In this document: one piece after another, positions 1-64,000 of the stretch | Numbering within the stretch: the stretch's first letter is position 1 | Layout of the letters: every line of letters starts with the position of its first letter | From: Hyphomonadaceae bacterium | GTDB lineage: Bacteria; Pseudomonadota; Alphaproteobacteria; Caulobacterales; Aquidulcibacteraceae | NCBI GenBank assembly: GCA_019753105.1 | Contig: JAIELJ010000006.1 | Span: 372,001-436,000, forward strand | Length of the DNA: 64,000 nt | Direction of reading: 5' to 3' | The notes under the pieces: model-generated | The model's input: only the letters and a program-made list of their open reading frames with translations | What the model was told of the DNA's origin: nothing | Database searches by the model: none | Position numbers and translations under genes: made by a program

Positions 1-114
1 CGCAGTCAACAAGCGGGTGGCGGTTACCCTTGTACGAGGTGACGAACTAGCCGGCAACTTGAGTTCAGTTTGCCTGACCTGCCGACGGCCTGCCGCGGGT
101 TGGGAATTTTGCCG

Positions 115-1719
115 TTATAGTTGTCGCTTCAAATACGACTGATAGGCAGGAGACGCTTTCACAAAGTGGGCTCGACCATCGACGACAAAGCCATCCAACC
201 CCTGCTCCAACACGTACCTCGAAAGATCGCTCATTCTATTGATGAATCCGCGACCGTTGAAATTCAAAGAAGTGTTGCACAAAACGCCAAAGCCTGTGCG
301 CTCTCTGAAAACTTCCAGCAAGCCATACAGCGAGGGATTGCTCGTCTCTGACACGGTTTGAATACGCGCCGTACCGTTAATGTGCGTGACCGCTGGCAAC
401 GCATCAGTCTTGGCGTGGAACGTATATAACATGTGTTCGCTCGGACTGGCGCAACCAAACCAGCGCAGGGCATCTTCCTCCAAGCAAACAGGGGCGATCG
501 GCCGAAATTGTTCTCGTTGCTTGATCTCGTTGAGTCGCACACGAGTGGTCTCGTTAAACGGTGCTGCGAGAATAGACCGATTGCCCAATGCGCGCGGGCC
601 TATTTCGTATGCCCCACTGACCCAGCCAAGAATTAAGCCTCCCGCGATGGCGTTGGCCACCACATCGTTGCTCGGTCCGAAGACATCATACGGCGCCGGA
701 TCAAAACGGTCGGCGATGAACGCTCGCCCCGAGTATACGCTCCATTCGATCTTCGGCTCTCCAGTGAAATAGTTTTGTGCGTCGATTGCCGTGCCGATCG
801 CTGCACCGGAATCGTTTGCGACTGGTGGGACAAAAACTTCCGAGAAGAGGCCGCTGTCCCGCCACTTGGAATTCCAGTCACAGTTCAACCCGCACCCACC
901 CACGATGAGTAATGGGAGTCCGCGGTTAAGATGGGTTTTTGCAAACTTGTAGAAGACGTTGAATAACGCATCGCTGAAGATTCCTGCGAAATTCCGAAAC
1001 TCCGCGTCGTTGTGCCCCGCATCGTGGTACGGTGAGTTCTCTATGCCTTTGTAGGCGCTCCAACCTCTGTAGGGCCCATCCAAGAGAAAGCTCATTAGCT
1101 CCTTCTCGTGGGTTGAAGGTGTGCTTCGAGTTGAATACGACGCCAGCGCCATAAGCTTTCCTGCATCGGAAGACCGGGGGAAGGGACCGTTCTTCGGGAA
1201 GGTCGGGTCCGCCAAACCGTAAAGCACGCCATAGCGATTGCCCGGCGCCTCCAAGACGTCTGCTACCAGCGTTATGTTGAGATCGGCGTCGATCTCATAG
1301 AATGAGCCTAACTTACCTTCCCAGATGAGCGCATAGCATCGAGTCCTTTTGGGTAGGTTTGACATCCCGAAGGCACAGAGTAGGTGCGCGCGTTCGTGCG
1401 ACGATGAAAAATGGCGGACTGATTTGCCGAAAAGACGTCGCTCGCTAACGATGACGTCGTCGCTCGACACACCGCGGTAGCCAAAGTGTGCGTCGGAGCC
1501 ATTTAGAAACTCATAGTGATCTCGGGCCCACCAACCGGAAGTACACACCACATCTGGCACTTCTTCGACCTCACCGAGAACCGACAGTATCTCAGGAGCG
1601 TACAGAGGCGCATAGCGTACGTTAGAGTCCTTCTCCGCCTCGATTGAGAACTGTAACCGGCCGTCTTGAATGAATGCGATGGCACCGTCGTGACCTGGGT
1701 TCAGCGAAAGAATTTTCAT
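115..1719 (-). CDS. NodU/CmcH-family carbamoyltransferase
   Basis: Probably transfers a carbamoyl group from carbamoyl phosphate to a sugar or other hydroxyl in the cytoplasm. The family signature is clear: NPGHDGAIAF at residues 7-16, SSHERAH at about 106-112, GGCGLN at about 274, GPRALGNRSIL at 374-384 and CNTSLNFNGRGFI near the C-terminus. An open frame continues 56 codons upstream, but the family always begins with a short MxILxLNPGHDG strand, so the ATG at 1719 (534 residues) is chosen. It is divergent from two glycosyltransferase genes, which suggests a role in decorating a surface glycan. Base composition is less GC-rich than the core genes. Family certain, substrate unknown. Confidence 0.9.
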   Translation of the reverse strand: MKILSLNPGHDGAIAFIQDGRLQFSIEAEKDSNVRYAPLYAPEILSVLGEVEEVPDVVCTSGWWARDHYEFLNGSDAHFGYRGVSSDDVIVSERRLFGKSVRHFSSSHERAHLLCAFGMSNLPKRTRCYALIWEGKLGSFYEIDADLNITLVADVLEAPGNRYGVLYGLADPTFPKNGPFPRSSDAGKLMALASYSTRSTPSTHEKELMSFLLDGPYRGWSAYKGIENSPYHDAGHNDAEFRNFAGIFSDALFNVFYKFAKTHLNRGLPLLIVGGCGLNCDWNSKWRDSGLFSEVFVPPVANDSGAAIGTAIDAQNYFTGEPKIEWSVYSGRAFIADRFDPAPYDVFGPSNDVVANAIAGGLILGWVSGAYEIGPRALGNRSILAAPFNETTRVRLNEIKQREQFRPIAPVCLEEDALRWFGCASPSEHMLYTFHAKTDALPAVTHINGTARIQTVSETSNPSLYGLLEVFRERTGFGVLCNTSLNFNGRGFINRMSDLSRYVLEQGLDGFVVDGRAHFVKASPAYQSYLKRQL

Positions 1720-1962
1720 ATTTCTAACCTGGTGACGTCCGGGCTCGCAGTTGCACTTAGTTATGCAGCTGTCGACCGGCGCTCTTGCGTGGTGCAGTTT
1801 TACATCAAGGCAACCTGCGGTATAAAGCGGCATCGCGAGGAGAGGCACTGAGAAATCTGATCGCTCGCGGTCGAATGCGTCAGCCAACGTTGGTGGATTT
1901 CACTGCGACTACGAACCGACATACCTGCCGAAGATGCTCAGCGCTCGGAATTCATCCGACAG
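1720..1962. promoter_or_regulatory. Divergent intergenic region of the glycan cassette
   Basis: About 240 bases between the carbamoyltransferase start and the GT32-like gene on the other strand. It must carry promoters for both directions, but I could not assign a convincing -35/-10 pair or operator. Confidence 0.3.
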
Positions 1963-2733
1963 TTGGTACAAAAACCACCGCCTGAGCCCCCACGCGGTCA
2001 GCTGCGTGGCAGCGCGCCTCCACGGATAATCGTGCAGTTCTGGCACGATTTGCATCAATTGCCTGGCGACGTTCACGACTGTATTGCGTCATGGACTCGT
2101 TGGGAGAGAAGCGGATTCAGGCATGCGCTTTTCGACCAACATGCTGCCAAAAGCTTTATCTGCCGCTCATTAGGCGAGCGACACGTAGCGGCTTTTGAGC
2201 GGTGCTACCACCCGTCAATGCAGGCGGATTACTTCCGCCTTTGCTACCTGCATATCGAAGGTGGTCTCTACGTCGATGCCGACGATGTGTGCACCACCGA
2301 TGACATCAGCTGGTTGATGGAAGACGGGAGCCTAAAGCTCCAACCCCTGTGCTATGACACCGCGACTGAATCCATGGTGGAGCCCGCGAACTTCCTCCCC
2401 GCCTCTTCGGATCAAGCGGGCTGGATCTTCTACTTCAACAACAACCCGCTCATCGCCGCCCCCCATCATCCAGTTGTAGGGCGAGCGTTGGATCGAGCGA
2501 CCCGTCTGCTCGAGTTGGCTCGCGGAGACGATCTTCCTGAGATTCAATCCACCACCGGACCCGGTAATCTAACGCAGTCCATCTATGAACTCTCCAGAGA
2601 TGGGCTCGATCTTGGGGCGGAGCTGGTCGTACTGCGAGAGTGGGACAAGGTCGCAATTTCGCGATGGCCGTTGAGTTACCGCGATGACGCTAGAAACTGG
2701 CGGCACTCCAATCGGAAGAGATTCCCATTTTAG
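1963..2733 (+). CDS. GT32-like glycosyltransferase (DXD sugar-binding type)
   Basis: Predicted cytoplasmic glycosyltransferase of the Och1/capsular-polysaccharide type. The diagnostic block lies at residues 87-108: QADYFRLCYLHIEGGLY followed by VDADD, in which D105-A106-D107 is the metal- and nucleotide-sugar-binding DXD motif. The preceding IIVQFWHD (22-29) is the usual first strand of this fold. At 256 residues the length is normal. It is followed 16 bases later by the trimodular GT25/GH16 gene, so the two are probably co-transcribed for surface glycan synthesis. The first 15 residues are proline-rich and the exact start is uncertain. Donor and acceptor sugars cannot be inferred. Confidence 0.8.
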   Translation: MVQKPPPEPPRGQLRGSAPPRIIVQFWHDLHQLPGDVHDCIASWTRWERSGFRHALFDQHAAKSFICRSLGERHVAAFERCYHPSMQADYFRLCYLHIEGGLYVDADDVCTTDDISWLMEDGSLKLQPLCYDTATESMVEPANFLPASSDQAGWIFYFNNNPLIAAPHHPVVGRALDRATRLLELARGDDLPEIQSTTGPGNLTQSIYELSRDGLDLGAELVVLREWDKVAISRWPLSYRDDARNWRHSNRKRFPF

Positions 2734-2749
2734 ACACGGATGTTTCTGA

Positions 2750-4903
2750 GTGCATCTGCCGAAGCCGCTGAAATTCGCATCACGCCTAATACAGGCTGAG
2801 TATCTGCGTGTCCGTCGTTGTCTCCCGCCGCAACGTTGCGCAACGTTTGACACCGGCACGGGGTCATCCGGCGTAAGCTCAATCTACGTGATCAATCTAG
2901 ACCGACAACAGCGCCGCTGGGCTGACATGCTTCGTGAGCTGGGTTGCGTCTTGGACAAAAATGGAAGGCCACTGCCTGAACGCGTAGTCCGACACGCGGC
3001 GAGCGACGCTCAGGCTCATCCAAGCCGGCAGTTCAAAGTAGATGATGTCATCCCCACGTATAGACTCGCGGATCAACTCTTCGTTGAACCGCAGCCAAGC
3101 GTAATCCCCGGAACATTCGACCTCGAACACTCCATTGAGATGAGCGACGCGGAAATCGCGGTAGCAACCTCCCACATCAGCGTGTGGAGGTCGATCGCCA
3201 ACTCCGCGCATTCGTACAGTTTAGTACTGGAGGATGATGTTTGGTTTCAGCGCGACTTCGGGCAGGTTTTCGACCAAGCGTGGCGCGAAATGGAGTTGGC
3301 GGACCGATGCCCCCCTCGGTTCGACATTCTGTACGTTTCGTTCGTCGAGGTGCGGCACGGCGCTCCAAAAGAGCGGCTTTCCGATACGGTGTTTCGGCCC
3401 GAGCGTGGTCTGTGGTGTTTGGCGGGCTACGTCTTGTCGAGGAATGGCGCGCAAAGGCTACTCGATCTTCTTCCCTGCCGTGGTCCCATCGACCTCTGGC
3501 TCAATCACAAGTTTGCGCACTTGGACGTGAGGGCCGTAAGCCGCTCGGTGATCAATCAGCGTCGCGACCTGCACTCCACCAACTCATATTCGATTTTGCC
3601 GGCACTGACGCGGATGGGTGTCCTTGATTACGGCGACGCCGCCTTGTTTCACCGACGCCTCACGCATACGCCCGTGTTCGCCTTCGGCGCGCCAGGATCA
3701 GGTTTGACCTCCCTCGCCATGGCGCTATCGATGCTGGGCTATCGATGCTGCAGCGACTTCGACAATCTGCCTGAGAGCGAGCTCAACAACCTTCTTGCGC
3801 GCGGCAGGAACCGCGTCTTCGACGCCTACGTCAACATAGGGGTAGTTGAGGCGCAGATAGACGCAATCGCGCGGCGCTACCCGGATGCTAAGTACATAGT
3901 CACGGGGCACCAGAGTGAGGCGCTGCAATCGGTGTTGGCGAAAAGTGATGTTCTTCAGTTGCGGGCCGACCAGCCTGTTACGTGGAAAGAACTTTGCGGA
4001 CACCTGTCGCTTGCTCCGCCCAACTCGCCATATCCCACGGTGTTGGATCTAGGGCAGCGGGTGCACCGTGTCGCGTCTCCGCCCATAAGCGCTCCAGCAA
4101 GGTGGCTCAGGCGCGATCCATCTCCTTGGATAGCGAAGTCTCCCGCCTGGAATGGCATTGCGGGCAGCGCGCTCGCACCAGAACAAGGCCGGAGTTCATT
4201 GCAGTCGAAGTTTATCGACGATTTTTCTCGTCTCGACACCAATCGCTGGTTTCCACGGAACGATACATTCCCAGGGAATTTGGCCCTGTTTCAGCCGGGG
4301 AATTTGGCGCCGGCACCAAAAGGCGGCTTATCACTAGTCGTCAAACAGCAGTCACTTGGCGTCCGGAATTTCAGCGCCGCCGCGCTTTCTAGTCGAACAC
4401 AGTTTCTATTCGGACGCTTTGAGGCGACGTTCCAAGCCACCAGATTGCCCGGTCTGGTGACGGGCTTCTTCCTTCACCGAAACTCCCCCCGACAAGAGAT
4501 CGACGTGGAAATACGAGGAAACCAGCCTAACCGTCTTCTCGCGAACGTTTTCTATAATCCAGGATCAGACGGAGACCGGTTCGACTACGGGTACCGAGGA
4601 ACGCCCGTAAGTATTGAGTTGAACTTCGATGCATCGAAAGCCCCACATCGATACGCGATCGAATGGGAAGAATCCGAAATCCGCTGGTTCGTTGACGACA
4701 ATCTCGTGCACCGCCGGACGACTTGGGGGCCCACTCCGATCCCTCATTTGCCCATGACGTTGCATGTGAACACATGGCCTACGAATTCTCGCGAACTCGC
4801 GGGCAAGCTGTCGGTTCAAGGCCTTCCGGCGTTGGCGAAACTAACGCAGATTTCGGTTGACGCGTACTGCGTTGGAAACTTGGCCACGTCATGCCGCCAT
4901 TGA
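2750..4903 (+). CDS. Trimodular GT25 glycosyltransferase - sulfotransferase-like - GH16 protein
   Basis: A 717-residue fusion with three recognisable parts. Residues 44-285 are a GT25 (LPS-type) glycosyltransferase: SIYVINLDR at 44-52 and the acidic LVLEDDVWF at 159-166. Residues about 308-440 look like a P-loop sulfotransferase: AFGAPGSGLTSLAMAL at 311-326 as the PAPS-binding loop and WKELCGHLSL plus PYP at 412-429 as the usual C-terminal segment. Residues 488-705 are a GH16 domain with the catalytic motif EIDVE at 583-587 and the WFVDD strand at 646-650. It has a GTG start and no signal peptide, odd for a GH16 enzyme. It may act as a transglycosylase or glycan-binding module rather than an exported hydrolase. 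Domain calls are strong for GT25 and GH16, moderate for the middle part. Confidence 0.85.
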   Translation: MHLPKPLKFASRLIQAEYLRVRRCLPPQRCATFDTGTGSSGVSSIYVINLDRQQRRWADMLRELGCVLDKNGRPLPERVVRHAASDAQAHPSRQFKVDDVIPTYRLADQLFVEPQPSVIPGTFDLEHSIEMSDAEIAVATSHISVWRSIANSAHSYSLVLEDDVWFQRDFGQVFDQAWREMELADRCPPRFDILYVSFVEVRHGAPKERLSDTVFRPERGLWCLAGYVLSRNGAQRLLDLLPCRGPIDLWLNHKFAHLDVRAVSRSVINQRRDLHSTNSYSILPALTRMGVLDYGDAALFHRRLTHTPVFAFGAPGSGLTSLAMALSMLGYRCCSDFDNLPESELNNLLARGRNRVFDAYVNIGVVEAQIDAIARRYPDAKYIVTGHQSEALQSVLAKSDVLQLRADQPVTWKELCGHLSLAPPNSPYPTVLDLGQRVHRVASPPISAPARWLRRDPSPWIAKSPAWNGIAGSALAPEQGRSSLQSKFIDDFSRLDTNRWFPRNDTFPGNLALFQPGNLAPAPKGGLSLVVKQQSLGVRNFSAAALSSRTQFLFGRFEATFQATRLPGLVTGFFLHRNSPRQEIDVEIRGNQPNRLLANVFYNPGSDGDRFDYGYRGTPVSIELNFDASKAPHRYAIEWEESEIRWFVDDNLVHRRTTWGPTPIPHLPMTLHVNTWPTNSRELAGKLSVQGLPALAKLTQISVDAYCVGNLATSCRH

Positions 4904-5067
4904 AATCCGATAAGTCGGGTCTCGACACTAGACCCGACGTCTCTTCCTGCCCGGGTCACACGTGGGCGTGGCCGCTCCATTCACAGAGGAGAACTCATCG
5001 CGCGTCTGCATTCGTCGAAGCTCGCCTCGCTGCTCGCATCTACAATTGCCCCGGCGCGGAAGCCCGC

Positions 5068-5298
5068 TCACTTCTTTAAGCGCACTCCAACTCCGCCTGA
5101 CGCATCTGCCGGAGTAAAGACGACGCCGCCTTTCGCTAGTGCGTTCTCGATGCGCTCCAGCGTGCCGGTTTGCATCCCGCCCTTGCCGGTCTCAAAGCGG
5201 AGGATGGTCGATGCCGCCACGCCGGAGCGATCAGACAACTCTCTAACGCTCCAGCCGAGGGCAGCTCGCGCCATTCGAATCTGAGCAGCATTGGGCAT
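5068..5298 (-). CDS. Small XRE-family HTH transcriptional regulator
   Basis: A 76-residue protein that is almost entirely a Cro/C1-type helix-turn-helix: QIRMARAALGWSVRELS at 6-22, then SGVAASTILRFETGKG (25-40). The short tail ends in basic residues. It stands alone on the minus strand between the glycan cassette and the small-gene block, and there is no toxin or kinase partner next to it. Probably a local regulator of the island. The DNA-binding fold is clear; the target is unknown. Confidence 0.85.
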   Translation of the reverse strand: MPNAAQIRMARAALGWSVRELSDRSGVAASTILRFETGKGGMQTGTLERIENALAKGGVVFTPADASGGVGVRLKK

Positions 5299-5433
5299 TT
5301 GGCGTTTTTCTCTAAGTACTCGGCGAAATTCGTTGACTTGGTCGGTGAAAATCGCTAAATACTGCGGGCAAAGCTCTTAATAGTCGTTGACCGCGCCCCG
5401 GCCAACGGTGGGAAACTGCGCTCGGAGCCTTTC

Positions 5434-5892
5434 ATGGGTTCGCCTCACCAATCCTTCTCGCGGCGCACAGTTCTGGCTGGATCGTGCGTACTTCCTTTGG
5501 AGATAGATGCGGCTGCTCTTGCCGACCCAAGTGTCGCGGCATGCGATACTTGGCTAGCGCGGCACGCTGAACAGCAACGCCTCGGCCGTAACTGGCAGGA
5601 GATCGAGCACCGCGCTTTCGCCGAACTCAACTGGCCGAAGCTCAATCGCACCCAGCGTGCTCGCCACCGCGAGCAGTTGGAGATGGACGGGCTCTATGAC
5701 GAAATGGACGCGTTGCATGAGCAGAACCAAGCTCTACTCACGTCATTGCCGAGCATCGTTGCGACCACGCACCTGGGAATCTGCGGCAAGCTTGCGGTCG
5801 CGGCGATCGAAGCCTGCCCCGAAGATCATCCCGAACTGCACCACCTGATCGCAAGCATATTGCGCGACTATCGCGCTTTCCATGGAGCGTGA
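5434..5892 (+). CDS. Unknown protein with Tat-like signal, paralogue A
   Basis: I do not recognise a family. The 152-residue product starts with a twin-arginine-like leader (SFSRRTVLAGS, residues 7-17), suggesting export in a folded state, although the hydrophobic stretch is short. The rest is mostly helical and charged, ending in LHHLIASILRDYRAF. The gene at 6147-6608 has the same design (SRRK leader, same length, same C-terminal pattern), so the two look like diverged paralogues. It has a plausible ribosome site (CGGAG) upstream and is followed by two genes spaced +3 and -1, so it heads a three-gene operon. Confidence 0.6.
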   Translation: MGSPHQSFSRRTVLAGSCVLPLEIDAAALADPSVAACDTWLARHAEQQRLGRNWQEIEHRAFAELNWPKLNRTQRARHREQLEMDGLYDEMDALHEQNQALLTSLPSIVATTHLGICGKLAVAAIEACPEDHPELHHLIASILRDYRAFHGA

Positions 5893-5895
5893 GCC

Positions 5896-6147
5896 ATGGA
5901 TTTGGGCTCGCTCGTCGGCAGCGTCATCTTGCTCGGCTTCATCGCCTTGGTGCTGCAACTGCTGTGGCGATTATTGCTGGGCATCTTGGTGTTCGGCCCT
6001 CCTTCTTATGGCGGCGTGATCATCGGCCATTTCGTGGGCGTTCAGTCCGGCAGCGCTTGGCTTGGGTTTCTGTCCGCGATTGCGGCGGCGGGCCTGCTTG
6101 GTGATCTGGTTCGCGCCTCACTGCGCGCTCTGCGGAGTGTGGACTGA
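5896..6147 (+). CDS. Small membrane protein, unknown
   Basis: An 83-residue product with a strongly hydrophobic N-terminal segment (VILLGFIALVLQLLWRLLLG, residues 10-29) and a second one around residues 38-70 rich in Gly and Ala; probably two or three membrane helices. Its start follows the previous stop by three bases and its TGA shares one base with the ATG of the next gene (TGATG), so translation of the three genes is likely coupled. It may anchor or export its two Tat-like neighbours. No family recognised. Confidence 0.6.
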   Translation: MDLGSLVGSVILLGFIALVLQLLWRLLLGILVFGPPSYGGVIIGHFVGVQSGSAWLGFLSAIAAAGLLGDLVRASLRALRSVD

Positions 6148-6608
6148 TGGCGCGCCTGTCTCGCCGCAAGCTGGTCGCCGGCATGAGCGTCGCGCCGTGG
6201 CTCTCCGACGTAAGACTGACGCGCGCGATGGCCGGCGATCCGGTGCTGGTCTTGTGCGGCCACTATGCCGACCTCGTGCGGCACGGTGAAATTTTGCTGC
6301 GGCGCTGGTCCGACCACGAAGCGTGGCTCGGCAAGAATCGAAATTGGTTCGGCCTAAGCGATGTCGAACAGAAGCGTCTTCCAGAAGCGCAGCTGCTCTA
6401 CGCCATCGACGCGGAGTACGAGCGATGCACGCGCGAGTGTGCGCGCGTGTTGCGCCGTGTGCGGAACGTGCCGGCTGTGACGGTCGAGGGCGCGATCGCC
6501 AAGCTCAGCATTGCGGCGGAATCGATTGAGCCAGACGACTATCCGAGCGCGCACCGCGTCCTACTCAGCGCCATCGGCGATCTGCGCGCTCTCCAGCGTC
6601 GCGGCTAG
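6147..6608 (+). CDS. Unknown protein with Tat-like signal, paralogue B
   Basis: A 153-residue product beginning MARLSRRKLVAGMSVAP, a twin-arginine-like leader, followed by a helical, Arg- and Glu-rich body with WLGKNRNWFGLS at about 59-70 and a C-terminal LSAIGDLRAL. The matching length, leader and ending indicate a paralogue of the gene at 5434-5892. It overlaps the stop of the small membrane-protein gene by one base. Function unknown; the arrangement paralogue-membrane protein-paralogue suggests one complex. Confidence 0.6.
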   Translation: MARLSRRKLVAGMSVAPWLSDVRLTRAMAGDPVLVLCGHYADLVRHGEILLRRWSDHEAWLGKNRNWFGLSDVEQKRLPEAQLLYAIDAEYERCTRECARVLRRVRNVPAVTVEGAIAKLSIAAESIEPDDYPSAHRVLLSAIGDLRALQRRG

Positions 6609-6613
6609 CGACG

Positions 6614-6994
6614 ATGGCAGACTGGCGCATCCATGGTCACGTGATGGCCAAGCAACGATCCAGCTACGGCTTGCACATCGTTCTCTTTGCCAGACAGATC
6701 GAATTTAACGGCTTTCACCGCCGCAACATGCCTTACCTGCTGGTGCTCTGCCCTCCCGGCGCCTTGTGCACTTCGCTCGACTCGCAGCTGCGAGTGCGTG
6801 ACTTGGTCTACGTAGCCGGCGTCAGCGAACCACGCACTCGACCTCAATCGCCGATCCTCGAGCGTGATTGGGACATGATCCTGACGGAAGCGCACATTCC
6901 GAGGTTCTCAAACTTCTGCCGACGATGGTGGACGCGCCCTCCGCCGGGCGATCCATCCGGCGAAACTGACGATGCTCAATCTTCGTCGCCATGA
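6614..6994 (+). CDS. Hypothetical protein, weak call
   Basis: A 126-residue open frame beginning 5 bases after the preceding operon. It contains a hydrophobic stretch (MPYLLVLCPPGALC, residues 39-52) and a Trp/Pro-rich tail. I recognise no family. Support is position in the operon and start spacing only; an overlapping frame on the other strand (6605-6895) is an alternative. Its 3' end overlaps the convergent excisionase-like gene by 19 bases. Confidence 0.35.
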   Translation: MADWRIHGHVMAKQRSSYGLHIVLFARQIEFNGFHRRNMPYLLVLCPPGALCTSLDSQLRVRDLVYVAGVSEPRTRPQSPILERDWDMILTEAHIPRFSNFCRRWWTRPPPGDPSGETDDAQSSSP

Positions 6995-7281
6995 TCGTTG
7001 GCTGCATCTGGTAGATCGTCATTGGCGGCCGGACGTCTTGGCTCGCGAGAAGATTGGTTTGGAGCGCTTGCCTGCTGGCGAAAGTAGCTGATGAGATCGG
7101 CGGGCTTATAGACCGCGCGGCGGCCGAGATGCATGCACACTGGCCCTCGTCCCTCACTGTAGAGCCGCGCCAGCGTCTGGGGTGCAATCGACAAGCCAAG
7201 ATCAGTGAGGAATTGTGCAGCCTCCTTGCGTGGCAGCAGTCGCTCCAGTTTCGCGGTTCCATTGCCCATGTCGAACTCCAT
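6976..7281 (-). CDS. Excisionase/AlpA-like helix-turn-helix protein
   Basis: A 101-residue protein with a winged-helix core of the HTH_17 (MerR-like excisionase) type: LLPRKEAAQFLTDLG (15-29) forms the helix-turn-helix and RGPVCMHLGRRAVYKPADL (45-63) the wing. The C-terminal 30 residues are polar and low complexity. Proteins like this regulate or assist excision of integrated elements, so it supports the view that this region is a mobile island. No integrase lies within reach. Start could be four codons later (the second Met). Confidence 0.7.
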   Translation of the reverse strand: MEFDMGNGTAKLERLLPRKEAAQFLTDLGLSIAPQTLARLYSEGRGPVCMHLGRRAVYKPADLISYFRQQASAPNQSSREPRRPAANDDLPDAANDHGDED

Positions 7282-7899
7282 TCGAGTTACTCACAGTGGC
7301 GATGAGAATTCCGCGAGATCGCAACACGTCAACTATGCTCATCGAAAACGCGTGAGCATCGAATGCGTAGGGCCTTGCCACAATCCACCGCACTTCCAAG
7401 GTGCACCGCGCGAGAAGAGTTGCGCGAGCAATGGCTTGCGCAAAAAGTACGGTGCGGCAAAGCCGTCTCAACTTGTATCCTGTTTGCGCGCCACGCGCGA
7501 AATGTCGGGTGCGACCGATTTCAGACAACGCGTAGAGTCAGGAATTCTGCAGAATGCCACCGTGCTCGCGCGCGCCAAGGGCAAGCGCTTCGCGCCGCGC
7601 TTAGGCGCGTCCCTTGACCCGCACTGCGCGCGATGGCTGACCGAAAGGCGTCGGGCCGCGGGGCGTCACCAACAATAAGTCGACGGCGCCTGCCGGCGGC
7701 GTCGACCACGGGGCAAATGGTTTGAAATGAAACGTCAGGGTCTGAAGGTAGTCAGCAGATCGACAGGGCGCGACGCAGAAGGGCCTTCTTAAAGATTTGT
7801 GTCCGCCTATAGCGCAGTTGCCAATTGATATCCGAGTCGCGTTCTACATGTTGAACTATAGTCGCCCAGCTCGCGATCCACTGGTCACAGAGGACAAGG
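7282..7899. other. Gene-poor gap upstream of the DNA methyltransferase
   Basis: About 620 bases with only unconvincing open frames on both strands (for example 7205-7678 plus and 7202-7528 minus, both Arg/Ala-rich and without a recognisable fold). It may hold degraded coding sequence and the promoter of the methyltransferase. I see no clear repeat, RNA or terminator. Confidence 0.4.
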
Positions 7900-9123
7900 A
7901 TGAACCCTAAAGCGATCTCGTTGTTTTCTGGCGTAGGAGGGCTGGATTTCGGCTTCGAAGCGGCAGGTTTTGAGACGCGCGTTGCGCTTGATCTTGATCC
8001 GGTCGCCTGCGCAACGATACGGCGCAACAGGACCTGGCCAGTGATTGAAGGTGATCTCGCCACCATCGAGAGTTCCACGATCCTCAAAGCCGGCAAGCTG
8101 AAACGCGGTGAAGCGGACGTGCTATTTGGCGGCCCACCCTGTCAGCCTTTCTCCAAGTCCGGCTATTGGGCGACGGGCGATGCAAAACGCCTAACTGATC
8201 CCCGAGCCGGCACGCTCAAACACTTCCTCCGTGTCCTGGGCGAAACCCAGCCCAAAACGTTTCTCCTTGAAAACGTTCCGGGCTTCGCCTTCTCGGGAAA
8301 GAACGAAGGCCTGCATTTCATCCGACGCGGCATCGAGCACATAAACACGAAGACTGGTGCGAACTACTCACTCCATATCGGCATGCTGAACGCAGCGGAC
8401 TTTGGCGTTCCGCAGACGCGCGAGCGTGTCGTGATGGTCGGCGCGCGAGATGGTCGAGCATTCCATTTCCCCTCACCCACGCACGCGCCGCGTGGTCAGC
8501 GCCTACTGGACCTTCCGCAGTACCGCACCGCTTGGGATGCACTGGGCGATCTTCCAGAGCCGATCGATGATCCGAGTCTTGCGATGACCGGCAAGTGGGC
8601 CGACCTCTTGGCCACCATCCCTGAAGGTGAAAACTATCTTTGGCACACGGCGCGCGGGGGCGGCATCCCGTTGTTCGGCTGGCGCACTCGCTTTTGGAAC
8701 TTCATGCTGAAGCTGGCGAAGGATCAGCCTTCGTGGACAATCCAGGCGCAATGCGGCCCAGCCACCGGGCCTTTCCATTGGCGTAACCGCAAACTCTCCG
8801 CCGCCGAGCTTGCGCGGCTTCAGACGCTCCCTGACTGGCTCATGTTCAATTGCGCGCGCGGCGAAATTCAGCGCCTCATCGGCAACGCAGTGCCATCGTT
8901 GTTGGCTGAAGTGCTCGCACGCGAGATCAAAGTACAATTGCTGGGTGCGCGGCGCTCGCACGCGCACTTGAAACTTATACCGCCGGACCGCGGCACTCCA
9001 CCTCCGCCAACAAGGCCCGCAAAGCTGCCCGCGAAATACAGGGCAATCGCGGGCGTGCACAAAGAGCACCCCGGCCCCGGCAAAGGCCCCGGCGCGAAAG
9101 CTCGTTCGCGTCAGGCCGCTTAG
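7900..9123 (+). CDS. DNA (cytosine-5-)-methyltransferase
   Basis: Methylates C5 of cytosine in a specific DNA sequence using S-adenosylmethionine. The ordered motifs are present: I (LFSGVGGLDFGFEAAGF, 8-24), IV with the catalytic Cys81 in GGPPCQPFSKSG (77-88), VI (FLLENV, 121-126), VIII (PQTRERVVMVGAR, 171-183) and X (RLIGNAVPS near 325). The 407-residue length is normal; the last 55 residues are basic and proline-rich. RBS-like AGAGGACAAGG precedes the ATG. It converges on the druE-like gene with a 27-base gap. It may protect the host from the neighbouring defence system, as the methylase of Druantia type II is thought to, or be an orphan enzyme. No cognate restriction nuclease is seen. Confidence 0.92.
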   Translation: MNPKAISLFSGVGGLDFGFEAAGFETRVALDLDPVACATIRRNRTWPVIEGDLATIESSTILKAGKLKRGEADVLFGGPPCQPFSKSGYWATGDAKRLTDPRAGTLKHFLRVLGETQPKTFLLENVPGFAFSGKNEGLHFIRRGIEHINTKTGANYSLHIGMLNAADFGVPQTRERVVMVGARDGRAFHFPSPTHAPRGQRLLDLPQYRTAWDALGDLPEPIDDPSLAMTGKWADLLATIPEGENYLWHTARGGGIPLFGWRTRFWNFMLKLAKDQPSWTIQAQCGPATGPFHWRNRKLSAAELARLQTLPDWLMFNCARGEIQRLIGNAVPSLLAEVLAREIKVQLLGARRSHAHLKLIPPDRGTPPPPTRPAKLPAKYRAIAGVHKEHPGPGKGPGAKARSRQAA

Positions 9124-9150
9124 TAACGGCTCAGAGCGCTACGGCATCCT

Positions 9151-12100
9151 TCACGGGTTAGGCAGCGCAATCAGAGGCACAAGCCGATCCGGCCTACGTT
9201 CAATCGACCAAAGATCGATGAAGTGGATGTCCTGGGCACCGTGCGCACGCGCGGCATCGTAGGCGGCTTGCTGGGCCTCCACCCAGAATGCGGGGTCTGC
9301 GAGCCAGAGCGGATGGGTGAGCAGGATCGCTGCTCGTTTGCGCGGTGCGTAAATCTCCACGATAGGAGCTTCTCGCACTTCGAGTTCCAAGCCGCGGCTC
9401 GCAAAGCTGCGGACAAACGCTCGCGCTGTAGCGTCGGCACCTCGAATCCAACGCTCGGGCGCAAGCGCACTGCCACTCGCGATATCCACGAGATCGACAC
9501 CCAGGCGCCAATCCAGCTGGGAATGCAGCAGGCGATTGTCGTAGCTGCGCAAACAATCAGGACACGAGGCGTCGCAACGGGCGGCGTGCGCTTCAAACTG
9601 AGGCACGCGCTGACTGCGGATGCGCTCAATGACGCGCGCCATCACATCTCGGCTGGCGAGGTGGGCGGCATAGCCTGCCCCATTTTCAAGCGCGTCTGAG
9701 AGGAAGAGCCCGCGGGTAAGCGTGCCACCGACTCGGACGGGTTGGACGCCTGATTGAAGTTCACGAGATTCAACGTCGAGTTCATCGCCCGCGCCTATGC
9801 GCAGAAGTTCGAGGAACGACCAGAGCGCTGAGGGCCCTGCTGGACAATTTTCGACATCAACAACGCCGTCGCGACCCGGCAAGTTTTGGCTGACCAGTTT
9901 GATGAGGACGACGTCGGTCGTCTTCACGCTGCCAATCGCTGCCATGGGTTCGGTGCCTTGCAGCGCGCCGGGCAGGCGCACGCCGATCTGATAGAGCGAA
10001 GGATCCCAAACACAGACGGATTGGTCCCCTTCGCGCGTCATCGGGTAGAGGAGGCCGTTATTGTCGTTGAGCACGACGACACGGCTTGCCGGGAGCGGTT
10101 GAAGCTGGAGCGCTCCGACTTCGATTTCGCCGCCGGTTGGTGGCATGAAGCCCAGTTGCGGCGGCGACAGGACGGGGCCTCGCTCGGCGTGGTCTTCGTA
10201 ATCGGCAGGCCGATAGATCGTTCGAAAACCGCGCGGCTGATACATGTCGAACGCGCGCGTCGGGTTTTGACAGGCAGGACAGGGGCTTCCCTCGCCTTGC
10301 TCTAGTTGGGTTGCTTCGCAGGCGGTGCAGCGAACGACGCGTCGCGATTGACCGAGCGGATCTACCGGTATGACTTGGCGTCCGGCGAACTCCCAAGCCG
10401 CAAACCCGACTGCTGTGTGGATCTGCTTATCCTTCAAAACCTCCGCGCCAGGGGCAAAACTCGAGATCGCCATCTCGAGAGCGCGGTCGCTGACTTTGGC
10501 GGCGTCATCATCGCGCATGCTGTTGGGGCGTCGTTCATACAGCGCGCGTACGCGTGTCGGAAATCCAAACATAGGCAAGCACCCGTCTGTCGCCAGGCGA
10601 AGGCTCAATTCCGTCTGGATGAGACTTGTGTCAGCGACGACGGCATCGATGCGCGCACAAAAATCTTGGCGTAGATAGCGTTCGAGTTCGTCGATGTCGG
10701 CATTACTGAGCCCGCAATAAGCGGTCAGCCCTTCGACGACCTCACGTACTTCGGGCTCGGACGCCAGCCAGTTTGAAATGTCAGGGCGATAGTTGGGCCA
10801 ATCGGCTGCAGTCCCGAACACGCCGTGCGTGCTCTCGCGCGTGCGTTGCGGGCGCTGGCGCGCGAGCGAAGCAAACGCCCGACGCAACGCCTCAGCCGCG
10901 ACAACGCGACGAACGATCTCAACTTGTTTGACGTCGAGATAAGGCTGCGGAGGCTGGTCGCCGGTCATGCGACGTGAATTGTTGAAGTAATAATCATCGT
11001 GCGTGCGGTCACGGCACATGGTCATGGCGTAGGAGTAGACCTGCCCCATCCGGCCTGCACGGCCGACGCGCTGCTGATAGTTGAACCGCTGCGGCGGCAT
11101 GTTGGCCATCACGACACTTTGCAGGCTGCCGATGTCGACGCCCACTTCCATCGTCGTGGTGACGCTCAAAACATCGAGCGGCATCGTCAGATGATTTTCC
11201 CGCGGCGCATCGAGAAGTGCGTCTTTGAAGAGGCGCTGGCGACGGCGTTGTTCTGCGAGGGGTTTAGTCTGGCCGGTCAGTTCAGCGACATTGAGGCGGT
11301 GCGGCGCTTTGCGCGACAACCAGCCATAATAGTCGTCGACGTCAGTTTCGCGTTCGATGGTCTCGAACTGGGTATGCAGGCAGTACTGATTGGTGCAGAC
11401 GCCAGCGCTCTCGTGCAGATGGATGCGCGCGCACTGGCGGCAGCGAAGCGCGGTTTGACGAGCGGGCGCGCGCAGTGTCAGCGCCAGCGACGCGGTCTGG
11501 TTGGTTCGAAGCTCCCAATTGGCGTCAATGATTTGGGCTTGGGTGAGCGCGTTGAAGAGATCGCTCAGCAGCGTCGAGTTCGCAACGCCCGTAGCGGTTG
11601 CAACGGCGTCGAGGTAGCGGCGAAGCTGGGTCGGCGGATTTGAATTGGCAAAGCCTGAGCCGCGCTGGGTTGGATCATCAGCGAATTTGCCGGCAAGGCC
11701 GATGATGCGGATGGCTGAGCAAACGAATTGCTCGCGCGCATTGGCTTGAAGCGGCAGCGCGCTGGCTATGTCGCGGGTTGGTGCGATATATGCAACCCCA
11801 AGCGACTCTAAATCGCGCCCGCCTTGATCGAAGATGAGGTCGGCCATTTGGTGGGCAAGTGAGAGCCGGCGTGAATTGGCGGCGGCTTCAGCGACTTCAG
11901 GGTTGAGCCTCGTCCATTCTCCATTGGGAGCTGTGTAGGCGCGCCACCACGGCTCGCCTCCTCCGATGCGTTGCACGGAAGGACGAGGCCCTGCTGGATT
12001 AACGCCTAGTCCGACGAGCGCGCGTTCAACGCGGTGGACGAGCTGGCCCCATTCGAGATCGCCCCCTGCTTGTTGGCGGGCTTCGAACTCAGCGATTAGC

Positions 12101-14511
12101 GCACGCTCTGCGTCCTCGGCAAAGCCGCGTGCATCAGCGCGGTAGGCGGCCCAAAGATCAGGATGCTCGCGCTTGGCGAGTTCGACGAGCGCTGCTTCAT
12201 CTTCGTTAAGCGGGAGATTTTGCGCGGCATCGCGCAAGAGGAACGGCAGCGGGCGGCGCTGTCGAGGCGCGGTCTCCCGCCGCATCAGCAAACGCACGAG
12301 GTCGCGGAAGTGATTGTATTCAAGACCGGCTGCAGCTTCTGCAGCGTCATCGCGGCTATCGGTGAAGACGATGGTCTTTGCTGCGCGCGCGCCGTCGCCC
12401 AAGGTCTCCACAAGCCGATCGGTCAAGCTTTGGCTGACCGCCCCCGTGCCGGTGGTGTGAGCACGAATGGGGGTGCGTACGGTGCCGGCAAAGAAGGTCG
12501 CAACATCGCGGTTGTAGCCCTTCTGGCCGCAATGGGGACATTGCTCGGGCAGGGCTGGAACGCGCTCTGTGCCGCCGGCTGGAGCGTGACGCACTTCCAT
12601 CATGGTGCCGGTGGGCTGATCGCGGCGCGCGGGACGAAGATGGCCCAAGAAAGGATCGAGCGTCGCGTTGATGAATTCAAACTCGGTTGAACGGCGCGCG
12701 CCGCGGGCGCGATGGGTCCACTGCCCGGCCGACGGCGCGGGCCGCGGCCAGTACCACATGTAATGGCCATAGCGGCGCTTGAACACGACTTGCATTTCGC
12801 GCGAGGGCACCATGCGGGGCCCTGCTCCCAGCCACCAGCCCTCCATTTGCGTTGCGTCTGGGTTGGCGGCGAAACCGCCGAGCGAAGGTTCGCCGCATTG
12901 ATAGCAATAGAGCAGTTCAAGCACGCGACCACCGCATTCGCAGCGTGTGCGTGGCGCTGAATAAAGACGCCCAATGCGGCGTTGCGTCGATCGATCGCCC
13001 GAGGCGATCTGATCACATTCTGGATTTGCGCAGGCCCAAAGGCCACGGATCATGCGAATGAAATGGTGGGCGCGGAAGCGTGGAGAAGTGTGACCTGTCT
13101 CCTGCATGCCGATGGCTTCAAGCGCATTCTCAAGCGCGCCCTCAACCGACTCGCCGCCAAACATGGTGGCGGCCACTTCGCTCAGGGGTTTGGGCCGGGC
13201 GTCGCCGGAATGACATGCGCTCGCAAATTGTTCGCTCAGGTCGAGCTCAAGTGCGGCCTGCGCTAAATCGGCGCCGGCGAGGCCAGCGACATGAGATGCG
13301 TCGATGCGACGACGCACCTGCGGTGGGCGCGGGTCGCCCGGAAAGATAGCAAAGCTATCGCCGCTAACGCCGAAGAACTCTTCGAGATAGGCACGCCCTG
13401 CTTCGCCATCCAAGCTGGCGCTGGTGGCAATACAGCGCAATTGTGGAGAGTCGGGCGCTATATTGAGCCGGCGCAAGAGGTTGCGGACGACGAGCGCAAC
13501 TTCGCTGCCTTGGGTGCCGCGATAGGAGTGAAGTTCGTCAACGACGAGGGTGAGTTCATTGTCGGGTGAGGCGTTCAGCCAATCGCGCGTCGCATCGAAG
13601 ATGGGTTCTTCGATGTCGCGCATCAGCATGACGTTGAGCATGGATAGGTTGGTGACGAGGATGTCGGGAGCGTGCGCCACCATATCCCAACGCGTCAGCA
13701 TTTCACCGCAGAGCGGATCTGAGAACTGAGCGATGATATCTGGGCGGATAGCGCTCAATTCGTCTTCGATGGCGCGCATTTCGCGGGCAACATCTTGAAC
13801 GGTGCTTTCGTCGAGCCGCGTTGGCATGTTTCCTGAGCCAAGCGTAACGCCGGTGTAGCGTCCGAAGAAGAAACGCGGGGCCCCTTGGCCGGCGCGCGCC
13901 GTTAGCAGCGCGCGCCGCAAACGCGTGACTTGATCTTCGACCAAAGCGTTGGTGGGATAGAGGACGAAGGCGCGCACGGCGGGACGGCGATCATTGCCGG
14001 CGGAGTTGCGAAGCGGCGTCCAGGGCGACCCGCTCGGGCCTCCTCGCCACCATGGATTAACCACCGACGGTTGGCGCCAGCCTTCAGCTTCGCGCAGCAA
14101 CCGCGCAAAGATAGGCAGCAAAAAGCATTCGGTTTTGCCTGAACCGGTGCCTGAGGTGACGACGACGTTTCGGGGGCCCTGCCCGCGCCCAAGGGAAGTT
14201 GCGAGAGCTTGGGCTTGGTGCGTGCGCAACTTAAAGTCACCGCCTGCGGTCGATTGAAAGATCAGCCGCCCTAATTGGTCGGCGACGGCTCTTGAGGTGC
14301 CGACGCTCTCGCAGACCTCGGCGAGAGTTTCGCCCTGCTGGTATGGGTAGAGCGCCTCGATCAACGGTTCTTGGAAGACGATGCCGGGTTGGCTGAGGAG
14401 CCTGCGCCGTTCATCCAGCATTAGTTCGTCGCGCAGCCAGAACGCGGTGTCGAAATAGCGGAGATACCCGTCTTGCAGCGCCCGTTGCAGAGACAATGGC
14501 GTGGCTGGCAT
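9151..14511 (-). CDS. druE: Large DUF1998 superfamily-2 helicase, DruE-like
   Basis: A 1786-residue helicase: Walker A GTGSGKT at 121-127, DEAH-type box DELH at 325-328, a C-terminal helicase domain with [15 protein letters not shown] and [12 protein letters not shown], several Cys4 zinc clusters (for example [23 protein letters not shown]...CPACQN) and a C-terminal DUF1998-type [14 protein letters not shown]. Size and architecture fit DruE, the hallmark of Druantia anti-phage systems; DISARM and Dpd helicases are alternatives but are usually shorter. The open frame extends 62 codons upstream, but the ATG at 14511 has a GGAGAAG ribosome site and follows the stop of the upstream gene by 19 bases, so it is preferred. 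Function in defence is inferred from family and neighbour. Confidence 0.8.
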
Positions 14512-14530
14512 CTTCACTTCTCCCCGACGC

Positions 14531-17500
14531 TCAGGCGTGCAGCTTGTTTTGGATGGAAATCGCCACTGCAAGTGGCACGTCGTCATACTGAATGAGGCCC
14601 GCGTCAGCGCGGTAGCGCGGGGCTTTGCCCGAGCACATGACGGCCACGCGTTCGTAGAAACCTGGCAGGTAGGCGCCGAGCGGCACCAGCAGCGCACTAT
14701 CTTGTTTTTGATACATGATCATGGAGAGCCGTTTCTGCGCTGCCGCCAGGTGCTTGATGAGATGGACGTCGCCGACGCGCATCATGTGGAGCATCGCATC
14801 TTCAGGGCTGCTATAGCCGTAGCGGAGCCCATGATGGCCGACGCGATAGGCACCTGGCGCATCGTGGTCAACGAAGCCCCATTTGCCTTCATCAAGATCG
14901 AAGGCTTCAACGCCATCGCTGCCCATGCGAAAGCTTGGCATCGCGCCCAACACCGCCGAGAGAACGGGCAAGCAGCTGATCAAGCGTGCGGAGAATTTGG
15001 ATGCCACGAGCAGCGGGCGCCCCAGTGGCGTTTCTGTTTCTGCAAGCAAGGAAAGAGCTTCGGGAGCGATCACAAAGGCGACGCGTTCAGGTCCGCCCGT
15101 CATTGGCTCATCAATCAAGCGACCATCAAGTTGAGCGACGCGGCCTCTAAGGCGAGCCACAAAGCTTTTTGAACGCGCGCCGGCCAGAACCCATGCCCCG
15201 TCGGCCGTCTCGACAAGACAAGATGGCGCGACGCGCCAGCCATGGACAGAGCCGTCACGAGGATCCACGTCGAAGTCGAGATGGCCAAGTGCTGAGAGCG
15301 TTCGGGCGGCTTGGGCGGGGAAGCCCTCCTCTTCGCTAACGGCGCCTGCGAGCGTGCGAAAGCGTTCGTACGAGCCGGAGGTCAAATAGGTTGCTGCATC
15401 GAGCAAGAGATCAAATGCTTCGCCTGGTGTTTCTGTGAGCCGGCGATAGCGCGGCACCTCGCTTAAGGCGCGCCGCACGCGTGCGCCGCGGCGTTGCCCG
15501 GTGAAGCGTTTGCGCACGCCGCGATTGCGGGTCCAATCTTGGCGGTGGCACGTTTCGCACTGTTGATGCTTCAAAGTGCGAAAATTATCGCCCGCACGGC
15601 CCTCTTCACAGATCCAGTGATGGTACCCGCGCACGGCGCACGATTGCACAAAGCGTTCCTGATCGACGCGCGTGGTGCGGACGTAAGGAGCGTCGCGTGC
15701 GCTTGGGCGCGCGAATATGATCATCTCGGGCCCGGTCAAAGCCGGCTGCCCAAGTTCTTGCGCGGCCAGTGGTTCGGACAGATCGCAGCCGGCGAGCGAG
15801 GCGCTACCAGGTGAGCAGGATTCGCTCGAGGCAAGGAGGCCCGCGCCGCCCGAGAGGTCAAAGCGGCGCTCTTTCACATCTCTGGCCCCGACGGGTCGCG
15901 GCGTGTCGGCGGTCCGAAGGCGCAGGCTTGCAGTTTCCGCCGTACCCATACCGCCAGTTTTCAGCGGGCGGCGCAGAACGATGTCGTGATCGCCTTCGCC
16001 GACTTTGCCTGTGAGATCGACGACGCCGCGGCCAACGAAATGACCGAGATGGCGGCCAATGCCATCGCGTCCGCGTTGATTGATGGCGAGATCAAAGGTG
16101 CCGTCTGTGTCGACGGCCGCGAGCAGTTCGGGCGGGCGCGCTGCGTGCCAGGCATTGCCGAGTTGGAGACCGCCCGAGAAGCTGATGATCGTGGCAGCGC
16201 CCGCGCTTAGGGGTTCGAGCTTAGGATTAGTCGCCTCATCGGCCGCCTTGACTATCATCACGTCGCAATAGGCACACCAGCCTGCGGGCAGATTGGTAAG
16301 TTCTGTGTCGGCGAATTTTCGCCAGCCTGGGCGCGCATGCTTGGCGAGGTGTCCTTCCACCAGCGGCGCGGCGGAGGCGTGCGCGAGCACGAGGTTTTGC
16401 TTGAACAATTGTGCGCGCGGAATCTCGTGGAATTGGTTGCGCCCTTCCTCAGCTTCCAAAACGATGATTGGCGTCGGGGACTTGCGATAGAGCCGGGCAC
16501 TGTCGGATGCACTCACCAGCTCAATCACCCCCGAAAACAGACTGGTCACCCCGATTTCTGGCCAGGGCTCAAGGCTTGCCCAGCGCATGCCCGGCAGGCG
16601 TTCGAGCCTTAGGCGGTCGAGACACCCGGCCACCGACGCGCGACCCGCGTCATCGGTCAGTGCGCTGACGCGATATGCGCCTACGGCAAGCTCTGGATCA
16701 GTTCGCGCCACTAAGAAGAGATCGAGCCGCGGCGTCGGCGCGTAGGCCAAGTCAGCGATCCAATCCAATTTGAGCGCGCGCGAACCGCCGTCAAGGCGCG
16801 AGCCTGGCGCTCCATATGCGCCGTGCCCGGTCCAATGGCTGAGTTCAGCGCAGGCGATTTCCGCAATTCGCCGGCGTGCGGTTTGGTCGGTGAACCAGAG
16901 CCGACGCAAGTTGGCTGACATGTTGTTTGCGCTGTCACCAAACCAATCGGCTAAGTGCACCGTCATTTCCGCCGCGCTCATGACCCGCATGGGCTGCAAT
17001 TGATAATGTTCAAAGGCCGCGTGAAGGCCGCGCCGATCTTGTTCGCGCACCAGCGCCTGCGAGAGTGGATAGCCGATATAGCGACGCCGATCATGCGCGC
17101 GCGCCGTGGGCCAACCGCGTTCGCCTTGCCAGTCTTCGAGCCAATCATTGAGTGATTGCCAGAAGGCGATTGTCTCAGGGAAAGCGTCTTTCAGCTGATC
17201 AGTTTCAGTCTCGTTTAGGCCGAGCAAATTGGCGAGGCGGTCATAATAGTTGTGCGCTGCGTGCTCGGCGTCAGCGACCATGCTCTCAGCTGCAAGCGTG
17301 AGGCAAACGAGCAGCGCCAGAGATGGCGGCGCACCGACCTTTCCCTCGGCTATCCATTGCGCTGTGGCGGCCCGCCAATAGCCCCAAAGTTCGCTGGGGG
17401 AGCGCCAGCGCATAACTGCGGAGATGGTCTTTCCGAACGCTGCTCGCGGGTTTTCGCTGACACCCACTTTCGCCGCGACCGCTGCGAAGCGCTCCGGTTC

Positions 17501-17614
17501 AAGGTAGACATAGAGCGGTATGTTGGCGGCCGCCTCGCTGAACAATTCATCAGCAATCGCCGCACGCCAAGCTTTCTCGTTGGTTCCGTGCGCCAAACCG
17601 CCCTGATCGCCCAA
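14531..17614 (-). CDS. druH: DruH-like defence protein, partner of the helicase
   Basis: A 1027-residue protein without a fold I can name with certainty. Visible features are a Cys/His zinc-like cluster about two-thirds along ([15 protein letters not shown] followed by CETCHRQDW) and a mixed alpha/beta C-terminal third ([20 protein letters not shown]). Size, position directly upstream of a DruE-like helicase, and order druH-druE match Druantia type III. Start is TTG at 17614 with GAGAGAG upstream; no better ATG is nearby. Transcription runs away from the adjacent tRNA-Gly. The role of DruH is not established, so only the context supports the name. Confidence 0.6.
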
Positions 17615-17863
17615 GACTCTCTCGCCCGACTCCCTTGCTCGGCTACAATGTATGATTGGTGGCCGCCGCGCCAGTCACCATCAGCGACAGCGTTACCAGC
17701 TGCGCGATCAATGCTTACGCTCTGTTATTCACAGATTTTGCCGGCGCGATGCTGGGCCGAGGCAGTGGTAGCAAACTGGTAGCAGCCTGTGGATAAGCGT
17801 CCCCACCGCACCTCTGCTACCAACTCAAATCCGGCGCAAGCCGTTGATTTTATTGGTTTTCCT
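17615..17863. other. Island edge between Druantia-like operon and tRNA-Gly
   Basis: About 250 bases without a gene. It should contain the promoter of the druH-like gene. Next to the tRNA it holds short GGTAGCA repeats in both orientations (see the repeat entry), like arm sites of a tyrosine recombinase. No integrase frame is present. Confidence 0.45.
17767..17821. repeat. GGTAGCA direct and inverted repeats beside tRNA-Gly
   Basis: GGTAGCA occurs at 17767-17773 and 17778-17784, with the inverse TGCTACC at 17815-17821. They sit 45-100 bases from the 3' end of tRNA-Gly, where arm-type integrase binding sites lie in tRNA-targeted islands. Confidence 0.45.
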
Positions 17864-17938
17864 TGGAGCGGGCGATGAGATTCGAACTCACGACCCCAAC
17901 CTTGGCAAGGTTGTGCTCTACCCCTGAGCTACGCCCGC
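17864..17938 (-). tRNA. tRNA-Gly (anticodon GCC)
   Basis: The minus strand reads GCGGGCGTAGCTCAGGGG... with a D arm, an anticodon stem and loop around TTGCCAA (anticodon GCC), T arm GTGAG TTCGAAT CTCAT, acceptor GCGGGCG pairing with CGCCCGC, discriminator T and an encoded CCA end at 17864. All arms pair well. Its 3' end faces the Druantia-like region, the usual orientation for an island inserted at a tRNA gene. Confidence 0.97.
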
Positions 17939-18159
17939 ATCCTGGGTGACGGCGCTTCAAGAGCCCGCCTGAGGGGCGCTCCTATCGCAGAGCGGCGCGG
18001 CGGAAGCAAGGGGCTTAGGCCCTAATCCTCACCCCGAAGGTCTGATGAACCTGGGATCACTTGGGCGCGGCTCGGCGCGGGCGGGGTTTGGCGACCAGGG
18101 CGATGAAGTTAACGCTCGGCGCAGGGCGCAGGCGCCGGATCGCGCCCCGCTCTGCGCCG

Positions 18160-18849
18160 CTATTCGATACTCAGCCGCTCTAAGGGCGATGTCGGCAATA
18201 CAGTCGCGACGGGGCCGATAAAGTTGGCGAGCGGCACATAGCCAACCTGCGCGGTCACGCGGCTATCGGCCGAATTGTCTCGATCATCACCGAGCATGAA
18301 ATACTGCCCCTCAGGGACAATAAAAACGCGCGTATTGTCGAGTTCGCTCATGCCGCGATCGAGCACCACATAGCGCACGCCGCCCGGCAGCGTTTCGCGA
18401 CAGGCCTGAGCCCTGATCGCGCCGCCATAGTCATCCGCGAACGTGACCTCACCAAGCGGCTCAAGCGTTACCGCTACATCATTGATGTGCAGCACGCCGT
18501 TGATCATCTGGATGCGATCGCCCGGCATGCCGACAACCCGCTTGACGAAATCGTGGTTCGGTTCGGGTGACGGCCGGAAAACCGCGAGATCACCGCGCTG
18601 TGGCGCGCGCCCAAGAAAACGCTGCTCTCTGAACGGGGATGGAAACGGCGCAAACGAATAGCGGCCATAGCCATAGCTCCACTTCGGCACCACCAGGTGA
18701 TCACCGGGAACGATTGCGGGCTGCATCGACCCAGACGGCGCGCGAAAGACACGCGCGCCAACACCGAAAGGCAGCACCAACGCCAGTGCGATGACGCCCA
18801 CAAGCGTGAGAACGATAACCCTGCCGCCGTCTCCCCCACGCGCGGCCAT
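18160..18849 (-). CDS. lepB: Signal peptidase I
   Basis: Membrane-bound serine peptidase that removes signal peptides from exported proteins. The N-terminus has one membrane anchor (VIVLTLVGVIALALVLPFGV, 11-30), followed by the S26 box APSGSMQPAIVPGD with nucleophile Ser41, the lysine base in DFVKRVVGMPGDR (Lys103) and the C-terminal box GDDRDNSADSR. It begins 2 bases after the stop of the upstream DUF6065-like gene, so both are co-transcribed. 229 residues is normal for alphaproteobacteria, some of which carry more than one copy. Confidence 0.93.
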   Translation of the reverse strand: MAARGGDGGRVIVLTLVGVIALALVLPFGVGARVFRAPSGSMQPAIVPGDHLVVPKWSYGYGRYSFAPFPSPFREQRFLGRAPQRGDLAVFRPSPEPNHDFVKRVVGMPGDRIQMINGVLHINDVAVTLEPLGEVTFADDYGGAIRAQACRETLPGGVRYVVLDRGMSELDNTRVFIVPEGQYFMLGDDRDNSADSRVTAQVGYVPLANFIGPVATVLPTSPLERLSIE

Positions 18850-18851
18850 TC

Positions 18852-19607
18852 CTATTCCCCGTCTTCTGCCTTACGCGGCGCTTTCAAACGCCTGCGATTG
18901 ATGTGGCCATCCGGCGCGACATGGCCCTCGGGCGTGCGGCCGCGGAAATAATCGCGCTGCCAGCCATTCTTCACGGCCTCCGCGTCATTGTCGCTGAGGC
19001 GCGTCAGGAAGTTGCTGCGGCTTGCGCCCCACGCATCGTATTGGCGCTTCAGTTCGGGATCGTCATGGATCGATTTCACGATCGGTTGAATCTCGTCCAT
19101 CTTATCGTGAGGGATCGGAAAGATGAAGCAGAACGGCTCGCCCTTTTTGAACGAGATCATGCCGGGGCGCGTGAAGCGCCAGTTCATCGTGAAAGGAAAC
19201 GGCAGCCAGTAGGTTTCAACCACGCCGGCCAAAGGCTGAATGCCGTCCTTGATGTGATTGGGTGGGCCGCCGCACCACAAATCCCAGCCCGGTTCTGTGC
19301 GGAAGAGCCAGCCTGTGTGGAACGTCAGCACGCCGCCAGAAAAGTGCGACACAGCCCAACGATCGAGCAGCGCGCGCGGCGTGCCGTCATCGGGATCGAG
19401 GCGGATGTCTTCGACGCGCGGGCCGCCATTCCAGGTCGCGGTAAACGAGACCGGCGATTCCAGCGCCCAGCCCGTCGTGTTGGCGACAACGAGCGGCAAA
19501 CAGCGATAGGGATGGCGATCCGAAAAGCGGTCCATCCAGTCGCGGTCGGGCGAGCCCGGAACCAAGGGCGCGGGCTGGGGATCAACATTGTAGCAAGTCA
19601 ATTTCAT
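18852..19607 (-). CDS. DUF6065-like protein of unknown function
   Basis: A 251-residue soluble protein with aromatic-rich blocks (TGWLFRTEPGWDLWCGG at about 118-134, YWLPFPFTMNWRFTRPG at about 153-169) and a polar C-terminus. The pattern resembles the DUF6065 family, whose role is unknown; the assignment is from memory of the motif style. No signal peptide or membrane helix. It is the upstream partner of lepB, only 2 bases apart, and is divergent from the prolyl-tRNA editing gene. Confidence 0.6.
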   Translation of the reverse strand: MKLTCYNVDPQPAPLVPGSPDRDWMDRFSDRHPYRCLPLVVANTTGWALESPVSFTATWNGGPRVEDIRLDPDDGTPRALLDRWAVSHFSGGVLTFHTGWLFRTEPGWDLWCGGPPNHIKDGIQPLAGVVETYWLPFPFTMNWRFTRPGMISFKKGEPFCFIFPIPHDKMDEIQPIVKSIHDDPELKRQYDAWGASRSNFLTRLSDNDAEAVKNGWQRDYFRGRTPEGHVAPDGHINRRRLKAPRKAEDGE

Positions 19608-19657
19608 CGCGCTCTTCCCTAGACGCTCCCCTGCGCTTGCGCCAAGGGGTTCCCCAG

Positions 19658-20185
19658 ATGACGCCCGCGACGCCTAGAGACCTCTTTGCCCGTTTCGACG
19701 CGCTAGGCATTGCGCACGTGACCCACCAGCACCGGCCGATCTTTACGGTCGAAGAAGGCGCGGATTTGAAGGCAGCGCTACCAGGCGGGCATTCGAAGAA
19801 CCTGTTCCTCAAGGAGAAGAAAAAGGGGCGGCTCTATCTGCTCTCGGCCTTGGGCGACGCGAAGATCGATCTGAACGCTGTGTCAAAACTCTTGGGTGTA
19901 GGCCGCTTCAGCTTTGGCAATGCCGATCTGCTGTTGCAGCATCTGGGCGTGACGCCAGGCTCAGTCACGGCGTTCGCGCTGATCAACGACCCCGAACGCA
20001 GCGTAACCTTCCTGATGGACCAGGGCTTCTTCGCCCACGATCCGATCAATTTTCATCCGCTGCGGAATGACGCAACCACGGCCATTAGCCCGGCGGATTT
20101 CCTCAAATTCGTCCGTTCCCTCGACCGCGAACCTATCCGCCTAGCCTTTGACGCAGACGGTTTGCCAACCCATGTTCAGGCCTGA
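19658..20185 (+). CDS. Prolyl-tRNA editing protein (YbaK/ProX family)
   Basis: Predicted deacylase that clears misacylated tRNAs (usually Ala-tRNA-Pro) in the cytoplasm, of the ProXp-ala/PrdX type. The fold is marked by THQHRPIFTVEEGADLKAA, SKNLFLKEKKKGRLYLL and the conserved ending GFFAHDPINFHPLRNDATT...SPADFLKFVRS. The ATG at 19658 is preferred; a start 7 codons upstream is possible. Length about 175 residues is normal for the stand-alone protein. It lies 15 bases before the thioredoxin-like gene on the same strand. Confidence 0.88.
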   Translation: MTPATPRDLFARFDALGIAHVTHQHRPIFTVEEGADLKAALPGGHSKNLFLKEKKKGRLYLLSALGDAKIDLNAVSKLLGVGRFSFGNADLLLQHLGVTPGSVTAFALINDPERSVTFLMDQGFFAHDPINFHPLRNDATTAISPADFLKFVRSLDREPIRLAFDADGLPTHVQA

Positions 20186-20200
20186 ACAGAGGACCATTCC

Positions 20201-21103
20201 ATGACCTTTATCGACGGCGCAGCGCCGCCCGAAACCGACCTCGTCAAAGACGGCTCCGACCAAGGCTTCATGGCCGATGTCATTGAGGCCTCGAAGCAGG
20301 CGCCTGTGATCGTCGATTTCTGGGCGCCGTGGTGCGGGCCATGCCGGACGCTGGGGCCAATGCTGGAGAAGGCCGTGCGCGGCGCCGGCGGCGCAGTGCG
20401 CATGGTCAAGATCAATATCGATGAACATCCGGGCGTCGCCGGGCAACTCGGCGTGCGTTCGATCCCGGCTGTGTACGCTTTCGATCAGGGCCGGCCGATC
20501 GACGGCTTCATGGGCGCGATCCCGGAAAGCCAGATCAAGCTCTTCGTCGAGCGCCTCGCCGGCGCCGACATGACCGCCGAGATCGAACCGATCCTCGCGC
20601 AAGCGGCGGAGTCGATGAAGCTCGGCGACATTGGCGGCGCGGCGCAGGGCTTCATGGCAGTGCTGCAGCTCGATCCGGAGAACGTCAAAGCCATCGCCGG
20701 CATGGCGCGCATTGCGCTCAACGCGGGAGACGCGGACGAAGCGCGCCAAATCTTGGCGCACGTGCCGCCGGAAAAAGCCAACGATCCGGATATCCAAAGC
20801 GTCCACGCAGCGCTCGAACTCGCGGCAAAGGCTGGCGACGCGGGCGATAGCGATGAGATCGGCGCCAAGGTGCGGGCCAATCCGAACGATCTCGACGCGC
20901 GCTTTGAACTGGCGGAGGCGCTTTCCGCGCGCGGCGATCTCGAAGGCGCGAGCGATCAGCTGCTCGCCATCATCGAAGCCAACCGCGAATGGAATGAAGG
21001 CGCAGCGCGCGCGCAATTGCTGAAAGTGTTCGAAGCCGCCGGGCCAACATCCGAAATCACCAAACAGGGACGCCGCAAGCTTTCGGCGATTTTGTTCTCG
21101 TGA
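20201..21103 (+). CDS. Thioredoxin-TPR protein, YbbN/CnoX family
   Basis: A 300-residue thioredoxin fold with an intact redox motif WCGPC (Cys45, Cys48) followed by a TPR-like helical region (about 120-290; repeated GDxxGA and NAGDADEARQIL elements). YbbN/CnoX proteins are holdases that pass substrates to chaperones under oxidative stress. It shares GTGA with the next gene, so translation is coupled through the whole four-gene set to 22291. Confidence 0.92.
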   Translation: MTFIDGAAPPETDLVKDGSDQGFMADVIEASKQAPVIVDFWAPWCGPCRTLGPMLEKAVRGAGGAVRMVKINIDEHPGVAGQLGVRSIPAVYAFDQGRPIDGFMGAIPESQIKLFVERLAGADMTAEIEPILAQAAESMKLGDIGGAAQGFMAVLQLDPENVKAIAGMARIALNAGDADEARQILAHVPPEKANDPDIQSVHAALELAAKAGDAGDSDEIGAKVRANPNDLDARFELAEALSARGDLEGASDQLLAIIEANREWNEGAARAQLLKVFEAAGPTSEITKQGRRKLSAILFS

Positions 21104-21759
21104 GCGCTTTCGGTTATCGCAAGCCGTCTGACCTGCCGCAGACGATCCCGCTCTTCCCGCTCGAGGGCGCCATCCTGCTGCCGCGCGGCGTGCTGGCGCT
21201 CAATGTGTTCGAGCCGCGTTATCTCAACATGATCGATGACGCTTTGGGCGCAGAGCGCTTAATCGGCATGATCCAACCGGCGACAGGCGATGAGAACAAT
21301 CCAACGCCCGAGCTCGCTGATGTCGGCACAGTCGGGCGCATCACCGCGTTTCAGGAAACCGAAGATGGCCGTTATCTGATCACGCTCACCGGCGTGGCGC
21401 GCTTCGACATGGTGCGCGAGATCGAAGCCGGCACGCCCTATCGCCAAGCTCTCGTCGATTACGAACCGTTCGAAATCGATTTCAAATCTTCGATGGGACA
21501 CACGATTGATCGCGCCGGCCTCATCGTGAAGCTGAAGAAGTACGCAAACCTCCACGGCTTTAACGTCGATTGGGATTCGGTTGAGCAGGCGCCGACTGAG
21601 ACGATCATCAATGTCGCAGCGCAAATCTGCCCGTTCGATGCCGCCGCAAAGCAAGCCTTGCTCGAGAGCGTGACGCTCGAAGAGCGCAACCAGACTTTGA
21701 TCGCATTGCTCGACTGGGACGCAGCCGCCGATCCGGGGCGGCCTGGGTCGATCCAATGA
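21100..21759 (+). CDS. LON substrate-binding domain protein
   Basis: A stand-alone copy of the N-terminal substrate-binding domain of Lon protease, without ATPase or protease. Typical blocks are [29 protein letters not shown] (near 20-50), IGMIQP and the strand [13 protein letters not shown]. 219 residues, GTG start overlapping the previous TGA. Its regular neighbourhood with thioredoxin-TPR and Trm112-like genes is common in alphaproteobacteria. Exact role unknown, probably protein quality control. Confidence 0.9.
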
Positions 21760-21938
21760 CCGACGTTGATCCGAAGCTCTTGGAAGTTCTCGTCTGCCCG
21801 CAATCGCGCAAGCCCCTGCGCTACGACAAAGCCAAGCAAGAGCTGATCAGCGACGCCGCGCGCCTCGCCTATCCAGTCCGCGACGGCGTGCCGATCATGC
21901 TGATTGACGAAGCGCGTGAACTGGGAGCGGACGAGTGA
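21756..21938 (+). CDS. Trm112/YcaR-like small protein
   Basis: A 60-residue protein of the Trm112 family: [18 protein letters not shown] then [20 protein letters not shown] and VRDGVPIML. The classical four-cysteine zinc site is reduced to one cysteine, as in many bacterial members. In bacteria its partner is not settled. It overlaps both neighbours by 4 bases. Confidence 0.9.
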
Positions 21939-22291
21939 GCGCGCCCTGGCCCGTGGATCTCAACTTCGATCGCGCCGCCAAAGCGCTGCATATCAGCTTC
22001 GACGATGGCGCTGCGTTCGATATCCCGTTCGAACTGCTGCGCATCGAGAGCCCGAGCGCCGAGAACAAGGGCCATGGCCCCAATCCGCCGCCGCCGAAAG
22101 GCAAAGCCAATGTCGGCGTCACCCGCGCCGAACCTGTGGGCCGCTACGCCGTGCGCATCGTCTTCGATGACGGCCACGACACCGGCCTCTATTCCTGGGA
22201 ACTGCTCTACGACCTCGGCGCCCACAAAGAAGAGAAGCTCCGCGTCTATCGTGAAACACTGCAGGAGCGCGGGCTACGCGACGAAGCCTAA
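21935..22291 (+). CDS. DUF971 protein (GBBH-like N-terminal domain)
   Basis: A 118-residue protein with the DUF971 fold ([26 protein letters not shown] split by a proline-rich loop, then [28 protein letters not shown]). Such domains occur alone, at the N-terminus of gamma-butyrobetaine hydroxylase and near Fe-S assembly genes; the single proteins have no assigned function. GTG start overlaps the preceding TGA, so it ends the coupled operon begun at 19658 or 20201. Confidence 0.88.
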
Positions 22292-22381
22292 CGCCACGTC
22301 GCCGTTGACAGCACCGCGCTGACGCCGCCCCACTACCCGCCAACAAAAGCGGAGCAACGCACTCTGCGCGGGAGGACGCGA

Positions 22382-23920
22382 ATGCATCCGGCGACACACG
22401 CCCAAACCGATCCCGATCGCGTCGCCTATCTCATGGCCGGCTCCGGCGAGGCGGTGACCTGTGGCGAACTCGACGCCCGCTCGAACCAAGGCGCGCAGCT
22501 CTTCCGCGCGCTTGGGCTCAAGATCGGTGACGTCATCGCGATCTTCATGGAAAACAACGCACGCTATTTCGAGATCACTTGGGCAGCGCAGCGCGCCGGG
22601 CTCTATTACACCTGCATCTCGTCCAAACTCACCGCACAAGAAGCCGCCTACATCATCAAAGATTGCGGCGCACGAGTGCTGATCGCATCGCCCGGCATTG
22701 GGCCGGTGTTCGGCGAAATGCCGGCGCTGCTGCCCGGCGTGAAGCTTCTCGCTGTCGGCAGCGCGCGTAACGACTATGCCAGCTTCGAAGAGGCGCGCGA
22801 TGCGATGCCAGCAGAGGAGATCGCCGACCAAACCTCCGGCTCCGACATGCTCTATTCATCGGGCACAACAGGGCGCCCGAAAGGCGTGAAGCCTCCTCTG
22901 CGCGGTGTCGGCATCGATGTGCCCGACACATTGGCCGCGCTGCCGAAAGTGTTCTTCGGCTTTCCCGACGATAACATCTACCTTTCGCCCGCGCCGCTCT
23001 ATCACGCCGCTCCGTTACGCTGGTGCATGGGCGCGCAACGCGCGGGCGCAACAGTCATCGTTATGGAGAAGTTCGATCCCGAGCACGCGCTCGCTTTGAT
23101 CGAGAAGCACAAGGTCAAGACCGCGCAATTTGTGCCGACGCATTTCGTGCGCATGCTGAAGCTGCCCGAAGAGGTGCGCGCGAAATACGATGTGTCGAGC
23201 ATGGTCTCTGCCGTACACGCGGCAGCGCCGTGTCCGATCCCGGTGAAGGAGCAGATGCTCGCCTGGTGGGGGCCGGTGATTTACGAGTATTACGCCGGAA
23301 CGGAGGGCAACGGCTTCTCCGTCATCGGCCCGAACGAATGGCTCGAGCGCAAAGGCTCTGTCGGCAAGGCCATTATCGGCGAAGTGCGCATTGTCGGTGA
23401 TGATGGCGCACAATTGCCGGTGCACCGCGAAGGCGTCGTCTATTTCGCCAACGGCCCGCCGCTCGCCTATCACAACGATCCCGGCAAAGCTGCCGAGAAC
23501 ACCAACGAACACGGCTGGACGACGCTCGGCGATGTCGGCTGGGTCGATGAGGACGGCTATCTCTATCTCACCGACCGCAAGAGCTTCATGATCATCTCCG
23601 GCGGCGTGAACATCTATCCGCAGGAAATAGAGAACCTGCTGATCGCGCACCCGAAGGTGACGGACGTCGCCGTCGTTGGCGCGCCTGACGAAGTTATGGG
23701 CGAAAAAGTCGTCGCCGTCGTGCAGCCCGCTGATTGGGCTGAAGCGGGCGATGCGTTACGCGAAGAACTCCTCGCCTTCGCTCGCGCCAACCTGAGCCAC
23801 GTCAAAGCCCCGCGCGTGCTGGACTTCATGCAAGAGCTGCCAAGGCACCCGACTGGCAAGCTCTACAAGCGGCTCATCCGCGATGCGTATTGGGGCAAGA
23901 TGGATTCGAAGATCGTTTGA
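22382..23920 (+). CDS. AMP-binding acyl-CoA synthetase
   Basis: Adenylate-forming enzyme that activates a carboxylic acid through an acyl-AMP to the CoA thioester. Core motifs: the P-loop SSGTTGRPKGV (about 159-169), YYAGTEGNG (A5), and the TDRKSFMIISGGVNIYPQEIE hinge (A8, split here), ending with HPTGKLYKR where Lys is the adenylation lysine. 512 residues is normal for FadD-like and short-chain synthetases; the substrate cannot be told. It stands alone, convergent with the XRE regulator gene. Confidence 0.9.
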   Translation: MHPATHAQTDPDRVAYLMAGSGEAVTCGELDARSNQGAQLFRALGLKIGDVIAIFMENNARYFEITWAAQRAGLYYTCISSKLTAQEAAYIIKDCGARVLIASPGIGPVFGEMPALLPGVKLLAVGSARNDYASFEEARDAMPAEEIADQTSGSDMLYSSGTTGRPKGVKPPLRGVGIDVPDTLAALPKVFFGFPDDNIYLSPAPLYHAAPLRWCMGAQRAGATVIVMEKFDPEHALALIEKHKVKTAQFVPTHFVRMLKLPEEVRAKYDVSSMVSAVHAAAPCPIPVKEQMLAWWGPVIYEYYAGTEGNGFSVIGPNEWLERKGSVGKAIIGEVRIVGDDGAQLPVHREGVVYFANGPPLAYHNDPGKAAENTNEHGWTTLGDVGWVDEDGYLYLTDRKSFMIISGGVNIYPQEIENLLIAHPKVTDVAVVGAPDEVMGEKVVAVVQPADWAEAGDALREELLAFARANLSHVKAPRVLDFMQELPRHPTGKLYKRLIRDAYWGKMDSKIV

Positions 23921-23928
23921 GCTCCACG

Positions 23929-24132
23929 CTACGCGCGGGGCGGCGTCCACTGAAACACGTCTTCCACTTTGCTCTCAAAAGCGTGCGCGATCGCGAACGC
24001 GAGCGACAGCGAGGGTTCGAAGTGGCCGTTCTCGATGGAGTTGATGGAATTGCGCGAGACGCTCACGCGCTCGGCGAGCTCCGCCTGGCTCCATTTACGT
24101 TCGGCGCGCAGCACGCGGATCTTGTTCTGCAT
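23929..24132 (-). CDS. XRE-family regulator with membrane-protein partner
   Basis: A 67-residue HTH_3 protein starting MQNKIRVLRAERKWSQAEL with the recognition region VSVSRNSINSIENG; such short Cro-like regulators are usually paired with small membrane proteins. The ATG at 24132 is chosen because it forms ATGA with the stop of the upstream gene; the longer frame has a Leu/Pro-rich non-conserved extension. Probably represses its own operon through the repeats at 24641-24678. Confidence 0.85.
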   Translation of the reverse strand: MQNKIRVLRAERKWSQAELAERVSVSRNSINSIENGHFEPSLSLAFAIAHAFESKVEDVFQWTPPRA

Positions 24133-24608
24133 CACTGGTCCCGCGCCGGCCGGGACTTCCAATAGGTCCAGCCGATGCTCAGCAACGTCGTGCACAAGCC
24201 CTGCACCAGCACGACGCCGCCGAAGCCGAACGTGAAGGCGAGAATGGCGAGCGTATCGTCGGGATTAGTCGCGTCCGCCAAGTCCGCCACGACTGAGACC
24301 ATCCAATCGCGAAAGATCGGCAAAGAAAGCAAAAGCGCCATCAGGCCTGCGCCCGCCGCCCAACCCCATTGCGCGGAAAACCGCGCATTGGTGCGCTGCC
24401 ACTCGTCGAGCTGCCGATCGAACAGGATCGAATTTGCAAACGCCGCCACGACGGTGATCGCTGCCGCGACGCCCGAGTAGAGGAAGACGAAATTGTCGGG
24501 TTGCTGTTTCAGCCACGGGATGGCGATCAGCACCGAAATCGGCGCGAGAATCATCACAGCGAACAGCGCCATCTGAAGCGGCGTCCCAGCTTTGCGAGGC
24601 GAAGGCAT
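24132..24608 (-). CDS. Four-helix membrane protein, XRE-linked
   Basis: A 158-residue integral membrane protein with segments MALFAVMILAPISVLIAIPW, FVFLYSGVAAAITVVAAFAN, WAAGAGLMALLLSLPIF and a final AFTFGFGGVVLVQGL. Start at the ATG at 24608, preceded by AGGAG; the upstream extension lacks a ribosome site. It is translationally coupled to an XRE regulator, a pairing seen in several families of unknown stress-related function. Confidence 0.8.
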   Translation of the reverse strand: MPSPRKAGTPLQMALFAVMILAPISVLIAIPWLKQQPDNFVFLYSGVAAAITVVAAFANSILFDRQLDEWQRTNARFSAQWGWAAGAGLMALLLSLPIFRDWMVSVVADLADATNPDDTLAILAFTFGFGGVVLVQGLCTTLLSIGWTYWKSRPARDQ

Positions 24609-24640
24609 TTTCGGCTCCTTGGTGCGAACAAGCGCCCAGT

Positions 24641-24678
24641 ATATTTGGCATATTGCCAAGTTTACTTGGCATATTGGC
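24641..24678. promoter_or_regulatory. Inverted repeats, likely operator of the XRE operon
   Basis: TTGGCATATTGCCAA (24645-24659), a palindrome with a 3-base centre, is followed by CCAAG-TTTA-CTTGG and a second TTGGCATATTGGCC copy (24666-24679). The block lies 35-70 bases before the membrane-protein start; the reverse strand contains TATACT, a possible -10 box. Confidence 0.55.
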
Positions 24679-24792
24679 CCGTGTTCGTCAATGGCGTTCC
24701 GGTGTGCCCAGAGTCACAGCGACAAGGCTAACCCTTCGCTACCTTCAACTCATCGGAGCGACGCCGCTTCGAGACCTGAGGAGCAAAGCAAA

Positions 24793-24885
24793 ATGACCAA
24801 GTTTTACGCCCTGATCGCCGCCTGCGCCGTGTTCGCCCCGATGGCCTTCGCCACCTTGAACCAAGCAGCGCAAATCGTCGCCTGA
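24793..24885 (+). CDS. 30-residue hydrophobic micropeptide, family copy 1
   Basis: Encodes MTKFYALIAACAVFAPM followed by AFATLNQAAQIVA. It has one lysine at the N-terminus, a hydrophobic core and an AxA-like break, so it reads as a signal peptide or a single membrane helix with an 8-10 residue tail. GAGGAG lies 8 bases before the ATG. Three further copies in this window (24917, 58622, 58727) have the same length and end NQAAQIVA, which makes coding status very likely. I do not recognise a described family. The tail may be released after cleavage at AFA, or the whole peptide may stay in the membrane. Confidence 0.8.
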   Translation: MTKFYALIAACAVFAPMAFATLNQAAQIVA

Positions 24886-24916
24886 TCGGCCCCCGACCAA
24901 ATTGAAAGATACGACA

Positions 24917-25009
24917 ATGACCAAGTTTTACGCCCTCATCGCCGCCTGCGCCGTGTTCGCACCGTTCGCGATGAGCGTCATGAACCAAGCCGCGCAGATC
25001 GTCGCTTAA
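24917..25009 (+). CDS. 30-residue hydrophobic micropeptide, family copy 2
   Basis: Encodes MTKFYALIAACAVFAP then FAMSVMNQAAQIVA, 31 bases after copy 1 and nearly identical to it at the N-terminus. Third-position changes dominate between the copies (for example GCC/GCC, CTG/CTC, CGC/CGC with replacements kept hydrophobic), as expected for selection on the peptide. Weaker ribosome site (GAAAGA), perhaps coupled to copy 1. A strong terminator follows at 25054-25087. Confidence 0.8.
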   Translation: MTKFYALIAACAVFAPFAMSVMNQAAQIVA

Positions 25010-25053
25010 GCCCTTAAGCGCGACTGCCCGCCCAAACTGCGCGGCCAAAAGCG

Positions 25054-25087
25054 AAAGCCGCAGAGGTAGCTCCCCCTCTGCGGCTTT
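25054..25087 (+). terminator. Hairpin terminator after micropeptide pair 1
   Basis: Perfect 13-base stem AAAGCCGCAGAGG / CCTCTGCGGCTTT with loop TAGCTCCC, ending in TTT. It also lies just after the stop of the convergent gtrA-like gene and could act in both directions. The AGCTCCC loop recurs in the terminator of the second micropeptide locus. Confidence 0.85.
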
Positions 25088-25095
25088 CTGCTGTT

Positions 25096-25485
25096 TCAGC
25101 GAAACACGAAAACGCGCGACGCGCCGAAATTCCAGATCAGCACCAGGCCCGTCGCGATCACTTGGCCGATCAAGTAGTGGATGCCGCTCTGCACGAAGGC
25201 AGCGACTATGCCGGCATTTATCACCGCGCCGATGGCGATCACGAGCAGATACTTGGCGAGGCCTTTGCCGAAAGCCGGTTTGTTGGCGAACGTGAAGCGG
25301 CGGTTCAGCACATAGCTAACGACAGCGCCAGCAAAGAAGCCGCAGATCGTGGCGAACACCGGATCCGCGCCGCCCAGCTCCGTCATCGCCAGCAGCACGC
25401 TATAGTGAACAGCCGTCGCCAGCGCGCCGACCATCGCAAAGCGCAGAAAGTCGCGCACGACGGGACGATCCAGAAACTGCTGCAC
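25096..25485 (-). CDS. GtrA-like membrane protein
   Basis: A 129-residue protein with four predicted helices and the family signature FLRFAMVGALATAVHYSVLL (14-33), CGFFAGAVVSYVLNRRFTF and the ending IWNFGASRVFVF. GtrA proteins help flip or transfer undecaprenyl-linked sugars for cell-surface polysaccharides. It begins 5 bases after the MFS gene stop, in the same operon as the MFS carrier and UbiH-like gene; no glucosyltransferase partner is next to it. Confidence 0.9.
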   Translation of the reverse strand: MQQFLDRPVVRDFLRFAMVGALATAVHYSVLLAMTELGGADPVFATICGFFAGAVVSYVLNRRFTFANKPAFGKGLAKYLLVIAIGAVINAGIVAAFVQSGIHYLIGQVIATGLVLIWNFGASRVFVFR

Positions 25486-25490
25486 GTCTG

Positions 25491-26879
25491 TTACTCGCTC
25501 TGTTCCGCTGGCGGCTTAACCCTCATCAGCAGCAAGAGCCCTGCCACCAGCAAGATGGCGATCGAGGCAAAGCCAGCGCGCTGGCTCTGATACGTGGCAG
25601 TAAACGTCTCGACCAGAAGCGGGCCGAGCCAGACGGTGGCGGAACCGGCCAGCGCGTAAAGCCCGAAGAGCTCGCCCTCCATGCCTTTCGGCGCGAGCTT
25701 CGCCATCAAAGTGCGGCTCGATGCGTAGGCGGCAGTAATCGAAACGCCGATAATCATCGATGCGCCAAGATAGGCGATCTGCGGGATGGTCTGGAAGATC
25801 GGCGCATCCCAGAGGCGCACGGCCGGATCGATGGCGATCACGAAGAAGATTGCATCGGGCGCCATCGACACCATCGCGATCAAGCACACAAAAGTGACGC
25901 CAATCTCGATCGCCACCGCGTTCCGCGAGCCGAAGCGCTCATCGAGCCACGGCCCAACAAAGCCCCCGGCGACAGCGACGATCGAGAGAAAGATGCCGTA
26001 GAGCAGCATCTCGACCAGGCCCCAGCCCATGACGCCGGACGCATAGACACCGCTGAAAATCAGGATCGCGGTCTTGGCGTCGGCGTAGAACATACGCGCG
26101 ATGAGGAACGTTGCCACGTTGCGATAGTCGCGAAGCTTGCGGATCGTACGCACGACGTTGGCGAAGCCGCTTTGAGCAGCAGCGCCAAACTTTGCGCCCG
26201 CACCGGCGCTGCCGTCCTTCACAAAGACAAACATCGGAATGACGAAGACGAGATACCAAAGCGCGCAGATCAGCGTAACAACGCGGCTGGTTTCGTGCTC
26301 GGCTGGATCGAGTCCGAAGAGCGGCGTTCCCGGCAAAAGCGTGCCGGGCAGCGCAATCGTCACCAGCACGAAGATGAGCAGCAACACCGAAGACGCGTTA
26401 CCGAGCGCGAGACCTAAGCCGGATACGCGCGGCATAAGCTTGCGCGGCGTGACAGTAGTCAGCATCGCGTTGTGCAACACTTCCGTCCACGCAAACGAAA
26501 CGCCGGCAAACACAACAAGCGCGCCCAAAGCCCAGAGCGGCAACCCGCCATCGGGCGTGGCGTACCATTGCAGCGCAATCGCCGGGATCATCAATGCGAC
26601 GATCACGCCAAGCAGCGGCAAGCGTCGTCCCATGCTATCAGCTGCAGCGCCAAGGAACGGCGCAGTGAGCGCCACCATCAAGCCCGAGATGCGATGCCAG
26701 CTCGCGAGCACCTCTTGTCCGCGCACCGGGTCGCCGATGACGACATTGGTGATGTAAGGCGCAAACACATAGATGCCGCAGAGCAGCACATACGGATTAC
26801 GCGCCCACTCAAAGAGCGCCCACGACCAAGCACCGCGATCTAAGCGATCGGTTTGTGCTGTCGTGTGCTGGGCGCTCAA
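25491..26879 (-). CDS. MFS carrier, UMF1/Atg22-like
   Basis: A 462-residue, about 12-helix carrier of the unknown major facilitator family 1: SWALFEWARNPYVLL near the N-terminus and HRISGLMVALTAPFLGAAADSMGRR are typical. Substrate unknown; the eukaryotic relatives export amino acids from vacuoles. Start is TTG at 26879, whose last two bases and the next A form the TGA of the upstream UbiH-like gene (TTGA overlap), pointing to translational coupling. Confidence 0.88.
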   Translation of the reverse strand: MSAQHTTAQTDRLDRGAWSWALFEWARNPYVLLCGIYVFAPYITNVVIGDPVRGQEVLASWHRISGLMVALTAPFLGAAADSMGRRLPLLGVIVALMIPAIALQWYATPDGGLPLWALGALVVFAGVSFAWTEVLHNAMLTTVTPRKLMPRVSGLGLALGNASSVLLLIFVLVTIALPGTLLPGTPLFGLDPAEHETSRVVTLICALWYLVFVIPMFVFVKDGSAGAGAKFGAAAQSGFANVVRTIRKLRDYRNVATFLIARMFYADAKTAILIFSGVYASGVMGWGLVEMLLYGIFLSIVAVAGGFVGPWLDERFGSRNAVAIEIGVTFVCLIAMVSMAPDAIFFVIAIDPAVRLWDAPIFQTIPQIAYLGASMIIGVSITAAYASSRTLMAKLAPKGMEGELFGLYALAGSATVWLGPLLVETFTATYQSQRAGFASIAILLVAGLLLLMRVKPPAEQSE

Positions 26880-28141
26880 GCGGCGAGGCTTTCGCCACGC
26901 AGAAGCTTGGGCAAATCACCGGCGCCGCCGCCGGCGTACTTCATGAAGAAGCGGCGCGCGGGGCCAACGGCGTTCACTGCGGCGAGACCCAAAGTGCGCG
27001 CGGCGCGGACAGGCGCGATATCGTTGGAAAAAAGCTTGTCGAAGAATTCCATGCCCATCGCCATCGACACATTGTCGAAGCGCCGCCAGCGCTGATAGCG
27101 CTCCAGGATCGAGACATCGCCCGGATCGAGGCCGAGATTCACGCCGTCGGCAATGCACTCGGCAAGTGCTGCGCAATCCTTGAGGCCGAGGTTCAAGCCC
27201 TGCCCGGCAAGAGGATGGATGCCGTGCGCGCTATCGCCGGCGAGTGCGACGCGCGCATCGATCATGCGCTCGGCGAGTTGCATCGAAAGCGGATAGCCAA
27301 AGCGCGGGCCTTCGAGTGAAAGCGCGCCGAGGAAATCGCCGAAGCGCAAACGCAGTTCGGCGATGAAATCCGGCTCGTTCATCTTGAGAAGCGCGTCCGC
27401 CGCTTTGCGCGGCTCGGCCCAGACGATGTTCGAGCGATTGCCCTTCAGTGGCAGGATCGCGAACGGGCCGTTGGGCAAGAAGTACTCATGCGCTACTGCG
27501 CCGTGCGGCTCTTCATGCTGAATAGTCGCGACGATCGCCGTGACGGGATAATCCCAGCCGATCGTGCGGATACCGACAGCCTGGCGCACGAACGAACGGC
27601 GGCCATCGGCGCCAACAAGCAAAGGCGCGCGCACCATCTCGCCATTGGCGAGCGTGACCGTGACGCCCGCCGGATCGCGCTCGATCGCGGTCACCGATTG
27701 CGGCTGGATCATGCGGATCGCCTTGGCGGCCTTCACGCCGCGATCGAGCGCCAGCCGCACGTACCGCGCCTCGAGCATCAAGCCGAGTGGTTCGTCGTGA
27801 TCCTTCAACTCGCCGCGATCGAAGTGGAGATGCAGCAAGGAGGGGCCGCCCTTGCGCGCGCGGCCGGGCAAGCGCCCGTCCGTGACCATGATCTGCTCGA
27901 TCGGCTGCGCGACCTCGTCGAGCACATCGCCCAAACCGAGCGCGCGCCACATCCGGTATGACGCAAAGGCAATCGCAAACGCGCGGCCATCAAACGCCGG
28001 CGCCAGCGTCTCGGCGGGCTTAGCCGCATCAATCACGATGACTGAGAGCCCTGCCTGTTCCAGCGCCAACGCCAAGGTCTGACCGACCAAACCGCCGCCG
28101 CCCAGAATCACATCGGCATCGAAACCGCGCTTGCTGCTCAT
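26876..28141 (-). CDS. UbiH/UbiF/COQ6-family FAD monooxygenase
   Basis: FAD-dependent ring hydroxylase of ubiquinone biosynthesis. The Rossmann motif is VILGGGGLVGQTLALALEQAG near the N-terminus (read from residue 11), followed by LVGADGRRSFVRQAVG (the DG motif) and ALAGDSAHGIHPLAGQGLNLG (the GD motif). Start ATG at 28141 (MSSKRGFDADV); the 9-codon extension has no ribosome site. 421 residues is normal. Which ring position it acts on cannot be inferred because several paralogues are usual. Confidence 0.9.
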   Translation of the reverse strand: MSSKRGFDADVILGGGGLVGQTLALALEQAGLSVIVIDAAKPAETLAPAFDGRAFAIAFASYRMWRALGLGDVLDEVAQPIEQIMVTDGRLPGRARKGGPSLLHLHFDRGELKDHDEPLGLMLEARYVRLALDRGVKAAKAIRMIQPQSVTAIERDPAGVTVTLANGEMVRAPLLVGADGRRSFVRQAVGIRTIGWDYPVTAIVATIQHEEPHGAVAHEYFLPNGPFAILPLKGNRSNIVWAEPRKAADALLKMNEPDFIAELRLRFGDFLGALSLEGPRFGYPLSMQLAERMIDARVALAGDSAHGIHPLAGQGLNLGLKDCAALAECIADGVNLGLDPGDVSILERYQRWRRFDNVSMAMGMEFFDKLFSNDIAPVRAARTLGLAAVNAVGPARRFFMKYAGGGAGDLPKLLRGESLAA

Positions 28142-28319
28142 GCGCCACGATAGGCACGGACGCGGCATTCCGTCGATGCGGCCTCAACGCGCAAGCGCAA
28201 GGCAGGGCGCCGCTTTTTTGAGCGTTGACGCTGCACTGCACAAAGCCAGCCCCACGCACGCTTGCTCCCAGGTGCGAGGCCTCAACCAATCTCTCCACCA
28301 AGCAATGAGGAGCGGGGCA

Positions 28320-29846
28320 ATGTCACAAACCAAGGGGAAGCCGCACAGCCTATGGCGTGCGCTCAAGATAGGCGGATTAGCGCTCGCGGCGGCCTTCGCG
28401 CTCGGGCTCACCGCTCCGGATATGGCGTGGGCGCAGACCGATGCGGCCGCGCCGGCTGTCGAAGCGGCAGCGCCGGAAACGCCCGTTGTCGTTGAGGAAG
28501 TGGTCGAAGAAGAAGCGGCCGCGCCGATCGTGGACAAGGGCGACGTCTCTTGGATGCTGATCTCGACGGTGATCGTGTTGCTCATGATCATCCCCGGGCT
28601 TGCCCTCTTCTATGGCGGCCTCGTGCGCGCCAAGAACATGGTCTCGATCCTGAGCCAGGTGTTCGTCGTCACCGCGATCGGCATGGTGATGTGGCTGCTT
28701 GTCGGCTACTCGCTCGCCTTCACCGATGGCGGCAATCTCAACCGATTTGTTGGCGGATTGAGCAAGGCCTTCTTGAACGGCGTGACGACATCGTCGCTCG
28801 TTGAGACCTTCTCCGTCGGCGTTTCGCTTCCTGAGCTTGTCTTCGTCGCCTTCCAGATGACGTTCGCCTGCATCACCGCCGCACTCGTGCTCGGCGGCGT
28901 CGCGGAACGTGTGAAATTCAGCACAATCGTTGTGTTTTCGATCCTCTGGCCCGTCGTCGTTTATTACCCGATGGCGCACATGGTCTGGTGGTGGGGCGGT
29001 CCGATGATGGCCTCCGACCCTGCAAATGCGGAAGCGCTTGCTGCGGGCGCGGGCCTCATCTGGAGCTTCGGCGCACTCGATTTCGCAGGCGGCACTGTCG
29101 TCCACATCAACTCAGGCATCGCCGCTCTCGTTGGCGCACTCGTGCTCGGCTCACGCACCGGCTACCGCAAGGAACCGATGCCGCCGCACAACCTTACTTT
29201 CACCGTGATTGGCGCCGGCTTGCTCTGGGTTGGTTGGGTCGGCTTCAACGCCGGTTCGAACTTGGAAAGCAACGCGTACGCCGCACTCGCGTTGGTCAAC
29301 ACGTTCGTCGCGCCCGCAGGCGCTGCGCTTTCGTGGATGCTCACGGAATGGCTGACCAAGGGCAAGCCGAGCCTGCTGGGCCTGGCCTCCGGCGCAGTCG
29401 CGGGCCTCGTCGCGGTGACGCCTGCCGCGGGCTTCGCTGGGCCAGTCGGCGCTTTGATCCTCGGCCTCGTTGCGGGTCCGATCTGCTTGTTCGCGTGCTC
29501 GGCGCTTAAGTCCTGGCTCAAGTACGACGACAGCCTCGATGTGTTCGGCATTCACGGCATTGGCGGCATTGTCGGCGCCATCGGCACGGGCATCGTCGTC
29601 AATCCAGCCTTCGGCGGCGCGGGCATTGTCGATTACGCGGCGGGCGGCGCAGCCGTTTATCCGGGCATCGTTCCGCAAGTGATCTCGCAGCTCAAAGCTG
29701 TAGGGGTGACTTTGGTTTGGTCCGGCATTGGTTCGCTGATCGTTTGGGTCATCGCACGCGGCCTGACAGGCGGACGCGTCAGCAAAGAGGTCGAGGCGGA
29801 AGGCGTCGATTACGCCGAACACGGCGAGGTCGCTTACCACTCGTAA
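28320..29846 (+). CDS. amtB: Ammonium transporter
   Basis: Inner-membrane Amt channel for ammonium/ammonia. The 508-residue product has a cleavable leader (LALAAAFALGLTAPDMAWAQ), an Ala/Glu-rich linker, then 11 helices; the two pore histidines are in VHINSGIAALVGALVLG and FGIHGIGGIVGAIG. Start ATG at 28320 follows GAGGAGCGGGG. The usual PII gene glnK is not next to it. A hairpin terminator ends the gene. In other alphaproteobacteria amtB is often directly before ftsK; here the TIR-caspase operon lies between. Confidence 0.95.
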   Translation: MSQTKGKPHSLWRALKIGGLALAAAFALGLTAPDMAWAQTDAAAPAVEAAAPETPVVVEEVVEEEAAAPIVDKGDVSWMLISTVIVLLMIIPGLALFYGGLVRAKNMVSILSQVFVVTAIGMVMWLLVGYSLAFTDGGNLNRFVGGLSKAFLNGVTTSSLVETFSVGVSLPELVFVAFQMTFACITAALVLGGVAERVKFSTIVVFSILWPVVVYYPMAHMVWWWGGPMMASDPANAEALAAGAGLIWSFGALDFAGGTVVHINSGIAALVGALVLGSRTGYRKEPMPPHNLTFTVIGAGLLWVGWVGFNAGSNLESNAYAALALVNTFVAPAGAALSWMLTEWLTKGKPSLLGLASGAVAGLVAVTPAAGFAGPVGALILGLVAGPICLFACSALKSWLKYDDSLDVFGIHGIGGIVGAIGTGIVVNPAFGGAGIVDYAAGGAAVYPGIVPQVISQLKAVGVTLVWSGIGSLIVWVIARGLTGGRVSKEVEAEGVDYAEHGEVAYHS

Positions 29847-29868
29847 CGATGCAACTCCCCGAGTGACT

Positions 29869-29906
29869 GGAGCGCGGTTCGTTTCGGACCGCGCTCCTTC
29901 TTTTTA
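29869..29906. terminator. Terminator between amtB and the TIR-caspase operon
   Basis: Ten-base GC-rich stem GGAGCGCGGT / ACCGCGCTCC (29869-29878, 29888-29897) with a 9-base loop followed by TTCTTTTT. It ends amtB and touches the stop of the convergent TIR gene. Confidence 0.85.
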
Positions 29907-30395
29907 GAATGTCGTTTGTCCGAGGCGCGAACGCAGTACGCGATAGAACTCGGACGTGCTATCGCGGCGCGCTACACTCTCGTTCAGTTGCTGTGCCCGT
30001 TTTTGTCGGAGGGTGCTGTTGGCCTGCTTAGACGCCGCAGCATAACTATCGAGATCAATGCGTGATTGAAGATACGGCCACTTGATCAAATACTCTGGCA
30101 GCGGCGTCGAGTCGCCAGCGTAGGTGGCGATCGGTTGGTTCTTCTCCGTGGCAATTCCAATCTCCCACGGCACCCACCATGACTGCTTAGTACTCGCCGA
30201 AACAACAGCGAGAAGCTGGTCACACGCATCAAGTTGGGCTCGCACGTACTCACCAATCATCGGTCCGGTTCCAGCAACATGCGGGTCGATAACGTCGAGA
30301 TAGCATGCAATGCCGTGAACATCGCTAAGATGCCCGGCGACACTCTTCGCAAGCACAGAATCTGCCTGCTGATGAGAGATGAAGACTCGTAGCAT
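29904..30395 (-). CDS. TIR-domain protein (second TIR of the operon)
   Basis: A 163-residue protein starting MLRVFISHQQADSVLAK, the classic first strand and helix of TIR domains. ACYLDVIDP (about 30-38) is the second block, and the putative NAD-cleaving glutamate is Glu78 in WEIGIATEKNQP. The C-terminal 50 residues are helical and charged. ATG at 30395 shares its A with the TAA of the caspase-like gene (TAATG overlap), so a longer 192-residue frame is unlikely. It may be an NADase or a second-messenger synthase. Belongs to the operon with the caspase and a different TIR gene. Confidence 0.85.
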   Translation of the reverse strand: MLRVFISHQQADSVLAKSVAGHLSDVHGIACYLDVIDPHVAGTGPMIGEYVRAQLDACDQLLAVVSASTKQSWWVPWEIGIATEKNQPIATYAGDSTPLPEYLIKWPYLQSRIDLDSYAAASKQANSTLRQKRAQQLNESVARRDSTSEFYRVLRSRLGQTTF

Positions 30396-31384
30396 TAGAT
30401 TCGCTTCATTTCGGCAAGCTTCCGATAATGCGCCCCAACCGCTGTCAGCCGACAGCCTGTGGCATACACCGCTGCGTGCCACATATGAGGCTGGTCAACG
30501 GGCACAACTAATCCATGCCGATTGCAGCTCTGGAGTTCGCGATAGAGACGGACATTATCCTCATCGACCGCTATGGAGCTGAGGCGAGCAGTCTCTTCGC
30601 CGCGGTCGGGTTCAAATGAGGGATCTAGCTTCACGATGGATGTCGGTTCGGGAAAAATTACGTGTAGCCGCCTCAATGTCTCGAACGCGATTTTTGGAGG
30701 AACTTCTCGGAGCTTCACAAACGAATGAACATTGGCCTTGTATATTGGCCGCTGCTCCCACGATCCTAGTGTCTGGTCGACGTGAGCGTACACTGACGCT
30801 GGCGTTATTCTGCCGGAAATATCCGCAGAGCTGCCACGCAGGCTATCAATCAAAATGCTGGTAAAAAGCCCGTGCCCATCGAACTCAACCGAACTTTGGT
30901 CGCGATTACACGCAGTCAATATGGTGACGCCTGTTCCGATTGCTGAGACCAGCGTCGCTCCGATGGGTGGCAACTCCCCAAAGGCGCCAGACTGACAGTT
31001 ATCGATGACAATGACGGTAGATTTCACTCTCGGATAAGCGCCGTTGGCCAATGTCAGGATGTCGGAAAAGGACGCGCCCCAAGAGCCTCGCCGCCCATCC
31101 TGACTAACCAAATAGCCTGCATTCGTCTCAGCGTTTATGATCCCGTGGCCGGCGAAATAAAGAAGCACGACCTCCGCATCGCCTTGAAATAACTCTTGGA
31201 TAGCGTCTAGCAAAACCTCTGACGTGATCGTCAGATTGTTGCTAGTAAGGAGCCTGACGTCGAAGTTAGGTGACCCATCACCGTTGGTCTCGAGCAGTCC
31301 TCCGACTGCGATTGCGTCGTTGACACATGCCTGTAGCGGCGCGTCGTTATAATCATCGATCCCGATGACAAGAGCTTTTTTCAT
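30395..31384 (-). CDS. Caspase-like (C14) protease, probable defence effector
   Basis: A 329-residue protein with an N-terminal caspase p20 fold: KALVIGIDDYND (3-14), the catalytic His80 in LLYFAGHGI, and Cys130 in VIVIDNCQSGAF. After residue 220 comes an unrecognised region with a possible sensing role (TIR products?). Metacaspase-like activity, usually cleaving after Arg/Lys or Asp, is inferred. It starts 10 bases after one TIR gene and overlaps the next one, so it lies between two TIR partners. In type IV Thoeris, as I recall the literature, a TIR-made nucleotide activates a caspase-like effector and kills the infected cell; that role is proposed here. Confidence 0.9.
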   Translation of the reverse strand: MKKALVIGIDDYNDAPLQACVNDAIAVGGLLETNGDGSPNFDVRLLTSNNLTITSEVLLDAIQELFQGDAEVVLLYFAGHGIINAETNAGYLVSQDGRRGSWGASFSDILTLANGAYPRVKSTVIVIDNCQSGAFGELPPIGATLVSAIGTGVTILTACNRDQSSVEFDGHGLFTSILIDSLRGSSADISGRITPASVYAHVDQTLGSWEQRPIYKANVHSFVKLREVPPKIAFETLRRLHVIFPEPTSIVKLDPSFEPDRGEETARLSSIAVDEDNVRLYRELQSCNRHGLVVPVDQPHMWHAAVYATGCRLTAVGAHYRKLAEMKRI

Positions 31385-31393
31385 TGCAGTAGC

Positions 31394-31780
31394 TCAGAGA
31401 TCGTTGATGAAGTCATCGATATTCGACCACGTCCAACTCACGATGCGAACGCCATTTAGTTCGATTGGTAAGGATGCGGGTCTATCGTCAGTCGTGGTGT
31501 AGAAGCCGCGAACTGGAACGCCCTCTTCCTTCGCGGTCTTGATCTCCCAAAGCTGGCCCGTCGCCGACTTTGTGTTCTTGCTCACCAGCGCGACGACGCC
31601 GTCGCAGCCTTTAATTCGGCTTCGGCACTTCGTTTTCCATTGCGAGTCCCAGGGTTCTTTGACCGACATATCGACAAACTCAAACGGACTACGTTCGTTC
31701 TTTGCCTGGCCAACCAAGTAGTCACGAGCCCACTTATCTTCGACGGCGAAAGCGATGAAAATTCTATTCTTGGTTGCCAT
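31394..31780 (-). CDS. ThsB-like TIR protein (DUF1863 type)
   Basis: A 128-residue TIR-like domain of the Thoeris ThsB/MTH538 type: RIFIAFAVEDKWARDYL (6-22), FEFVDMSVKEPWDSQWK (33-49), GCDGVVALVSKNTKSATGQ and Glu79 in LWEIKTAKEEGVPV (78-91). In Thoeris such proteins sense phage and make a signal from NAD+. It is the first gene of the minus-strand operon; its promoter region lies between 31781 and 32055, divergent from ftsK. Confidence 0.85.
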   Translation of the reverse strand: MATKNRIFIAFAVEDKWARDYLVGQAKNERSPFEFVDMSVKEPWDSQWKTKCRSRIKGCDGVVALVSKNTKSATGQLWEIKTAKEEGVPVRGFYTTTDDRPASLPIELNGVRIVSWTWSNIDDFINDL

Positions 31781-32055
31781 TTTGTGACCTCCTTACTATC
31801 TGAGGTCGATCACATACCGCGAGTCGCGCGAAACAAACAACGAACTTTTAGCCTTCAGGGTCGCGTGGGGATCGCCACACGAGCACCCGCTAGTGCTGGG
31901 TCTGCTCCTGAAATTCATCAATGTTAACGCGGGTTTCGCCGCTCACAGATGAATGCGCCAGTAACCCTGTTCGCAGCCGAATCTTCACGCCTCGTTTACC
32001 GGGAAGGCCAACAGTCGCGAGCTTGAACGCGGCCCCAAAACGAGCGCCTCTAACC

Positions 32056-34419
32056 ATGCCTGACGACGTTTACCATCAAGGGGCCAGAACGCCCTCCGTC
32101 ACAACGTCAGCCGCGGGGCGCCTTGCGCTGAAGCGCGCTGCGCTTTCCGTGGGCTGCGCCGTATTCGGCTTTTACGGCATCGGCGCCGTGCTCACCTACT
32201 CGCCGGAAGATCCGAGCCTCAACACGGCCTCGAACGGCGCCACGCACAATCTCTTCGGCGATCCGGGCGCGATGCTCGCCGATCTCGCCATCCAGATCTT
32301 TGGCGCGGCAGCACCACTTGCCTTCGCTGCTCTGCTCGCCGCCGGCGCGCTGCGCATCTATCGCCGCCAGCTCGTTGCGCGCATCGACAAGCGCCGCGTT
32401 GGCGTTGCGTTTCTCGGCATCATGCTGCTCGCCGCGGCGGCGTCCGTGATCCCGACGCCGGAAGGCTGGCCGTTGGCGACTGGCTTTGGCGGTCTGACTG
32501 GTGACTGGGTCTCCGGCATGATCGCGGGCCTCGCTTCGATGCCTGGCTTGCCGTTCCCGCATGTGTTGACCGGCATCGTCTGCGCCATCGGCGGCTTGCT
32601 CAGCATCGGCTGGTCATTCCAAGTGCGCGCCGAGGACGTACGCACCGCGGCACAAGTGACGCGCCGCGCCGTTGCCGGCGGCGCCAACGCAACGCAACGC
32701 GCCATTGGCTATGTCCAAGAGAAGACGCGCCGCGAACCGCAAGAGGAAGCGTCCTACCAACCGGAAGCAGAAGAAGCGCGTCCGGCGCCACGCCCTGTGC
32801 GCGCGCCGCGTCCCGCACGCGCCGAAGAGCCCGCGCGCCCGCAGCAGCAACGCGCACCGCAAGCGCCGCGTCCGCCCAAGCGCGAGAAGCAGCACGCCTC
32901 GATCCACTTCGGCCGCGACTTCGAACTGCCCGACACCGAACTGCTCGCCACACCGAAGCAGCGCATCACCCACGCCGATCCGCAAACGCTGAACGCCATG
33001 AGCCGCCAGCTAGAGACCGTGCTCGCCGATTTCGGCGTGCAGGGCGAAGTGCTCTCGGCGCGCCCTGGCCCTGTCGTCACTTTGTTCGAGTTCGAGCCCG
33101 CCGCCGGCGTGAAATCCTCACGCGTTATCGGCCTCTCGGACGACATCGCCCGCACCATGAACGCCACCGCCGCGCGCGTCGCGATCATCACCGGCCGCAA
33201 CGCCATCGGCATCGAACTGCCGAACGCGAAGCGCGACACGGTGTTCTTGCGCTCGCTGCTAAACAGCCCGTCTTTTGTCGGCACGCAAGGCGATCTGCCG
33301 CTCGCGCTGGGCGAAACCATCGAAGGCGATCCCTTCGCCGCCGATCTAACCAAAATGCCCCACCTGCTCATCGCCGGCACCACCGGCTCGGGCAAATCGG
33401 TCGGCATCAATGCGATGATCTTGTCGCTGCTCTACAAGCATTCGCCGGATGAGTGCCGCTTCATCATGATCGACCCGAAGATGCTGGAGCTCAGCGTCTA
33501 TGAGGGCATCCCGCACCTGCTGCACCCGGTCGTTACCGATCCGAAGAAGGCCGTTGTCGCGCTCAAATGGGTCGTGCGCGAGATGGAGGATCGCTATCGC
33601 CGCATGTCGAAGCTCGGCGTGCGCAACATCACCGGCTACAACGAGCGCGTCTCCGATGCGCTGGAGCGCGGCGAGCGCCTGGAGCGCACCGTCCACGCCG
33701 GTTTCGACCCGACAAGTGGCGAGCCGATCTACGAAACACGCGAGCTGCCGCTCGAGCCGATGCCGTACATCGTCGTCGTCATCGACGAAATGGCCGACCT
33801 GATGATCACGGCCGGCAAGGAAATCGAAGCCGCCGTGCAGCGTCTCGCGCAAATGGCGCGCGCCGCCGGCATCCACGTCATCATGGCGACGCAACGCCCG
33901 TCGGTCGACGTCATCACAGGCACGATCAAAGCCAACTTCCCGACGCGCATCTCCTACCAGGTCACGTCAAAGATCGACTCGCGCACCATCCTTGGCGAAC
34001 AAGGCGCCGAACAATTGCTCGGCCAGGGCGACTTGTTGTTCATGGCCGGCGGCGGCCGCATCCGGCGTCTGCATGGCCCGTACGTCACCGATGGTGAAGT
34101 CGAGCGCGTCGTCGCCATGCTGAAAGAGCAAGGCGCGCCGCAATATCGCACCGACGTCACCGCCGAGCCGAACGAAAACGCCGACAGCGACAATCCCGAG
34201 CTGTTCGACGGCGAAGGCACCGACGATCTGCTCGAACGCGCCATCGAGATCGTCCGCCGCGACCGCAAGGCGAGCACCAGCTACCTGCAGCGCCGCCTAA
34301 GCATCGGCTACAACCGCGCCGCAACGCTCATCGAGAAGATGGAAAAGATGGGCGTCATCTCGGAAGCCAATGCTGCCGGGAAGCGCGATATTCTGGTCGA
34401 TGTGGTGGATGAGGATTAA
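32056..34419 (+). CDS. ftsK: DNA translocase FtsK
   Basis: Septum-located DNA pump that clears chromosome ends and activates dimer resolution. N-terminal membrane helices (residues about 20-165), a Pro/Arg/Ala-rich linker, then the motor with Walker A GTTGSGKS at about 441, Walker B VVVIDEMADLMI, and the C-terminal gamma domain (ASTSYLQRRLSIGYN...) that reads polar KOPS sequences. The ATG at 32056 (787 residues) is preferred to an upstream extension without membrane character. The shortened linker is normal for alphaproteobacteria. Confidence 0.95.
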   Translation: MPDDVYHQGARTPSVTTSAAGRLALKRAALSVGCAVFGFYGIGAVLTYSPEDPSLNTASNGATHNLFGDPGAMLADLAIQIFGAAAPLAFAALLAAGALRIYRRQLVARIDKRRVGVAFLGIMLLAAAASVIPTPEGWPLATGFGGLTGDWVSGMIAGLASMPGLPFPHVLTGIVCAIGGLLSIGWSFQVRAEDVRTAAQVTRRAVAGGANATQRAIGYVQEKTRREPQEEASYQPEAEEARPAPRPVRAPRPARAEEPARPQQQRAPQAPRPPKREKQHASIHFGRDFELPDTELLATPKQRITHADPQTLNAMSRQLETVLADFGVQGEVLSARPGPVVTLFEFEPAAGVKSSRVIGLSDDIARTMNATAARVAIITGRNAIGIELPNAKRDTVFLRSLLNSPSFVGTQGDLPLALGETIEGDPFAADLTKMPHLLIAGTTGSGKSVGINAMILSLLYKHSPDECRFIMIDPKMLELSVYEGIPHLLHPVVTDPKKAVVALKWVVREMEDRYRRMSKLGVRNITGYNERVSDALERGERLERTVHAGFDPTSGEPIYETRELPLEPMPYIVVVIDEMADLMITAGKEIEAAVQRLAQMARAAGIHVIMATQRPSVDVITGTIKANFPTRISYQVTSKIDSRTILGEQGAEQLLGQGDLLFMAGGGRIRRLHGPYVTDGEVERVVAMLKEQGAPQYRTDVTAEPNENADSDNPELFDGEGTDDLLERAIEIVRRDRKASTSYLQRRLSIGYNRAATLIEKMEKMGVISEANAAGKRDILVDVVDED

Positions 34420-34423
34420 GCGC

Positions 34424-34633
34424 CTAAGCGCAGACTTCCAGCCTGATCGCAAAGCTGCGCTTGCGCATCTTATCGGTCTGAACGGAGAAGCTTAGCCGTT
34501 GGCCGATCGCCAAAGTTGCTAGCCCCGCGCGTTCGACTTCGCTGACGAACACGGCGACATCAGCGCCGCCATCGTCGCGCGAGAGTTCGCCCATGCCACG
34601 GCGCGAATCGTACGATTTGACCGCGCCCTTCAC
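34424..34633 (-). CDS. Divergent cold-shock-domain protein
   Basis: A 69-residue cold-shock fold (MKGAVKSYDSRRGMGEL...VAVFVSEVERAGL...GQRLSFSV) in which the RNA-binding motifs differ from the norm: RGMGEL instead of KGFGFI and VFVSEV instead of VFVHIS. It should still form the five-strand barrel but may bind nucleic acid weakly or differently. It overlaps the 75-residue gene by 4 bases (ATGA), so the two are coupled. Confidence 0.85.
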   Translation of the reverse strand: MKGAVKSYDSRRGMGELSRDDGGADVAVFVSEVERAGLATLAIGQRLSFSVQTDKMRKRSFAIRLEVCA

Positions 34634-34857
34634 GGCGTCGCGGCCTTCTTTTTCTTTGGGCTTGCGCGCCGCGCTTCAGCCTGCGTCGCCGCGCGGGCGA
34701 GCCGGCGTTCTTCCAACGCAGCGTCAAGCAGCGGCAGCAGCTCTTCAGCTTGCCGCCGCTGTTGCACAGAGCCGGACTCCTTCAGACGAACAGCGTTCGT
34801 CTGAAGGGTTTCCAACTCTTTGTCGGATAAATCGGGTAAGCGATCAGCGATCGCCAT
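34630..34857 (-). CDS. Small coiled, basic-tailed protein upstream of CSD gene
   Basis: A 75-residue helical protein (KELETLQTNAVRLKESGS, then RRQAEELLPLLDAALEERR) with a Lys-rich end (ASPKKKKAATP). No known domain; the first half resembles small helical partners often encoded next to cold-shock genes in this order. It starts 8 bases after the stop of the canonical cspA gene and is coupled to the divergent CSD gene. Confidence 0.75.
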   Translation of the reverse strand: MAIADRLPDLSDKELETLQTNAVRLKESGSVQQRRQAEELLPLLDAALEERRLARAATQAEARRASPKKKKAATP

Positions 34858-34865
34858 GGCCTGAC

Positions 34866-35072
34866 TTACGCCGCCTTCAGATTGATCGCGGAATCGCGGC
34901 CTTGACGATCCTTCTCAAGATCGAAGCTGACCTTCTGGCCATCGTTCAGGCCCGAAAGGCCCGAGCGCTCGACTGCGGAGATGTGAACGAACACATCCTT
35001 GCCGCCGCCATCGTGCGCGATGAAGCCAAAACCTTTTTGCGAATTGAAAAACTTAACTGTACCGACGTTCAT
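34866..35072 (-). CDS. cspA: Cold-shock protein
   Basis: A 68-residue CspA-family RNA chaperone with both RNP motifs intact: [20 protein letters not shown] (residues 14-33) after VKFFNSQ. ATG at 35072 with GGAGA upstream; the longer upstream frame is the 5' leader. Likely the first gene of a three-gene cold-shock operon. Confidence 0.95.
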
Positions 35073-35372
35073 TGCCGTCTCCTGCACTAAATGGCCCGCG
35101 CGGACCTTCCGCGTCGAGCAGCGATATTTCGAAGAGAGCAGCAAATATCCGGCGCGACAGCGGAGGATCAGAGCGTGACGCGACGAGGATCGATAAGCGC
35201 CATATAGGCGCTCACATGGCAAATGTCCATGTGCGAAGGAACATCAGCGCAGAGCCTGTGATGGTGTGGGCGTTAACGCGATCCGTGTTAAGCTGCCGCT
35301 TCATCACCAACATCAGCACGCTTCCAGCCGCCGAACGCAGCGTCTTTGAGCCTGTTCGGGAGGCTCAAACAC
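35073..35372. other. Leader and promoter region of the cspA operon
   Basis: About 300 bases without a convincing gene. The part next to cspA probably is a long 5' leader, as is common for cold-shock genes; no unambiguous cold box or terminator could be identified. Confidence 0.4.
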
Positions 35373-35597
35373 ATGACCAATGTCACAACGATCGGCTGGC
35401 GTCTCGGCGTTATCGCGCACACAGACCGCATGGTCGAAGCCGCCATGGATGAAATCGGCGACGCCAACGAAGCGCGCTGGCTTGTTCATCGCGTCATGCT
35501 CAACGCCATGCACGAGATGGACGCGCCCCCCCACCGGCGCGACCTCGACACAGCCTTAGGCCAAGCGCTGCGCGCGCATCCCGCCAGCGCCGCATGA
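35373..35597 (+). CDS. Small unknown helical protein
   Basis: A 74-residue product (MTNVTTIGWRLGVIAHTDRM...) with two amphipathic helices and DEIGDANEARWLVHRVMLNAM in the middle, a pattern reminiscent of a fragment of sigma-70 region 2, but too short to call. ATG at 35373 follows GGGAGG; the 9-codon TTG extension is not needed. No known family. Confidence 0.6.
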   Translation: MTNVTTIGWRLGVIAHTDRMVEAAMDEIGDANEARWLVHRVMLNAMHEMDAPPHRRDLDTALGQALRAHPASAA

Positions 35598-35630
35598 CGG
35601 CGCCGAGCCTTATCTTAGAAATCACCGCCC

Positions 35631-35801
35631 ATGAGTAAGCGCAGCGTCGAGCAAATGTGCGAAAGCGCCGATGCGACCCACCCCGACGACCACCTCATCG
35701 TCTGCCCCACCTGCGGCCAAATCTTCGACTGCCGCGAAACCGCACTGGTCGAGTATCACGGCACAAAGACACACGCCGCGCTCGATCCGAGCGCGCGGTA
35801 G
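35631..35801 (+). CDS. 56-residue C2H2-type zinc-finger protein
   Basis: Starts at the ATG at 35631 (MSKRSVEQMCES...) and contains Cys25-x2-Cys28-x14-His43-x4-His48, in CPTCGQIFDCRE...YHGTKTH. This is a C2H2-like zinc site with unusual spacing, and it is not the Ros/MucR arrangement (C-x2-C-x9-H-x3-H). No known family was recognised. It could bind DNA or a protein partner. It lies just after another small unknown gene. Confidence 0.65.
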   Translation: MSKRSVEQMCESADATHPDDHLIVCPTCGQIFDCRETALVEYHGTKTHAALDPSAR

Positions 35802-36239
35802 GGGGCAACCAAGTCTGCGCCAGCTACGGCGCCGCGTGGCCGCGTAAGCGTGGCTAAGCCAATCCTGCCGCGAGTGTGTTCCGCGTCCATCGTAGAGGTG
35901 GCGAGCCATCGGCTGAAAAGCAGGCGGCGTTCTACAACTCCTCAGTCTCACACCGGGAAAAACGATCTGAAACGGGGCGCGTCTGAGGCGCGCGTTGGCC
36001 AGCGTTGGCCGGCGCAACATCAGCGCGTCACGCGCGCCCCGCCTCCCGCTTGTTCAGCACGCGCACACTTTACGCCGCGGCGCATACCCGCATGCCGCAA
36101 CGACAAATAGGACGAACGGGCTAGGCCAGATGGACATGTGCGTACGCTTGAAGGCTGTCTGCACTTGTGAACAGCGCCAAAGAGGTTCCTAAGCTATCTG
36201 AATGCTGGGCGCGCTTGCTGGCGCGGGGTCGCCCATGCG
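35802..36239. other. Gap without a supported gene
   Basis: About 440 bases. Only unconvincing frames are present (for example 35850-36110). A short tandem GCGTTGGCC(A/G) at about 35992-36010 is the only repeat noticed. It should hold the promoter of the XRE gene that follows. Confidence 0.4.
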
Positions 36240-36656
36240 ATGCGTAATAACCGTTACACGTCTGGATGGCACAACTTGGTTGCGAAGAAAAAAGGCTCGG
36301 CGCGCAAGGCGAGCGCAGTTGATGTCACCATTGGCGAACGCATCCGTGCGCGCCGCCTCGAACTAGGCTTGAGCCAAACCGCTCTCGCAGACGAACTCGG
36401 CATCACTTTTCAGCAAGTTCAAAAGTACGAGCGCGGCGTCAATCGCGTGTCGGCGGCGACGCTGCTTGATATCTGCACCGTGCTCGAGGTCGAGATCGCA
36501 GCACTGCTGCCGCCGCGCAAAGGCGCGCCGAAGGGCGCCGATGACCTTGCCGCCCTTGCGCCGCTGCTGGCGAAGATCACGCCGGAAGGCAAAGAGCTCG
36601 TCGCCGAACTCGTGCGCACGCTCGCCGCCCGCGGCGCCAAGACGCGCAAGAACTAA
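36240..36656 (+). CDS. XRE-family transcriptional regulator
   Basis: A 138-residue protein with an HTH_3 domain (VTIGERIRARRLELGLSQTAL, then FQQVQKYERGVNRVSAATLL) and a variable C-terminal part with a KITPEGKELVAELVR helix. It resembles the SinR-like regulators common in alphaproteobacteria, where the first 25 residues are basic and poorly conserved. The start is uncertain: ATG at 36240 or a later TTG. Convergent with a small minus-strand gene, overlapping by 4 bases. Confidence 0.88.
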   Translation: MRNNRYTSGWHNLVAKKKGSARKASAVDVTIGERIRARRLELGLSQTALADELGITFQQVQKYERGVNRVSAATLLDICTVLEVEIAALLPPRKGAPKGADDLAALAPLLAKITPEGKELVAELVRTLAARGAKTRKN

Positions 36657-36856
36657 TCTTCTTCCATCAGGCGCAGTATCGAGATTTCCGCCAAAGCGAG
36701 GCTGTCCAAAAGCTCGCGCTTGGTCAGGGGATCGTCGATCTCGAGCGTCTCCGCCGAGAGGCGGGCCGCGTCGATCAAGGCAAACAGCGCTTGCAGTTTT
36801 GCGGCCGTATCGGCCGAACGCATCGGCCTTTTCACAGGCGCCACGATTCTAAGCAT
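36653..36856 (-). CDS. Small helical protein at the end of a GNAT operon
   Basis: A 67-residue product (MLRIVAPVKRPMRSADTAAK...ALFALIDAARLSAETLE...LALAEISILRLMEED), amphipathic helices only. ATG at 36856 preceded by GAGGGGAC. It overlaps the stop of the isochorismatase-like gene by 25 bases, consistent with the last gene of a four-gene operon. No known family. Confidence 0.55.
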   Translation of the reverse strand: MLRIVAPVKRPMRSADTAAKLQALFALIDAARLSAETLEIDDPLTKRELLDSLALAEISILRLMEED

Positions 36857-37353
36857 ATCACATTCGTCCCCTCATAAGCAGCACGGTTGTTTTCTGCCCG
36901 CGCCGCGTCCCCGCTAATGTCCGTCAGTAAGCCGCGTTCGGTTTTGTCCTCCGCCGGCGAAAAGCACGCCTCGGCGATCACGATCATGCGAATGCCCAAC
37001 TCGTCGGCGGCGAGCGCTGTCGCGAGGCCCGTGCGCGAGTAGGCGCCGCCGACAACATGCAGCCCGCCGGCAGCGCGCGCCGCGCGGCGGATCTCGTCCT
37101 CCTCCAGCGCACACGCGCTCGTCAGCGCAAACACCGGTTCATCGGCGCGCGGCTCAAGCCCAGGCAACGCGCCGCGCGGATGGCTTTCGCTTTGCGGCCG
37201 TACAAGATGCGCATGCAGCACCGGCCAGCCATTGCTGCGAAACCGCGCCATTTCACGGGCGACGCCATCGAGCGCTTCGCCCACTTGTGGTTCGCGCACG
37301 CCGTGAACGTGCTCGTGGCGCACGTTTAAACACAAAAGCGCCGGCGCACTCAT
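36832..37353 (-). CDS. Isochorismatase-like protein lacking catalytic residues
   Basis: A 173-residue protein with the outline of the cysteine-hydrolase/isochorismatase fold: ALLCLNVRHEHV at the start, VFALTSACAL in the middle and GGAYSRTGLATALAADELG where active members have GVATDVCVLATARDA. The first-strand aspartate is replaced by Asn and the nucleophile Cys by Gly, so hydrolysis is unlikely. It may bind a ligand or a partner. Overlaps the GNAT gene by 4 bases (ATGA). Confidence 0.6.
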   Translation of the reverse strand: MSAPALLCLNVRHEHVHGVREPQVGEALDGVAREMARFRSNGWPVLHAHLVRPQSESHPRGALPGLEPRADEPVFALTSACALEEDEIRRAARAAGGLHVVGGAYSRTGLATALAADELGIRMIVIAEACFSPAEDKTERGLLTDISGDAARAENNRAAYEGTNVICLESWRL

Positions 37354-37907
37354 GACGCCACCCTCAGCGGCGCGGGCGCAGAAAGCTCCGCCTCGCAGAC
37401 AAGCAAAGCATTCGCCGGCGATTCGATATCGATCGCGTATGGATGCCGCGCCAGCGGCGCCAGCGCTTCGACAAACTCACGCCCGGCGAACCAATAGCTC
37501 GGCCGCGTACTGCGCGGCTCGAAGCCCGCCGAACGCTGCCAGAACGGCAGCAGCGAGCGTTCGATATGGCCGAGCACCAGCGCATAGCCCTTGCGGCTGG
37601 CAAGATCGGCAACAGCGCGCCACAGCGCTCTCACGACATGGCCGGAGCGATGCGCGCGCTTGACCGCAACACGCTCTAACTTGGCAAAGCCCGCATACCA
37701 ACGCACACGGCACGCGCCGACAGGCTCTACGCCGAGCCGCGCAATGAAGTGCGTCGCGCCCGCGAGGTCGGCGCCGTCGAACTCTTCGCCGAACGCATAG
37801 TCCTGCTCGCCGATATAGACCTCGGTGCGGACGGCCATCGCTTGCATCCATTGATCAAGCGTCCGCGCGACCGTCACCGAGATGGGTCCCGATGCCTCGC
37901 CCATCAC
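37350..37907 (-). CDS. GNAT-family acetyltransferase
   Basis: A 185-residue GCN5-like N-acetyltransferase. VGACRVRWYAGFAKLERVAVKRAHRSG contains strand 4 and the start of the acetyl-CoA-binding turn (RAHRSGHVVRALWRAV), and PFWQRSAGFEPRS is the usual C-terminal strand. Substrate unknown. Both ends overlap the neighbours by 4 bases, so its product is probably made in step with a degenerate isochorismatase and a second GNAT-like protein. Confidence 0.85.
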   Translation of the reverse strand: MMGEASGPISVTVARTLDQWMQAMAVRTEVYIGEQDYAFGEEFDGADLAGATHFIARLGVEPVGACRVRWYAGFAKLERVAVKRAHRSGHVVRALWRAVADLASRKGYALVLGHIERSLLPFWQRSAGFEPRSTRPSYWFAGREFVEALAPLARHPYAIDIESPANALLVCEAELSAPAPLRVAS

Positions 37908-38524
37908 GCAGCAGCCGACGACGCTTGCGGCAGCATCAGCCCTTCAAACGGGGCGTTGCGCGGGAAGTAGCGCGCGAGCGAGGGATCGCCCTCGACCGGC
38001 ACGAAGCCAAGCGAGCCGTAAATGAGACGCGCGCCATCATCCGTGGCGGCTTTGGTGAAGCCCGGCAGCGCCCAGAACAGCGTCTCGCGGATCGTGATTG
38101 AGGCTTTTACCACCCGCCCCGCCGCGCGGTCATTGCTGGCGACGAAACCCCATGCGTAACCGCCAGCAGGCGCTTCGCGCGGACGGCAGACGTAATCGAG
38201 ATTGACGTTGATGGTGTCGAAGCGGCCCTCCACAAAGGCGCGCATGCCTTCCGGCCGCAGGAGGAAAAATGCGGTAAGCCCCGTTACCTTGCCGGCGTCG
38301 CGCGCCACAAACACGCTGCAGCCGGTGATATCCTGCACCGCCTGCATCATCTCGGCCGGGACAGTCCCCTGTCCGATACGTTCGGCGGCCAGCGCCTGGC
38401 CCGCCAGGATGTCATCGGCCCCCGCAAGGGAAACCCCGCAGAAGGCAGCAAGCGCATTTATCATACGCGGGTTGGCGCATTTGCCTGTCGGATCGACGAA
38501 CTTCGCCAGCTCTGAAAGATTCAT
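37904..38524 (-). CDS. GNAT-like protein with N-terminal helical part
   Basis: A 206-residue product. Residues 1-60 are helical (RMINALAAFCGVSLAGADD), and the rest resembles a GNAT core: VFVARDAGKVTGLTAFFLL, then GYAWGFVASNDRAAGRVVKA and GARLIYGSLGFVPV. It may acylate a metabolite or a protein. First gene of the operon running to 36653 and divergent from the LysR gene, which likely controls it (38-base gap between start codons). Confidence 0.65.
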   Translation of the reverse strand: MNLSELAKFVDPTGKCANPRMINALAAFCGVSLAGADDILAGQALAAERIGQGTVPAEMMQAVQDITGCSVFVARDAGKVTGLTAFFLLRPEGMRAFVEGRFDTINVNLDYVCRPREAPAGGYAWGFVASNDRAAGRVVKASITIRETLFWALPGFTKAATDDGARLIYGSLGFVPVEGDPSLARYFPRNAPFEGLMLPQASSAAA

Positions 38525-38562
38525 AGCGCCGCCCCTTCATGGACTAATCCACAAGGCGTAAG

Positions 38563-39645
38563 GTGCCGGGGGCTGGAGCATCGCGCTTGCGCGAAGTTTG
38601 GAATAGGGCATTGCGAAAATCGAAGCACCGCGAGGAGAGCTCAGGCTCACGCCTCTATTGGGATGACGTGCGCGTCTTCGCTGCGGCAGCCTCTGCCGGG
38701 AGCATCAATAAGGCTGCGACCGAGCTTCGAATAACAGCATCTAACGTAAGCCGCCACATCTCCGACCTGGAGCGGCGGCTCGACGTTCGCTTGCTCGAAC
38801 GCCACAAGACTGGGGTCACGCTCACCGAGGCCGGCAAGGACTTACTTGATCGCGCGCGATCCATGCAGCGGATGGCCGACGAGATCGAGCGCTCTGTGCG
38901 CGGCCGTGATCGGCGCGATGAGGGCGTCGTTACGATTGCAGCGCCTGACGGCGTGGGGTCGCTGTGGGTCGCGCCGCGTGTCGGCGATTTCCTGAGCCGA
39001 AACCCCCGCATCAAGATTTCACTCGATTGCCGCGTTGGAGCGCCGCGCGAAACCGACGTACGCACCGACATCACGATCGCCGTTGATGCCGGCCAAGCGC
39101 AAATAGGCGACGACACCAGCGCGCTCGCAACCATGCACTATGTGTTTCTTGCATCGCCAAAATATCTCGAAACCTACGGCATGCCCAAATCGGCGCCGAG
39201 CGCCGCGGGCGATCACCGCACGCTGAAACACAGTGGCCAGATTTTCCAGCGCGACACGTGGGGACCACGCGCATCGGCGATGGAAGCGTTGGCGCAGTTT
39301 TCGTTTGAGACCAATTCGAGCGCCGCCTTGGTTGAAGCGCTGCGCGGCGGCGCGGGCGTGGCGGCGGCGCCAACTTATGTTCTGCAGGCGGCGCCTGAAC
39401 TGGTGATCGTCGGCTCGGAGCAGAGCGTGCCGATCAAGCTATGGCTGGTCGTGCGGCAAGAGGCGCGCAATACCGCGCGCGTCACGCGCGTCGCTGAGTG
39501 GCTGAAGTCAATCTTCGATTCCCGATCCAATCCGTGGTTCCGGGAAGAATACGTGGCGCCAGAAGAATTCAGCGACACCAGCGATGAAGCGCCTGCTAAG
39601 CCTGCAAACGCGCCGAAGTCCGTGGCGAAGCGGCGGCGGCGATAG
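38563..39645 (+). CDS. LysR-family transcriptional regulator
   Basis: A 360-residue regulator. An N-terminal extension of about 35 residues precedes the winged helix (FAAAASAGSINKAATEL...NVSRHISDLERRLDVRLLERHKTGVTLTEAG). The effector part reads DGVGSLWVAPRVGDFLSRNPRIKISLDC, typical of the subgroup often regulating small-molecule enzymes. Start GTG at 38563; a later start would not change the domain. Divergent from the GNAT operon, the usual LysR target arrangement. Confidence 0.9.
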   Translation: MPGAGASRLREVWNRALRKSKHREESSGSRLYWDDVRVFAAAASAGSINKAATELRITASNVSRHISDLERRLDVRLLERHKTGVTLTEAGKDLLDRARSMQRMADEIERSVRGRDRRDEGVVTIAAPDGVGSLWVAPRVGDFLSRNPRIKISLDCRVGAPRETDVRTDITIAVDAGQAQIGDDTSALATMHYVFLASPKYLETYGMPKSAPSAAGDHRTLKHSGQIFQRDTWGPRASAMEALAQFSFETNSSAALVEALRGGAGVAAAPTYVLQAAPELVIVGSEQSVPIKLWLVVRQEARNTARVTRVAEWLKSIFDSRSNPWFREEYVAPEEFSDTSDEAPAKPANAPKSVAKRRRR

Positions 39646-39837
39646 TTCGCGCTCTGCATTTACGCAGGGCGCTCTCATTTAAATGCAGGTCTCGAAAACG
39701 GAACGCAGCCCTGTGCTGCCGCATTCGTCGGCGCATGCGCTTAGCGAGTAGGCTGTGCGCACGCGAACGAGCGCTGGGCTGGCCAGTAGGCTCGCCATCC
39801 GGTTCAGCGCCCCGCTTGATGCGCGCTGGGGGTTCCA

Positions 39838-41727
39838 TTGCCTTACGATCATCACGCGACGCAGCGCATTCTGCCGCCGCTTCAACCGACTGCCATGCCT
39901 GAGCAGCCAATCTCTCGTGTCGCGTTGCGCGCACGAGGGCTTGGCGATGCGCAGATGCTGTGGCGGCGTATCGCGCTGCTGGTTGGCACGCTCACGCTTA
40001 CCGCCGCTGCTTGGTATGCGCCGTTTGAGCTGTTTGCGGGCGACGGGCTCTCACTGTTGGAGTGGGCCGGGCTGTTGCTGTTCGGCCCGCTATTCATCGG
40101 CATTGCCTGTTGGTTCTGCAGTGCATTGGCGGGATTCGTTCTGCTGTCACGCCGCCGGCACGACATGCTGGATCTGAAATCAATCCTGCGCCCGGCGCGC
40201 CTCCCGCGCACGGCGTTGCTCGCCACTGTGCGCAATGAGGACGTCGGCGCCGTCTACGAGCGCTTGGCGCGGATGGATCGTGCACTGTCGGCGCAAGACG
40301 CCAACGCGTCGTTCGACTTTTTCGTTTTGAGCGACACCAGCGACGCCGCATGCGCGGCGCGTGAATGGGAAGCGGCGCAGCGGGCTTCGGTCAGTGGCCG
40401 CAGCAAATTCTACTATCGCCGCCGCGGCGACAATCGTGGCCGCAAAGCGGGCAATATCTCTGATTGGGTGCGCAGCTTTGGCGGCGGGTACGAGTACATG
40501 ATCGTGCTCGATGCAGACAGCTTGATGAGCGCCGAGCTGATGGTTGGCCTCGTTGGCGCAATGGAGGCGCGCCCCGACCTTGGCGTTCTTCAAACGACGC
40601 CCATGGGGGTCGGCGGCGAGACGCTGTTCGCTCGCAATCTGCAATTCGGCATCCGGCTCTATGGCCGCGTTGCGACCGCGGGCGTGGCTTGGTGGAGTGG
40701 CAATGAGAGCCTCTATTGGGGCCATAACGCTATTCTGCGCACGCGCGCTTTTGCCGAAGCAGCAGGCTTGCCGCGTCTTGACGGCCCGGCGCCCTTCGGC
40801 GGCGATATTCTGAGCCACGACGTCGTCGAAGGCTGGTTCATGCGGCGCGCCGGCTGGTCCGTCGCCATGGCGCCTATGTTGGACGGCTCATACGAGGAAT
40901 GCCCGCCTACGATGGCTGACGAGGCGACGCGTGATCGCCGCTGGTGTCAGGGCAACTTCCAGCACTTGGCGCTGTTGCGCGCCGGCGGGCTGCACTGGCT
41001 CGCGAAGGTGCAAATGCTGATGGCCGCGATGGTCTATGCTGCGGGCCCGCTGTGGCTGGCGTTCATCGCGGTCGGCGTCGCGTTGCGCGTAGCGCAGGGC
41101 GCGCCGTCTGCTGGTGAGCCTTGGTTCTCCGGCGGCGCAGAGCGCATCCTTGAACTGCACTGGAGCATCGTACTGACGATCGTGATGCTGTTCGGGCCGA
41201 AGGTGATGGGTGCGGCGCTGGCGCTGGCGAATCCTATTGAGCGCAAGGCGTTCGGCGGCGGCGCGGCGATCGCCGGGGGTCTTGCCATCGACTTCTTGAT
41301 CTCGGCTGCGATGGCGCCTGTGCGCATGTTGTTTGCGTGCCGCGCGGTGTTCGAAACGCTTGCGGGCGTCGATACCGGCTGGCGCGCGCAACGGCGCAGC
41401 ATCAACGAGACCACGTGGCAGGACGCATGGCGCACACACCGCTGGCACTTCGCCATCGGCGTGGCCACGCTGCTGATCGCGGCGCCCTATGCGGAGTTGG
41501 TCATCTGGATGGCGCCGATCTTGATCGGCCTTGTCTTCAGTCCTGCGATCGACGTTGTGATGTCCAGCGCTTTGGCTGGCGGCTTGGCGCGCCGGTTCGG
41601 CCTTTTCGTCACGCCAGAGGAGAGCCTGGGGCTCGCGCGTCTGGGCGAACCGGCGCGGACCGACGGCGCGGCCCTTGGGCCCAAAGACTGGGAAACCGGC
41701 GACACCGCGGTTGCGCGCGTCGCCTAA
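39838..41727 (+). CDS. opgH: Osmoregulated glucan glucosyltransferase
   Basis: Inner-membrane GT2 enzyme that builds the linear beta-glucan of the periplasm. 629 residues with two early helices (residues about 45-105) and a cytoplasmic GT core: MIVLDADSLMSAELM, GDILSHDVVEGWFMRRAGW and the QxxRW-type RDRRWCQGNFQH; several helices follow. It is shorter than the E. coli protein and stands without the periplasmic partner opgG/mdoG, which must lie elsewhere if present. The start is uncertain; the ATG at 39898 is an alternative. Confidence 0.92.
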   Translation: MPYDHHATQRILPPLQPTAMPEQPISRVALRARGLGDAQMLWRRIALLVGTLTLTAAAWYAPFELFAGDGLSLLEWAGLLLFGPLFIGIACWFCSALAGFVLLSRRRHDMLDLKSILRPARLPRTALLATVRNEDVGAVYERLARMDRALSAQDANASFDFFVLSDTSDAACAAREWEAAQRASVSGRSKFYYRRRGDNRGRKAGNISDWVRSFGGGYEYMIVLDADSLMSAELMVGLVGAMEARPDLGVLQTTPMGVGGETLFARNLQFGIRLYGRVATAGVAWWSGNESLYWGHNAILRTRAFAEAAGLPRLDGPAPFGGDILSHDVVEGWFMRRAGWSVAMAPMLDGSYEECPPTMADEATRDRRWCQGNFQHLALLRAGGLHWLAKVQMLMAAMVYAAGPLWLAFIAVGVALRVAQGAPSAGEPWFSGGAERILELHWSIVLTIVMLFGPKVMGAALALANPIERKAFGGGAAIAGGLAIDFLISAAMAPVRMLFACRAVFETLAGVDTGWRAQRRSINETTWQDAWRTHRWHFAIGVATLLIAAPYAELVIWMAPILIGLVFSPAIDVVMSSALAGGLARRFGLFVTPEESLGLARLGEPARTDGAALGPKDWETGDTAVARVA

Positions 41728-41805
41728 GCATCTGAATCCAAACTGAATGGGTTCGCCACGGCGCCGCACCCGTGAACCCTTTTTTTCGCCACGCGTTTGG
41801 GCCAG

Positions 41806-42456
41806 ATGACTTTCATGTTGAGACGCACCGCCCTCCTTGGTTTGGCCTCCGCCGCTTTTGCGCCGGCCGCCTTCGCGCAAACCACGCCCGTCGTGCTGCA
41901 AGGCGCTGAGCGCACTGCCGGCTTGGCGCGCGCCAACCGCACGCTGAACAGCTTCACCCGCCTGCAGGCGCGCTTCATGCAAAACTCGCCGGGCGGCGGA
42001 CGCGCCAGCGGTACTGTCTATATTCAGCGCCCCGGCCGCATGCGCTTTGAATACGATCCGCCAGCGACGATGCTGATCGTCTCTGACGGCAGCGTCGTCG
42101 CGCTACGCGATACCGAATTGCGCAGCACCGAGCGCACGTCGCTTCGCTCAACGCCGCTCAGCATCATTCTGGGCTCCAACGTTGATCTCGAGCGCAACGC
42201 GCGCGTGCTGCGTGTTTCGCAGGCTGGCCCTTGGCTGATGGTGACGGCGCGCGATCGCGCCGGCCAAACGGACGGCCAGATCATTTTGCAATTTCATGGA
42301 CCGAACGCTGAACTGCGTTCGTGGGACGTGATCGACGCGACAGGCGCGCGCACGCGCATCACGCTCTCGGATGTGTCGCAACCGGCGAGCTTCGATCGTT
42401 CGCTGTTCCGCCTGGAAGACATGCTCGATCGCGATCGGCCGGGCCAGCGCAGATAG
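41806..42456 (+). CDS. lolA: Outer-membrane lipoprotein carrier LolA
   Basis: Periplasmic carrier that takes lipoproteins from LolCDE to the outer membrane. The leader is MTFMLRRTALLGLASAAFAP...AFA; the body has LNSFTRLQARFMQ and GRMRFEYDPP, typical for LolA. ATG at 41806 preferred over the TTG upstream; another ATG is three codons later. It lies near ftsK and xth in many alphaproteobacteria, with a 7-kb block between ftsK and lolA here. Confidence 0.9.
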   Translation: MTFMLRRTALLGLASAAFAPAAFAQTTPVVLQGAERTAGLARANRTLNSFTRLQARFMQNSPGGGRASGTVYIQRPGRMRFEYDPPATMLIVSDGSVVALRDTELRSTERTSLRSTPLSIILGSNVDLERNARVLRVSQAGPWLMVTARDRAGQTDGQIILQFHGPNAELRSWDVIDATGARTRITLSDVSQPASFDRSLFRLEDMLDRDRPGQRR

Positions 42457-42664
42457 GCCGCGCGCGGCAAACAAAGTTCGCGCTCTAAGGCAAGTCGTTA
42501 CACCATCGACATCTTGATTTTTTGAGCGCTGTGGCGTACATACAACGCAGCGATCGTTGCACATCCCCCTGGATGGCGTCGTCCCCCCGCTGACGGATCC
42601 AGCGCGGCGGTCGCAGAGCCGGATTTCCCCTTCCGGCGCCATGCGCCCCCTCAAGGCGCTTTGA

Positions 42665-42695
42665 GAGGCCCGGTCGCGGACAGCGATCGGGCCTC
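42665..42695 (+). terminator. Hairpin terminator downstream of lolA
   Basis: Stem GAGGCCCG / CGGGCCTC (42665-42672, 42688-42695) followed by CTTCATTTT. A smaller hairpin (CTCAA-GGCGCT-TTGAG) lies directly before it. Confidence 0.7.
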
Positions 42696-42731
42696 CTTCA
42701 TTTTCCGATGAACGCACGGCAGAAGGCGCGC

Positions 42732-43520
42732 ATGAAGATCGCGACGTGGAACATCAATTCGGTGCGGCTGAGGATCGAAACGGTGTGCCGTTTCCTCGCT
42801 GACGCCAAGCCCGACGTTCTGTGTCTGCAGGAGATCAAATGCCGCGACGGCGAGTTTCCGGCGAAAGCGTTCAAGGCGGCGGGCTACAAACACATGCATG
42901 TCGTCGGCCAGAAGGGCTGGCATGGCGTGGCGATCGTCTCGCGGCTGAAGCTTGAGCCGGTTGAAGCGCCGAAGATTTGTCCGAAGAGCGAAGCGCGGAT
43001 TGCGGCAGCCAATATTGGCGGCATCGAGATCCACAATCTCTATGTGCCGGCGGGCGCTGATGAGCCGGAAATGACGAACCCGAAGTTCGTCCACAAACTC
43101 GACGTGCTCGACCGCATGAAGCGCCTCTACAAGAAGCGCAAAGGCACGACGCCGACTGTGCTCGTCGGCGATCTCAATGTTGCGCCGGGAGAGTTCGATG
43201 TGTGGAGCCACAAACAGCTCCTGAACGTCGTCTCACACACGCCGGGCGAGACGGATCGGCTAAACGCTGTGCGCGAGCTGGGCGGGTTCGTTGACCTAGC
43301 GCGACTGCACCGGCCCGATCCGGAGAAGCTCTTCACCTGGTGGAGCTATCGCAGCCCTGATTGGACCAAGAACAATCGTGGCCGCCGGCTCGACCATATC
43401 TGGGCGACCTCCGATCTAGCTGTGACCTCACAAGCCGAGGCCTTCCATATCCACGTCCCCTGCCGTTCGTGGGAGCGGCCGAGCGACCATGTTCCCGTGG
43501 TGGCGGGCCTCAAACTCTAG
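42732..43520 (+). CDS. xth: Exodeoxyribonuclease III
   Basis: AP endonuclease and 3' exonuclease of base-excision repair. MKIATWNINSVRLRIE at the start, CLQEIKCRDGEFP with the metal-binding Glu, VGDLNVAPGEFDVW (Asn and Asp of the active site) and the closing PSDHVPVVAGL (catalytic His) are all present. Start ATG at 42732; the 8-codon extension is not conserved. 262 residues is standard. Confidence 0.95.
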   Translation: MKIATWNINSVRLRIETVCRFLADAKPDVLCLQEIKCRDGEFPAKAFKAAGYKHMHVVGQKGWHGVAIVSRLKLEPVEAPKICPKSEARIAAANIGGIEIHNLYVPAGADEPEMTNPKFVHKLDVLDRMKRLYKKRKGTTPTVLVGDLNVAPGEFDVWSHKQLLNVVSHTPGETDRLNAVRELGGFVDLARLHRPDPEKLFTWWSYRSPDWTKNNRGRRLDHIWATSDLAVTSQAEAFHIHVPCRSWERPSDHVPVVAGLKL

Positions 43521-43595
43521 CGCTTCATCGCAAGCGGTTTGTCGCTGCGCTTTGTCAGCCTAGTATCGCCGCAATCAAATCAGCGGGGATGCTCC

Positions 43596-45452
43596 ATGAC
43601 CTTTTCACGACGCGATTTTCTGGCCGCAGGTGCTGCCGGGGCTGCTCTGCTTGGCGGCTGCGCCAGCTCGGGCGAGACGACGGTGGCGCCGGTCGCAGGC
43701 GACGCCAGCGCGCAACTGACGGCGATCCTCGATCGCGCCGTAGCGATGACCTTCCGCCGCGCGCCAGAACTTTGCACCAGCTTGGGCATCACGGAAGAAC
43801 GCGCCGGCTATCGCTTCATCGATAAGGTCAGCGATCGCTCGAAAGCGGCGGGCCGAGAAGCGCGCGCGCTGCAGCAAGCGGCGCTCGCGGAATTACGCGC
43901 CATCAACCGCAACGCGCTGCCGCCGCGTGATCAGGTGACGTACGATGTCGTCGCCACGGCGTGGGAAAACAATCTCGCTAACTCCGCCTTCGAAGTCGGC
44001 GGCGGCGCGGGCTCGCCCTATGCGGTGACGCAACTCACTGGCGGCTATCGCAACGGCCCCGATTTCCTAGACCAGCAACACCCACTGCGCACGCGCGATG
44101 AGGCGGACGCCTTCCTTGTGCGCCTGCGCGGGTTCGCAGGGCAGATGGATCAGGAAACCGCAATCATCGCCGAAGACGCCTCCGCCGGCGTTATCCCGCC
44201 GGACTTCGCCATTGATGGCGCGCTGAGCGCGCTCGAAGGCTTTGCCTCACGCGCGCCGAGCGACACGGCGTTCGTGCAAACCTTGATGCGTCGCCTGCCG
44301 AATACGCAAGGCGTCGCCGAAGGCGAGCGCGCGACTTACATCGCGCAAGCCGAAGCTCTGGTGCGCGATACGGTCTTCCCAGCCTATCGGCGTCAGATCG
44401 AAGCGCTGCGCGCGATCCGTCCGCGCGCCGTGCATGACGCGGGCATCTGGCGCTTGCCGCGCGGCGCGGAAATGTATGCCGCCGCCCTGCAAAGCCGCAC
44501 GACGACGACCATGTCGCCGCAGGAAATCCACGACATCGGCTTGGAGCTGATCCGCCAATTCCACGGTGAGATGGACGGCATTCTCCGCGCTGAAGGCCTG
44601 ACGCGCGGCAGTGTGGCCGAGCGCGTGCGCGAAATCTCGCGCCGTCCTGACCAGCTCTATCCGAACACGGATGAAGGCCGCGCGCAGATCCTCGCCGACC
44701 TCAACACGCAGACGCGCGAAATCGAGGCGCTGATGCCGCAAGCGTTCAACACGTTGGCGCAAGCGCAGCTCGAAATCCGCCGCGTGCCGCCGGCTGTCGA
44801 AGCGGGCGCGCCCGGCGGCTATTACCAGCGCGCAGCACTCGATGGGTCGCGCCCAGGCGCGTACTTCATCAATCTGCGAGACACGTCGGAATGGCCGAAG
44901 TTCACGCTGCCGACCCTCAACTATCACGAAGGCGTGCCGGGCCATCACTGGCAGATCGCCATACAGCAAGAATCCGGCGCGATACCTTTCATCCGCAGCG
45001 CAATGCTCGGCTTCTCGGCCTTCAGCGAAGGTTGGGGGCTCTATGCCGAACAGCTGGCCGACGAACTCGGCGTGTACGCCAACAATCGCCTCGGACGTTT
45101 GGGCTATCTGCAATCGATGACATTCCGCGCCTCACGCCTCGTCGTTGACACTGGCATCCACCATCTGCGCTGGAGCCGTGAGCAAGCGATTGCATCGATG
45201 GTTGAGGCGACCGGCGATCAGGAAAGCTCCGTCACCACCGAGATCGAGCGCTATTGTGTGTGGCCGGGCCAAGCGTGCAGCTACATGGTTGGTCGCCAGG
45301 CAATCAATCGCATGCGTGACGCTTCGCGCTCGGCTTTGGGCGCGCGCTTCGATCTGAAAGGCTTCCACGACACGATGCTGGCGAACGGCGCAGTGCCACT
45401 GACCGTGCTCGACCGCATCATGTCGGACTGGACGGCGACCCAACGGGGTTAA
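43596..45452 (+). CDS. DUF885 Tat-exported lipoprotein
   Basis: A 618-residue protein with a twin-arginine lipoprotein leader (SRRDFLAAGAAGAALLGGC, lipid-modified Cys at 23) and a DUF885 body. The metal-site-like YHEGVPGHHWQIAIQ and the later EGWGLYAEQLADELG are the signature of this group, which is related to zinc metallopeptidases of unknown physiological role. Located in the periplasm or at the outer membrane. ATG at 43596 chosen over the longer frame because the leader begins there. Confidence 0.9.
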   Translation: MTFSRRDFLAAGAAGAALLGGCASSGETTVAPVAGDASAQLTAILDRAVAMTFRRAPELCTSLGITEERAGYRFIDKVSDRSKAAGREARALQQAALAELRAINRNALPPRDQVTYDVVATAWENNLANSAFEVGGGAGSPYAVTQLTGGYRNGPDFLDQQHPLRTRDEADAFLVRLRGFAGQMDQETAIIAEDASAGVIPPDFAIDGALSALEGFASRAPSDTAFVQTLMRRLPNTQGVAEGERATYIAQAEALVRDTVFPAYRRQIEALRAIRPRAVHDAGIWRLPRGAEMYAAALQSRTTTTMSPQEIHDIGLELIRQFHGEMDGILRAEGLTRGSVAERVREISRRPDQLYPNTDEGRAQILADLNTQTREIEALMPQAFNTLAQAQLEIRRVPPAVEAGAPGGYYQRAALDGSRPGAYFINLRDTSEWPKFTLPTLNYHEGVPGHHWQIAIQQESGAIPFIRSAMLGFSAFSEGWGLYAEQLADELGVYANNRLGRLGYLQSMTFRASRLVVDTGIHHLRWSREQAIASMVEATGDQESSVTTEIERYCVWPGQACSYMVGRQAINRMRDASRSALGARFDLKGFHDTMLANGAVPLTVLDRIMSDWTATQRG

Positions 45453-45657
45453 GGGGAGCGGCTTGCCGTCGCGGATTTCCCCTCCACGACGGCAGCTCTG
45501 CCCTGCAAAAGCGATTGCCACCGGTGGCAATTGGGAATGTGCGCGCCTGTCACAGTGGTCCGAAGAAGCTGTTTGACATAAAGCCCCGCGACCACACTTT
45601 GGACGCTTCAAAACGAGCGCCGCGCACGACCCAACGCGAGCGCCTGGAGGGATTCCG

Positions 45658-47556
45658 TTGACTGAGATTGTTGGCCTTCACCCCGCGCCGACCAAGCACA
45701 AGAAACTGGTTCAGTGGGTGGAATCCATTGCCGCCCTGACCAAGCCGGACCGCGTTTATTGGTGCGATGGCTCGGATGAAGAGTGGGAACGCCTGACCAA
45801 TGAATTGGTGGCGGCCGGCACGCTGAAGCGTTTGAATCCGGCGAAGCGTCCGAACAGCTTCTACGCCGCCTCCGATCCGAAGGACGTCGCGCGCGTTGAG
45901 AGCCGCACGTTTATCTGCTCGCAAGACAAAGAAGACGCAGGCCCAACCAACAACTGGGTCGCGCCAGCCGAAATGCGCACCAAGCTCGACGGCCTGTTCG
46001 ACGGCTCGATGCGCGGGCGCACGATGTACGTCGTGCCGTTCTGCATGGGGCCGCTGGGTTCGAAGATTTCGCAGCTCGGCGTTGAGATCACCGATAGCGG
46101 TTACGTCGCCGCCTCGATGCGCATCATGACGCGCATGGGTAAAGGCGCGCTGGAAGAGCTGGGCGAAGACGGCTTCTTCGTCCCGGCGGTTCACACTTTG
46201 GGCGCACCGCTCGCCGCTGGCCAAAAGGACGTGCCGTGGCCGTGCAACGATGAGAAGTGGATCGTCCATTTCCCGGAAACGCGCGAAATCTGGTCTTACG
46301 GTTCGGGCTACGGCGGCAACGCGCTGCTCGGCAAAAAGTGCTTCGCGCTGCGTATCGCTTCGGTGATGGCGCGCGATGAAGGTTGGCTCGCTGAGCACAT
46401 GCTCATCCTGAAGCTCACCAACCCAAAGGGCGAGTACAAGTACATCGCAGCCGCCTTCCCGTCCGCTTGCGGCAAGACCAATCTGGCGATGCTGCAGCCG
46501 ACCATCCCCGGCTGGAAAGCCGAGACGATCGGCGACGACATTTGCTGGATGCGCTTCGGCGACGACGGCAAGCTCTACGCCATCAACCCGGAAGCGGGCT
46601 TCTTTGGCGTAGCGCCGGGCACCGGTTCGAAGACGAATAAGTCGGCGCTCGATACGCTGCATTCGAACACGGTCTTCACCAATGTCGCCCTCACCGCTGA
46701 TGGCGATGTCTGGTGGGAAGGCCTCTCGAAGGAGCCGCCAGCTGGTCTGACTGATTGGCAAGGCAATGCCTGGCTCGCGGATTCCAAATTCCCGGCCGCG
46801 CACCCGAACTCACGCTTCGCTGTGCCCGCCGGCCAATGCCCGGTGATCGCGCCGGAATGGGAAGATCCGAAAGGCGTGCCGATCGATGCAATCCTGTTCG
46901 GCGGCCGCCGCGCCAGCGCCGTGCCGCTCGTGACGGAAGCGTTCGATTGGGCGCACGGCGTTTTCTTGGCGTCGAACGTGGCCTCTGAAGGCACGGCCGC
47001 GGCGGAGAACAAGGTCGGCGAATTGCGCCGCGATCCGTTCGCGATGCTGCCCTTCTGCGGCTATCACATGGGCGATTACTTCGCGCATTGGCTGAAGGTC
47101 GGCGAGCGCCAAGGCGCTGAGCTGCCGAAGATCTTCTTCGTCAACTGGTTCCGCAAAGACCAAGACGGCAAGTTTATCTGGCCGGGCTTCGGCGACAATG
47201 CCCGTGTGCTGAAGTGGGTGGCCGAACGTCTCGACGGCGAAGCTGAAGCGAACGAAACCGCGATCGGCTACGTGCCGGCGCAGGGCTCGCTCGATGTCAG
47301 CGGCCTCACCATCAGCGACGAAGCGATGAGCTTACTGACCAGCGTCGATCTCGACGTCTGGGCGGAAGAAGCAGATCTCATCCCCGGCCACTATGAGAAG
47401 TTCGGCGAACGTCTGCCGCAACGGCTCTGGGATGAATACGCAGCATTGGTTGATCGCCTTGGCGCTGCGCGCTCGGGCAAGCCCATGCGCGCTGCCGCTG
47501 CACGCAGCGCCGCTGCGCCCCGCGTTGTCGCCGGCAAAGAAGCGACCGCGGACTAA
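45658..47556 (+). CDS. pckG: Phosphoenolpyruvate carboxykinase (GTP)
   Basis: Converts oxaloacetate and GTP to PEP and CO2, the first step of gluconeogenesis. The GTP-type sequence is clear: [16 protein letters not shown] (P-loop), [12 protein letters not shown], and the active-site mobile [13 protein letters not shown]. Many alphaproteobacteria instead carry the unrelated ATP-type enzyme. Start is TTG at 45658 after a strong GGAGGG. The C-terminus ends in an Ala/Arg-rich tail. A hairpin terminator follows at 47587. Confidence 0.94.
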
Positions 47557-47586
47557 ACGAGAAAAAGTTAGGGACGAAACGCCAGG

Positions 47587-47610
47587 AGCGCGGGCCGAAA
47601 GGTCCGCGCT
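47587..47610 (+). terminator. Terminator of pckG
   Basis: Ten-base stem AGCGCGGGCC / GGTCCGCGCT with a GAAA tetraloop, followed by TCTTCGTT. Confidence 0.8.
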
Positions 47611-47808
47611 TCTTCGTTGCGCAAGAGCGCGCGCGTTAACGAGTTGTGATTCCGGCGCCACAGTTTGTTCGCGCTGCGCATCAAAACTTGCACACACCCA
47701 CATACCGCCGTGTTGTGGAAAGGTCTTGTTTACCAACTGAGCGCTTAGTGCCCCGCAGAGCGCGATGACAAGCCGCGCCAGACAACAAACCTCAGGGGAC
47801 ATACCTCA

Positions 47809-48564
47809 ATGAAAAAGCTTCTGGTTGGCGCCGCTGCAGCGGCCGCCCTCATCGCGCCGGGCGTTGCCTCTGCTGACACGCAAGGCGCCATCGACTTCAC
47901 CTATGGCTCGAACGACTTTAGCTACGGCGACTTCGACAACTACACACTCGGTGGCGGCATCGCGACCGACTTCTCCCATGGTCTGCGCATTCAGCTCGAC
48001 GGCAGCACCACGACGCAAGACTGGGATGGTTCGTCGGGCAGCTACAGCCACGGCTACGCGGCGGCTCACCTCTCGGGCGACCTCGGCGGCGTCAACGTCG
48101 GCGGCTTCGCCGGCATGCTGAACTATTATGGCGACGGCGGAGCCGTCTACGGCGTCGAAGCCCGCTCGTCATGGAACGCTCTGTCCTTCGACGGCTACCT
48201 GGCCGCTTCGGATTTCAATGACAACAACTATGATGGCACGCACTACGGCATCGGCGCTGCGTGGTTCTTCTCGCCGAACTTCGCCCTGACGGGCGGCGTT
48301 GAGCGCAGCGACATCAACAGCTTTACGGATTTCGAAATCACCGAGCTCTCGCTGGGCGGTGCCTATCAGTTCGCCAACAACTTCGAAGTGTTCGGCGAAT
48401 ACATCGACACCGACGGCGATCGTTCGAGCGGCACCGATTATGACGGCGAAACGCTGCAGATTGGTCTGCGCATGAACATCGGTGGCGGCACGCTGCAGGA
48501 CAACGCCAATGGCGGCCTGTGGGGCGCGGCGCGCGACATCTCCGAGACCTACTCACGCTGGTAA
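47809..48564 (+). CDS. Outer-membrane beta-barrel (porin-like) protein
   Basis: A 251-residue exported protein. MKKLLVGAAAAAALIAPGVASA is a clean Sec signal peptide; after it come alternating short strands rich in Gly, Tyr, Asp and Asn (DFTYGSNDFSYGDFDNYTLG...) ending with an aromatic Trp, as in small beta-barrels. Resembles the unnamed porin-like proteins of Caulobacterales, though the specific function (channel, adhesion) is unknown. Convergent with queE; a shared terminator lies between. Confidence 0.75.
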   Translation: MKKLLVGAAAAAALIAPGVASADTQGAIDFTYGSNDFSYGDFDNYTLGGGIATDFSHGLRIQLDGSTTTQDWDGSSGSYSHGYAAAHLSGDLGGVNVGGFAGMLNYYGDGGAVYGVEARSSWNALSFDGYLAASDFNDNNYDGTHYGIGAAWFFSPNFALTGGVERSDINSFTDFEITELSLGGAYQFANNFEVFGEYIDTDGDRSSGTDYDGETLQIGLRMNIGGGTLQDNANGGLWGAARDISETYSRW

Positions 48565-48593
48565 ACCCAGCTTCCACTTCAGTGGATCGCGCG

Positions 48594-48621
48594 AACGCCT
48601 CGGCTACGGCCGGGGCGTTTT
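48594..48621. terminator. Bidirectional-type terminator between the barrel gene and queE
   Basis: AACGCC-t-CGGC-TACG-GCCG-g-GGCGTT followed by TT; stem of ten pairs with two unpaired bases. Confidence 0.75.
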
Positions 48622-48625
48622 GCGT

Positions 48626-49372
48626 TTAGACGCCGCGCTTGGCGCCAAACATGGCGATGTGCAGGCGCTCGGCGAGATGAAAGCCCTGCGCTTCGATGGC
48701 AGGCGCAAGCGCCGCTGCGCGCGCGGCCAGAGTTTCAACGTCTGTGCCTTCTGGCATGATGTAGACGCGACCAGCGTCGACGCCGTACTGCTTCGCGATC
48801 GCTGAAGCCATCAGCACGTCATCCTCGGTTCGCGCGACAAACTTGAAGACGGCGCCTGGCAGAGCGGCGAAGGCGCTGAGCGCGTCGCGTTTCAACGCAA
48901 CAGTCGCGGCGTTGCCAGAGTGCGCCAATTTCGGCGAGACGACGAAGAGATCGGTGCGCGCAATCAAATCTTGTGGCGGCACGATCGAGCCATTGGTTTC
49001 AAACTCAATCATCGAGCTCGGTGACGCCGCTTTGAGAGCATCTATCAAAGCCGGCAGCACGCCGCGCTGCATCAACGGTTCGCCGCCAGTGATGACGAAG
49101 CCTTCACTGGAAAGCACCGCAGCGCGCGCAGCAGTTTCCTCAATCGTCAGCTTGATCGCTTCAGCGTCGCGCTCAAACTTCTTGCCGCTCTCATGTTCGA
49201 ACGGCGTATCGCGCCAGTTCCATGTGTAGGCGGTGTCGCACCAGACGCAGTGGAGATTGCAGCCGCTGAGGCGAATAAACGTGCGCGACAGACCGGCCTT
49301 TGGGCCTTCGCCTTGGATGGAGCGGAAAATCTCGGGCGCGCCGGCGTCGTCGCGGGCGAGGACGACGTGCAT
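48626..49372 (-). CDS. queE: 7-carboxy-7-deazaguanine synthase
   Basis: Radical SAM enzyme that makes CDG for queuosine and related deazapurines. The cluster motif is CNLHCVWCDTAYTW, after FRSIQGEGPKAGLSRTFIRLSG split across the strand, and GGEPLMQ is the second conserved loop. ATG at 49372 overlaps the stop of the cenR-like gene (ATGA), so the longer frame upstream is not used. 248 residues. Other que genes are not in the window; coupling to an envelope regulator is unusual. Confidence 0.92.
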   Translation of the reverse strand: MHVVLARDDAGAPEIFRSIQGEGPKAGLSRTFIRLSGCNLHCVWCDTAYTWNWRDTPFEHESGKKFERDAEAIKLTIEETAARAAVLSSEGFVITGGEPLMQRGVLPALIDALKAASPSSMIEFETNGSIVPPQDLIARTDLFVVSPKLAHSGNAATVALKRDALSAFAALPGAVFKFVARTEDDVLMASAIAKQYGVDAGRVYIMPEGTDVETLAARAAALAPAIEAQGFHLAERLHIAMFGAKRGV

Positions 49373-50061
49373 CAGACCTGCAGCCGGTAGCCGCCGGTTT
49401 CGGTGATCAAGAGTTTCGGGCTTTGCGCGTCGGGTTCGATCTTCTGGCGCAGACGATAGATGTGGGTTTCTAGCGTGTGCGTGGTGACGTTGGCGTTGTA
49501 GCCCCACACTTCGCGCAACAGCTCTTCGCGGCCGACCGGCTTTTCGCCGGAGCGGTAGAGGTAGCGCAGGATCGAGGTTTCCTTGTCGGTCAGGCGCACT
49601 TTCTTCTGTGCCTCGTCGACCAGGACGCGCGTGGATGGGCGAAACTCGTAAGGGCCGATGCGATAGACGGCGTCTTCGCTGGCTTCGTGGCTGCGGAGAT
49701 GGGCGCGAATACGCGCCAGCAGCACTGAGAACTTAAACGGCTTCAGCACGTAGTCATTGGCGCCGGCGTCGAGGCCTTGCACCTGATGCTCTTCTTCTTG
49801 CGCAGCGCCGGTCAGCATGATGATCGGCGCTTTGACACCCTGCTCGCGCAATCTTCGGCAGGCGTCGAAGCCGTCCATGTCGGGCAGGCTGACATCGAGC
49901 ACGATCGCCGCGGGCTTGGACTGCTCAGCCGCAGCAAGGCCCTCGGCGGCGCTCGCGGCCCCAACCCCGGCATAGCCCGGTTCGAGATCGAACTGCTCCA
50001 CCAGCGCCTGACGGAGCTCGGTATCGTCGTCGATAATGAGGATGGTTGTGTCGCGGCTCAT
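49372..50061 (-). CDS. cenR: OmpR-family response regulator, CenR-like
   Basis: A 229-residue two-component regulator: acidic pocket (ILIIDDDTELRQ), phospho-acceptor Asp in IVLDVSLPDMDGFDACRRL, Lys in YVLKPFKFSVLLARIRAHLR, and an OmpR-type winged helix (RLTDKETSILRYLYRSGEKPV...THTLETHIYRLRQKIEP). The receiver end and the DNA-binding part match, from memory, CenR of Caulobacter, an essential envelope-homeostasis regulator, better than other OmpR members. No histidine kinase is next to it. Confidence 0.85.
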   Translation of the reverse strand: MSRDTTILIIDDDTELRQALVEQFDLEPGYAGVGAASAAEGLAAAEQSKPAAIVLDVSLPDMDGFDACRRLREQGVKAPIIMLTGAAQEEEHQVQGLDAGANDYVLKPFKFSVLLARIRAHLRSHEASEDAVYRIGPYEFRPSTRVLVDEAQKKVRLTDKETSILRYLYRSGEKPVGREELLREVWGYNANVTTHTLETHIYRLRQKIEPDAQSPKLLITETGGYRLQV

Positions 50062-50124
50062 ATGATGTCGAGGCTAGCTTAGCACGAATGTCCCTGTCCT
50101 CTCACAGGTTTGCAATCGGTAGAG

Positions 50125-50802
50125 TTACTGACGCTGCCCAAAGAGGGCCGATCCCACCCGGACCTGCGTGGCGCCGAACCGGATAGCCGTCTCAAAATCG
50201 TCGCTCATGCCCATGCTGAGCTCTGTGAGGCCGTTGCGGGCGGCGATCTTCGCCAGCAGCGCGAAATGCATCGCCGGCGCCTCGTCGACGGGCGGGATGC
50301 ACATCAGGCCGCGCACGGGCAGCCCGAACTCCTCACGCGCGGCCCGGATAAAAGCGTCCGCTTCAGCCGGCGCCACACCGGCCTTCTGATGCTCCTCGCC
50401 GGTGTTCACTTGCACCAAGATCTCTGGCGCGCGGCCCAGCTTCTGGACGGCCTCAGCCAGGGCCGCGGCGAGCTTGGGACGGTCCAGCGTGTCGATTGCA
50501 TCGAACAGGGCGACAGCATCGGACGCCTTGTTCGACTGCAGCGGGCCGATGAGGCGGAGTTTGAGATCGCCGACTTGGGCGCGGCGCGCGCTCCATCGCG
50601 TTTGTGCTTCCTGCACCCGGTTCTCACCGAACACGCGCTGACCAGCAGCCAGTGCTGCCTCAATGCGGTCATCCGGCTGAAGCTTCGAGACCGCGACAAG
50701 CGACACCGTGTGTGCATCGCGGTGCGCGGCCTTGGCCGCGTTGGCGATGCGCGCAAGAATGTCGGCGCGGCGCGCTGAGACGTCGGAGGCGAGATCGTTC
50801 AT
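50125..50802 (-). CDS. YggS-family PLP-binding protein
   Basis: A 225-residue type-III-fold PLP protein that stabilises vitamin B6 pools; no known catalysis. LVAVSKLQPDD carries the PLP lysine, FGENRVQEAQ, LIGPLQSNK and LSMGMSDDFETAIRFGATQVRVGSALFG (split) are conserved. Its start codon shares two bases with the divergent ThiE-like gene start. 63 bases precede the cenR-like gene start on the same strand. Confidence 0.93.
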   Translation of the reverse strand: MNDLASDVSARRADILARIANAAKAAHRDAHTVSLVAVSKLQPDDRIEAALAAGQRVFGENRVQEAQTRWSARRAQVGDLKLRLIGPLQSNKASDAVALFDAIDTLDRPKLAAALAEAVQKLGRAPEILVQVNTGEEHQKAGVAPAEADAFIRAAREEFGLPVRGLMCIPPVDEAPAMHFALLAKIAARNGLTELSMGMSDDFETAIRFGATQVRVGSALFGQRQ

Positions 50803-51391
50803 GAGTTCGGTTCAACTGCTAGCGGCGCAGGCGGCCAGGCTCAACCGCGCAGCGGGCGCGCCGGCGATTCCCAGCCTCTATTTCTTCACCGATCCCATGC
50901 GGACACCCGATCCCTGCGCTATTGCGCGCAAATTGCCCCGCGGAACCTGCATTGTTTATCGGCACTTTGGCTCGCCAGAACGCTTCCGCACGACGCGCCG
51001 CCTCGCGACGATTGCGCGCGCGCGGGCGCTGACATTGCTCATCGCAGCCGATCCAGAACTTGCGCAGCGTGTCGGCGCTGACGGCGTGCATTGGCCTGAA
51101 GAGCGCTTGGCGTCACGCGCAGGCGAACGCCTGATGACGGCAGCAGCTCACTCACCGGCAGCGATTGCGCGCGCGGCGGCGGCAGGTGCCGACGCTTGTG
51201 TGCTCTCGCCTGTGTTTCCAACGCGAAGTGCGTCAGGCAATTCGCCGATTGGACTGTTTCGGGCGAGCCAAATGGCGCGCACCTCTCCCATTCCGGTGAT
51301 CGCACTTGGCGGGGTCAACGCAAACAGCGCACGTTTGCTCGCAGGGCGAGGCTTTGCGGGCTGTGCTGCAGTGGATGCGTTCTTCGCTTAG
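50801..51391 (+). CDS. ThiE-like thiamine-phosphate synthase family protein
   Basis: A 196-residue TIM-barrel protein with the outline of ThiE/TenI: LYFFTDPMRTPDP, the motif GVHWPEERL (usually GVHLGQ), GADACVLSPVFPTRSASGN and PVIALGGVNANS. Several catalytic residues of true ThiE differ, so it may be a TenI-like or specialised member. Start ATG at 50801; it overlaps yggS on the opposite strand, and upstream ATGs would lie within that gene. Convergent with the ntrZ-like gene. Confidence 0.75.
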   Translation: MSSVQLLAAQAARLNRAAGAPAIPSLYFFTDPMRTPDPCAIARKLPRGTCIVYRHFGSPERFRTTRRLATIARARALTLLIAADPELAQRVGADGVHWPEERLASRAGERLMTAAAHSPAAIARAAAAGADACVLSPVFPTRSASGNSPIGLFRASQMARTSPIPVIALGGVNANSARLLAGRGFAGCAAVDAFFA

Positions 51392-51855
51392 AAGCGGAAG
51401 GCGGACTCGATGCGCACGCCAGCGCGCGGCTCTTCTTCACGGCCAGTCGGACGTGTGACGTTGAGCGGACGCTCGCCGCTTTCGACGCTGACTTCACCGC
51501 CGACGCGCATGCCAGGCGTGAACTGATAGTACGCACCGACAGACGCTTGGTCGCCGCGGCTGCCTTCCGGCAGGCGCTCAACGCGCTCGGCTTCACGAAC
51601 ATCGACCGTAACGCCCCAACGCTGGCTCAGCGTCCAGCTGGGCGCGAACTGACGATCGTTTTCGTCTTCGCCAGTGATCGCTTCGGTGACGCCGCCCGAC
51701 GTGGTAAAGCGTTGGTACCAGGGCACCGCATTGCCTGTAGGCGCGGTTGCGCCCGGAGCGGCAACGGGGGCGGAGGGCCGATCCTGCGCATGCGCAACGC
51801 CGGCCGTCGCCAAGACGGCGGCTCCCGCTATTGCCCATGTGACCGGTTTGAACAC
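51388..51855 (-). CDS. NtrZ-like periplasmic protein
   Basis: A 155-residue exported protein. MFKPVTWAIAGAAVLATAGVAHA is the signal peptide; the mature part is short strands with DNDRQFAPSW-like polar loops and SVGAYYQFTPGMRVGGEVSV (split) near the end. It resembles NtrZ of Caulobacter, a periplasmic inhibitor of the histidine kinase NtrY; this match is from memory of the pattern. ntrY is not in the window. Confidence 0.6.
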   Translation of the reverse strand: MFKPVTWAIAGAAVLATAGVAHAQDRPSAPVAAPGATAPTGNAVPWYQRFTTSGGVTEAITGEDENDRQFAPSWTLSQRWGVTVDVREAERVERLPEGSRGDQASVGAYYQFTPGMRVGGEVSVESGERPLNVTRPTGREEEPRAGVRIESAFRF

Positions 51856-52124
51856 CGCAAATACCCCTACTTCCAGACCCTACTCCGACAATATAGCCGA
51901 AGCCGAACTGATCCGCAGTGAACTTTAGGACACAGCACCTGCGAATATTTCGTCAAAAACGTGGCACAGGCGGCGATGGTCCGTGAGGTTAACCAAATGG
52001 GCGAGCCCCAGCCACAACATCGCCGGGTTCGCAGTGGACCCCTGGCCCTGCCCGAAGCCCATGATATAGGAGCGGGCGTCGGCTTCGGGGATCGAACCGG
52101 CGGGGATTTGCGGAGGTAGTTCGA

Positions 52125-52628
52125 ATGACTCAGGCTGGGCTCTTGCGGGGCGCACTTTTCATGGTCGCCGCCCTGGCGCTGGCTGCCTGCTCCGCTTTCC
52201 GTGCAGACGATACACCAGCCGGCCAGTCGCGCGCGGACGATAACCAACGCGCGGGCGTGTCGATTTTCGGCGGTGGCGGTGGCGGCGGCGGCGGTTCTGA
52301 AGCCGGCATTGGCGTAAACTCGTATTTGTGGCGCGCTTCGCTCGACACGCTGAACTTCATGCCGCTCGCGTCGGCTGATCCGTACGGCGGCGTCATCATC
52401 ACCGATTGGTACACGGACGCCGCTGCGCCGAACGAGCGCTTCAAGGCCACCGTCTACATTCTCGACACGCGCCTGCGCGCCGATGCGCTGAACGTCTCGA
52501 TCTTCCGCCAAACCAGCACCAATGGTCAGTGGGCGGATGCGGCTGTCGATCCCGACACCGAAATCCAGATCGAGAACGCGATCCTTACGCGCGCTCGTCA
52601 GCTTCGGCTGAACTCACGCGGCGGCTAA
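52125..52628 (+). CDS. DUF3576 lipoprotein
   Basis: A 167-residue protein with a lipoprotein leader (ALFMVAALALAACS), a Gly9 linker and the DUF3576 body (GVNSYLWRASLDTLNFMPLASADPYGGVI, split here). RBS GGAGGTAG. In alphaproteobacteria DUF3576 is nearly always directly before leuS and lptE, which implies a role in the cell envelope or lipopolysaccharide transport; the function is not established. Confidence 0.9.
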   Translation: MTQAGLLRGALFMVAALALAACSAFRADDTPAGQSRADDNQRAGVSIFGGGGGGGGGSEAGIGVNSYLWRASLDTLNFMPLASADPYGGVIITDWYTDAAAPNERFKATVYILDTRLRADALNVSIFRQTSTNGQWADAAVDPDTEIQIENAILTRARQLRLNSRGG

Positions 52629-52682
52629 CTAGACAGGCGGGGCGTTTGCCGCCACTCAAGCGCCCCATAAGAGGGCGTTGGA

Positions 52683-55316
52683 ATGTCGCGTTACAATCAT
52701 CGTGAAGTCGAGCCGAAGTGGCGCGAGCGTTGGGCTTTGTCCGCGATTGATCGCGCGCTCTCGCCAGAAGAAGCGGCGGGCAAACCGAAAGCCTACATCC
52801 TCGAGATGTTCCCCTACCCGTCGGGGCGCATCCACGTTGGGCACTCGCGTAACTACACAATGGGCGATGTGATCGCGCGCTTCCGGCGCGCGAACGGCTA
52901 CAATGTGCTGCATCCGATGGGTTGGGACGCGTTCGGCCTGCCGGCGGAAAACGCCGCTATCGAGCGCAACATTCATCCGAAGGGTTGGACCTACGACAAC
53001 ATCGCCGCGATGCGCGATCAGCTGAAGTTGCTTGGGCTCGCGATCGATTGGTCGCGCGAATTGGCGACCTGCGATCCGGCTTATTACAAACACCAGCAAG
53101 CGATGTTCCTGGCCTTCTGGAGACAAGGTCTCGTCTATCGCAAGAAGCAGAAAGTGAACTGGGACCCCGTCGACAATACCGTGCTCGCCAACGAGCAGGT
53201 GGTGGACGGCAAGGGTTGGCGCTCGGGCGCGCCGGTCGAGACGCGCGAACTTGAGCAATGGATGTTCAAGGTCACCGCCTACGCGGACGATCTGCTGCAG
53301 GCAATCGGCGGCTTGGATAAGTGGCCAGACAAAGTGCGGCTGATGCAGTCGAACTGGATCGGCAAAAGCCAAGGCGCGAAGATCTGGTGGGACATCGCGT
53401 CGGCGCCGTCGTTCCTGGCGCAGACTCCTGCGGGCGAGCCGTGTCACGCGCGCGACCCGATCGAAGTTTACACCACGCGCCCCGACACGCTGTTTGGCGC
53501 AAGTTTCTTGGCGCTGGCGCCGGATCATCCGCTAACTAAAGCCATTGCCGAGCACGACCCAAAAGTCGCGAAATTCATCGAAGAATGCGCGCATTTGGGC
53601 ACATCGGAAGCCGACATCGAGAAGGCGCCGAAGTTCGGCGTCGATCTTGGCGTGCGCGTGAAACACCCGTTCGATCCGAACTGGGAATTGCCAGTGTGGG
53701 GCGCGAACTTCGTGCTCTCGACCTACGGCACTGGCGCGATTTTCGGTTCGCCCGCCGGCGATCAGCGCGACTTGGACTTCGCCAACAAATACGGCCTCCC
53801 CTTCAAGCCGGTCGTGCTGCCGGCCGGCGCCGACCCCGCGACCTATGCAGTGACGACCGAAGCGTTCACCGACGATGGCGTCGCCTACAACTCGCAATTC
53901 CTCGATGGCCTGCCGACGCGCCAGGCGCTGACGCGCGCGATCGAAGAATTGGTAAAACGCGACGCTGGTGAAGCGACGACGCAATGGCGTCTGCGCGATT
54001 GGGGCGTTTCACGGCAGCGCTATTGGGGCTGCCCGATTCCAGCAATCCACTGCGCCAAGTGCGGCGTCGTGCCGGCGCCGGTCGAGAGCTTGCCGATCGC
54101 GCTGCCGGAAGACGTGACGTTCGATAAGGACAAGCCCGGCAATCCGCTCGATCGCCATCCAACGTGGAAGCACGTGAAGTGCCCGCAGTGCAGCGGCGAG
54201 GCGCAGCGAGAAACCGACACGCTCGATACATTCGTGGATTCGAGCTGGTATTTCGCGCGTTTCACGGACCCGAACAACGAAAACGCGCCGTTCGACAAGA
54301 AGGCCGCGAGCTATTGGTTGCCTGTCGATCAATATGTCGGCGGCGTCGAGCACGCCGTGCTCCACTTGCTCTATGCGCGCTTCTTCACGCGGGCGATGCG
54401 CGATTGCGGCTTCCTCGATGGCCCCGCGAATGGCGAACCGTTCAAGAGCTTGTTCACGCAAGGCATGGTGGTTCACGAGACGTACAAGTCCGCGTCGGGC
54501 GCCTGGCTGTTGCCGGAAGACACCGAGATTCGCGACGGCGCGCGTGTTGAGCTGAAGACCGGCGCGAAGGTTGAAGTCGGCGACATCGAGAAGATGTCGA
54601 AGTCGAAGAAGAACGTCGTCGACCTCGATGCGTTCGTCACCGACTACGGCGCCGATGTCGCGCGTTGGTTCGTGCTCTCCGACTCCCCTCCTGAACGCGA
54701 TGTCGAATGGACAGCGTCGGGCGTGAAGGGCGCTTGGAATTTCGTGCAGCGGGTCTGGACGCTGGCGAGCGCAGGCGACCTGCCGTCACCCACCGATGCT
54801 CCGCCGAAGACCATTATGCTGGGTGAGCCGTTGGCGCTGCGCCAGCTCGCGCACCGCGCCATTCAGAGCGTCACTGACGATATCGAGAACTTCCGTTTCA
54901 ACGTCGCGGTCGCGCGTTGCTACGAACTGGTCAACGGCATCGCCAAGCTGAAGGGCGACGACGACGCCAGCCGCTGGGTGCGTGGCGAAGCGTTGCGTAT
55001 TCTGGCGCAACTCATCTCCCCGTTCATGCCGCACCTGGCTGAGGAGTGCTGGGAGGCGCTTGGTGGGACGGGCTTTGTAGCCACCGCGCCATGGCCTGTG
55101 GCCGATCCGCAACTGACGGCGCGGACAACCGTCACCCTCCCGATCCAGGTGAACGGCAAGAAACGTGGGGAGATCGAGGCCCCGAAGGGCGCGCCGGAGG
55201 CGGATGTGCGCGAATTGGCGCTGCAACACCCCTTGGTGGTGCAATTCCTTGAGGGACAGACTGTCGTCAAGGTGATTGTGGTCCCCGACCGGATCGTCAA
55301 TATCGTCGCGAACTGA
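52683..55316 (+). CDS. leuS: Leucyl-tRNA synthetase
   Basis: Class I synthetase, 877 residues. HVGH at 51-54 (in [11 protein letters not shown]), KMSKS at 637-641, and the CP1 editing domain (about 230-430, including [12 protein letters not shown]) are present. Terminal strand ends [11 protein letters not shown]. It follows the DUF3576 gene and is followed 10 bases later by lptE. Confidence 0.97.
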
Positions 55317-55326
55317 GGATCGACCG

Positions 55327-55806
55327 ATGCGCGTACTGCTCGCCAGCCTGACCCTGCTGCTCGCCGCCTGCGGCTTCCAGCCGATGTATGCGCAACCCGG
55401 CGGGCAAAACGCCATCGGGCCGGTCAATGTCGTTCAGATCGACGGCATGGCCGGGCACGTGCTCCGGGCCGAGCTCGATCGTATGTTGGCGGTGGAGAAT
55501 GACGGCTCTCCGCCTGCCCTGCTGGAAATCACGCTGACCGAACAGGTGACACCGCTCGGCATCCGCGTCGACGAATCCGCGACGCGCTCCGAGTTGCGCT
55601 TGATCGCCAATTACGTGCTGACGCCAGCCGGCGGCGGCCGCGTGATGCGCGGTTCGGTGCTGACGGTGGTGAACTACGACATCCCGACCGCAGCCTTCGG
55701 CGAAATCGCTGCGCAGGACGACGCGCGCGAGCGCGCCGCCGAGACGATGGCGCAACGCTTCCGCGCCGAACTCGCGCTGCGCATGGCGCAAGCGCGCGCC
55801 AGCTAA
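55327..55806 (+). CDS. lptE: LPS-assembly lipoprotein LptE
   Basis: Outer-membrane lipoprotein partner of LptD that plugs the LPS export barrel. MRVLLASLTLLLAACGFQPMY is a lipoprotein signal (lipobox LAAC), and the rest is the short alpha/beta plug of 159 residues. ATG at 55327, 10 bases after leuS; the longer frame begins within leuS and is not used. The order leuS-lptE-holA is conserved. Confidence 0.9.
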   Translation: MRVLLASLTLLLAACGFQPMYAQPGGQNAIGPVNVVQIDGMAGHVLRAELDRMLAVENDGSPPALLEITLTEQVTPLGIRVDESATRSELRLIANYVLTPAGGGRVMRGSVLTVVNYDIPTAAFGEIAAQDDARERAAETMAQRFRAELALRMAQARAS

Positions 55807-55823
55807 GCGATGAAAATCGGTCA

Positions 55824-56849
55824 ATGAAAATTCAGGGCGCCTCGATCCGGCGCTTTCTCGACAAGCCGGACAAAGCCGTCCGCGCTGTCCTTCTCTACGG
55901 ACCGAACGAGAGCTTCGTACACGAAGCCGCACAGACGCTAGCGGCGTGGGCTGTCGGCAAGTCGGACGATCCCTACGCGGTGACGAAACTCGGCGAGGAC
56001 GAGATCAAGAAAGATGCAGCACGCCTGGGCGATGCGCTCGCGGCGCAATCGCTGCTCGGCGGGCCAACGGTGGTGTGGGCGCGCATATCGGGCAAGGGCG
56101 CGGATGGCGCGATCGAACACGAGTTGGCCGCGATCGAGCGCAATGAGCCGGGCGGTTATTTGATTGTCGAAGCCGGCGATCTCGGCTCCACCGCGCCGCT
56201 CGTGAAGCAATTTACCGCCGCGAAAAACGGTGCTGTCATTGCGTTTTACGAAGAGACGGAAGCCGAGCGTGCGCAGTATGCGCGCTCGCTGGCGAAGGAT
56301 TTGGGGCTCAAGTTCGAGCATGGGGCCGAGGATACGTTCCTCGCGGCCCTCCCCGCCGATCGCGGCATGGCGCGCCAGGAGATCGAGAAGCTCGCGCTCT
56401 ATGCGCACAAGCTTGAACGGCCGATCTCGGCCGATGACATCGAAGCCTTGATGGCCGGCGAAGCGGAGAGCGCGCTCGATGCGGCGAGCTTGGCGGCGGC
56501 GCAGGGCAAGGCAGCACTTGCGGTCGAGGCACTGGCGCGGATCGATGGCCTCTCCGGCGTCTCGGCGTTACGCGCCCTGCTCCGGCGCATGCACCAGCTC
56601 CGCGATGTGCGCGCGATGATCGATGGCGGCGCAAGCCCAAGCGATGCAGTGGCGCGACTGCGGCCGCCGGTGTTTTGGAAAGAGCGCGACGCGGTTGCAG
56701 CACAAGCGCGGCTCTGGACGGCGAAGAAGCTCAACGCCGCATATGACGTGCTCTGGTCAGCGGAGCTACGCAGCAAGACGGCAGGTGCGCCGCAGGAACT
56801 CATTGCTGCGGATGCGTATCGCGGTGTGGCGAAGCTCGTGGGCGGCTAG
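55824..56849 (+). CDS. holA: DNA polymerase III subunit delta
   Basis: Clamp-loader delta subunit, 341 residues. The AAA-like N-terminal part is VRAVLLYGPNESFVHE, with ALPADRGMARQEIEKLALYA in the middle and the C-terminal ALLRRMHQLRDVRAMI collar. 17 bases after lptE. Confidence 0.93.
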   Translation: MKIQGASIRRFLDKPDKAVRAVLLYGPNESFVHEAAQTLAAWAVGKSDDPYAVTKLGEDEIKKDAARLGDALAAQSLLGGPTVVWARISGKGADGAIEHELAAIERNEPGGYLIVEAGDLGSTAPLVKQFTAAKNGAVIAFYEETEAERAQYARSLAKDLGLKFEHGAEDTFLAALPADRGMARQEIEKLALYAHKLERPISADDIEALMAGEAESALDAASLAAAQGKAALAVEALARIDGLSGVSALRALLRRMHQLRDVRAMIDGGASPSDAVARLRPPVFWKERDAVAAQARLWTAKKLNAAYDVLWSAELRSKTAGAPQELIAADAYRGVAKLVGG

Positions 56850-56916
56850 CGCTCCTCCGCTTTCTGTTGCTCTCTCCCCCGCCGACCGTTAGCGAACGGG
56901 GCAGAGAGGTTCCTGA

Positions 56917-58272
56917 ATGGACACGACCAAGAGCGGCGGCTTTCCCCTTTGGCTCCTGATGCTGATCGGCTTTGCCATCGGCTTGAGCATCGGGATCTAC
57001 GTCAATCAGACGATTATCGCCCCGCACTTGGCCAATCCCGATGTGATGGTCGGCCAAGCCGCGCAGGTCGAGTGGGTGATCGACAACATCACGGGGCCGA
57101 TCGGGCAGATCTTCCTCGGCCTGCTCTTCATGCTGATGCTGCCTCTGCTCTTCAGCGCCATTGTCGTTGGCGTCTCCGAAATGGGCGATCTGACGGCGCT
57201 CGGCCGCGTCGGCTGGAAGACGCTGCTGATGACGGTGATCGTGTCATCGATCGCGGTTGTGATCGGCCTGGCGGCGGTGAACATCCTCCAGCCTGGCGCC
57301 GGCATTGATCAGGCACTCGCGCAACGCCTGCTCGAACAGAACGCGTCGGCAGCGCAGGGCATTGTCGAGAACGCGCCGGAGAACGTGAACTTCGGCCAGT
57401 TCTTCCTCGAGCTTGTGCCGCGCAACGTCGTGAAGGCAGCCGCCGACATGCAAGTGCTGCCGCTGATGGTGTTTGCCGTCTTCTTCGGCATCGGCCTCGT
57501 CATGGTGAAATCCAAGGCCAGCGATCAGCTGCAGCTTGTCATCACCGGCCTGTTCGAAGTGATGATGAAGTTGCTCAACCTCGTCATTAAAACCGCGCCG
57601 ATCGCCATCGCCTGCTTGATGTTCAATCTGGCTGCGATGTTCGGTTGGGAATTGCTGCTGGCGCTTGGGCGTTTCACGGGGGTCGCCATTGGCGCCATGG
57701 CCGTCCACATGTTCGTGGTCTACCCGCTGTTCGTCATGATCCTCGGCGGCAAGAACCCGCTCACCTTCTTCAGCCAGGTCCGCGACCCGATGGTGGTGGC
57801 GTTCTCGACGGCCTCGTCCAACGCCACCCTCCCCGTCTCGCTTCGCGCCGCTGAGACTGAGCTGAAGCTGCCGAGCAAGATTTCGCGCTTCGTACTCACT
57901 GTCGGCGCCACCGCCAACCAGAACGGCACGGCGCTGTTCGAGGGCGTGACGGTGCTCTTTCTCGCGCAGTTCTTCGGCATTGCGCTTTCGATCGATCAGC
58001 AGCTCATCGTGATGCTGGTCTGCATCTTGGGCGGCGTCGGCACAGCCGGCGTGCCAGGCGGCTCGCTACCGGTGATCGCGATGATCCTGGCGATGGTTGG
58101 CATCCCACCGGAAGGCATCGGCCTCATCCTCGGCGTCGACCGCATCCTCGACATGTGCCGCACCACGCTCAACGTCACGGGCGACCTAGTCGTGGCGCAG
58201 ATCGTTTCACGCGGGGAGCGGGATCCGGCGGAGACGCCGCGCCTGGCGCCTGAAGCGCCGCCGGCGGGCTAA
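56917..58272 (+). CDS. Dicarboxylate/amino-acid:cation symporter (DAACS)
   Basis: Inner-membrane transporter, 451 residues, about eight helices with two re-entrant loops: the serine-rich FSTASSNATLPVSL (HP1), TANQNGTALFEGVTV (TM7), VGTAGVPGGSLPVIAM (HP2) and VDRILDMCRTTLNVTGDL (TM8). Imports C4-dicarboxylates, glutamate or aspartate with H+ or Na+. ATG at 56917 follows GAGAGG. Specificity cannot be settled. Confidence 0.93.
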   Translation: MDTTKSGGFPLWLLMLIGFAIGLSIGIYVNQTIIAPHLANPDVMVGQAAQVEWVIDNITGPIGQIFLGLLFMLMLPLLFSAIVVGVSEMGDLTALGRVGWKTLLMTVIVSSIAVVIGLAAVNILQPGAGIDQALAQRLLEQNASAAQGIVENAPENVNFGQFFLELVPRNVVKAAADMQVLPLMVFAVFFGIGLVMVKSKASDQLQLVITGLFEVMMKLLNLVIKTAPIAIACLMFNLAAMFGWELLLALGRFTGVAIGAMAVHMFVVYPLFVMILGGKNPLTFFSQVRDPMVVAFSTASSNATLPVSLRAAETELKLPSKISRFVLTVGATANQNGTALFEGVTVLFLAQFFGIALSIDQQLIVMLVCILGGVGTAGVPGGSLPVIAMILAMVGIPPEGIGLILGVDRILDMCRTTLNVTGDLVVAQIVSRGERDPAETPRLAPEAPPAG

Positions 58273-58340
58273 CCAGAATAGGGGCTTATCGGGCTCTATA
58301 CGATTGTTAGGTCTTTTTCGCCTAACAAGTATATAGGAAG

Positions 58341-58511
58341 CTATGGTCCATCGCGCTTGTTGAATGCCCTTAAGCCGGTCCAGAGCGCGGCAATGAGAGC
58401 AGCCCATCCGAATGGCCAGTTGTTCGACTGAGCCAAGACGACCGCTCCTAGCAACGCAAACCCGAGTGCAATGAAGAGCAAGAATACGGGGTGCGGATTC
58501 AGCGGATTCAT
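58341..58511 (-). CDS. Small two-helix membrane protein
   Basis: A 56-residue product from the ATG at 58511 (MNPLNPHPVFLLFIALGFAL) with a second hydrophobic segment WPFGWAALIAALWTGL; ends in charged FNKRDGP. No known family. Divergent from the second micropeptide locus. A 7-codon longer frame exists. Confidence 0.55.
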   Translation of the reverse strand: MNPLNPHPVFLLFIALGFALLGAVVLAQSNNWPFGWAALIAALWTGLRAFNKRDGP

Positions 58512-58621
58512 GACCGCGGGAGGGTAGCTCACATCGTCCCGTGACGCTCGTCACATCGCCCTGCCCCTCCCCGTCTTAGGTTCTCTTCATCGAAGCGATG
58601 ACGCCTCTGGGAGCAACCGAG

Positions 58622-58714
58622 ATGAACAAGTTGATGAGCCTTCTCCTCGCCGCCGCGCTGTTCGCGCCCGCCGCGTACGCCGTGCTGAACCAAGCCGCGC
58701 AAATCGTCGCCTGA
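58622..58714 (+). CDS. 30-residue hydrophobic micropeptide, family copy 3
   Basis: Encodes MNKLMSLLLAAALFAPAAYA then VLNQAAQIVA; 30 residues, same length and same ending as the copies at 24793 and 24917. The N-terminus differs most (NKLMSLLLAAAL), yet the hydrophobic core, the AFAP/ALFAP step and the AxA before the tail remain. GGGAGCAA precedes the ATG, as GGAGCAA does at copy 1. Secretion or membrane insertion is inferred. Confidence 0.8.
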   Translation: MNKLMSLLLAAALFAPAAYAVLNQAAQIVA

Positions 58715-58726
58715 GGAGAGACCGCC

Positions 58727-58819
58727 ATGATGAAGTTTTTCTGTCTGATCGCCGCCTGCGCCGTGTTCGCACCGATGGCGATGAGCGTGATGAACCAAGC
58801 TGCCCAAATCGTCGCCTAA
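58727..58819 (+). CDS. 30-residue hydrophobic micropeptide, family copy 4
   Basis: Encodes MMKFFCLIAACAVFAPMAMS then VMNQAAQIVA, 12 bases after copy 3, with a GAGGAGA site that includes the stop region of copy 3. Closest to copy 2 (both have AMSVMNQAAQIVA). The pairwise arrangement with a terminator after it repeats the first locus. One extra cysteine at residue 6. Confidence 0.8.
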   Translation: MMKFFCLIAACAVFAPMAMSVMNQAAQIVA

Positions 58820-58860
58820 TCGCCTCGCAAGCAACGACGACTAAGCAGTCCAAAGTGAAG

Positions 58861-58893
58861 GGCGTCGCGGGAAGCTCCCCCCGCGGCGCCTTT
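58861..58893 (+). terminator. Hairpin terminator after micropeptide pair 2
   Basis: Stem GGCGTCGCGGG / CCCGCGGCGCC (one G-T pair) with an AAGCTCCC loop, then TTT. Loop resembles TAGCTCCC at 25067. Confidence 0.8.
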
Positions 58894-58900
58894 CATCTAT

Positions 58901-60046
58901 TCAGAGCGCCCGCTTGGCGCGGATGAGCGCTTCGGCGCCGCGGTCGAGCGTTTCGTCACGCTTGGCGAAGCAGAGACGCACGAGCGCGGGCGCGCCGGGA
59001 TTTGCGTAGAAGGCCGAGACGGGAATGGTGGCGACGCCATGCTCGATGGCGTGTTTGGCGAAGGCTTCGTCGCTCATGGCGATGCCCGAGGCGGGGAGAT
59101 CGATGCTGACGAAGTAGGCGCCTTTCGCTGGCAACAACGCAAACCCCTCCCCTTCGAGCGCGCTGACCAGCCGGTCCCGCGAACGCTGAAAGCCCGTGCG
59201 CATGGCATCGAAATAGCTCCGCTCTTTGCTGAGTGCGTAAGCGACGGCGCGTTGCAGATTGGGCGGCGTGGTGAAGGTGAGGAATTGATGCGCCTTGGCG
59301 AAGACATCCATCAGCGCCGGTGCACCGCACGCGAACCCGACCTTCCAGCCGGTGAGCGAAAACATCTTGCCGGCCGAACCGATCTTCAAAGTGCGGTCGC
59401 GCAATAGCTCAAGCATCGAGACATGCCGCTCATCATCGAACAGCACATGCTCCCAGACCTCGTCACTGACGACGATAGCGTTATGCGCACGGCAAAGCTC
59501 GGCTAGCATGGCGAGCTCTTCCCTGCTCATCACCGAGGCGCTCGGATTGAGTGGCGTGTTGATGACGACGAGGCGGGTCTTCTCGTTAAACGCAGCCGTC
59601 AGTGTTTCACGTTGCAAGCGCCAATGCGGCGGCGTCAGACGCACGATGCTCGGTACGCCGCCGGCGCGGCGCACCATCGGCAGATAGGCGTCATACATCG
59701 GCTCGAACAGAATGACTTCGTCACCGGGTTCGATGAAGGCAAGCAACGCGGCGGCGATGGCTTCAGTGGCGCCGGAGGTGATTGTGATTTCGCTCTGCCA
59801 ATCGAGGTCGATGTTTTGATGCTCGCGATAGTGTGCAGCCACCGCTTGGCGAAGGGCGGGCAGGCCGCGCGACGGCGGATATTGGTTCGGGCCCTCGAGT
59901 GTGGCCTTCGCGGCAGCTTCGAGAATGTCGAGCGGTCCGTCCTCTTCAGGAAACCCCTGCCCCAGATTTACAGCGCCCTTTTCCGCCGCGAGGCGCGACA
60001 TGGTTTCGAAGATCGTGGTGCCGAGGGATGCGTAGACCGAGTTCAT
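58901..60046 (-). CDS. Class I/II PLP aminotransferase
   Basis: Fold type I aminotransferase, 381 residues from the ATG at 60046. TSGATEAIAAALLAF and NTPLNPSASVMSREEL are the usual cofactor and substrate segments, and PLP Lys lies in SAGKMFSLTGWKVGF. Sequence style fits the kynurenine/methionine aminotransferase group (YbdL-like), which acts on large hydrophobic amino acids or their keto acids. Alone on this strand. Confidence 0.9.
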   Translation of the reverse strand: MNSVYASLGTTIFETMSRLAAEKGAVNLGQGFPEEDGPLDILEAAAKATLEGPNQYPPSRGLPALRQAVAAHYREHQNIDLDWQSEITITSGATEAIAAALLAFIEPGDEVILFEPMYDAYLPMVRRAGGVPSIVRLTPPHWRLQRETLTAAFNEKTRLVVINTPLNPSASVMSREELAMLAELCRAHNAIVVSDEVWEHVLFDDERHVSMLELLRDRTLKIGSAGKMFSLTGWKVGFACGAPALMDVFAKAHQFLTFTTPPNLQRAVAYALSKERSYFDAMRTGFQRSRDRLVSALEGEGFALLPAKGAYFVSIDLPASGIAMSDEAFAKHAIEHGVATIPVSAFYANPGAPALVRLCFAKRDETLDRGAEALIRAKRAL

Positions 60047-60052
60047 GAGCAA

Positions 60053-60504
60053 GCCTTAGCGCAACCACGCACGCGCATACATCACCGCGCTTCTCAGAAG
60101 CCGGAGGGCGAGACGCTGAGCTGACGCGCTAAGGCGCCGAAGGATAGAGAGATACTGCGCGTTTCGCTCAGCGTCCCCGCGATGCTGACATCAGCGCAAG
60201 AGATGAGGAGCTATTCACTCCGGGCCCTGTGCGCCAACGGCGAGCGGGTCGATCCATCATCGATCCCCGGACCGCGACGGTTTCAATCCCCGCCGCCTAA
60301 CCTCACTCATCGCGTCCCGTTCACATTGGGCTGGATCCAACGCCCCTCCGATGAACGGACAAGCGAAGTATACGCGTGGTTTGACGGTGTAGGATAAGTT
60401 TGGAGCTATCCACGCCTGAGGATCGTCACAACGCGGGAAACGCTGCGCGCGGGCAGAATCTATCCTCTGGATTTGCCGTCAGTCGTTGAGTGTTCTAACG
60501 AACG
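60053..60504. other. Gap between the aminotransferase and parB
   Basis: About 450 bases. The only frame of note (60182-60397) is Pro/Arg-rich without a recognisable fold or ribosome site, so I see nothing here except promoter and leader sequence for the aminotransferase and the end of the parB operon. Confidence 0.4.
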
Positions 60505-61557
60505 TTAGAACCCACCACGCAGGCGGCGGATGACGTCGTCGAGTTGTTCGAGCGTCTTGTAGGTGATTTTCACCTCGCCGGCGCTCCCCTTCTCGGCAAT
60601 CGTCACATCGAGGCCGAGCGCGTTGGAGAGCGATGCTTCCAGCGCGCGCGTGTCGGCGGACTTGGCTTCAGCGGCGACAACTGACGCACGGGGCCCGTGC
60701 TTTTCGTCCTTCGCAAGTTGCGCAATGCGCTCGACTTCGCGGACGTTCAGACCTTCGCTGATCACGCGTTGCGCCAAGGCGTGCTGATCGGGTGCGGTCA
60801 GGATCGCGCGAGCGTGGCCTGATGAGAGCCTGCCATCGCGCACCATCTCTTGCAGATCGTCAGGCAGCTTCAACAAGCGCAGCATGTTGGCGATGTGCGG
60901 ACGCGACTTGCCGACAGCTTCGGCGATGTCTTCTTGCGTGCGGCCGAAGCGATCGATCAAAGCTTGGAAGCCTTGCGCTTCTTCGATCGGGTTGAGATCC
61001 GTGCGTTGCACGTTTTCGACGATCGCGATCTCGAGCACTTCAACTTCGTTGAACTCACGGATCACGGCCGGGATCGTGTGCAGGCCAGCGCGTTGCGCTG
61101 CGCGCCAACGGCGTTCACCGGCGACGATCTCATATTTGCCGTCCGCGATCGGGCGCACGAGAATCGGCTGCAGCACGCCGTGCGTGCGGATCGAGTTCGA
61201 CAGCTCGTTCAGCTCGCCTTCGTCGAACGTGCGGCGCGGCTGCTGCGGATTGCGTTGCACGAGATCGATCGGCAGACCGCGCGGACCGTCGGCGCCTGCA
61301 GCGGCTTGTGGCGGCGCAGCAGCAACGGGCGCCGCGACAGGCGCCGGAGTCGGCGCGGGCGCTTGGGGGGGCGGCTGTTGCGTCTGCGCGACCGGCAGCT
61401 CAAACACGTTGCGCGGCGGCTCGACCGGCGCGGGACGCGTCTCATTGGTGGCAGGCCAAGCCGGCGCGTTCGCGGGTGTTGGCGTATCGGTGCGCACAGG
61501 TTCGCCGAGCAACGCTGACAGTCCGCGCCCCAGGCCCCGTGGTCTCAAATCGCTCAT
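60505..61557 (-). CDS. parB: Chromosome partition protein ParB
   Basis: CTP-switch clamp that binds parS sites and organises the origin region. Residues 1-90 contain RPRGLGRGLSALLGEP and a Pro/Ala-rich linker; the CTP-binding domain has ELSNSIRTHGVLQPILVRP and GERRWRAAQRAG; the helix-turn-helix has RTQEDIAEAVGKSRPHIANML. The C-terminal dimer domain ends TYKTLEQLDDVIRRLRGGF. 90 bases after parA. Confidence 0.96.
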   Translation of the reverse strand: MSDLRPRGLGRGLSALLGEPVRTDTPTPANAPAWPATNETRPAPVEPPRNVFELPVAQTQQPPPQAPAPTPAPVAAPVAAAPPQAAAGADGPRGLPIDLVQRNPQQPRRTFDEGELNELSNSIRTHGVLQPILVRPIADGKYEIVAGERRWRAAQRAGLHTIPAVIREFNEVEVLEIAIVENVQRTDLNPIEEAQGFQALIDRFGRTQEDIAEAVGKSRPHIANMLRLLKLPDDLQEMVRDGRLSSGHARAILTAPDQHALAQRVISEGLNVREVERIAQLAKDEKHGPRASVVAAEAKSADTRALEASLSNALGLDVTIAEKGSAGEVKITYKTLEQLDDVIRRLRGGF

Positions 61558-61647
61558 CGCCCTCGTCTCCGTCCCGACCCGATTCGGTTTCGCTTAACAG
61601 ATTGGTGGGCAATCCTTGCCCGTAGGTAAAAATTTCCGGTTCAAAAC

Positions 61648-62436
61648 TCACGCAGCAGCGCGCATGCGCTCGCGATCGATCAGCTCTTTGGCAAGAGCGA
61701 TGTACGCTTTGCTACCCGCTGCGTTCTGATCGTAGATGATCGCGGGCAGGCCGTGCGACGGTGCCTCGCTGATCCGCACATTGCGCGGGATCACCGTCTC
61801 ATAGACTTTGTCCGGGAAGTGCGCCCTCACCTCTTGCGCGACCTGCTCGCTGAGCGCTGTGCGCTTGTCGTACATGGTGAGCACGACGCCTTGGATATCG
61901 AGCGTCGGATTCAAATTGATCTTCACAGCATTGATGGTCGCAACCAATTGCGCGAGGCCTTCAAGCGCGAAGTATTCCGTCTGCAGCGGCACGAGCACGC
62001 CATCCGATGCAGTGAGCGCATTCACCGTCAACACGTTCAAAGACGGCGGGCAATCGATCAAAATGTAATCGACACCGAGCTGCGATTCCGAACGAAACTG
62101 GTCGATCGCGCGACGCAGAAAATGCTGTGGTTGCGCCTCTCCGAGCAATTCGCCTTCAACACCGGAGAGACGCGCATCGCCCGGCGTGATGTACAAATTG
62201 GGCACCTTCGTCGGCAGGATCGCTTTCGCCAGCGGCAGCTGTCCGATGAGCACGTCATAGCTCGTGACGGTGCGGTCGTGCGGATGGATGTCGAGGCCGG
62301 TCGAGGCGTTGCCTTGCGGGTCGGTGTCGAAGATGAGCACGCCCTTCCCGGCCGCCGCCAAGGCGGTGCCGAGATTGATCGCGGTCGTCGTCTTGCCCAC
62401 GCCGCCCTTCTGGTTGGCGATCGCCAAAACACGCAT
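61648..62436 (-). CDS. parA: Chromosome partition ATPase ParA
   Basis: Deviant-Walker ATPase, 262 residues: IANQKGGVGKTTTAINLG (7-24), DTDPQGNASTGL and DYILIDCPPSL. Moves ParB-origin complexes to the new pole. Follows rsmG by 29 bases; the usual alphaproteobacterial rsmG-parA-parB order. Confidence 0.97.
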   Translation of the reverse strand: MRVLAIANQKGGVGKTTTAINLGTALAAAGKGVLIFDTDPQGNASTGLDIHPHDRTVTSYDVLIGQLPLAKAILPTKVPNLYITPGDARLSGVEGELLGEAQPQHFLRRAIDQFRSESQLGVDYILIDCPPSLNVLTVNALTASDGVLVPLQTEYFALEGLAQLVATINAVKINLNPTLDIQGVVLTMYDKRTALSEQVAQEVRAHFPDKVYETVIPRNVRISEAPSHGLPAIIYDQNAAGSKAYIALAKELIDRERMRAAA

Positions 62437-62465
62437 GTCCCCGTCTCCTGTTCGGAGCCCAGCGG

Positions 62466-63101
62466 TCAGGCGGCCTTTGTTATGCGAACAATGCGGCCGC
62501 GCGGATCGCTGATGCTCTCCAGCACGTCTGCCCGGAACGCCCCACCATTTAGGACGTCTTTCGCGGCGGCCAGCTCGGCTTCCAGGTCTGCGCCTTTGTG
62601 GAAGAGCCCAATCGCGCCGCGATCGAGAATCGGCTTCGCATAGGGGATGAGTCGCGGCAAGGGAGCCAAAGCACGGGCGGTAACGACGTCATACCGGCCC
62701 TTCCCGGCGCCAAAGTCCTCGATCCGGAGATTGAAGACGGTAGCGGGGAGCCCCGCTTCGGCGGCTACCGCCATCAGGAACTTGGCCTTTTTGCCAATGG
62801 ATTCCACGAGGTGGACTTGCGCACCTGGCTGGCCCGCCAGAAAGCTCGCGATCACCAGGGCTGGGAACCCCGCCCCCGAACCCAGATCCACCCAGGATTT
62901 CGCCTCAGGGGCGAATTTCAAAAGCTGTGCACTATCGAGTGCGTGACGGGACCAGAAGAGCTCCAGCTCCTTCGGCCCGACCAGATTCATGCGCTCGGAC
63001 CACTCCACCAGCAGCCGGCGATAGGTTTCCAGGCGGTCGATTGTTTCCTGTGAAACGGGCAGGCCAAGGTCTCGGGCGAATTCCTGAGGTCCGTAGCTCA
63101 C
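62466..63101 (-). CDS. rsmG: 16S rRNA (guanine527-N7)-methyltransferase
   Basis: SAM-dependent methylase (GidB) of 16S rRNA, 211 residues: LVEWSERMNLVG, the SAM-binding WVDLGSGAGFPALVIA and VTARALAPLPRLI. GTG start at 63101 overlapping the stop of the SnoaL-like gene (GTGA). Two small genes separate it from mnmG, which is unusual because the two are normally adjacent. Confidence 0.95.
   Translation of the reverse strand: MSYGPQEFARDLGLPVSQETIDRLETYRRLLVEWSERMNLVGPKELELFWSRHALDSAQLLKFAPEAKSWVDLGSGAGFPALVIASFLAGQPGAQVHLVESIGKKAKFLMAVAAEAGLPATVFNLRIEDFGAGKGRYDVVTARALAPLPRLIPYAKPILDRGAIGLFHKGADLEAELAAAKDVLNGGAFRADVLESISDPRGRIVRITKAA
63042..63057. other. Possible degenerate parS-like site in rsmG
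   Basis: TGTTTCCTGTGAAACG matches 13 of 16 positions of the bacterial parS consensus TGTTTCACGTGAAACA, with the two central differences and the last base. It is in rsmG, close to parAB, where real parS sites often lie. Confidence 0.3.
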
Positions 63102-63454
63102 GGGTGGGGCTCCAAGCCCTGCTGGCGCCTAAAGCTGCCCTCGTCCCAATAACCGCGCTGGAAAACGATCTGGCCGCCAACGACCTGAAAGAACCCGCAG
63201 CCGCGAAGGCCCTTCGGGTCGCGCCACTCAAGGATTGCCCAGTCTCCGTCCTCAAAAAGGTTCTCGCGGATACAGACCATCGTGGCCTGGCCAAACTCGC
63301 GCTCGAACATGGCGCGAATGGCGGCCTTGCCCACCAACGGCTCCCACATGACCTGGTGGTTCACAGCGTCTTCGGCATAAAACGCCGAAAGCGCAGCCGC
63401 GTCCGCTCGGTTGAACGCTTCGATCCAGGCTTCAACGGTCTGGCGCGGACTCAC
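63098..63454 (-). CDS. SnoaL/NTF2-like small protein
   Basis: A 118-residue cone-shaped alpha+beta barrel protein: VEAWIEAFNRADAAALSAFYAEDAV is the usual N-terminal helix pair, followed by strands FEDGDWAILEWRDPKG and CGFFQVVGGQIVFQRGYWD. Such proteins are steroid- or polyketide-cyclase-like enzymes or binding proteins; no active-site set can be assigned. GTG start overlapping the DUF3088 stop. Placed between mnmG and rsmG. Confidence 0.85.
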   Translation of the reverse strand: MSPRQTVEAWIEAFNRADAAALSAFYAEDAVNHQVMWEPLVGKAAIRAMFEREFGQATMVCIRENLFEDGDWAILEWRDPKGLRGCGFFQVVGGQIVFQRGYWDEGSFRRQQGLEPHP

Positions 63455-63801
63455 GGATGCGGCCCTGCCCCGCCATAGGTCGCCGCCAGATAGCGCGTGA
63501 TCGGCTTGGGATCGTCCAGGAAGAAAACGCCCTCGAACTCCTTGGCGTCAGCCGGCGGCGTCGAGCCTGCCGCGAGCACCAGGACGGGCATGGATTGGTT
63601 GCCCTCACCGATCATCGCGATGATCTCACTGCGCGGCCGCGGGAACGCGCTGCGGCGGACATCGATGCGCTTCTCCCACTCGGGGTTAGCGAGCAGCGCA
63701 CCCTCCATCGTCGCGCACGATGTGCAGAACCATGCGCCATCGAGCGCCGCGTCTTCGAACGGCGCCGCGATGATGAAGAGCGTGTCGCGGGAGGGCTTCA
63801 T
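63451..63801 (-). CDS. DUF3088 thioredoxin-like protein
   Basis: A 116-residue protein with a CxxC motif in [11 protein letters not shown] (residues about 24-34) and a [14 protein letters not shown] strand near residues 70-83 that resembles the cis-Pro strand of thioredoxin folds. DUF3088 has no established function. ATG at 63801 overlaps the mnmG stop (ATGA), so translation is coupled. Confidence 0.82.
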
Positions 63802-64000
63802 GCACGTTTCCTTTGTTCGCGTTTGACGTGCGCCAGCAACGCCGTGAGCGCGCCTGGCGTGACGCCTTCGATGCGCGACGCTTGGCCGAGCGTGACAGGC
63901 CGCGCATTGATCAGCTTCTCGCGCACTTCGTTCGAGAGCCCACCAACGCTGGCGTAATCGAGATCGGGTGAGAGACGCAGATCTTCGTCGCGCTTGAACG
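63798..64000 (-). CDS. mnmG: tRNA uridine-5-carboxymethylaminomethyl modification enzyme MnmG, C-terminal part
   Basis: Partial gene that continues past the window edge. The visible 67 codons end in [38 protein letters not shown] and KREQRKRA, the conserved MnmG C-terminal helical domain that binds tRNA. MnmG with MnmE modifies wobble U34. Start lies outside. Confidence 0.93.

What the first reader, a model, noticed from the sequence alone, without database searches (positions are those of the whole stretch)
2750..4903. GT25 - sulfotransferase-like - GH16 three-domain fusion
One protein joins a glycosyltransferase (EDD at 161-163), a P-loop sulfotransferase-like part (GAPGSGLT, 314-321) and a GH16 catalytic domain (EIDVE at 583-587), with no signal peptide. 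A cytoplasmic protein that could add a sugar, sulfate it and process a chain is unexpected, and GH16 enzymes normally act outside the cell. It may make a sulfated, branched surface glycan or use GH16 as a transglycosylase or binding module.
Basis: partly seen in the sequence, partly recalled or inferred. Interest (0 to 1): 0.72.

Follow-up and report, generated by a model that had tools for sequence, protein, structure and literature searches.

The report
Mobile sugar-enzyme cassette in defence islands
The odd three-part sugar enzyme is real, and it is the core of a small gene cassette that hops between very distant bacteria on plasmids, prophages and genomic islands, often beside anti-virus genes, so it may be an undescribed immune system that works with sugar chemistry.

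Summary
The fusion is real: one 717-aa ORF (2750-4903 +) with GT25, a sulfotransferase-like P-loop domain and GH16. It is no sequencing join: 73 of the 80 loci kept from genome contigs, labelled as 19 phyla, gave a full-length single ORF for alignment.

The middle domain keeps a loose phosphate-loop motif in 61 of 74 rows, but in 0 of 74 the Arg-Asp/Glu motif of solved sulfotransferases, and about 55-60 residues of their core are missing. GT25 (EDD) and GH16 (EIDxE) motifs are invariant in 74 of 74.

The unit is a cassette: a GT32-type glycosyltransferase directly upstream (73 of 80), the fusion, and in 46 of 80 a NodU/TobZ-type carbamoyltransferase. It is rare (2 of 398 genomes of the phylum sample; 4 of 5426 E. 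coli). Here it sits in a tRNA-Gly-bounded 30.6-kb island between a SIR2-Argonaute and Druantia genes. Neighbours elsewhere strike 226 and 256 PADLOC models per 136 proteins, against 6 for random genes. The cassette itself matches no PADLOC model.

Best reading: an undescribed mobile, defence-type cassette that builds, trims and carbamoylates a short glycan on an unknown, probably cytoplasmic, acceptor. Function is untested.

The parts
2750..4903 (+). GT25 - sulfotransferase-like - GH16 fusion gene (717 aa)
   Evidence: full-length single ORF in 73 other genome loci aligned; AlphaFold2 pLDDT 86.8
2804..3571 (+). GT25 domain (residues 19-274)
   Evidence: PF01755; human COLGALT1 9evj Z 21.7, 3.3 A, 214 residues
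3230..3238 (+). EDD (161-163) of GT25
   Evidence: invariant in 74 of 74
3674..4069 (+). Shortened sulfotransferase-like P-loop domain (309-440)
   Evidence: PF17784; SgdX2 Z 10.0, 3.6 A, 128 residues; profile match to sulfotransferases in PDB
3686..3709 (+). Phosphate-loop-like motif GAPGSGLT (313-320)
   Evidence: loose motif in 61 of 74, strict Walker A in 0 of 74
4199..4867 (+). GH16 domain (484-706)
   Evidence: PF00722; lichenase 3i4i Z 28.1, 1.6 A, 207 residues
4496..4510 (+). GH16 catalytic motif EIDVE (583-587)
   Evidence: E583, D585, E587 invariant in 74 of 74 and present in relatives found without GH16 patterns
4909..4943 (.). Hairpin just after the fusion stop codon, possible terminator
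   Evidence: inverted repeat I4, 14-nt arms, 86% complementary
1963..2733 (+). GT32-type DXD glycosyltransferase; real start probably 5' of 1963
   Evidence: PF04488 2e-5; directly upstream of the fusion in 73 of 80 loci; conserved RSEFIRQLVQ lies in frame before 1963
115..1719 (-). NodU/TobZ-type O-carbamoyltransferase, divergent from the GT gene
   Evidence: PF16861 1.7e-52, PF02543 8.1e-21; TobZ and GdmN profile matches; conserved motifs
7900..9123 (+). Cytosine methyltransferase, DruM-like (island neighbour)
   Evidence: PADLOC MTase_II 4.7e-77, DruM2 7.9e-69
9151..14697 (-). Druantia DruE2 helicase (island neighbour)
   Evidence: PADLOC DruE2 E 0
14531..17614 (-). Druantia DruF2 (island neighbour)
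   Evidence: PADLOC DruF2 1.8e-145
17864..17908 (.). att repeat: 45 bp of the tRNA-Gly 3' end, repeated exactly 30.5 kb upstream next to a tyrosine integrase

Best explanation
The fusion is the core of a mobile two- or three-gene cassette (GT32 - fusion - carbamoyltransferase) that I read as a defence-type system against phages or other mobile elements. Shown: composition, gene order, intact GT25, GH16, GT32 and carbamoyltransferase motifs, lack of clear membrane segments, scattered distribution that fits horizontal spread, and placement beside defence genes and at phage, plasmid and island cargo sites. Inferred: GT32 primes and GT25 extends a short glycan on an acceptor in the cytoplasm; the carbamoyltransferase, where present, caps it; GH16, tethered to the GT, trims the chain or transfers it en bloc; the shortened sulfotransferase fold serves as scaffold or nucleotide-binding module. 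The glyco-carbamoyl mark (or a released oligosaccharide) then interferes with the invading element. Acceptor, sugar and trigger are unknown.
For: GT-fusion order kept in 73 of 80 loci, with a 4-nt GT/fusion overlap as the commonest spacing (21). No fourth gene is general: the widest cluster of flanking genes, an integrase, reaches 11 of 88 loci. Window copy: 30,568-bp island bounded by 45-bp tRNA-Gly repeats and carrying an integrase; a SIR2-pAgo gene on one side (PADLOC E 0) and Druantia on the other. Neighbours in 78 of the 80 loci (272 proteins): 226 and 256 PADLOC models hit per 136 proteins, against 6 for 136 random genes of relatives; Pfam adds integrase, OLD-like TOPRIM, GmrSD, SMODS, SIR2. 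Carriers: plasmids typed conjugative; a chromosomal element with T4SS genes, read as an ICE, beside ABC-3C genes in the three of four E. coli carriers looked at; a prophage that I read as P2-like, one gene past the portal gene, where PMC9122126 places a defence hotspot (one passage seen). Sporadic: 2 of 398 and 4 of 5426 genomes; 28 phylum changes on the tree where 18 is the minimum.
Against: No phenotype is known. No PADLOC model matches any of the three proteins. GT25, GT32 and GH16 are commonly envelope-glycan enzymes (recalled). PADLOC model counts are inflated by redundant models and the number of distinct neighbour genes hit is not given. The control was 136 genes from 20 stretches of 6 genomes of the window's own order, while the test loci come from many phyla, and it was not matched for mobile islands. 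A sensor-kinase cluster recurs in 8 of 88 loci, and some carriers bear non-defence cargo (UbiX/UbiD, hchA); the Klebsiella plasmid copy has no obvious defence gene beside it. The carbamoyltransferase is absent in 23 of 80 loci with long flanks on both sides.
Confidence: 0.5

Rival explanations
1. Envelope-glycan modification: the cytoplasmic enzymes alter a lipid-linked or LPS/teichoic/exopolysaccharide precursor, so that the surface changes and phages or conjugation are blocked (lysogenic-conversion type), or merely to alter the surface.
For: GT25 and GT32 families and ExoK-type GH16 enzymes commonly serve envelope or exopolysaccharides (recalled; ExoK NCBIfam match 6e-17 but below its cut-off; a GH16 gene in an EPS operon that matches the GH16 part). 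Phage and plasmid carriage fits seroconversion.
Against: No flippase, polymerase or sugar-nucleotide gene is among the nine flanking clusters found in three or more of 88 loci; no clear membrane segments in the cassette proteins aligned; the same cassette at about 40-63% fusion identity in Pseudomonadota, Bacteroidota, Streptomyces, Chloroflexota and a candidate phylum, which share no obvious envelope glycan.
Confidence: 0.3
2. Nucleic-acid modification: the GTs and carbamoyltransferase decorate DNA or RNA (own or invading).
For: A carbamoyltransferase compared with TobZ acts on 5-hydroxymethylcytosine in DNA and RNA (PMC8670742, abstract and passages seen); defence-island context.
Against: No hydroxylating or hydroxymethylating enzyme is among the recurrent neighbours; GH16 has no obvious role there.
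Confidence: 0.1
3. One reading: a sulfated, branched glycan made by an active sulfotransferase domain.
For: Pfam Sulfotransfer_4 match and sulfotransferase-like fold.
Against: Arg-Asp/Glu motif after the conserved strand in 0 of 74 rows; about 55-60 residues of core missing; the P-loop itself lost in three of seven rows of alignment A1.
Confidence: 0.04
4. Ordinary biosynthetic or stress cargo of mobile elements (a small carbamoylated glycoside or storage glycan) with no role in defence.
For: E. coli and Klebsiella copies sit among metabolic and detoxification cargo; TobZ and GdmN are the nearest solved kin of the carbamoyltransferase and make natural products (recalled).
Against: Many more defence models hit next to it than in random genes (against 58); no transporter or further biosynthetic gene among the recurrent neighbours.
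Confidence: 0.15

Closest known systems
GT25 family (COLGALT1; bacterial LOS galactosyltransferases recalled)
   Same: GT25 fold (Z 21.7 to COLGALT1) and EDD acidic motif
   Different: Fused to P-loop and GH16 domains; no clear membrane or signal segment; not in an LPS operon in the loci read
GH16 lichenase/ExoK-type beta-glucanases
   Same: Fold (Z 27-28, 1.6-2.0 A) and EIDxE catalytic motif
   Different: No secretion signal, tethered to a glycosyltransferase; below the NCBIfam cut-offs for BglS (86 of 300 bits) and ExoK (62 of 350)
Sulfotransfer_4 sulfotransferases (SgdX2, Cpz8, schistosome)
   Same: Fold and a phosphate-loop-like motif in 61 of 74 rows
   Different: Part of the core missing and no Arg-Asp/Glu motif
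NodU/TobZ/GdmN O-carbamoyltransferases and 5hmC carbamoyltransferase
   Same: Both Pfam domains and conserved motifs
   Different: Frequent partner (46 of 80) of two glycosyltransferases in a mobile cassette; substrate unknown
gtr-type seroconversion or superinfection-exclusion clusters (recalled)
   Same: Glycosyltransferases carried by phages
   Different: No membrane flippase or lipid-linked GT in the cassette
Known PADLOC defence systems
   Same: Same islands and hotspots, sporadic, mobile
   Different: No PADLOC model matches the fusion, the GT or the carbamoyltransferase at E 0.01

Membership tests
GT25 (PF01755) | Profile match over gathering cut-off | tested here: met
   56.6 bits against 24
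GT25 (PF01755) | Acidic metal-binding motif kept | tested here: met
   EDD 161-163 invariant in 74 of 74; the loci were found by GH16 patterns, so unbiased for GT25
GH16 (PF00722) | Profile match and jelly-roll fold | tested here: met
   94.8 bits against 22; 3i4i Z 28.1
GH16 (PF00722) | E-x-D-x-E catalytic motif | tested here: met
   Invariant in 74 of 74 (biased by search pattern); also in 6 of 6 plasmid sequences aligned and 3 of 3 full-length viral-contig copies found by GT25 patterns (a fourth copy is cut before the motif)
GH16 (PF00722) | Hydrolase or transglycosylase activity | not testable with these tools
   needs enzyme assay
PAPS sulfotransferase (PF17784) | Profile match | tested here: met
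   26.8 bits against 22.8, best stretch only residues 309-386
PAPS sulfotransferase (PF17784) | Arg-Asp motif after the conserved strand (3'-phosphate side; role recalled) | tested here: not met
   0 of 74 rows by one regular expression
PAPS sulfotransferase (PF17784) | Complete core with acceptor region | tested here: not met
   about 55-60 residues missing against 5tiz and 9kf1
NodU/TobZ O-carbamoyltransferase | N and C domains over cut-off, conserved HExxH and GPRALGNRS motifs | tested here: met
   (22 rows aligned; one variant GPRALGHRSL)
NodU/TobZ O-carbamoyltransferase | Nod-factor or aminoglycoside substrate | not testable with these tools
   NodU equivalog cut-off not reached (242 of 1000 bits)
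Known anti-phage system (PADLOC 2.0.0) | Match of cassette proteins to a model | tested here: not met
   0 families for each of the three proteins at E 0.01
Defence-island gene set | Enriched next to known defence genes and on mobile elements | tested here: met
   control not matched for islands
Defence-island gene set | Protects against phage or plasmid | not testable with these tools
   needs infection assay
gtr-type seroconversion cluster | Membrane flippase plus lipid-linked GT | tested here: not met
   none among clusters in three or more of 88 loci; no clear membrane segments in the cassette
5hmC carbamoyltransferase pathway | Co-encoded hydroxymethylating enzyme | tested here: not met
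   none among clusters in three or more of 88 loci

The most novel reading that the evidence does not exclude
A pan-bacterial immune system that works by sugar chemistry in the cytoplasm: infection triggers synthesis of a short carbamoylated glycan, either a tag on a phage or host component or a diffusible oligosaccharide signal, and the fused GH16 domain releases, transfers or erases it, so that writer and eraser are one protein.
Probability: 0.22. Interest if true: 0.92.

Novelty: categorically new. Interest (0 to 1): 0.76.

Why it matters
I know of no bacterial defence system that pairs glycan synthesis with a tethered glycan hydrolase. If it protects, it opens a glycan-based branch of bacterial immunity with a target shared by very different bacteria, and explains why cytoplasmic GH16 enzymes exist. 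If it instead alters surfaces, it is a very widely transferable surface-modification cassette, carried by plasmids, prophages and an integrative element. Either way the fusion and its partners, annotated in the records read only as 'family 16 glycosylhydrolase', glycosyltransferase and carbamoyltransferase, can be named and tested as one unit.

Tried and rejected
Sequencing-error fusion: rejected, since the fusion is one full-length ORF in 73 other genome loci and in the seven plasmid loci fetched (of nine records with a match over at least 80% of the query). In Rhizorhabdus pSWIT02 the record annotates only the GH16 half, but the frame is open.

Active sulfotransferase: rejected. My first impression that the P-loop is lost throughout (notebook) was wrong: a loose loop motif is kept in 61 of 74 rows; three of the seven rows of alignment A1 have lost it.

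Phage gene: no match in 50,697 phage records and none in IMG/VR with the single sequence. With the alignment, four viral contigs carry the cassette, one of them cut inside the fusion; one lies beside phage terminase and portal genes and one beside a terminase gene. The other seven hits (L142-L148) matched only within residues 39-312 and were set aside.

The search for related loci with the single protein found nothing in genome contigs; with alignment A1 it found 138 relatives, of which the tool kept 80. Seven of those 80 (L029, L088, L089, L093, L098, L102, L104) were left out of alignment A2: five are incomplete, while L029 and L088 are near full length on short contigs.

Fourth cassette gene: none general. 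Carbamoyltransferase elsewhere in 11 genomes whose cassette lacks it: matches in 5 of 11, best 38% identity. Empty-site test: the left flank of the island, apart from the repeat, has almost no match in 29 congeners, so no empty site could be shown. The repeat occurs twice or more in 12 of 29 congeners by my count of the rows listed, so the tRNA-Gly looks like a hotspot. Shinella and Indioceanicola partial plasmid hits: the Shinella one is a GH16 gene in an EPS operon; the Indioceanicola record has no annotation there.

Literature: ten searches in the held open-access library, eight on the cassette, its parts or their chemistry and two on context, listed no paper on this fusion or cassette that I recognised; most entries were seen as titles and abstract starts only. 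A find in PMC12629846 for glycosyltransferase, carbamoyltransferase and glycosyl hydrolase gave 0 occurrences. Subscription papers and bioRxiv are not covered.
Full report
Observation. The ORF at 2750-4903 is real and continuous. Pfam places GT25 at residues 44-241, a partial Sulfotransfer_4 at 309-386 and GH16 at 533-682, all over gathering cut-offs.

Structure. With 74 sequences AlphaFold2 gives pLDDT 86.8 and pTM 0.74. The GH16 part aligns to lichenases (3i4i Z 28.1, 1.6 A, 207 residues) and the GT25 part to human COLGALT1 (9evj Z 21.7, 3.3 A, 214 residues). The middle part, folded alone (pLDDT 89.8), is nearest to sulfotransferases SgdX2 (8y9p, Z 10.0, 3.6 A, 128 residues) and Cpz8 (9kf2, Z 9.6), with adenylate kinases following at about 8; Foldseek itself gave no match at E 0.001 for this part. 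By sequence profile it also matches sulfotransferases in the PDB (best E 7.2e-6), with an unmatched stretch of about 55-60 residues in the solved enzymes between the strand YPxAKFI and the C-terminal WxxLC segment.

Conservation. EDD and EIDxE are invariant in 74 of 74 rows. Those loci were found by GH16 patterns, so the GT25 result is unbiased. For GH16 the unbiased sets are six plasmid relatives found by tblastn and three full-length viral-contig relatives found by GT25 patterns, nine of nine with EIDxE. In the middle domain the loose loop pattern G-x4-[GS]-x-[ST]-[ST] is kept in 61 of 74, strict Walker A in 0 of 74, and an Arg-Asp/Glu motif at the place expected of a sulfotransferase in 0 of 74. 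Three of the seven rows of A1 (window plus six plasmid sequences) have lost the loop. The domain is therefore a shortened, probably non-sulfating relic or a nucleotide-binding module (inference).

A cassette, not a lone gene. In 73 of 80 kept genome loci a DXD (GT32-type) glycosyltransferase lies directly upstream on the same strand. Three loci have no room for it and four lack it (L099, L102, L104, L106; in L102 and L104 the fusion match itself is incomplete). The commonest spacing, with starts from a simple gene caller, is a 4-nt overlap (21 loci). A NodU/TobZ-type carbamoyltransferase lies downstream in 40, divergently upstream (as in the window) in 6, is absent with long flanks on both sides in 23, and undecidable at contig ends in 11. 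Of 21 relatives aligned, 20 are 60-67% identical to the window copy and one 43%, with conserved motifs. Clustering of 897 flanking ORFs of 88 loci finds no general fourth gene. Nine clusters reach three or more loci; their longest members are an integrase (11 of 88 loci), a sensor histidine kinase (8), a helicase-nuclease (5), a resolvase (5), IS21 genes (4 and 4), an OLD-like protein (3), HsdM (3) and a TrwC relaxase (3). None of the three cassette proteins shows a clear membrane segment; 1 of 74 fusions barely exceeds a 1.6 hydropathy mean, and 0 of 46 GTs and 0 of 22 carbamoyltransferases do.

Distribution. The 73 aligned genome loci carry 19 phylum labels, many of them bins named by the submitter. 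Yet the fusion is rare: the window's own genome alone among 299 of its order, 2 of 398 of the phylum sample, own included, and 4 of 5426 E. coli genomes, two of them of the same strain name. The GT alone was found in 2 of 385 of the class, own included, and in the other genome the fusion is next to it. On a 74-row quick tree the phylum label needs 28 changes (minimum 18, shuffled mean 37.2); the tree flags five long rows. Bins may be contaminated, and one pair (L059, L090) is nearly identical across two claimed phyla, but isolates of different genera and families also pair closely, such as Haliea alexandrii with Cupriavidus respiraculi. I read this as frequent horizontal transfer.

Mobile and defence context. 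In the window's genome the island runs from C1:359341 to 389908 (30,568 bp). It is bounded by exact 45-bp copies of the tRNA-Gly(GCC) 3' end (window 17864-17908), with a tyrosine integrase just inside the far copy. It carries a SIR2 plus Argonaute protein immediately before the cassette (PADLOC pAgo, E 0) and DruM-like, DruE2 and DruF2 genes after it. The same repeat is listed twice or more in 12 of 29 congeners (my count), so the site looks like a hotspot. Elsewhere the cassette is on plasmids typed conjugative in Rhizorhabdus, Citrobacter, Klebsiella and Sphingobium and non-mobilizable in Aliarcobacter and Rhizobium. In these stretches annotated neighbours include Abi, Shedu, Lit, DUF262, RES/Xre and multiubiquitin/ThiF genes, whereas the Klebsiella copy has none obvious. 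In three E. coli carriers looked at, of four, it sits in a chromosomal stretch with T4SS and MobC genes that I read as an integrative conjugative element, beside ABC-3C genes and metabolic cargo. In viral contig L139 it follows terminase, portal and DNA methyltransferase genes in an order that I read as P2-like. PMC9122126 (one passage seen) places the P2 defence hotspot between gpA and portal gpQ; the gpA side was not in the stretch held here.

Enrichment test. The two nearest ORFs on each side (272 proteins of at least 120 aa from 78 of the 80 loci, after dropping four over 1300 aa) were scanned in two sets of 136: 226 and 256 PADLOC models were hit at E 1e-10, among them GajA, GajB, Old, AriA, PtuA and type III methylase models. 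A control of 136 genes drawn at random from 274 in twenty 16-kb stretches of six relatives hit 6 models, each by one gene. Model counts overstate gene counts because PADLOC holds many models per gene, and the tool does not give the number of distinct genes; no single listed model was hit by more than 4 of 136. The control genomes are all of the window's order. Pfam on the same sets shows phage integrase 7 and 2 of 136, OLD-like TOPRIM 2 and 3, AAA_15 4 and 4, plus SIR2_2 (2), GmrSD (2) and SMODS (2).

Mechanism. The enzymes can, on paper, prime (GT32), extend (GT25), trim or transfer (GH16) and carbamoylate a short glycan in the cytoplasm. The constant order and the permanent fusion suggest that GT25 and GH16 act on the same chain. 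The lack of a constant membrane partner and the breadth of hosts argue for an acceptor common to all bacteria or brought in by the invader, rather than one particular surface polymer; this is inference. A carbamoyltransferase of this kind is known to act on nucleic acids (PMC8670742, abstract and passages seen), so a nucleic-acid acceptor stays open. That some lineages lack the carbamoyltransferase (11 such genomes tested: 6 without any match, 5 with matches of at most 38% identity) suggests that carbamoylation is an add-on and the GT32-fusion pair is the core.

Verdict.

Noticed in passing
L134:14720-17965 (-), C1:368720-371965, just left of the window: 1081-aa SIR2 plus prokaryotic Argonaute protein directly before the carbamoyltransferase gene.
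   Followed up: partly
window 7900-17614: Druantia-type genes: DruM-like cytosine methylase, DruE2, DruF2.
   Followed up: partly
window 17864-17938 and C1:359341-359385: tRNA-Gly(GCC) island boundary with an exact 45-bp repeat; the repeat is listed twice or more in 12 of 29 congeners, so it looks like an integration hotspot.
   Followed up: yes
window 5434-5892 and 6147-6608: Two small related proteins with twin-arginine-like starts (SRRTVLAG, SRRKLVAG) between cassette and Druantia; no Pfam family over its cut-off.
   Followed up: partly
window 1897-1963: The GT reading frame continues 5' of the first ATG/GTG/TTG and encodes the conserved RSEFIRQLVQ; the start codon is probably non-standard or the called start is wrong.
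   Followed up: partly
window 30395-31384 (-): Caspase (C14) protein outside the island, PADLOC caspase 2.3e-16.
   Followed up: no
L021:13998-16223: In Rhizorhabdus wittichii pSWIT02 only the GH16 half of the fusion is annotated (Swit_4988), though the whole frame is open.
   Followed up: yes
L059 and L090: Nearly identical cassettes in a Methylomirabilota bin and a Burkholderiaceae bin: very recent transfer or a mis-binned contig.
   Followed up: no
L109-L111: E. coli carriers: chromosomal element with T4SS genes, ABC-three-component genes, ArdC, UbiX/UbiD and hchA around the cassette.
   Followed up: partly
window 18852-19607 (-): DUF6065 protein next to a signal peptidase beside the island's end.
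   Followed up: no
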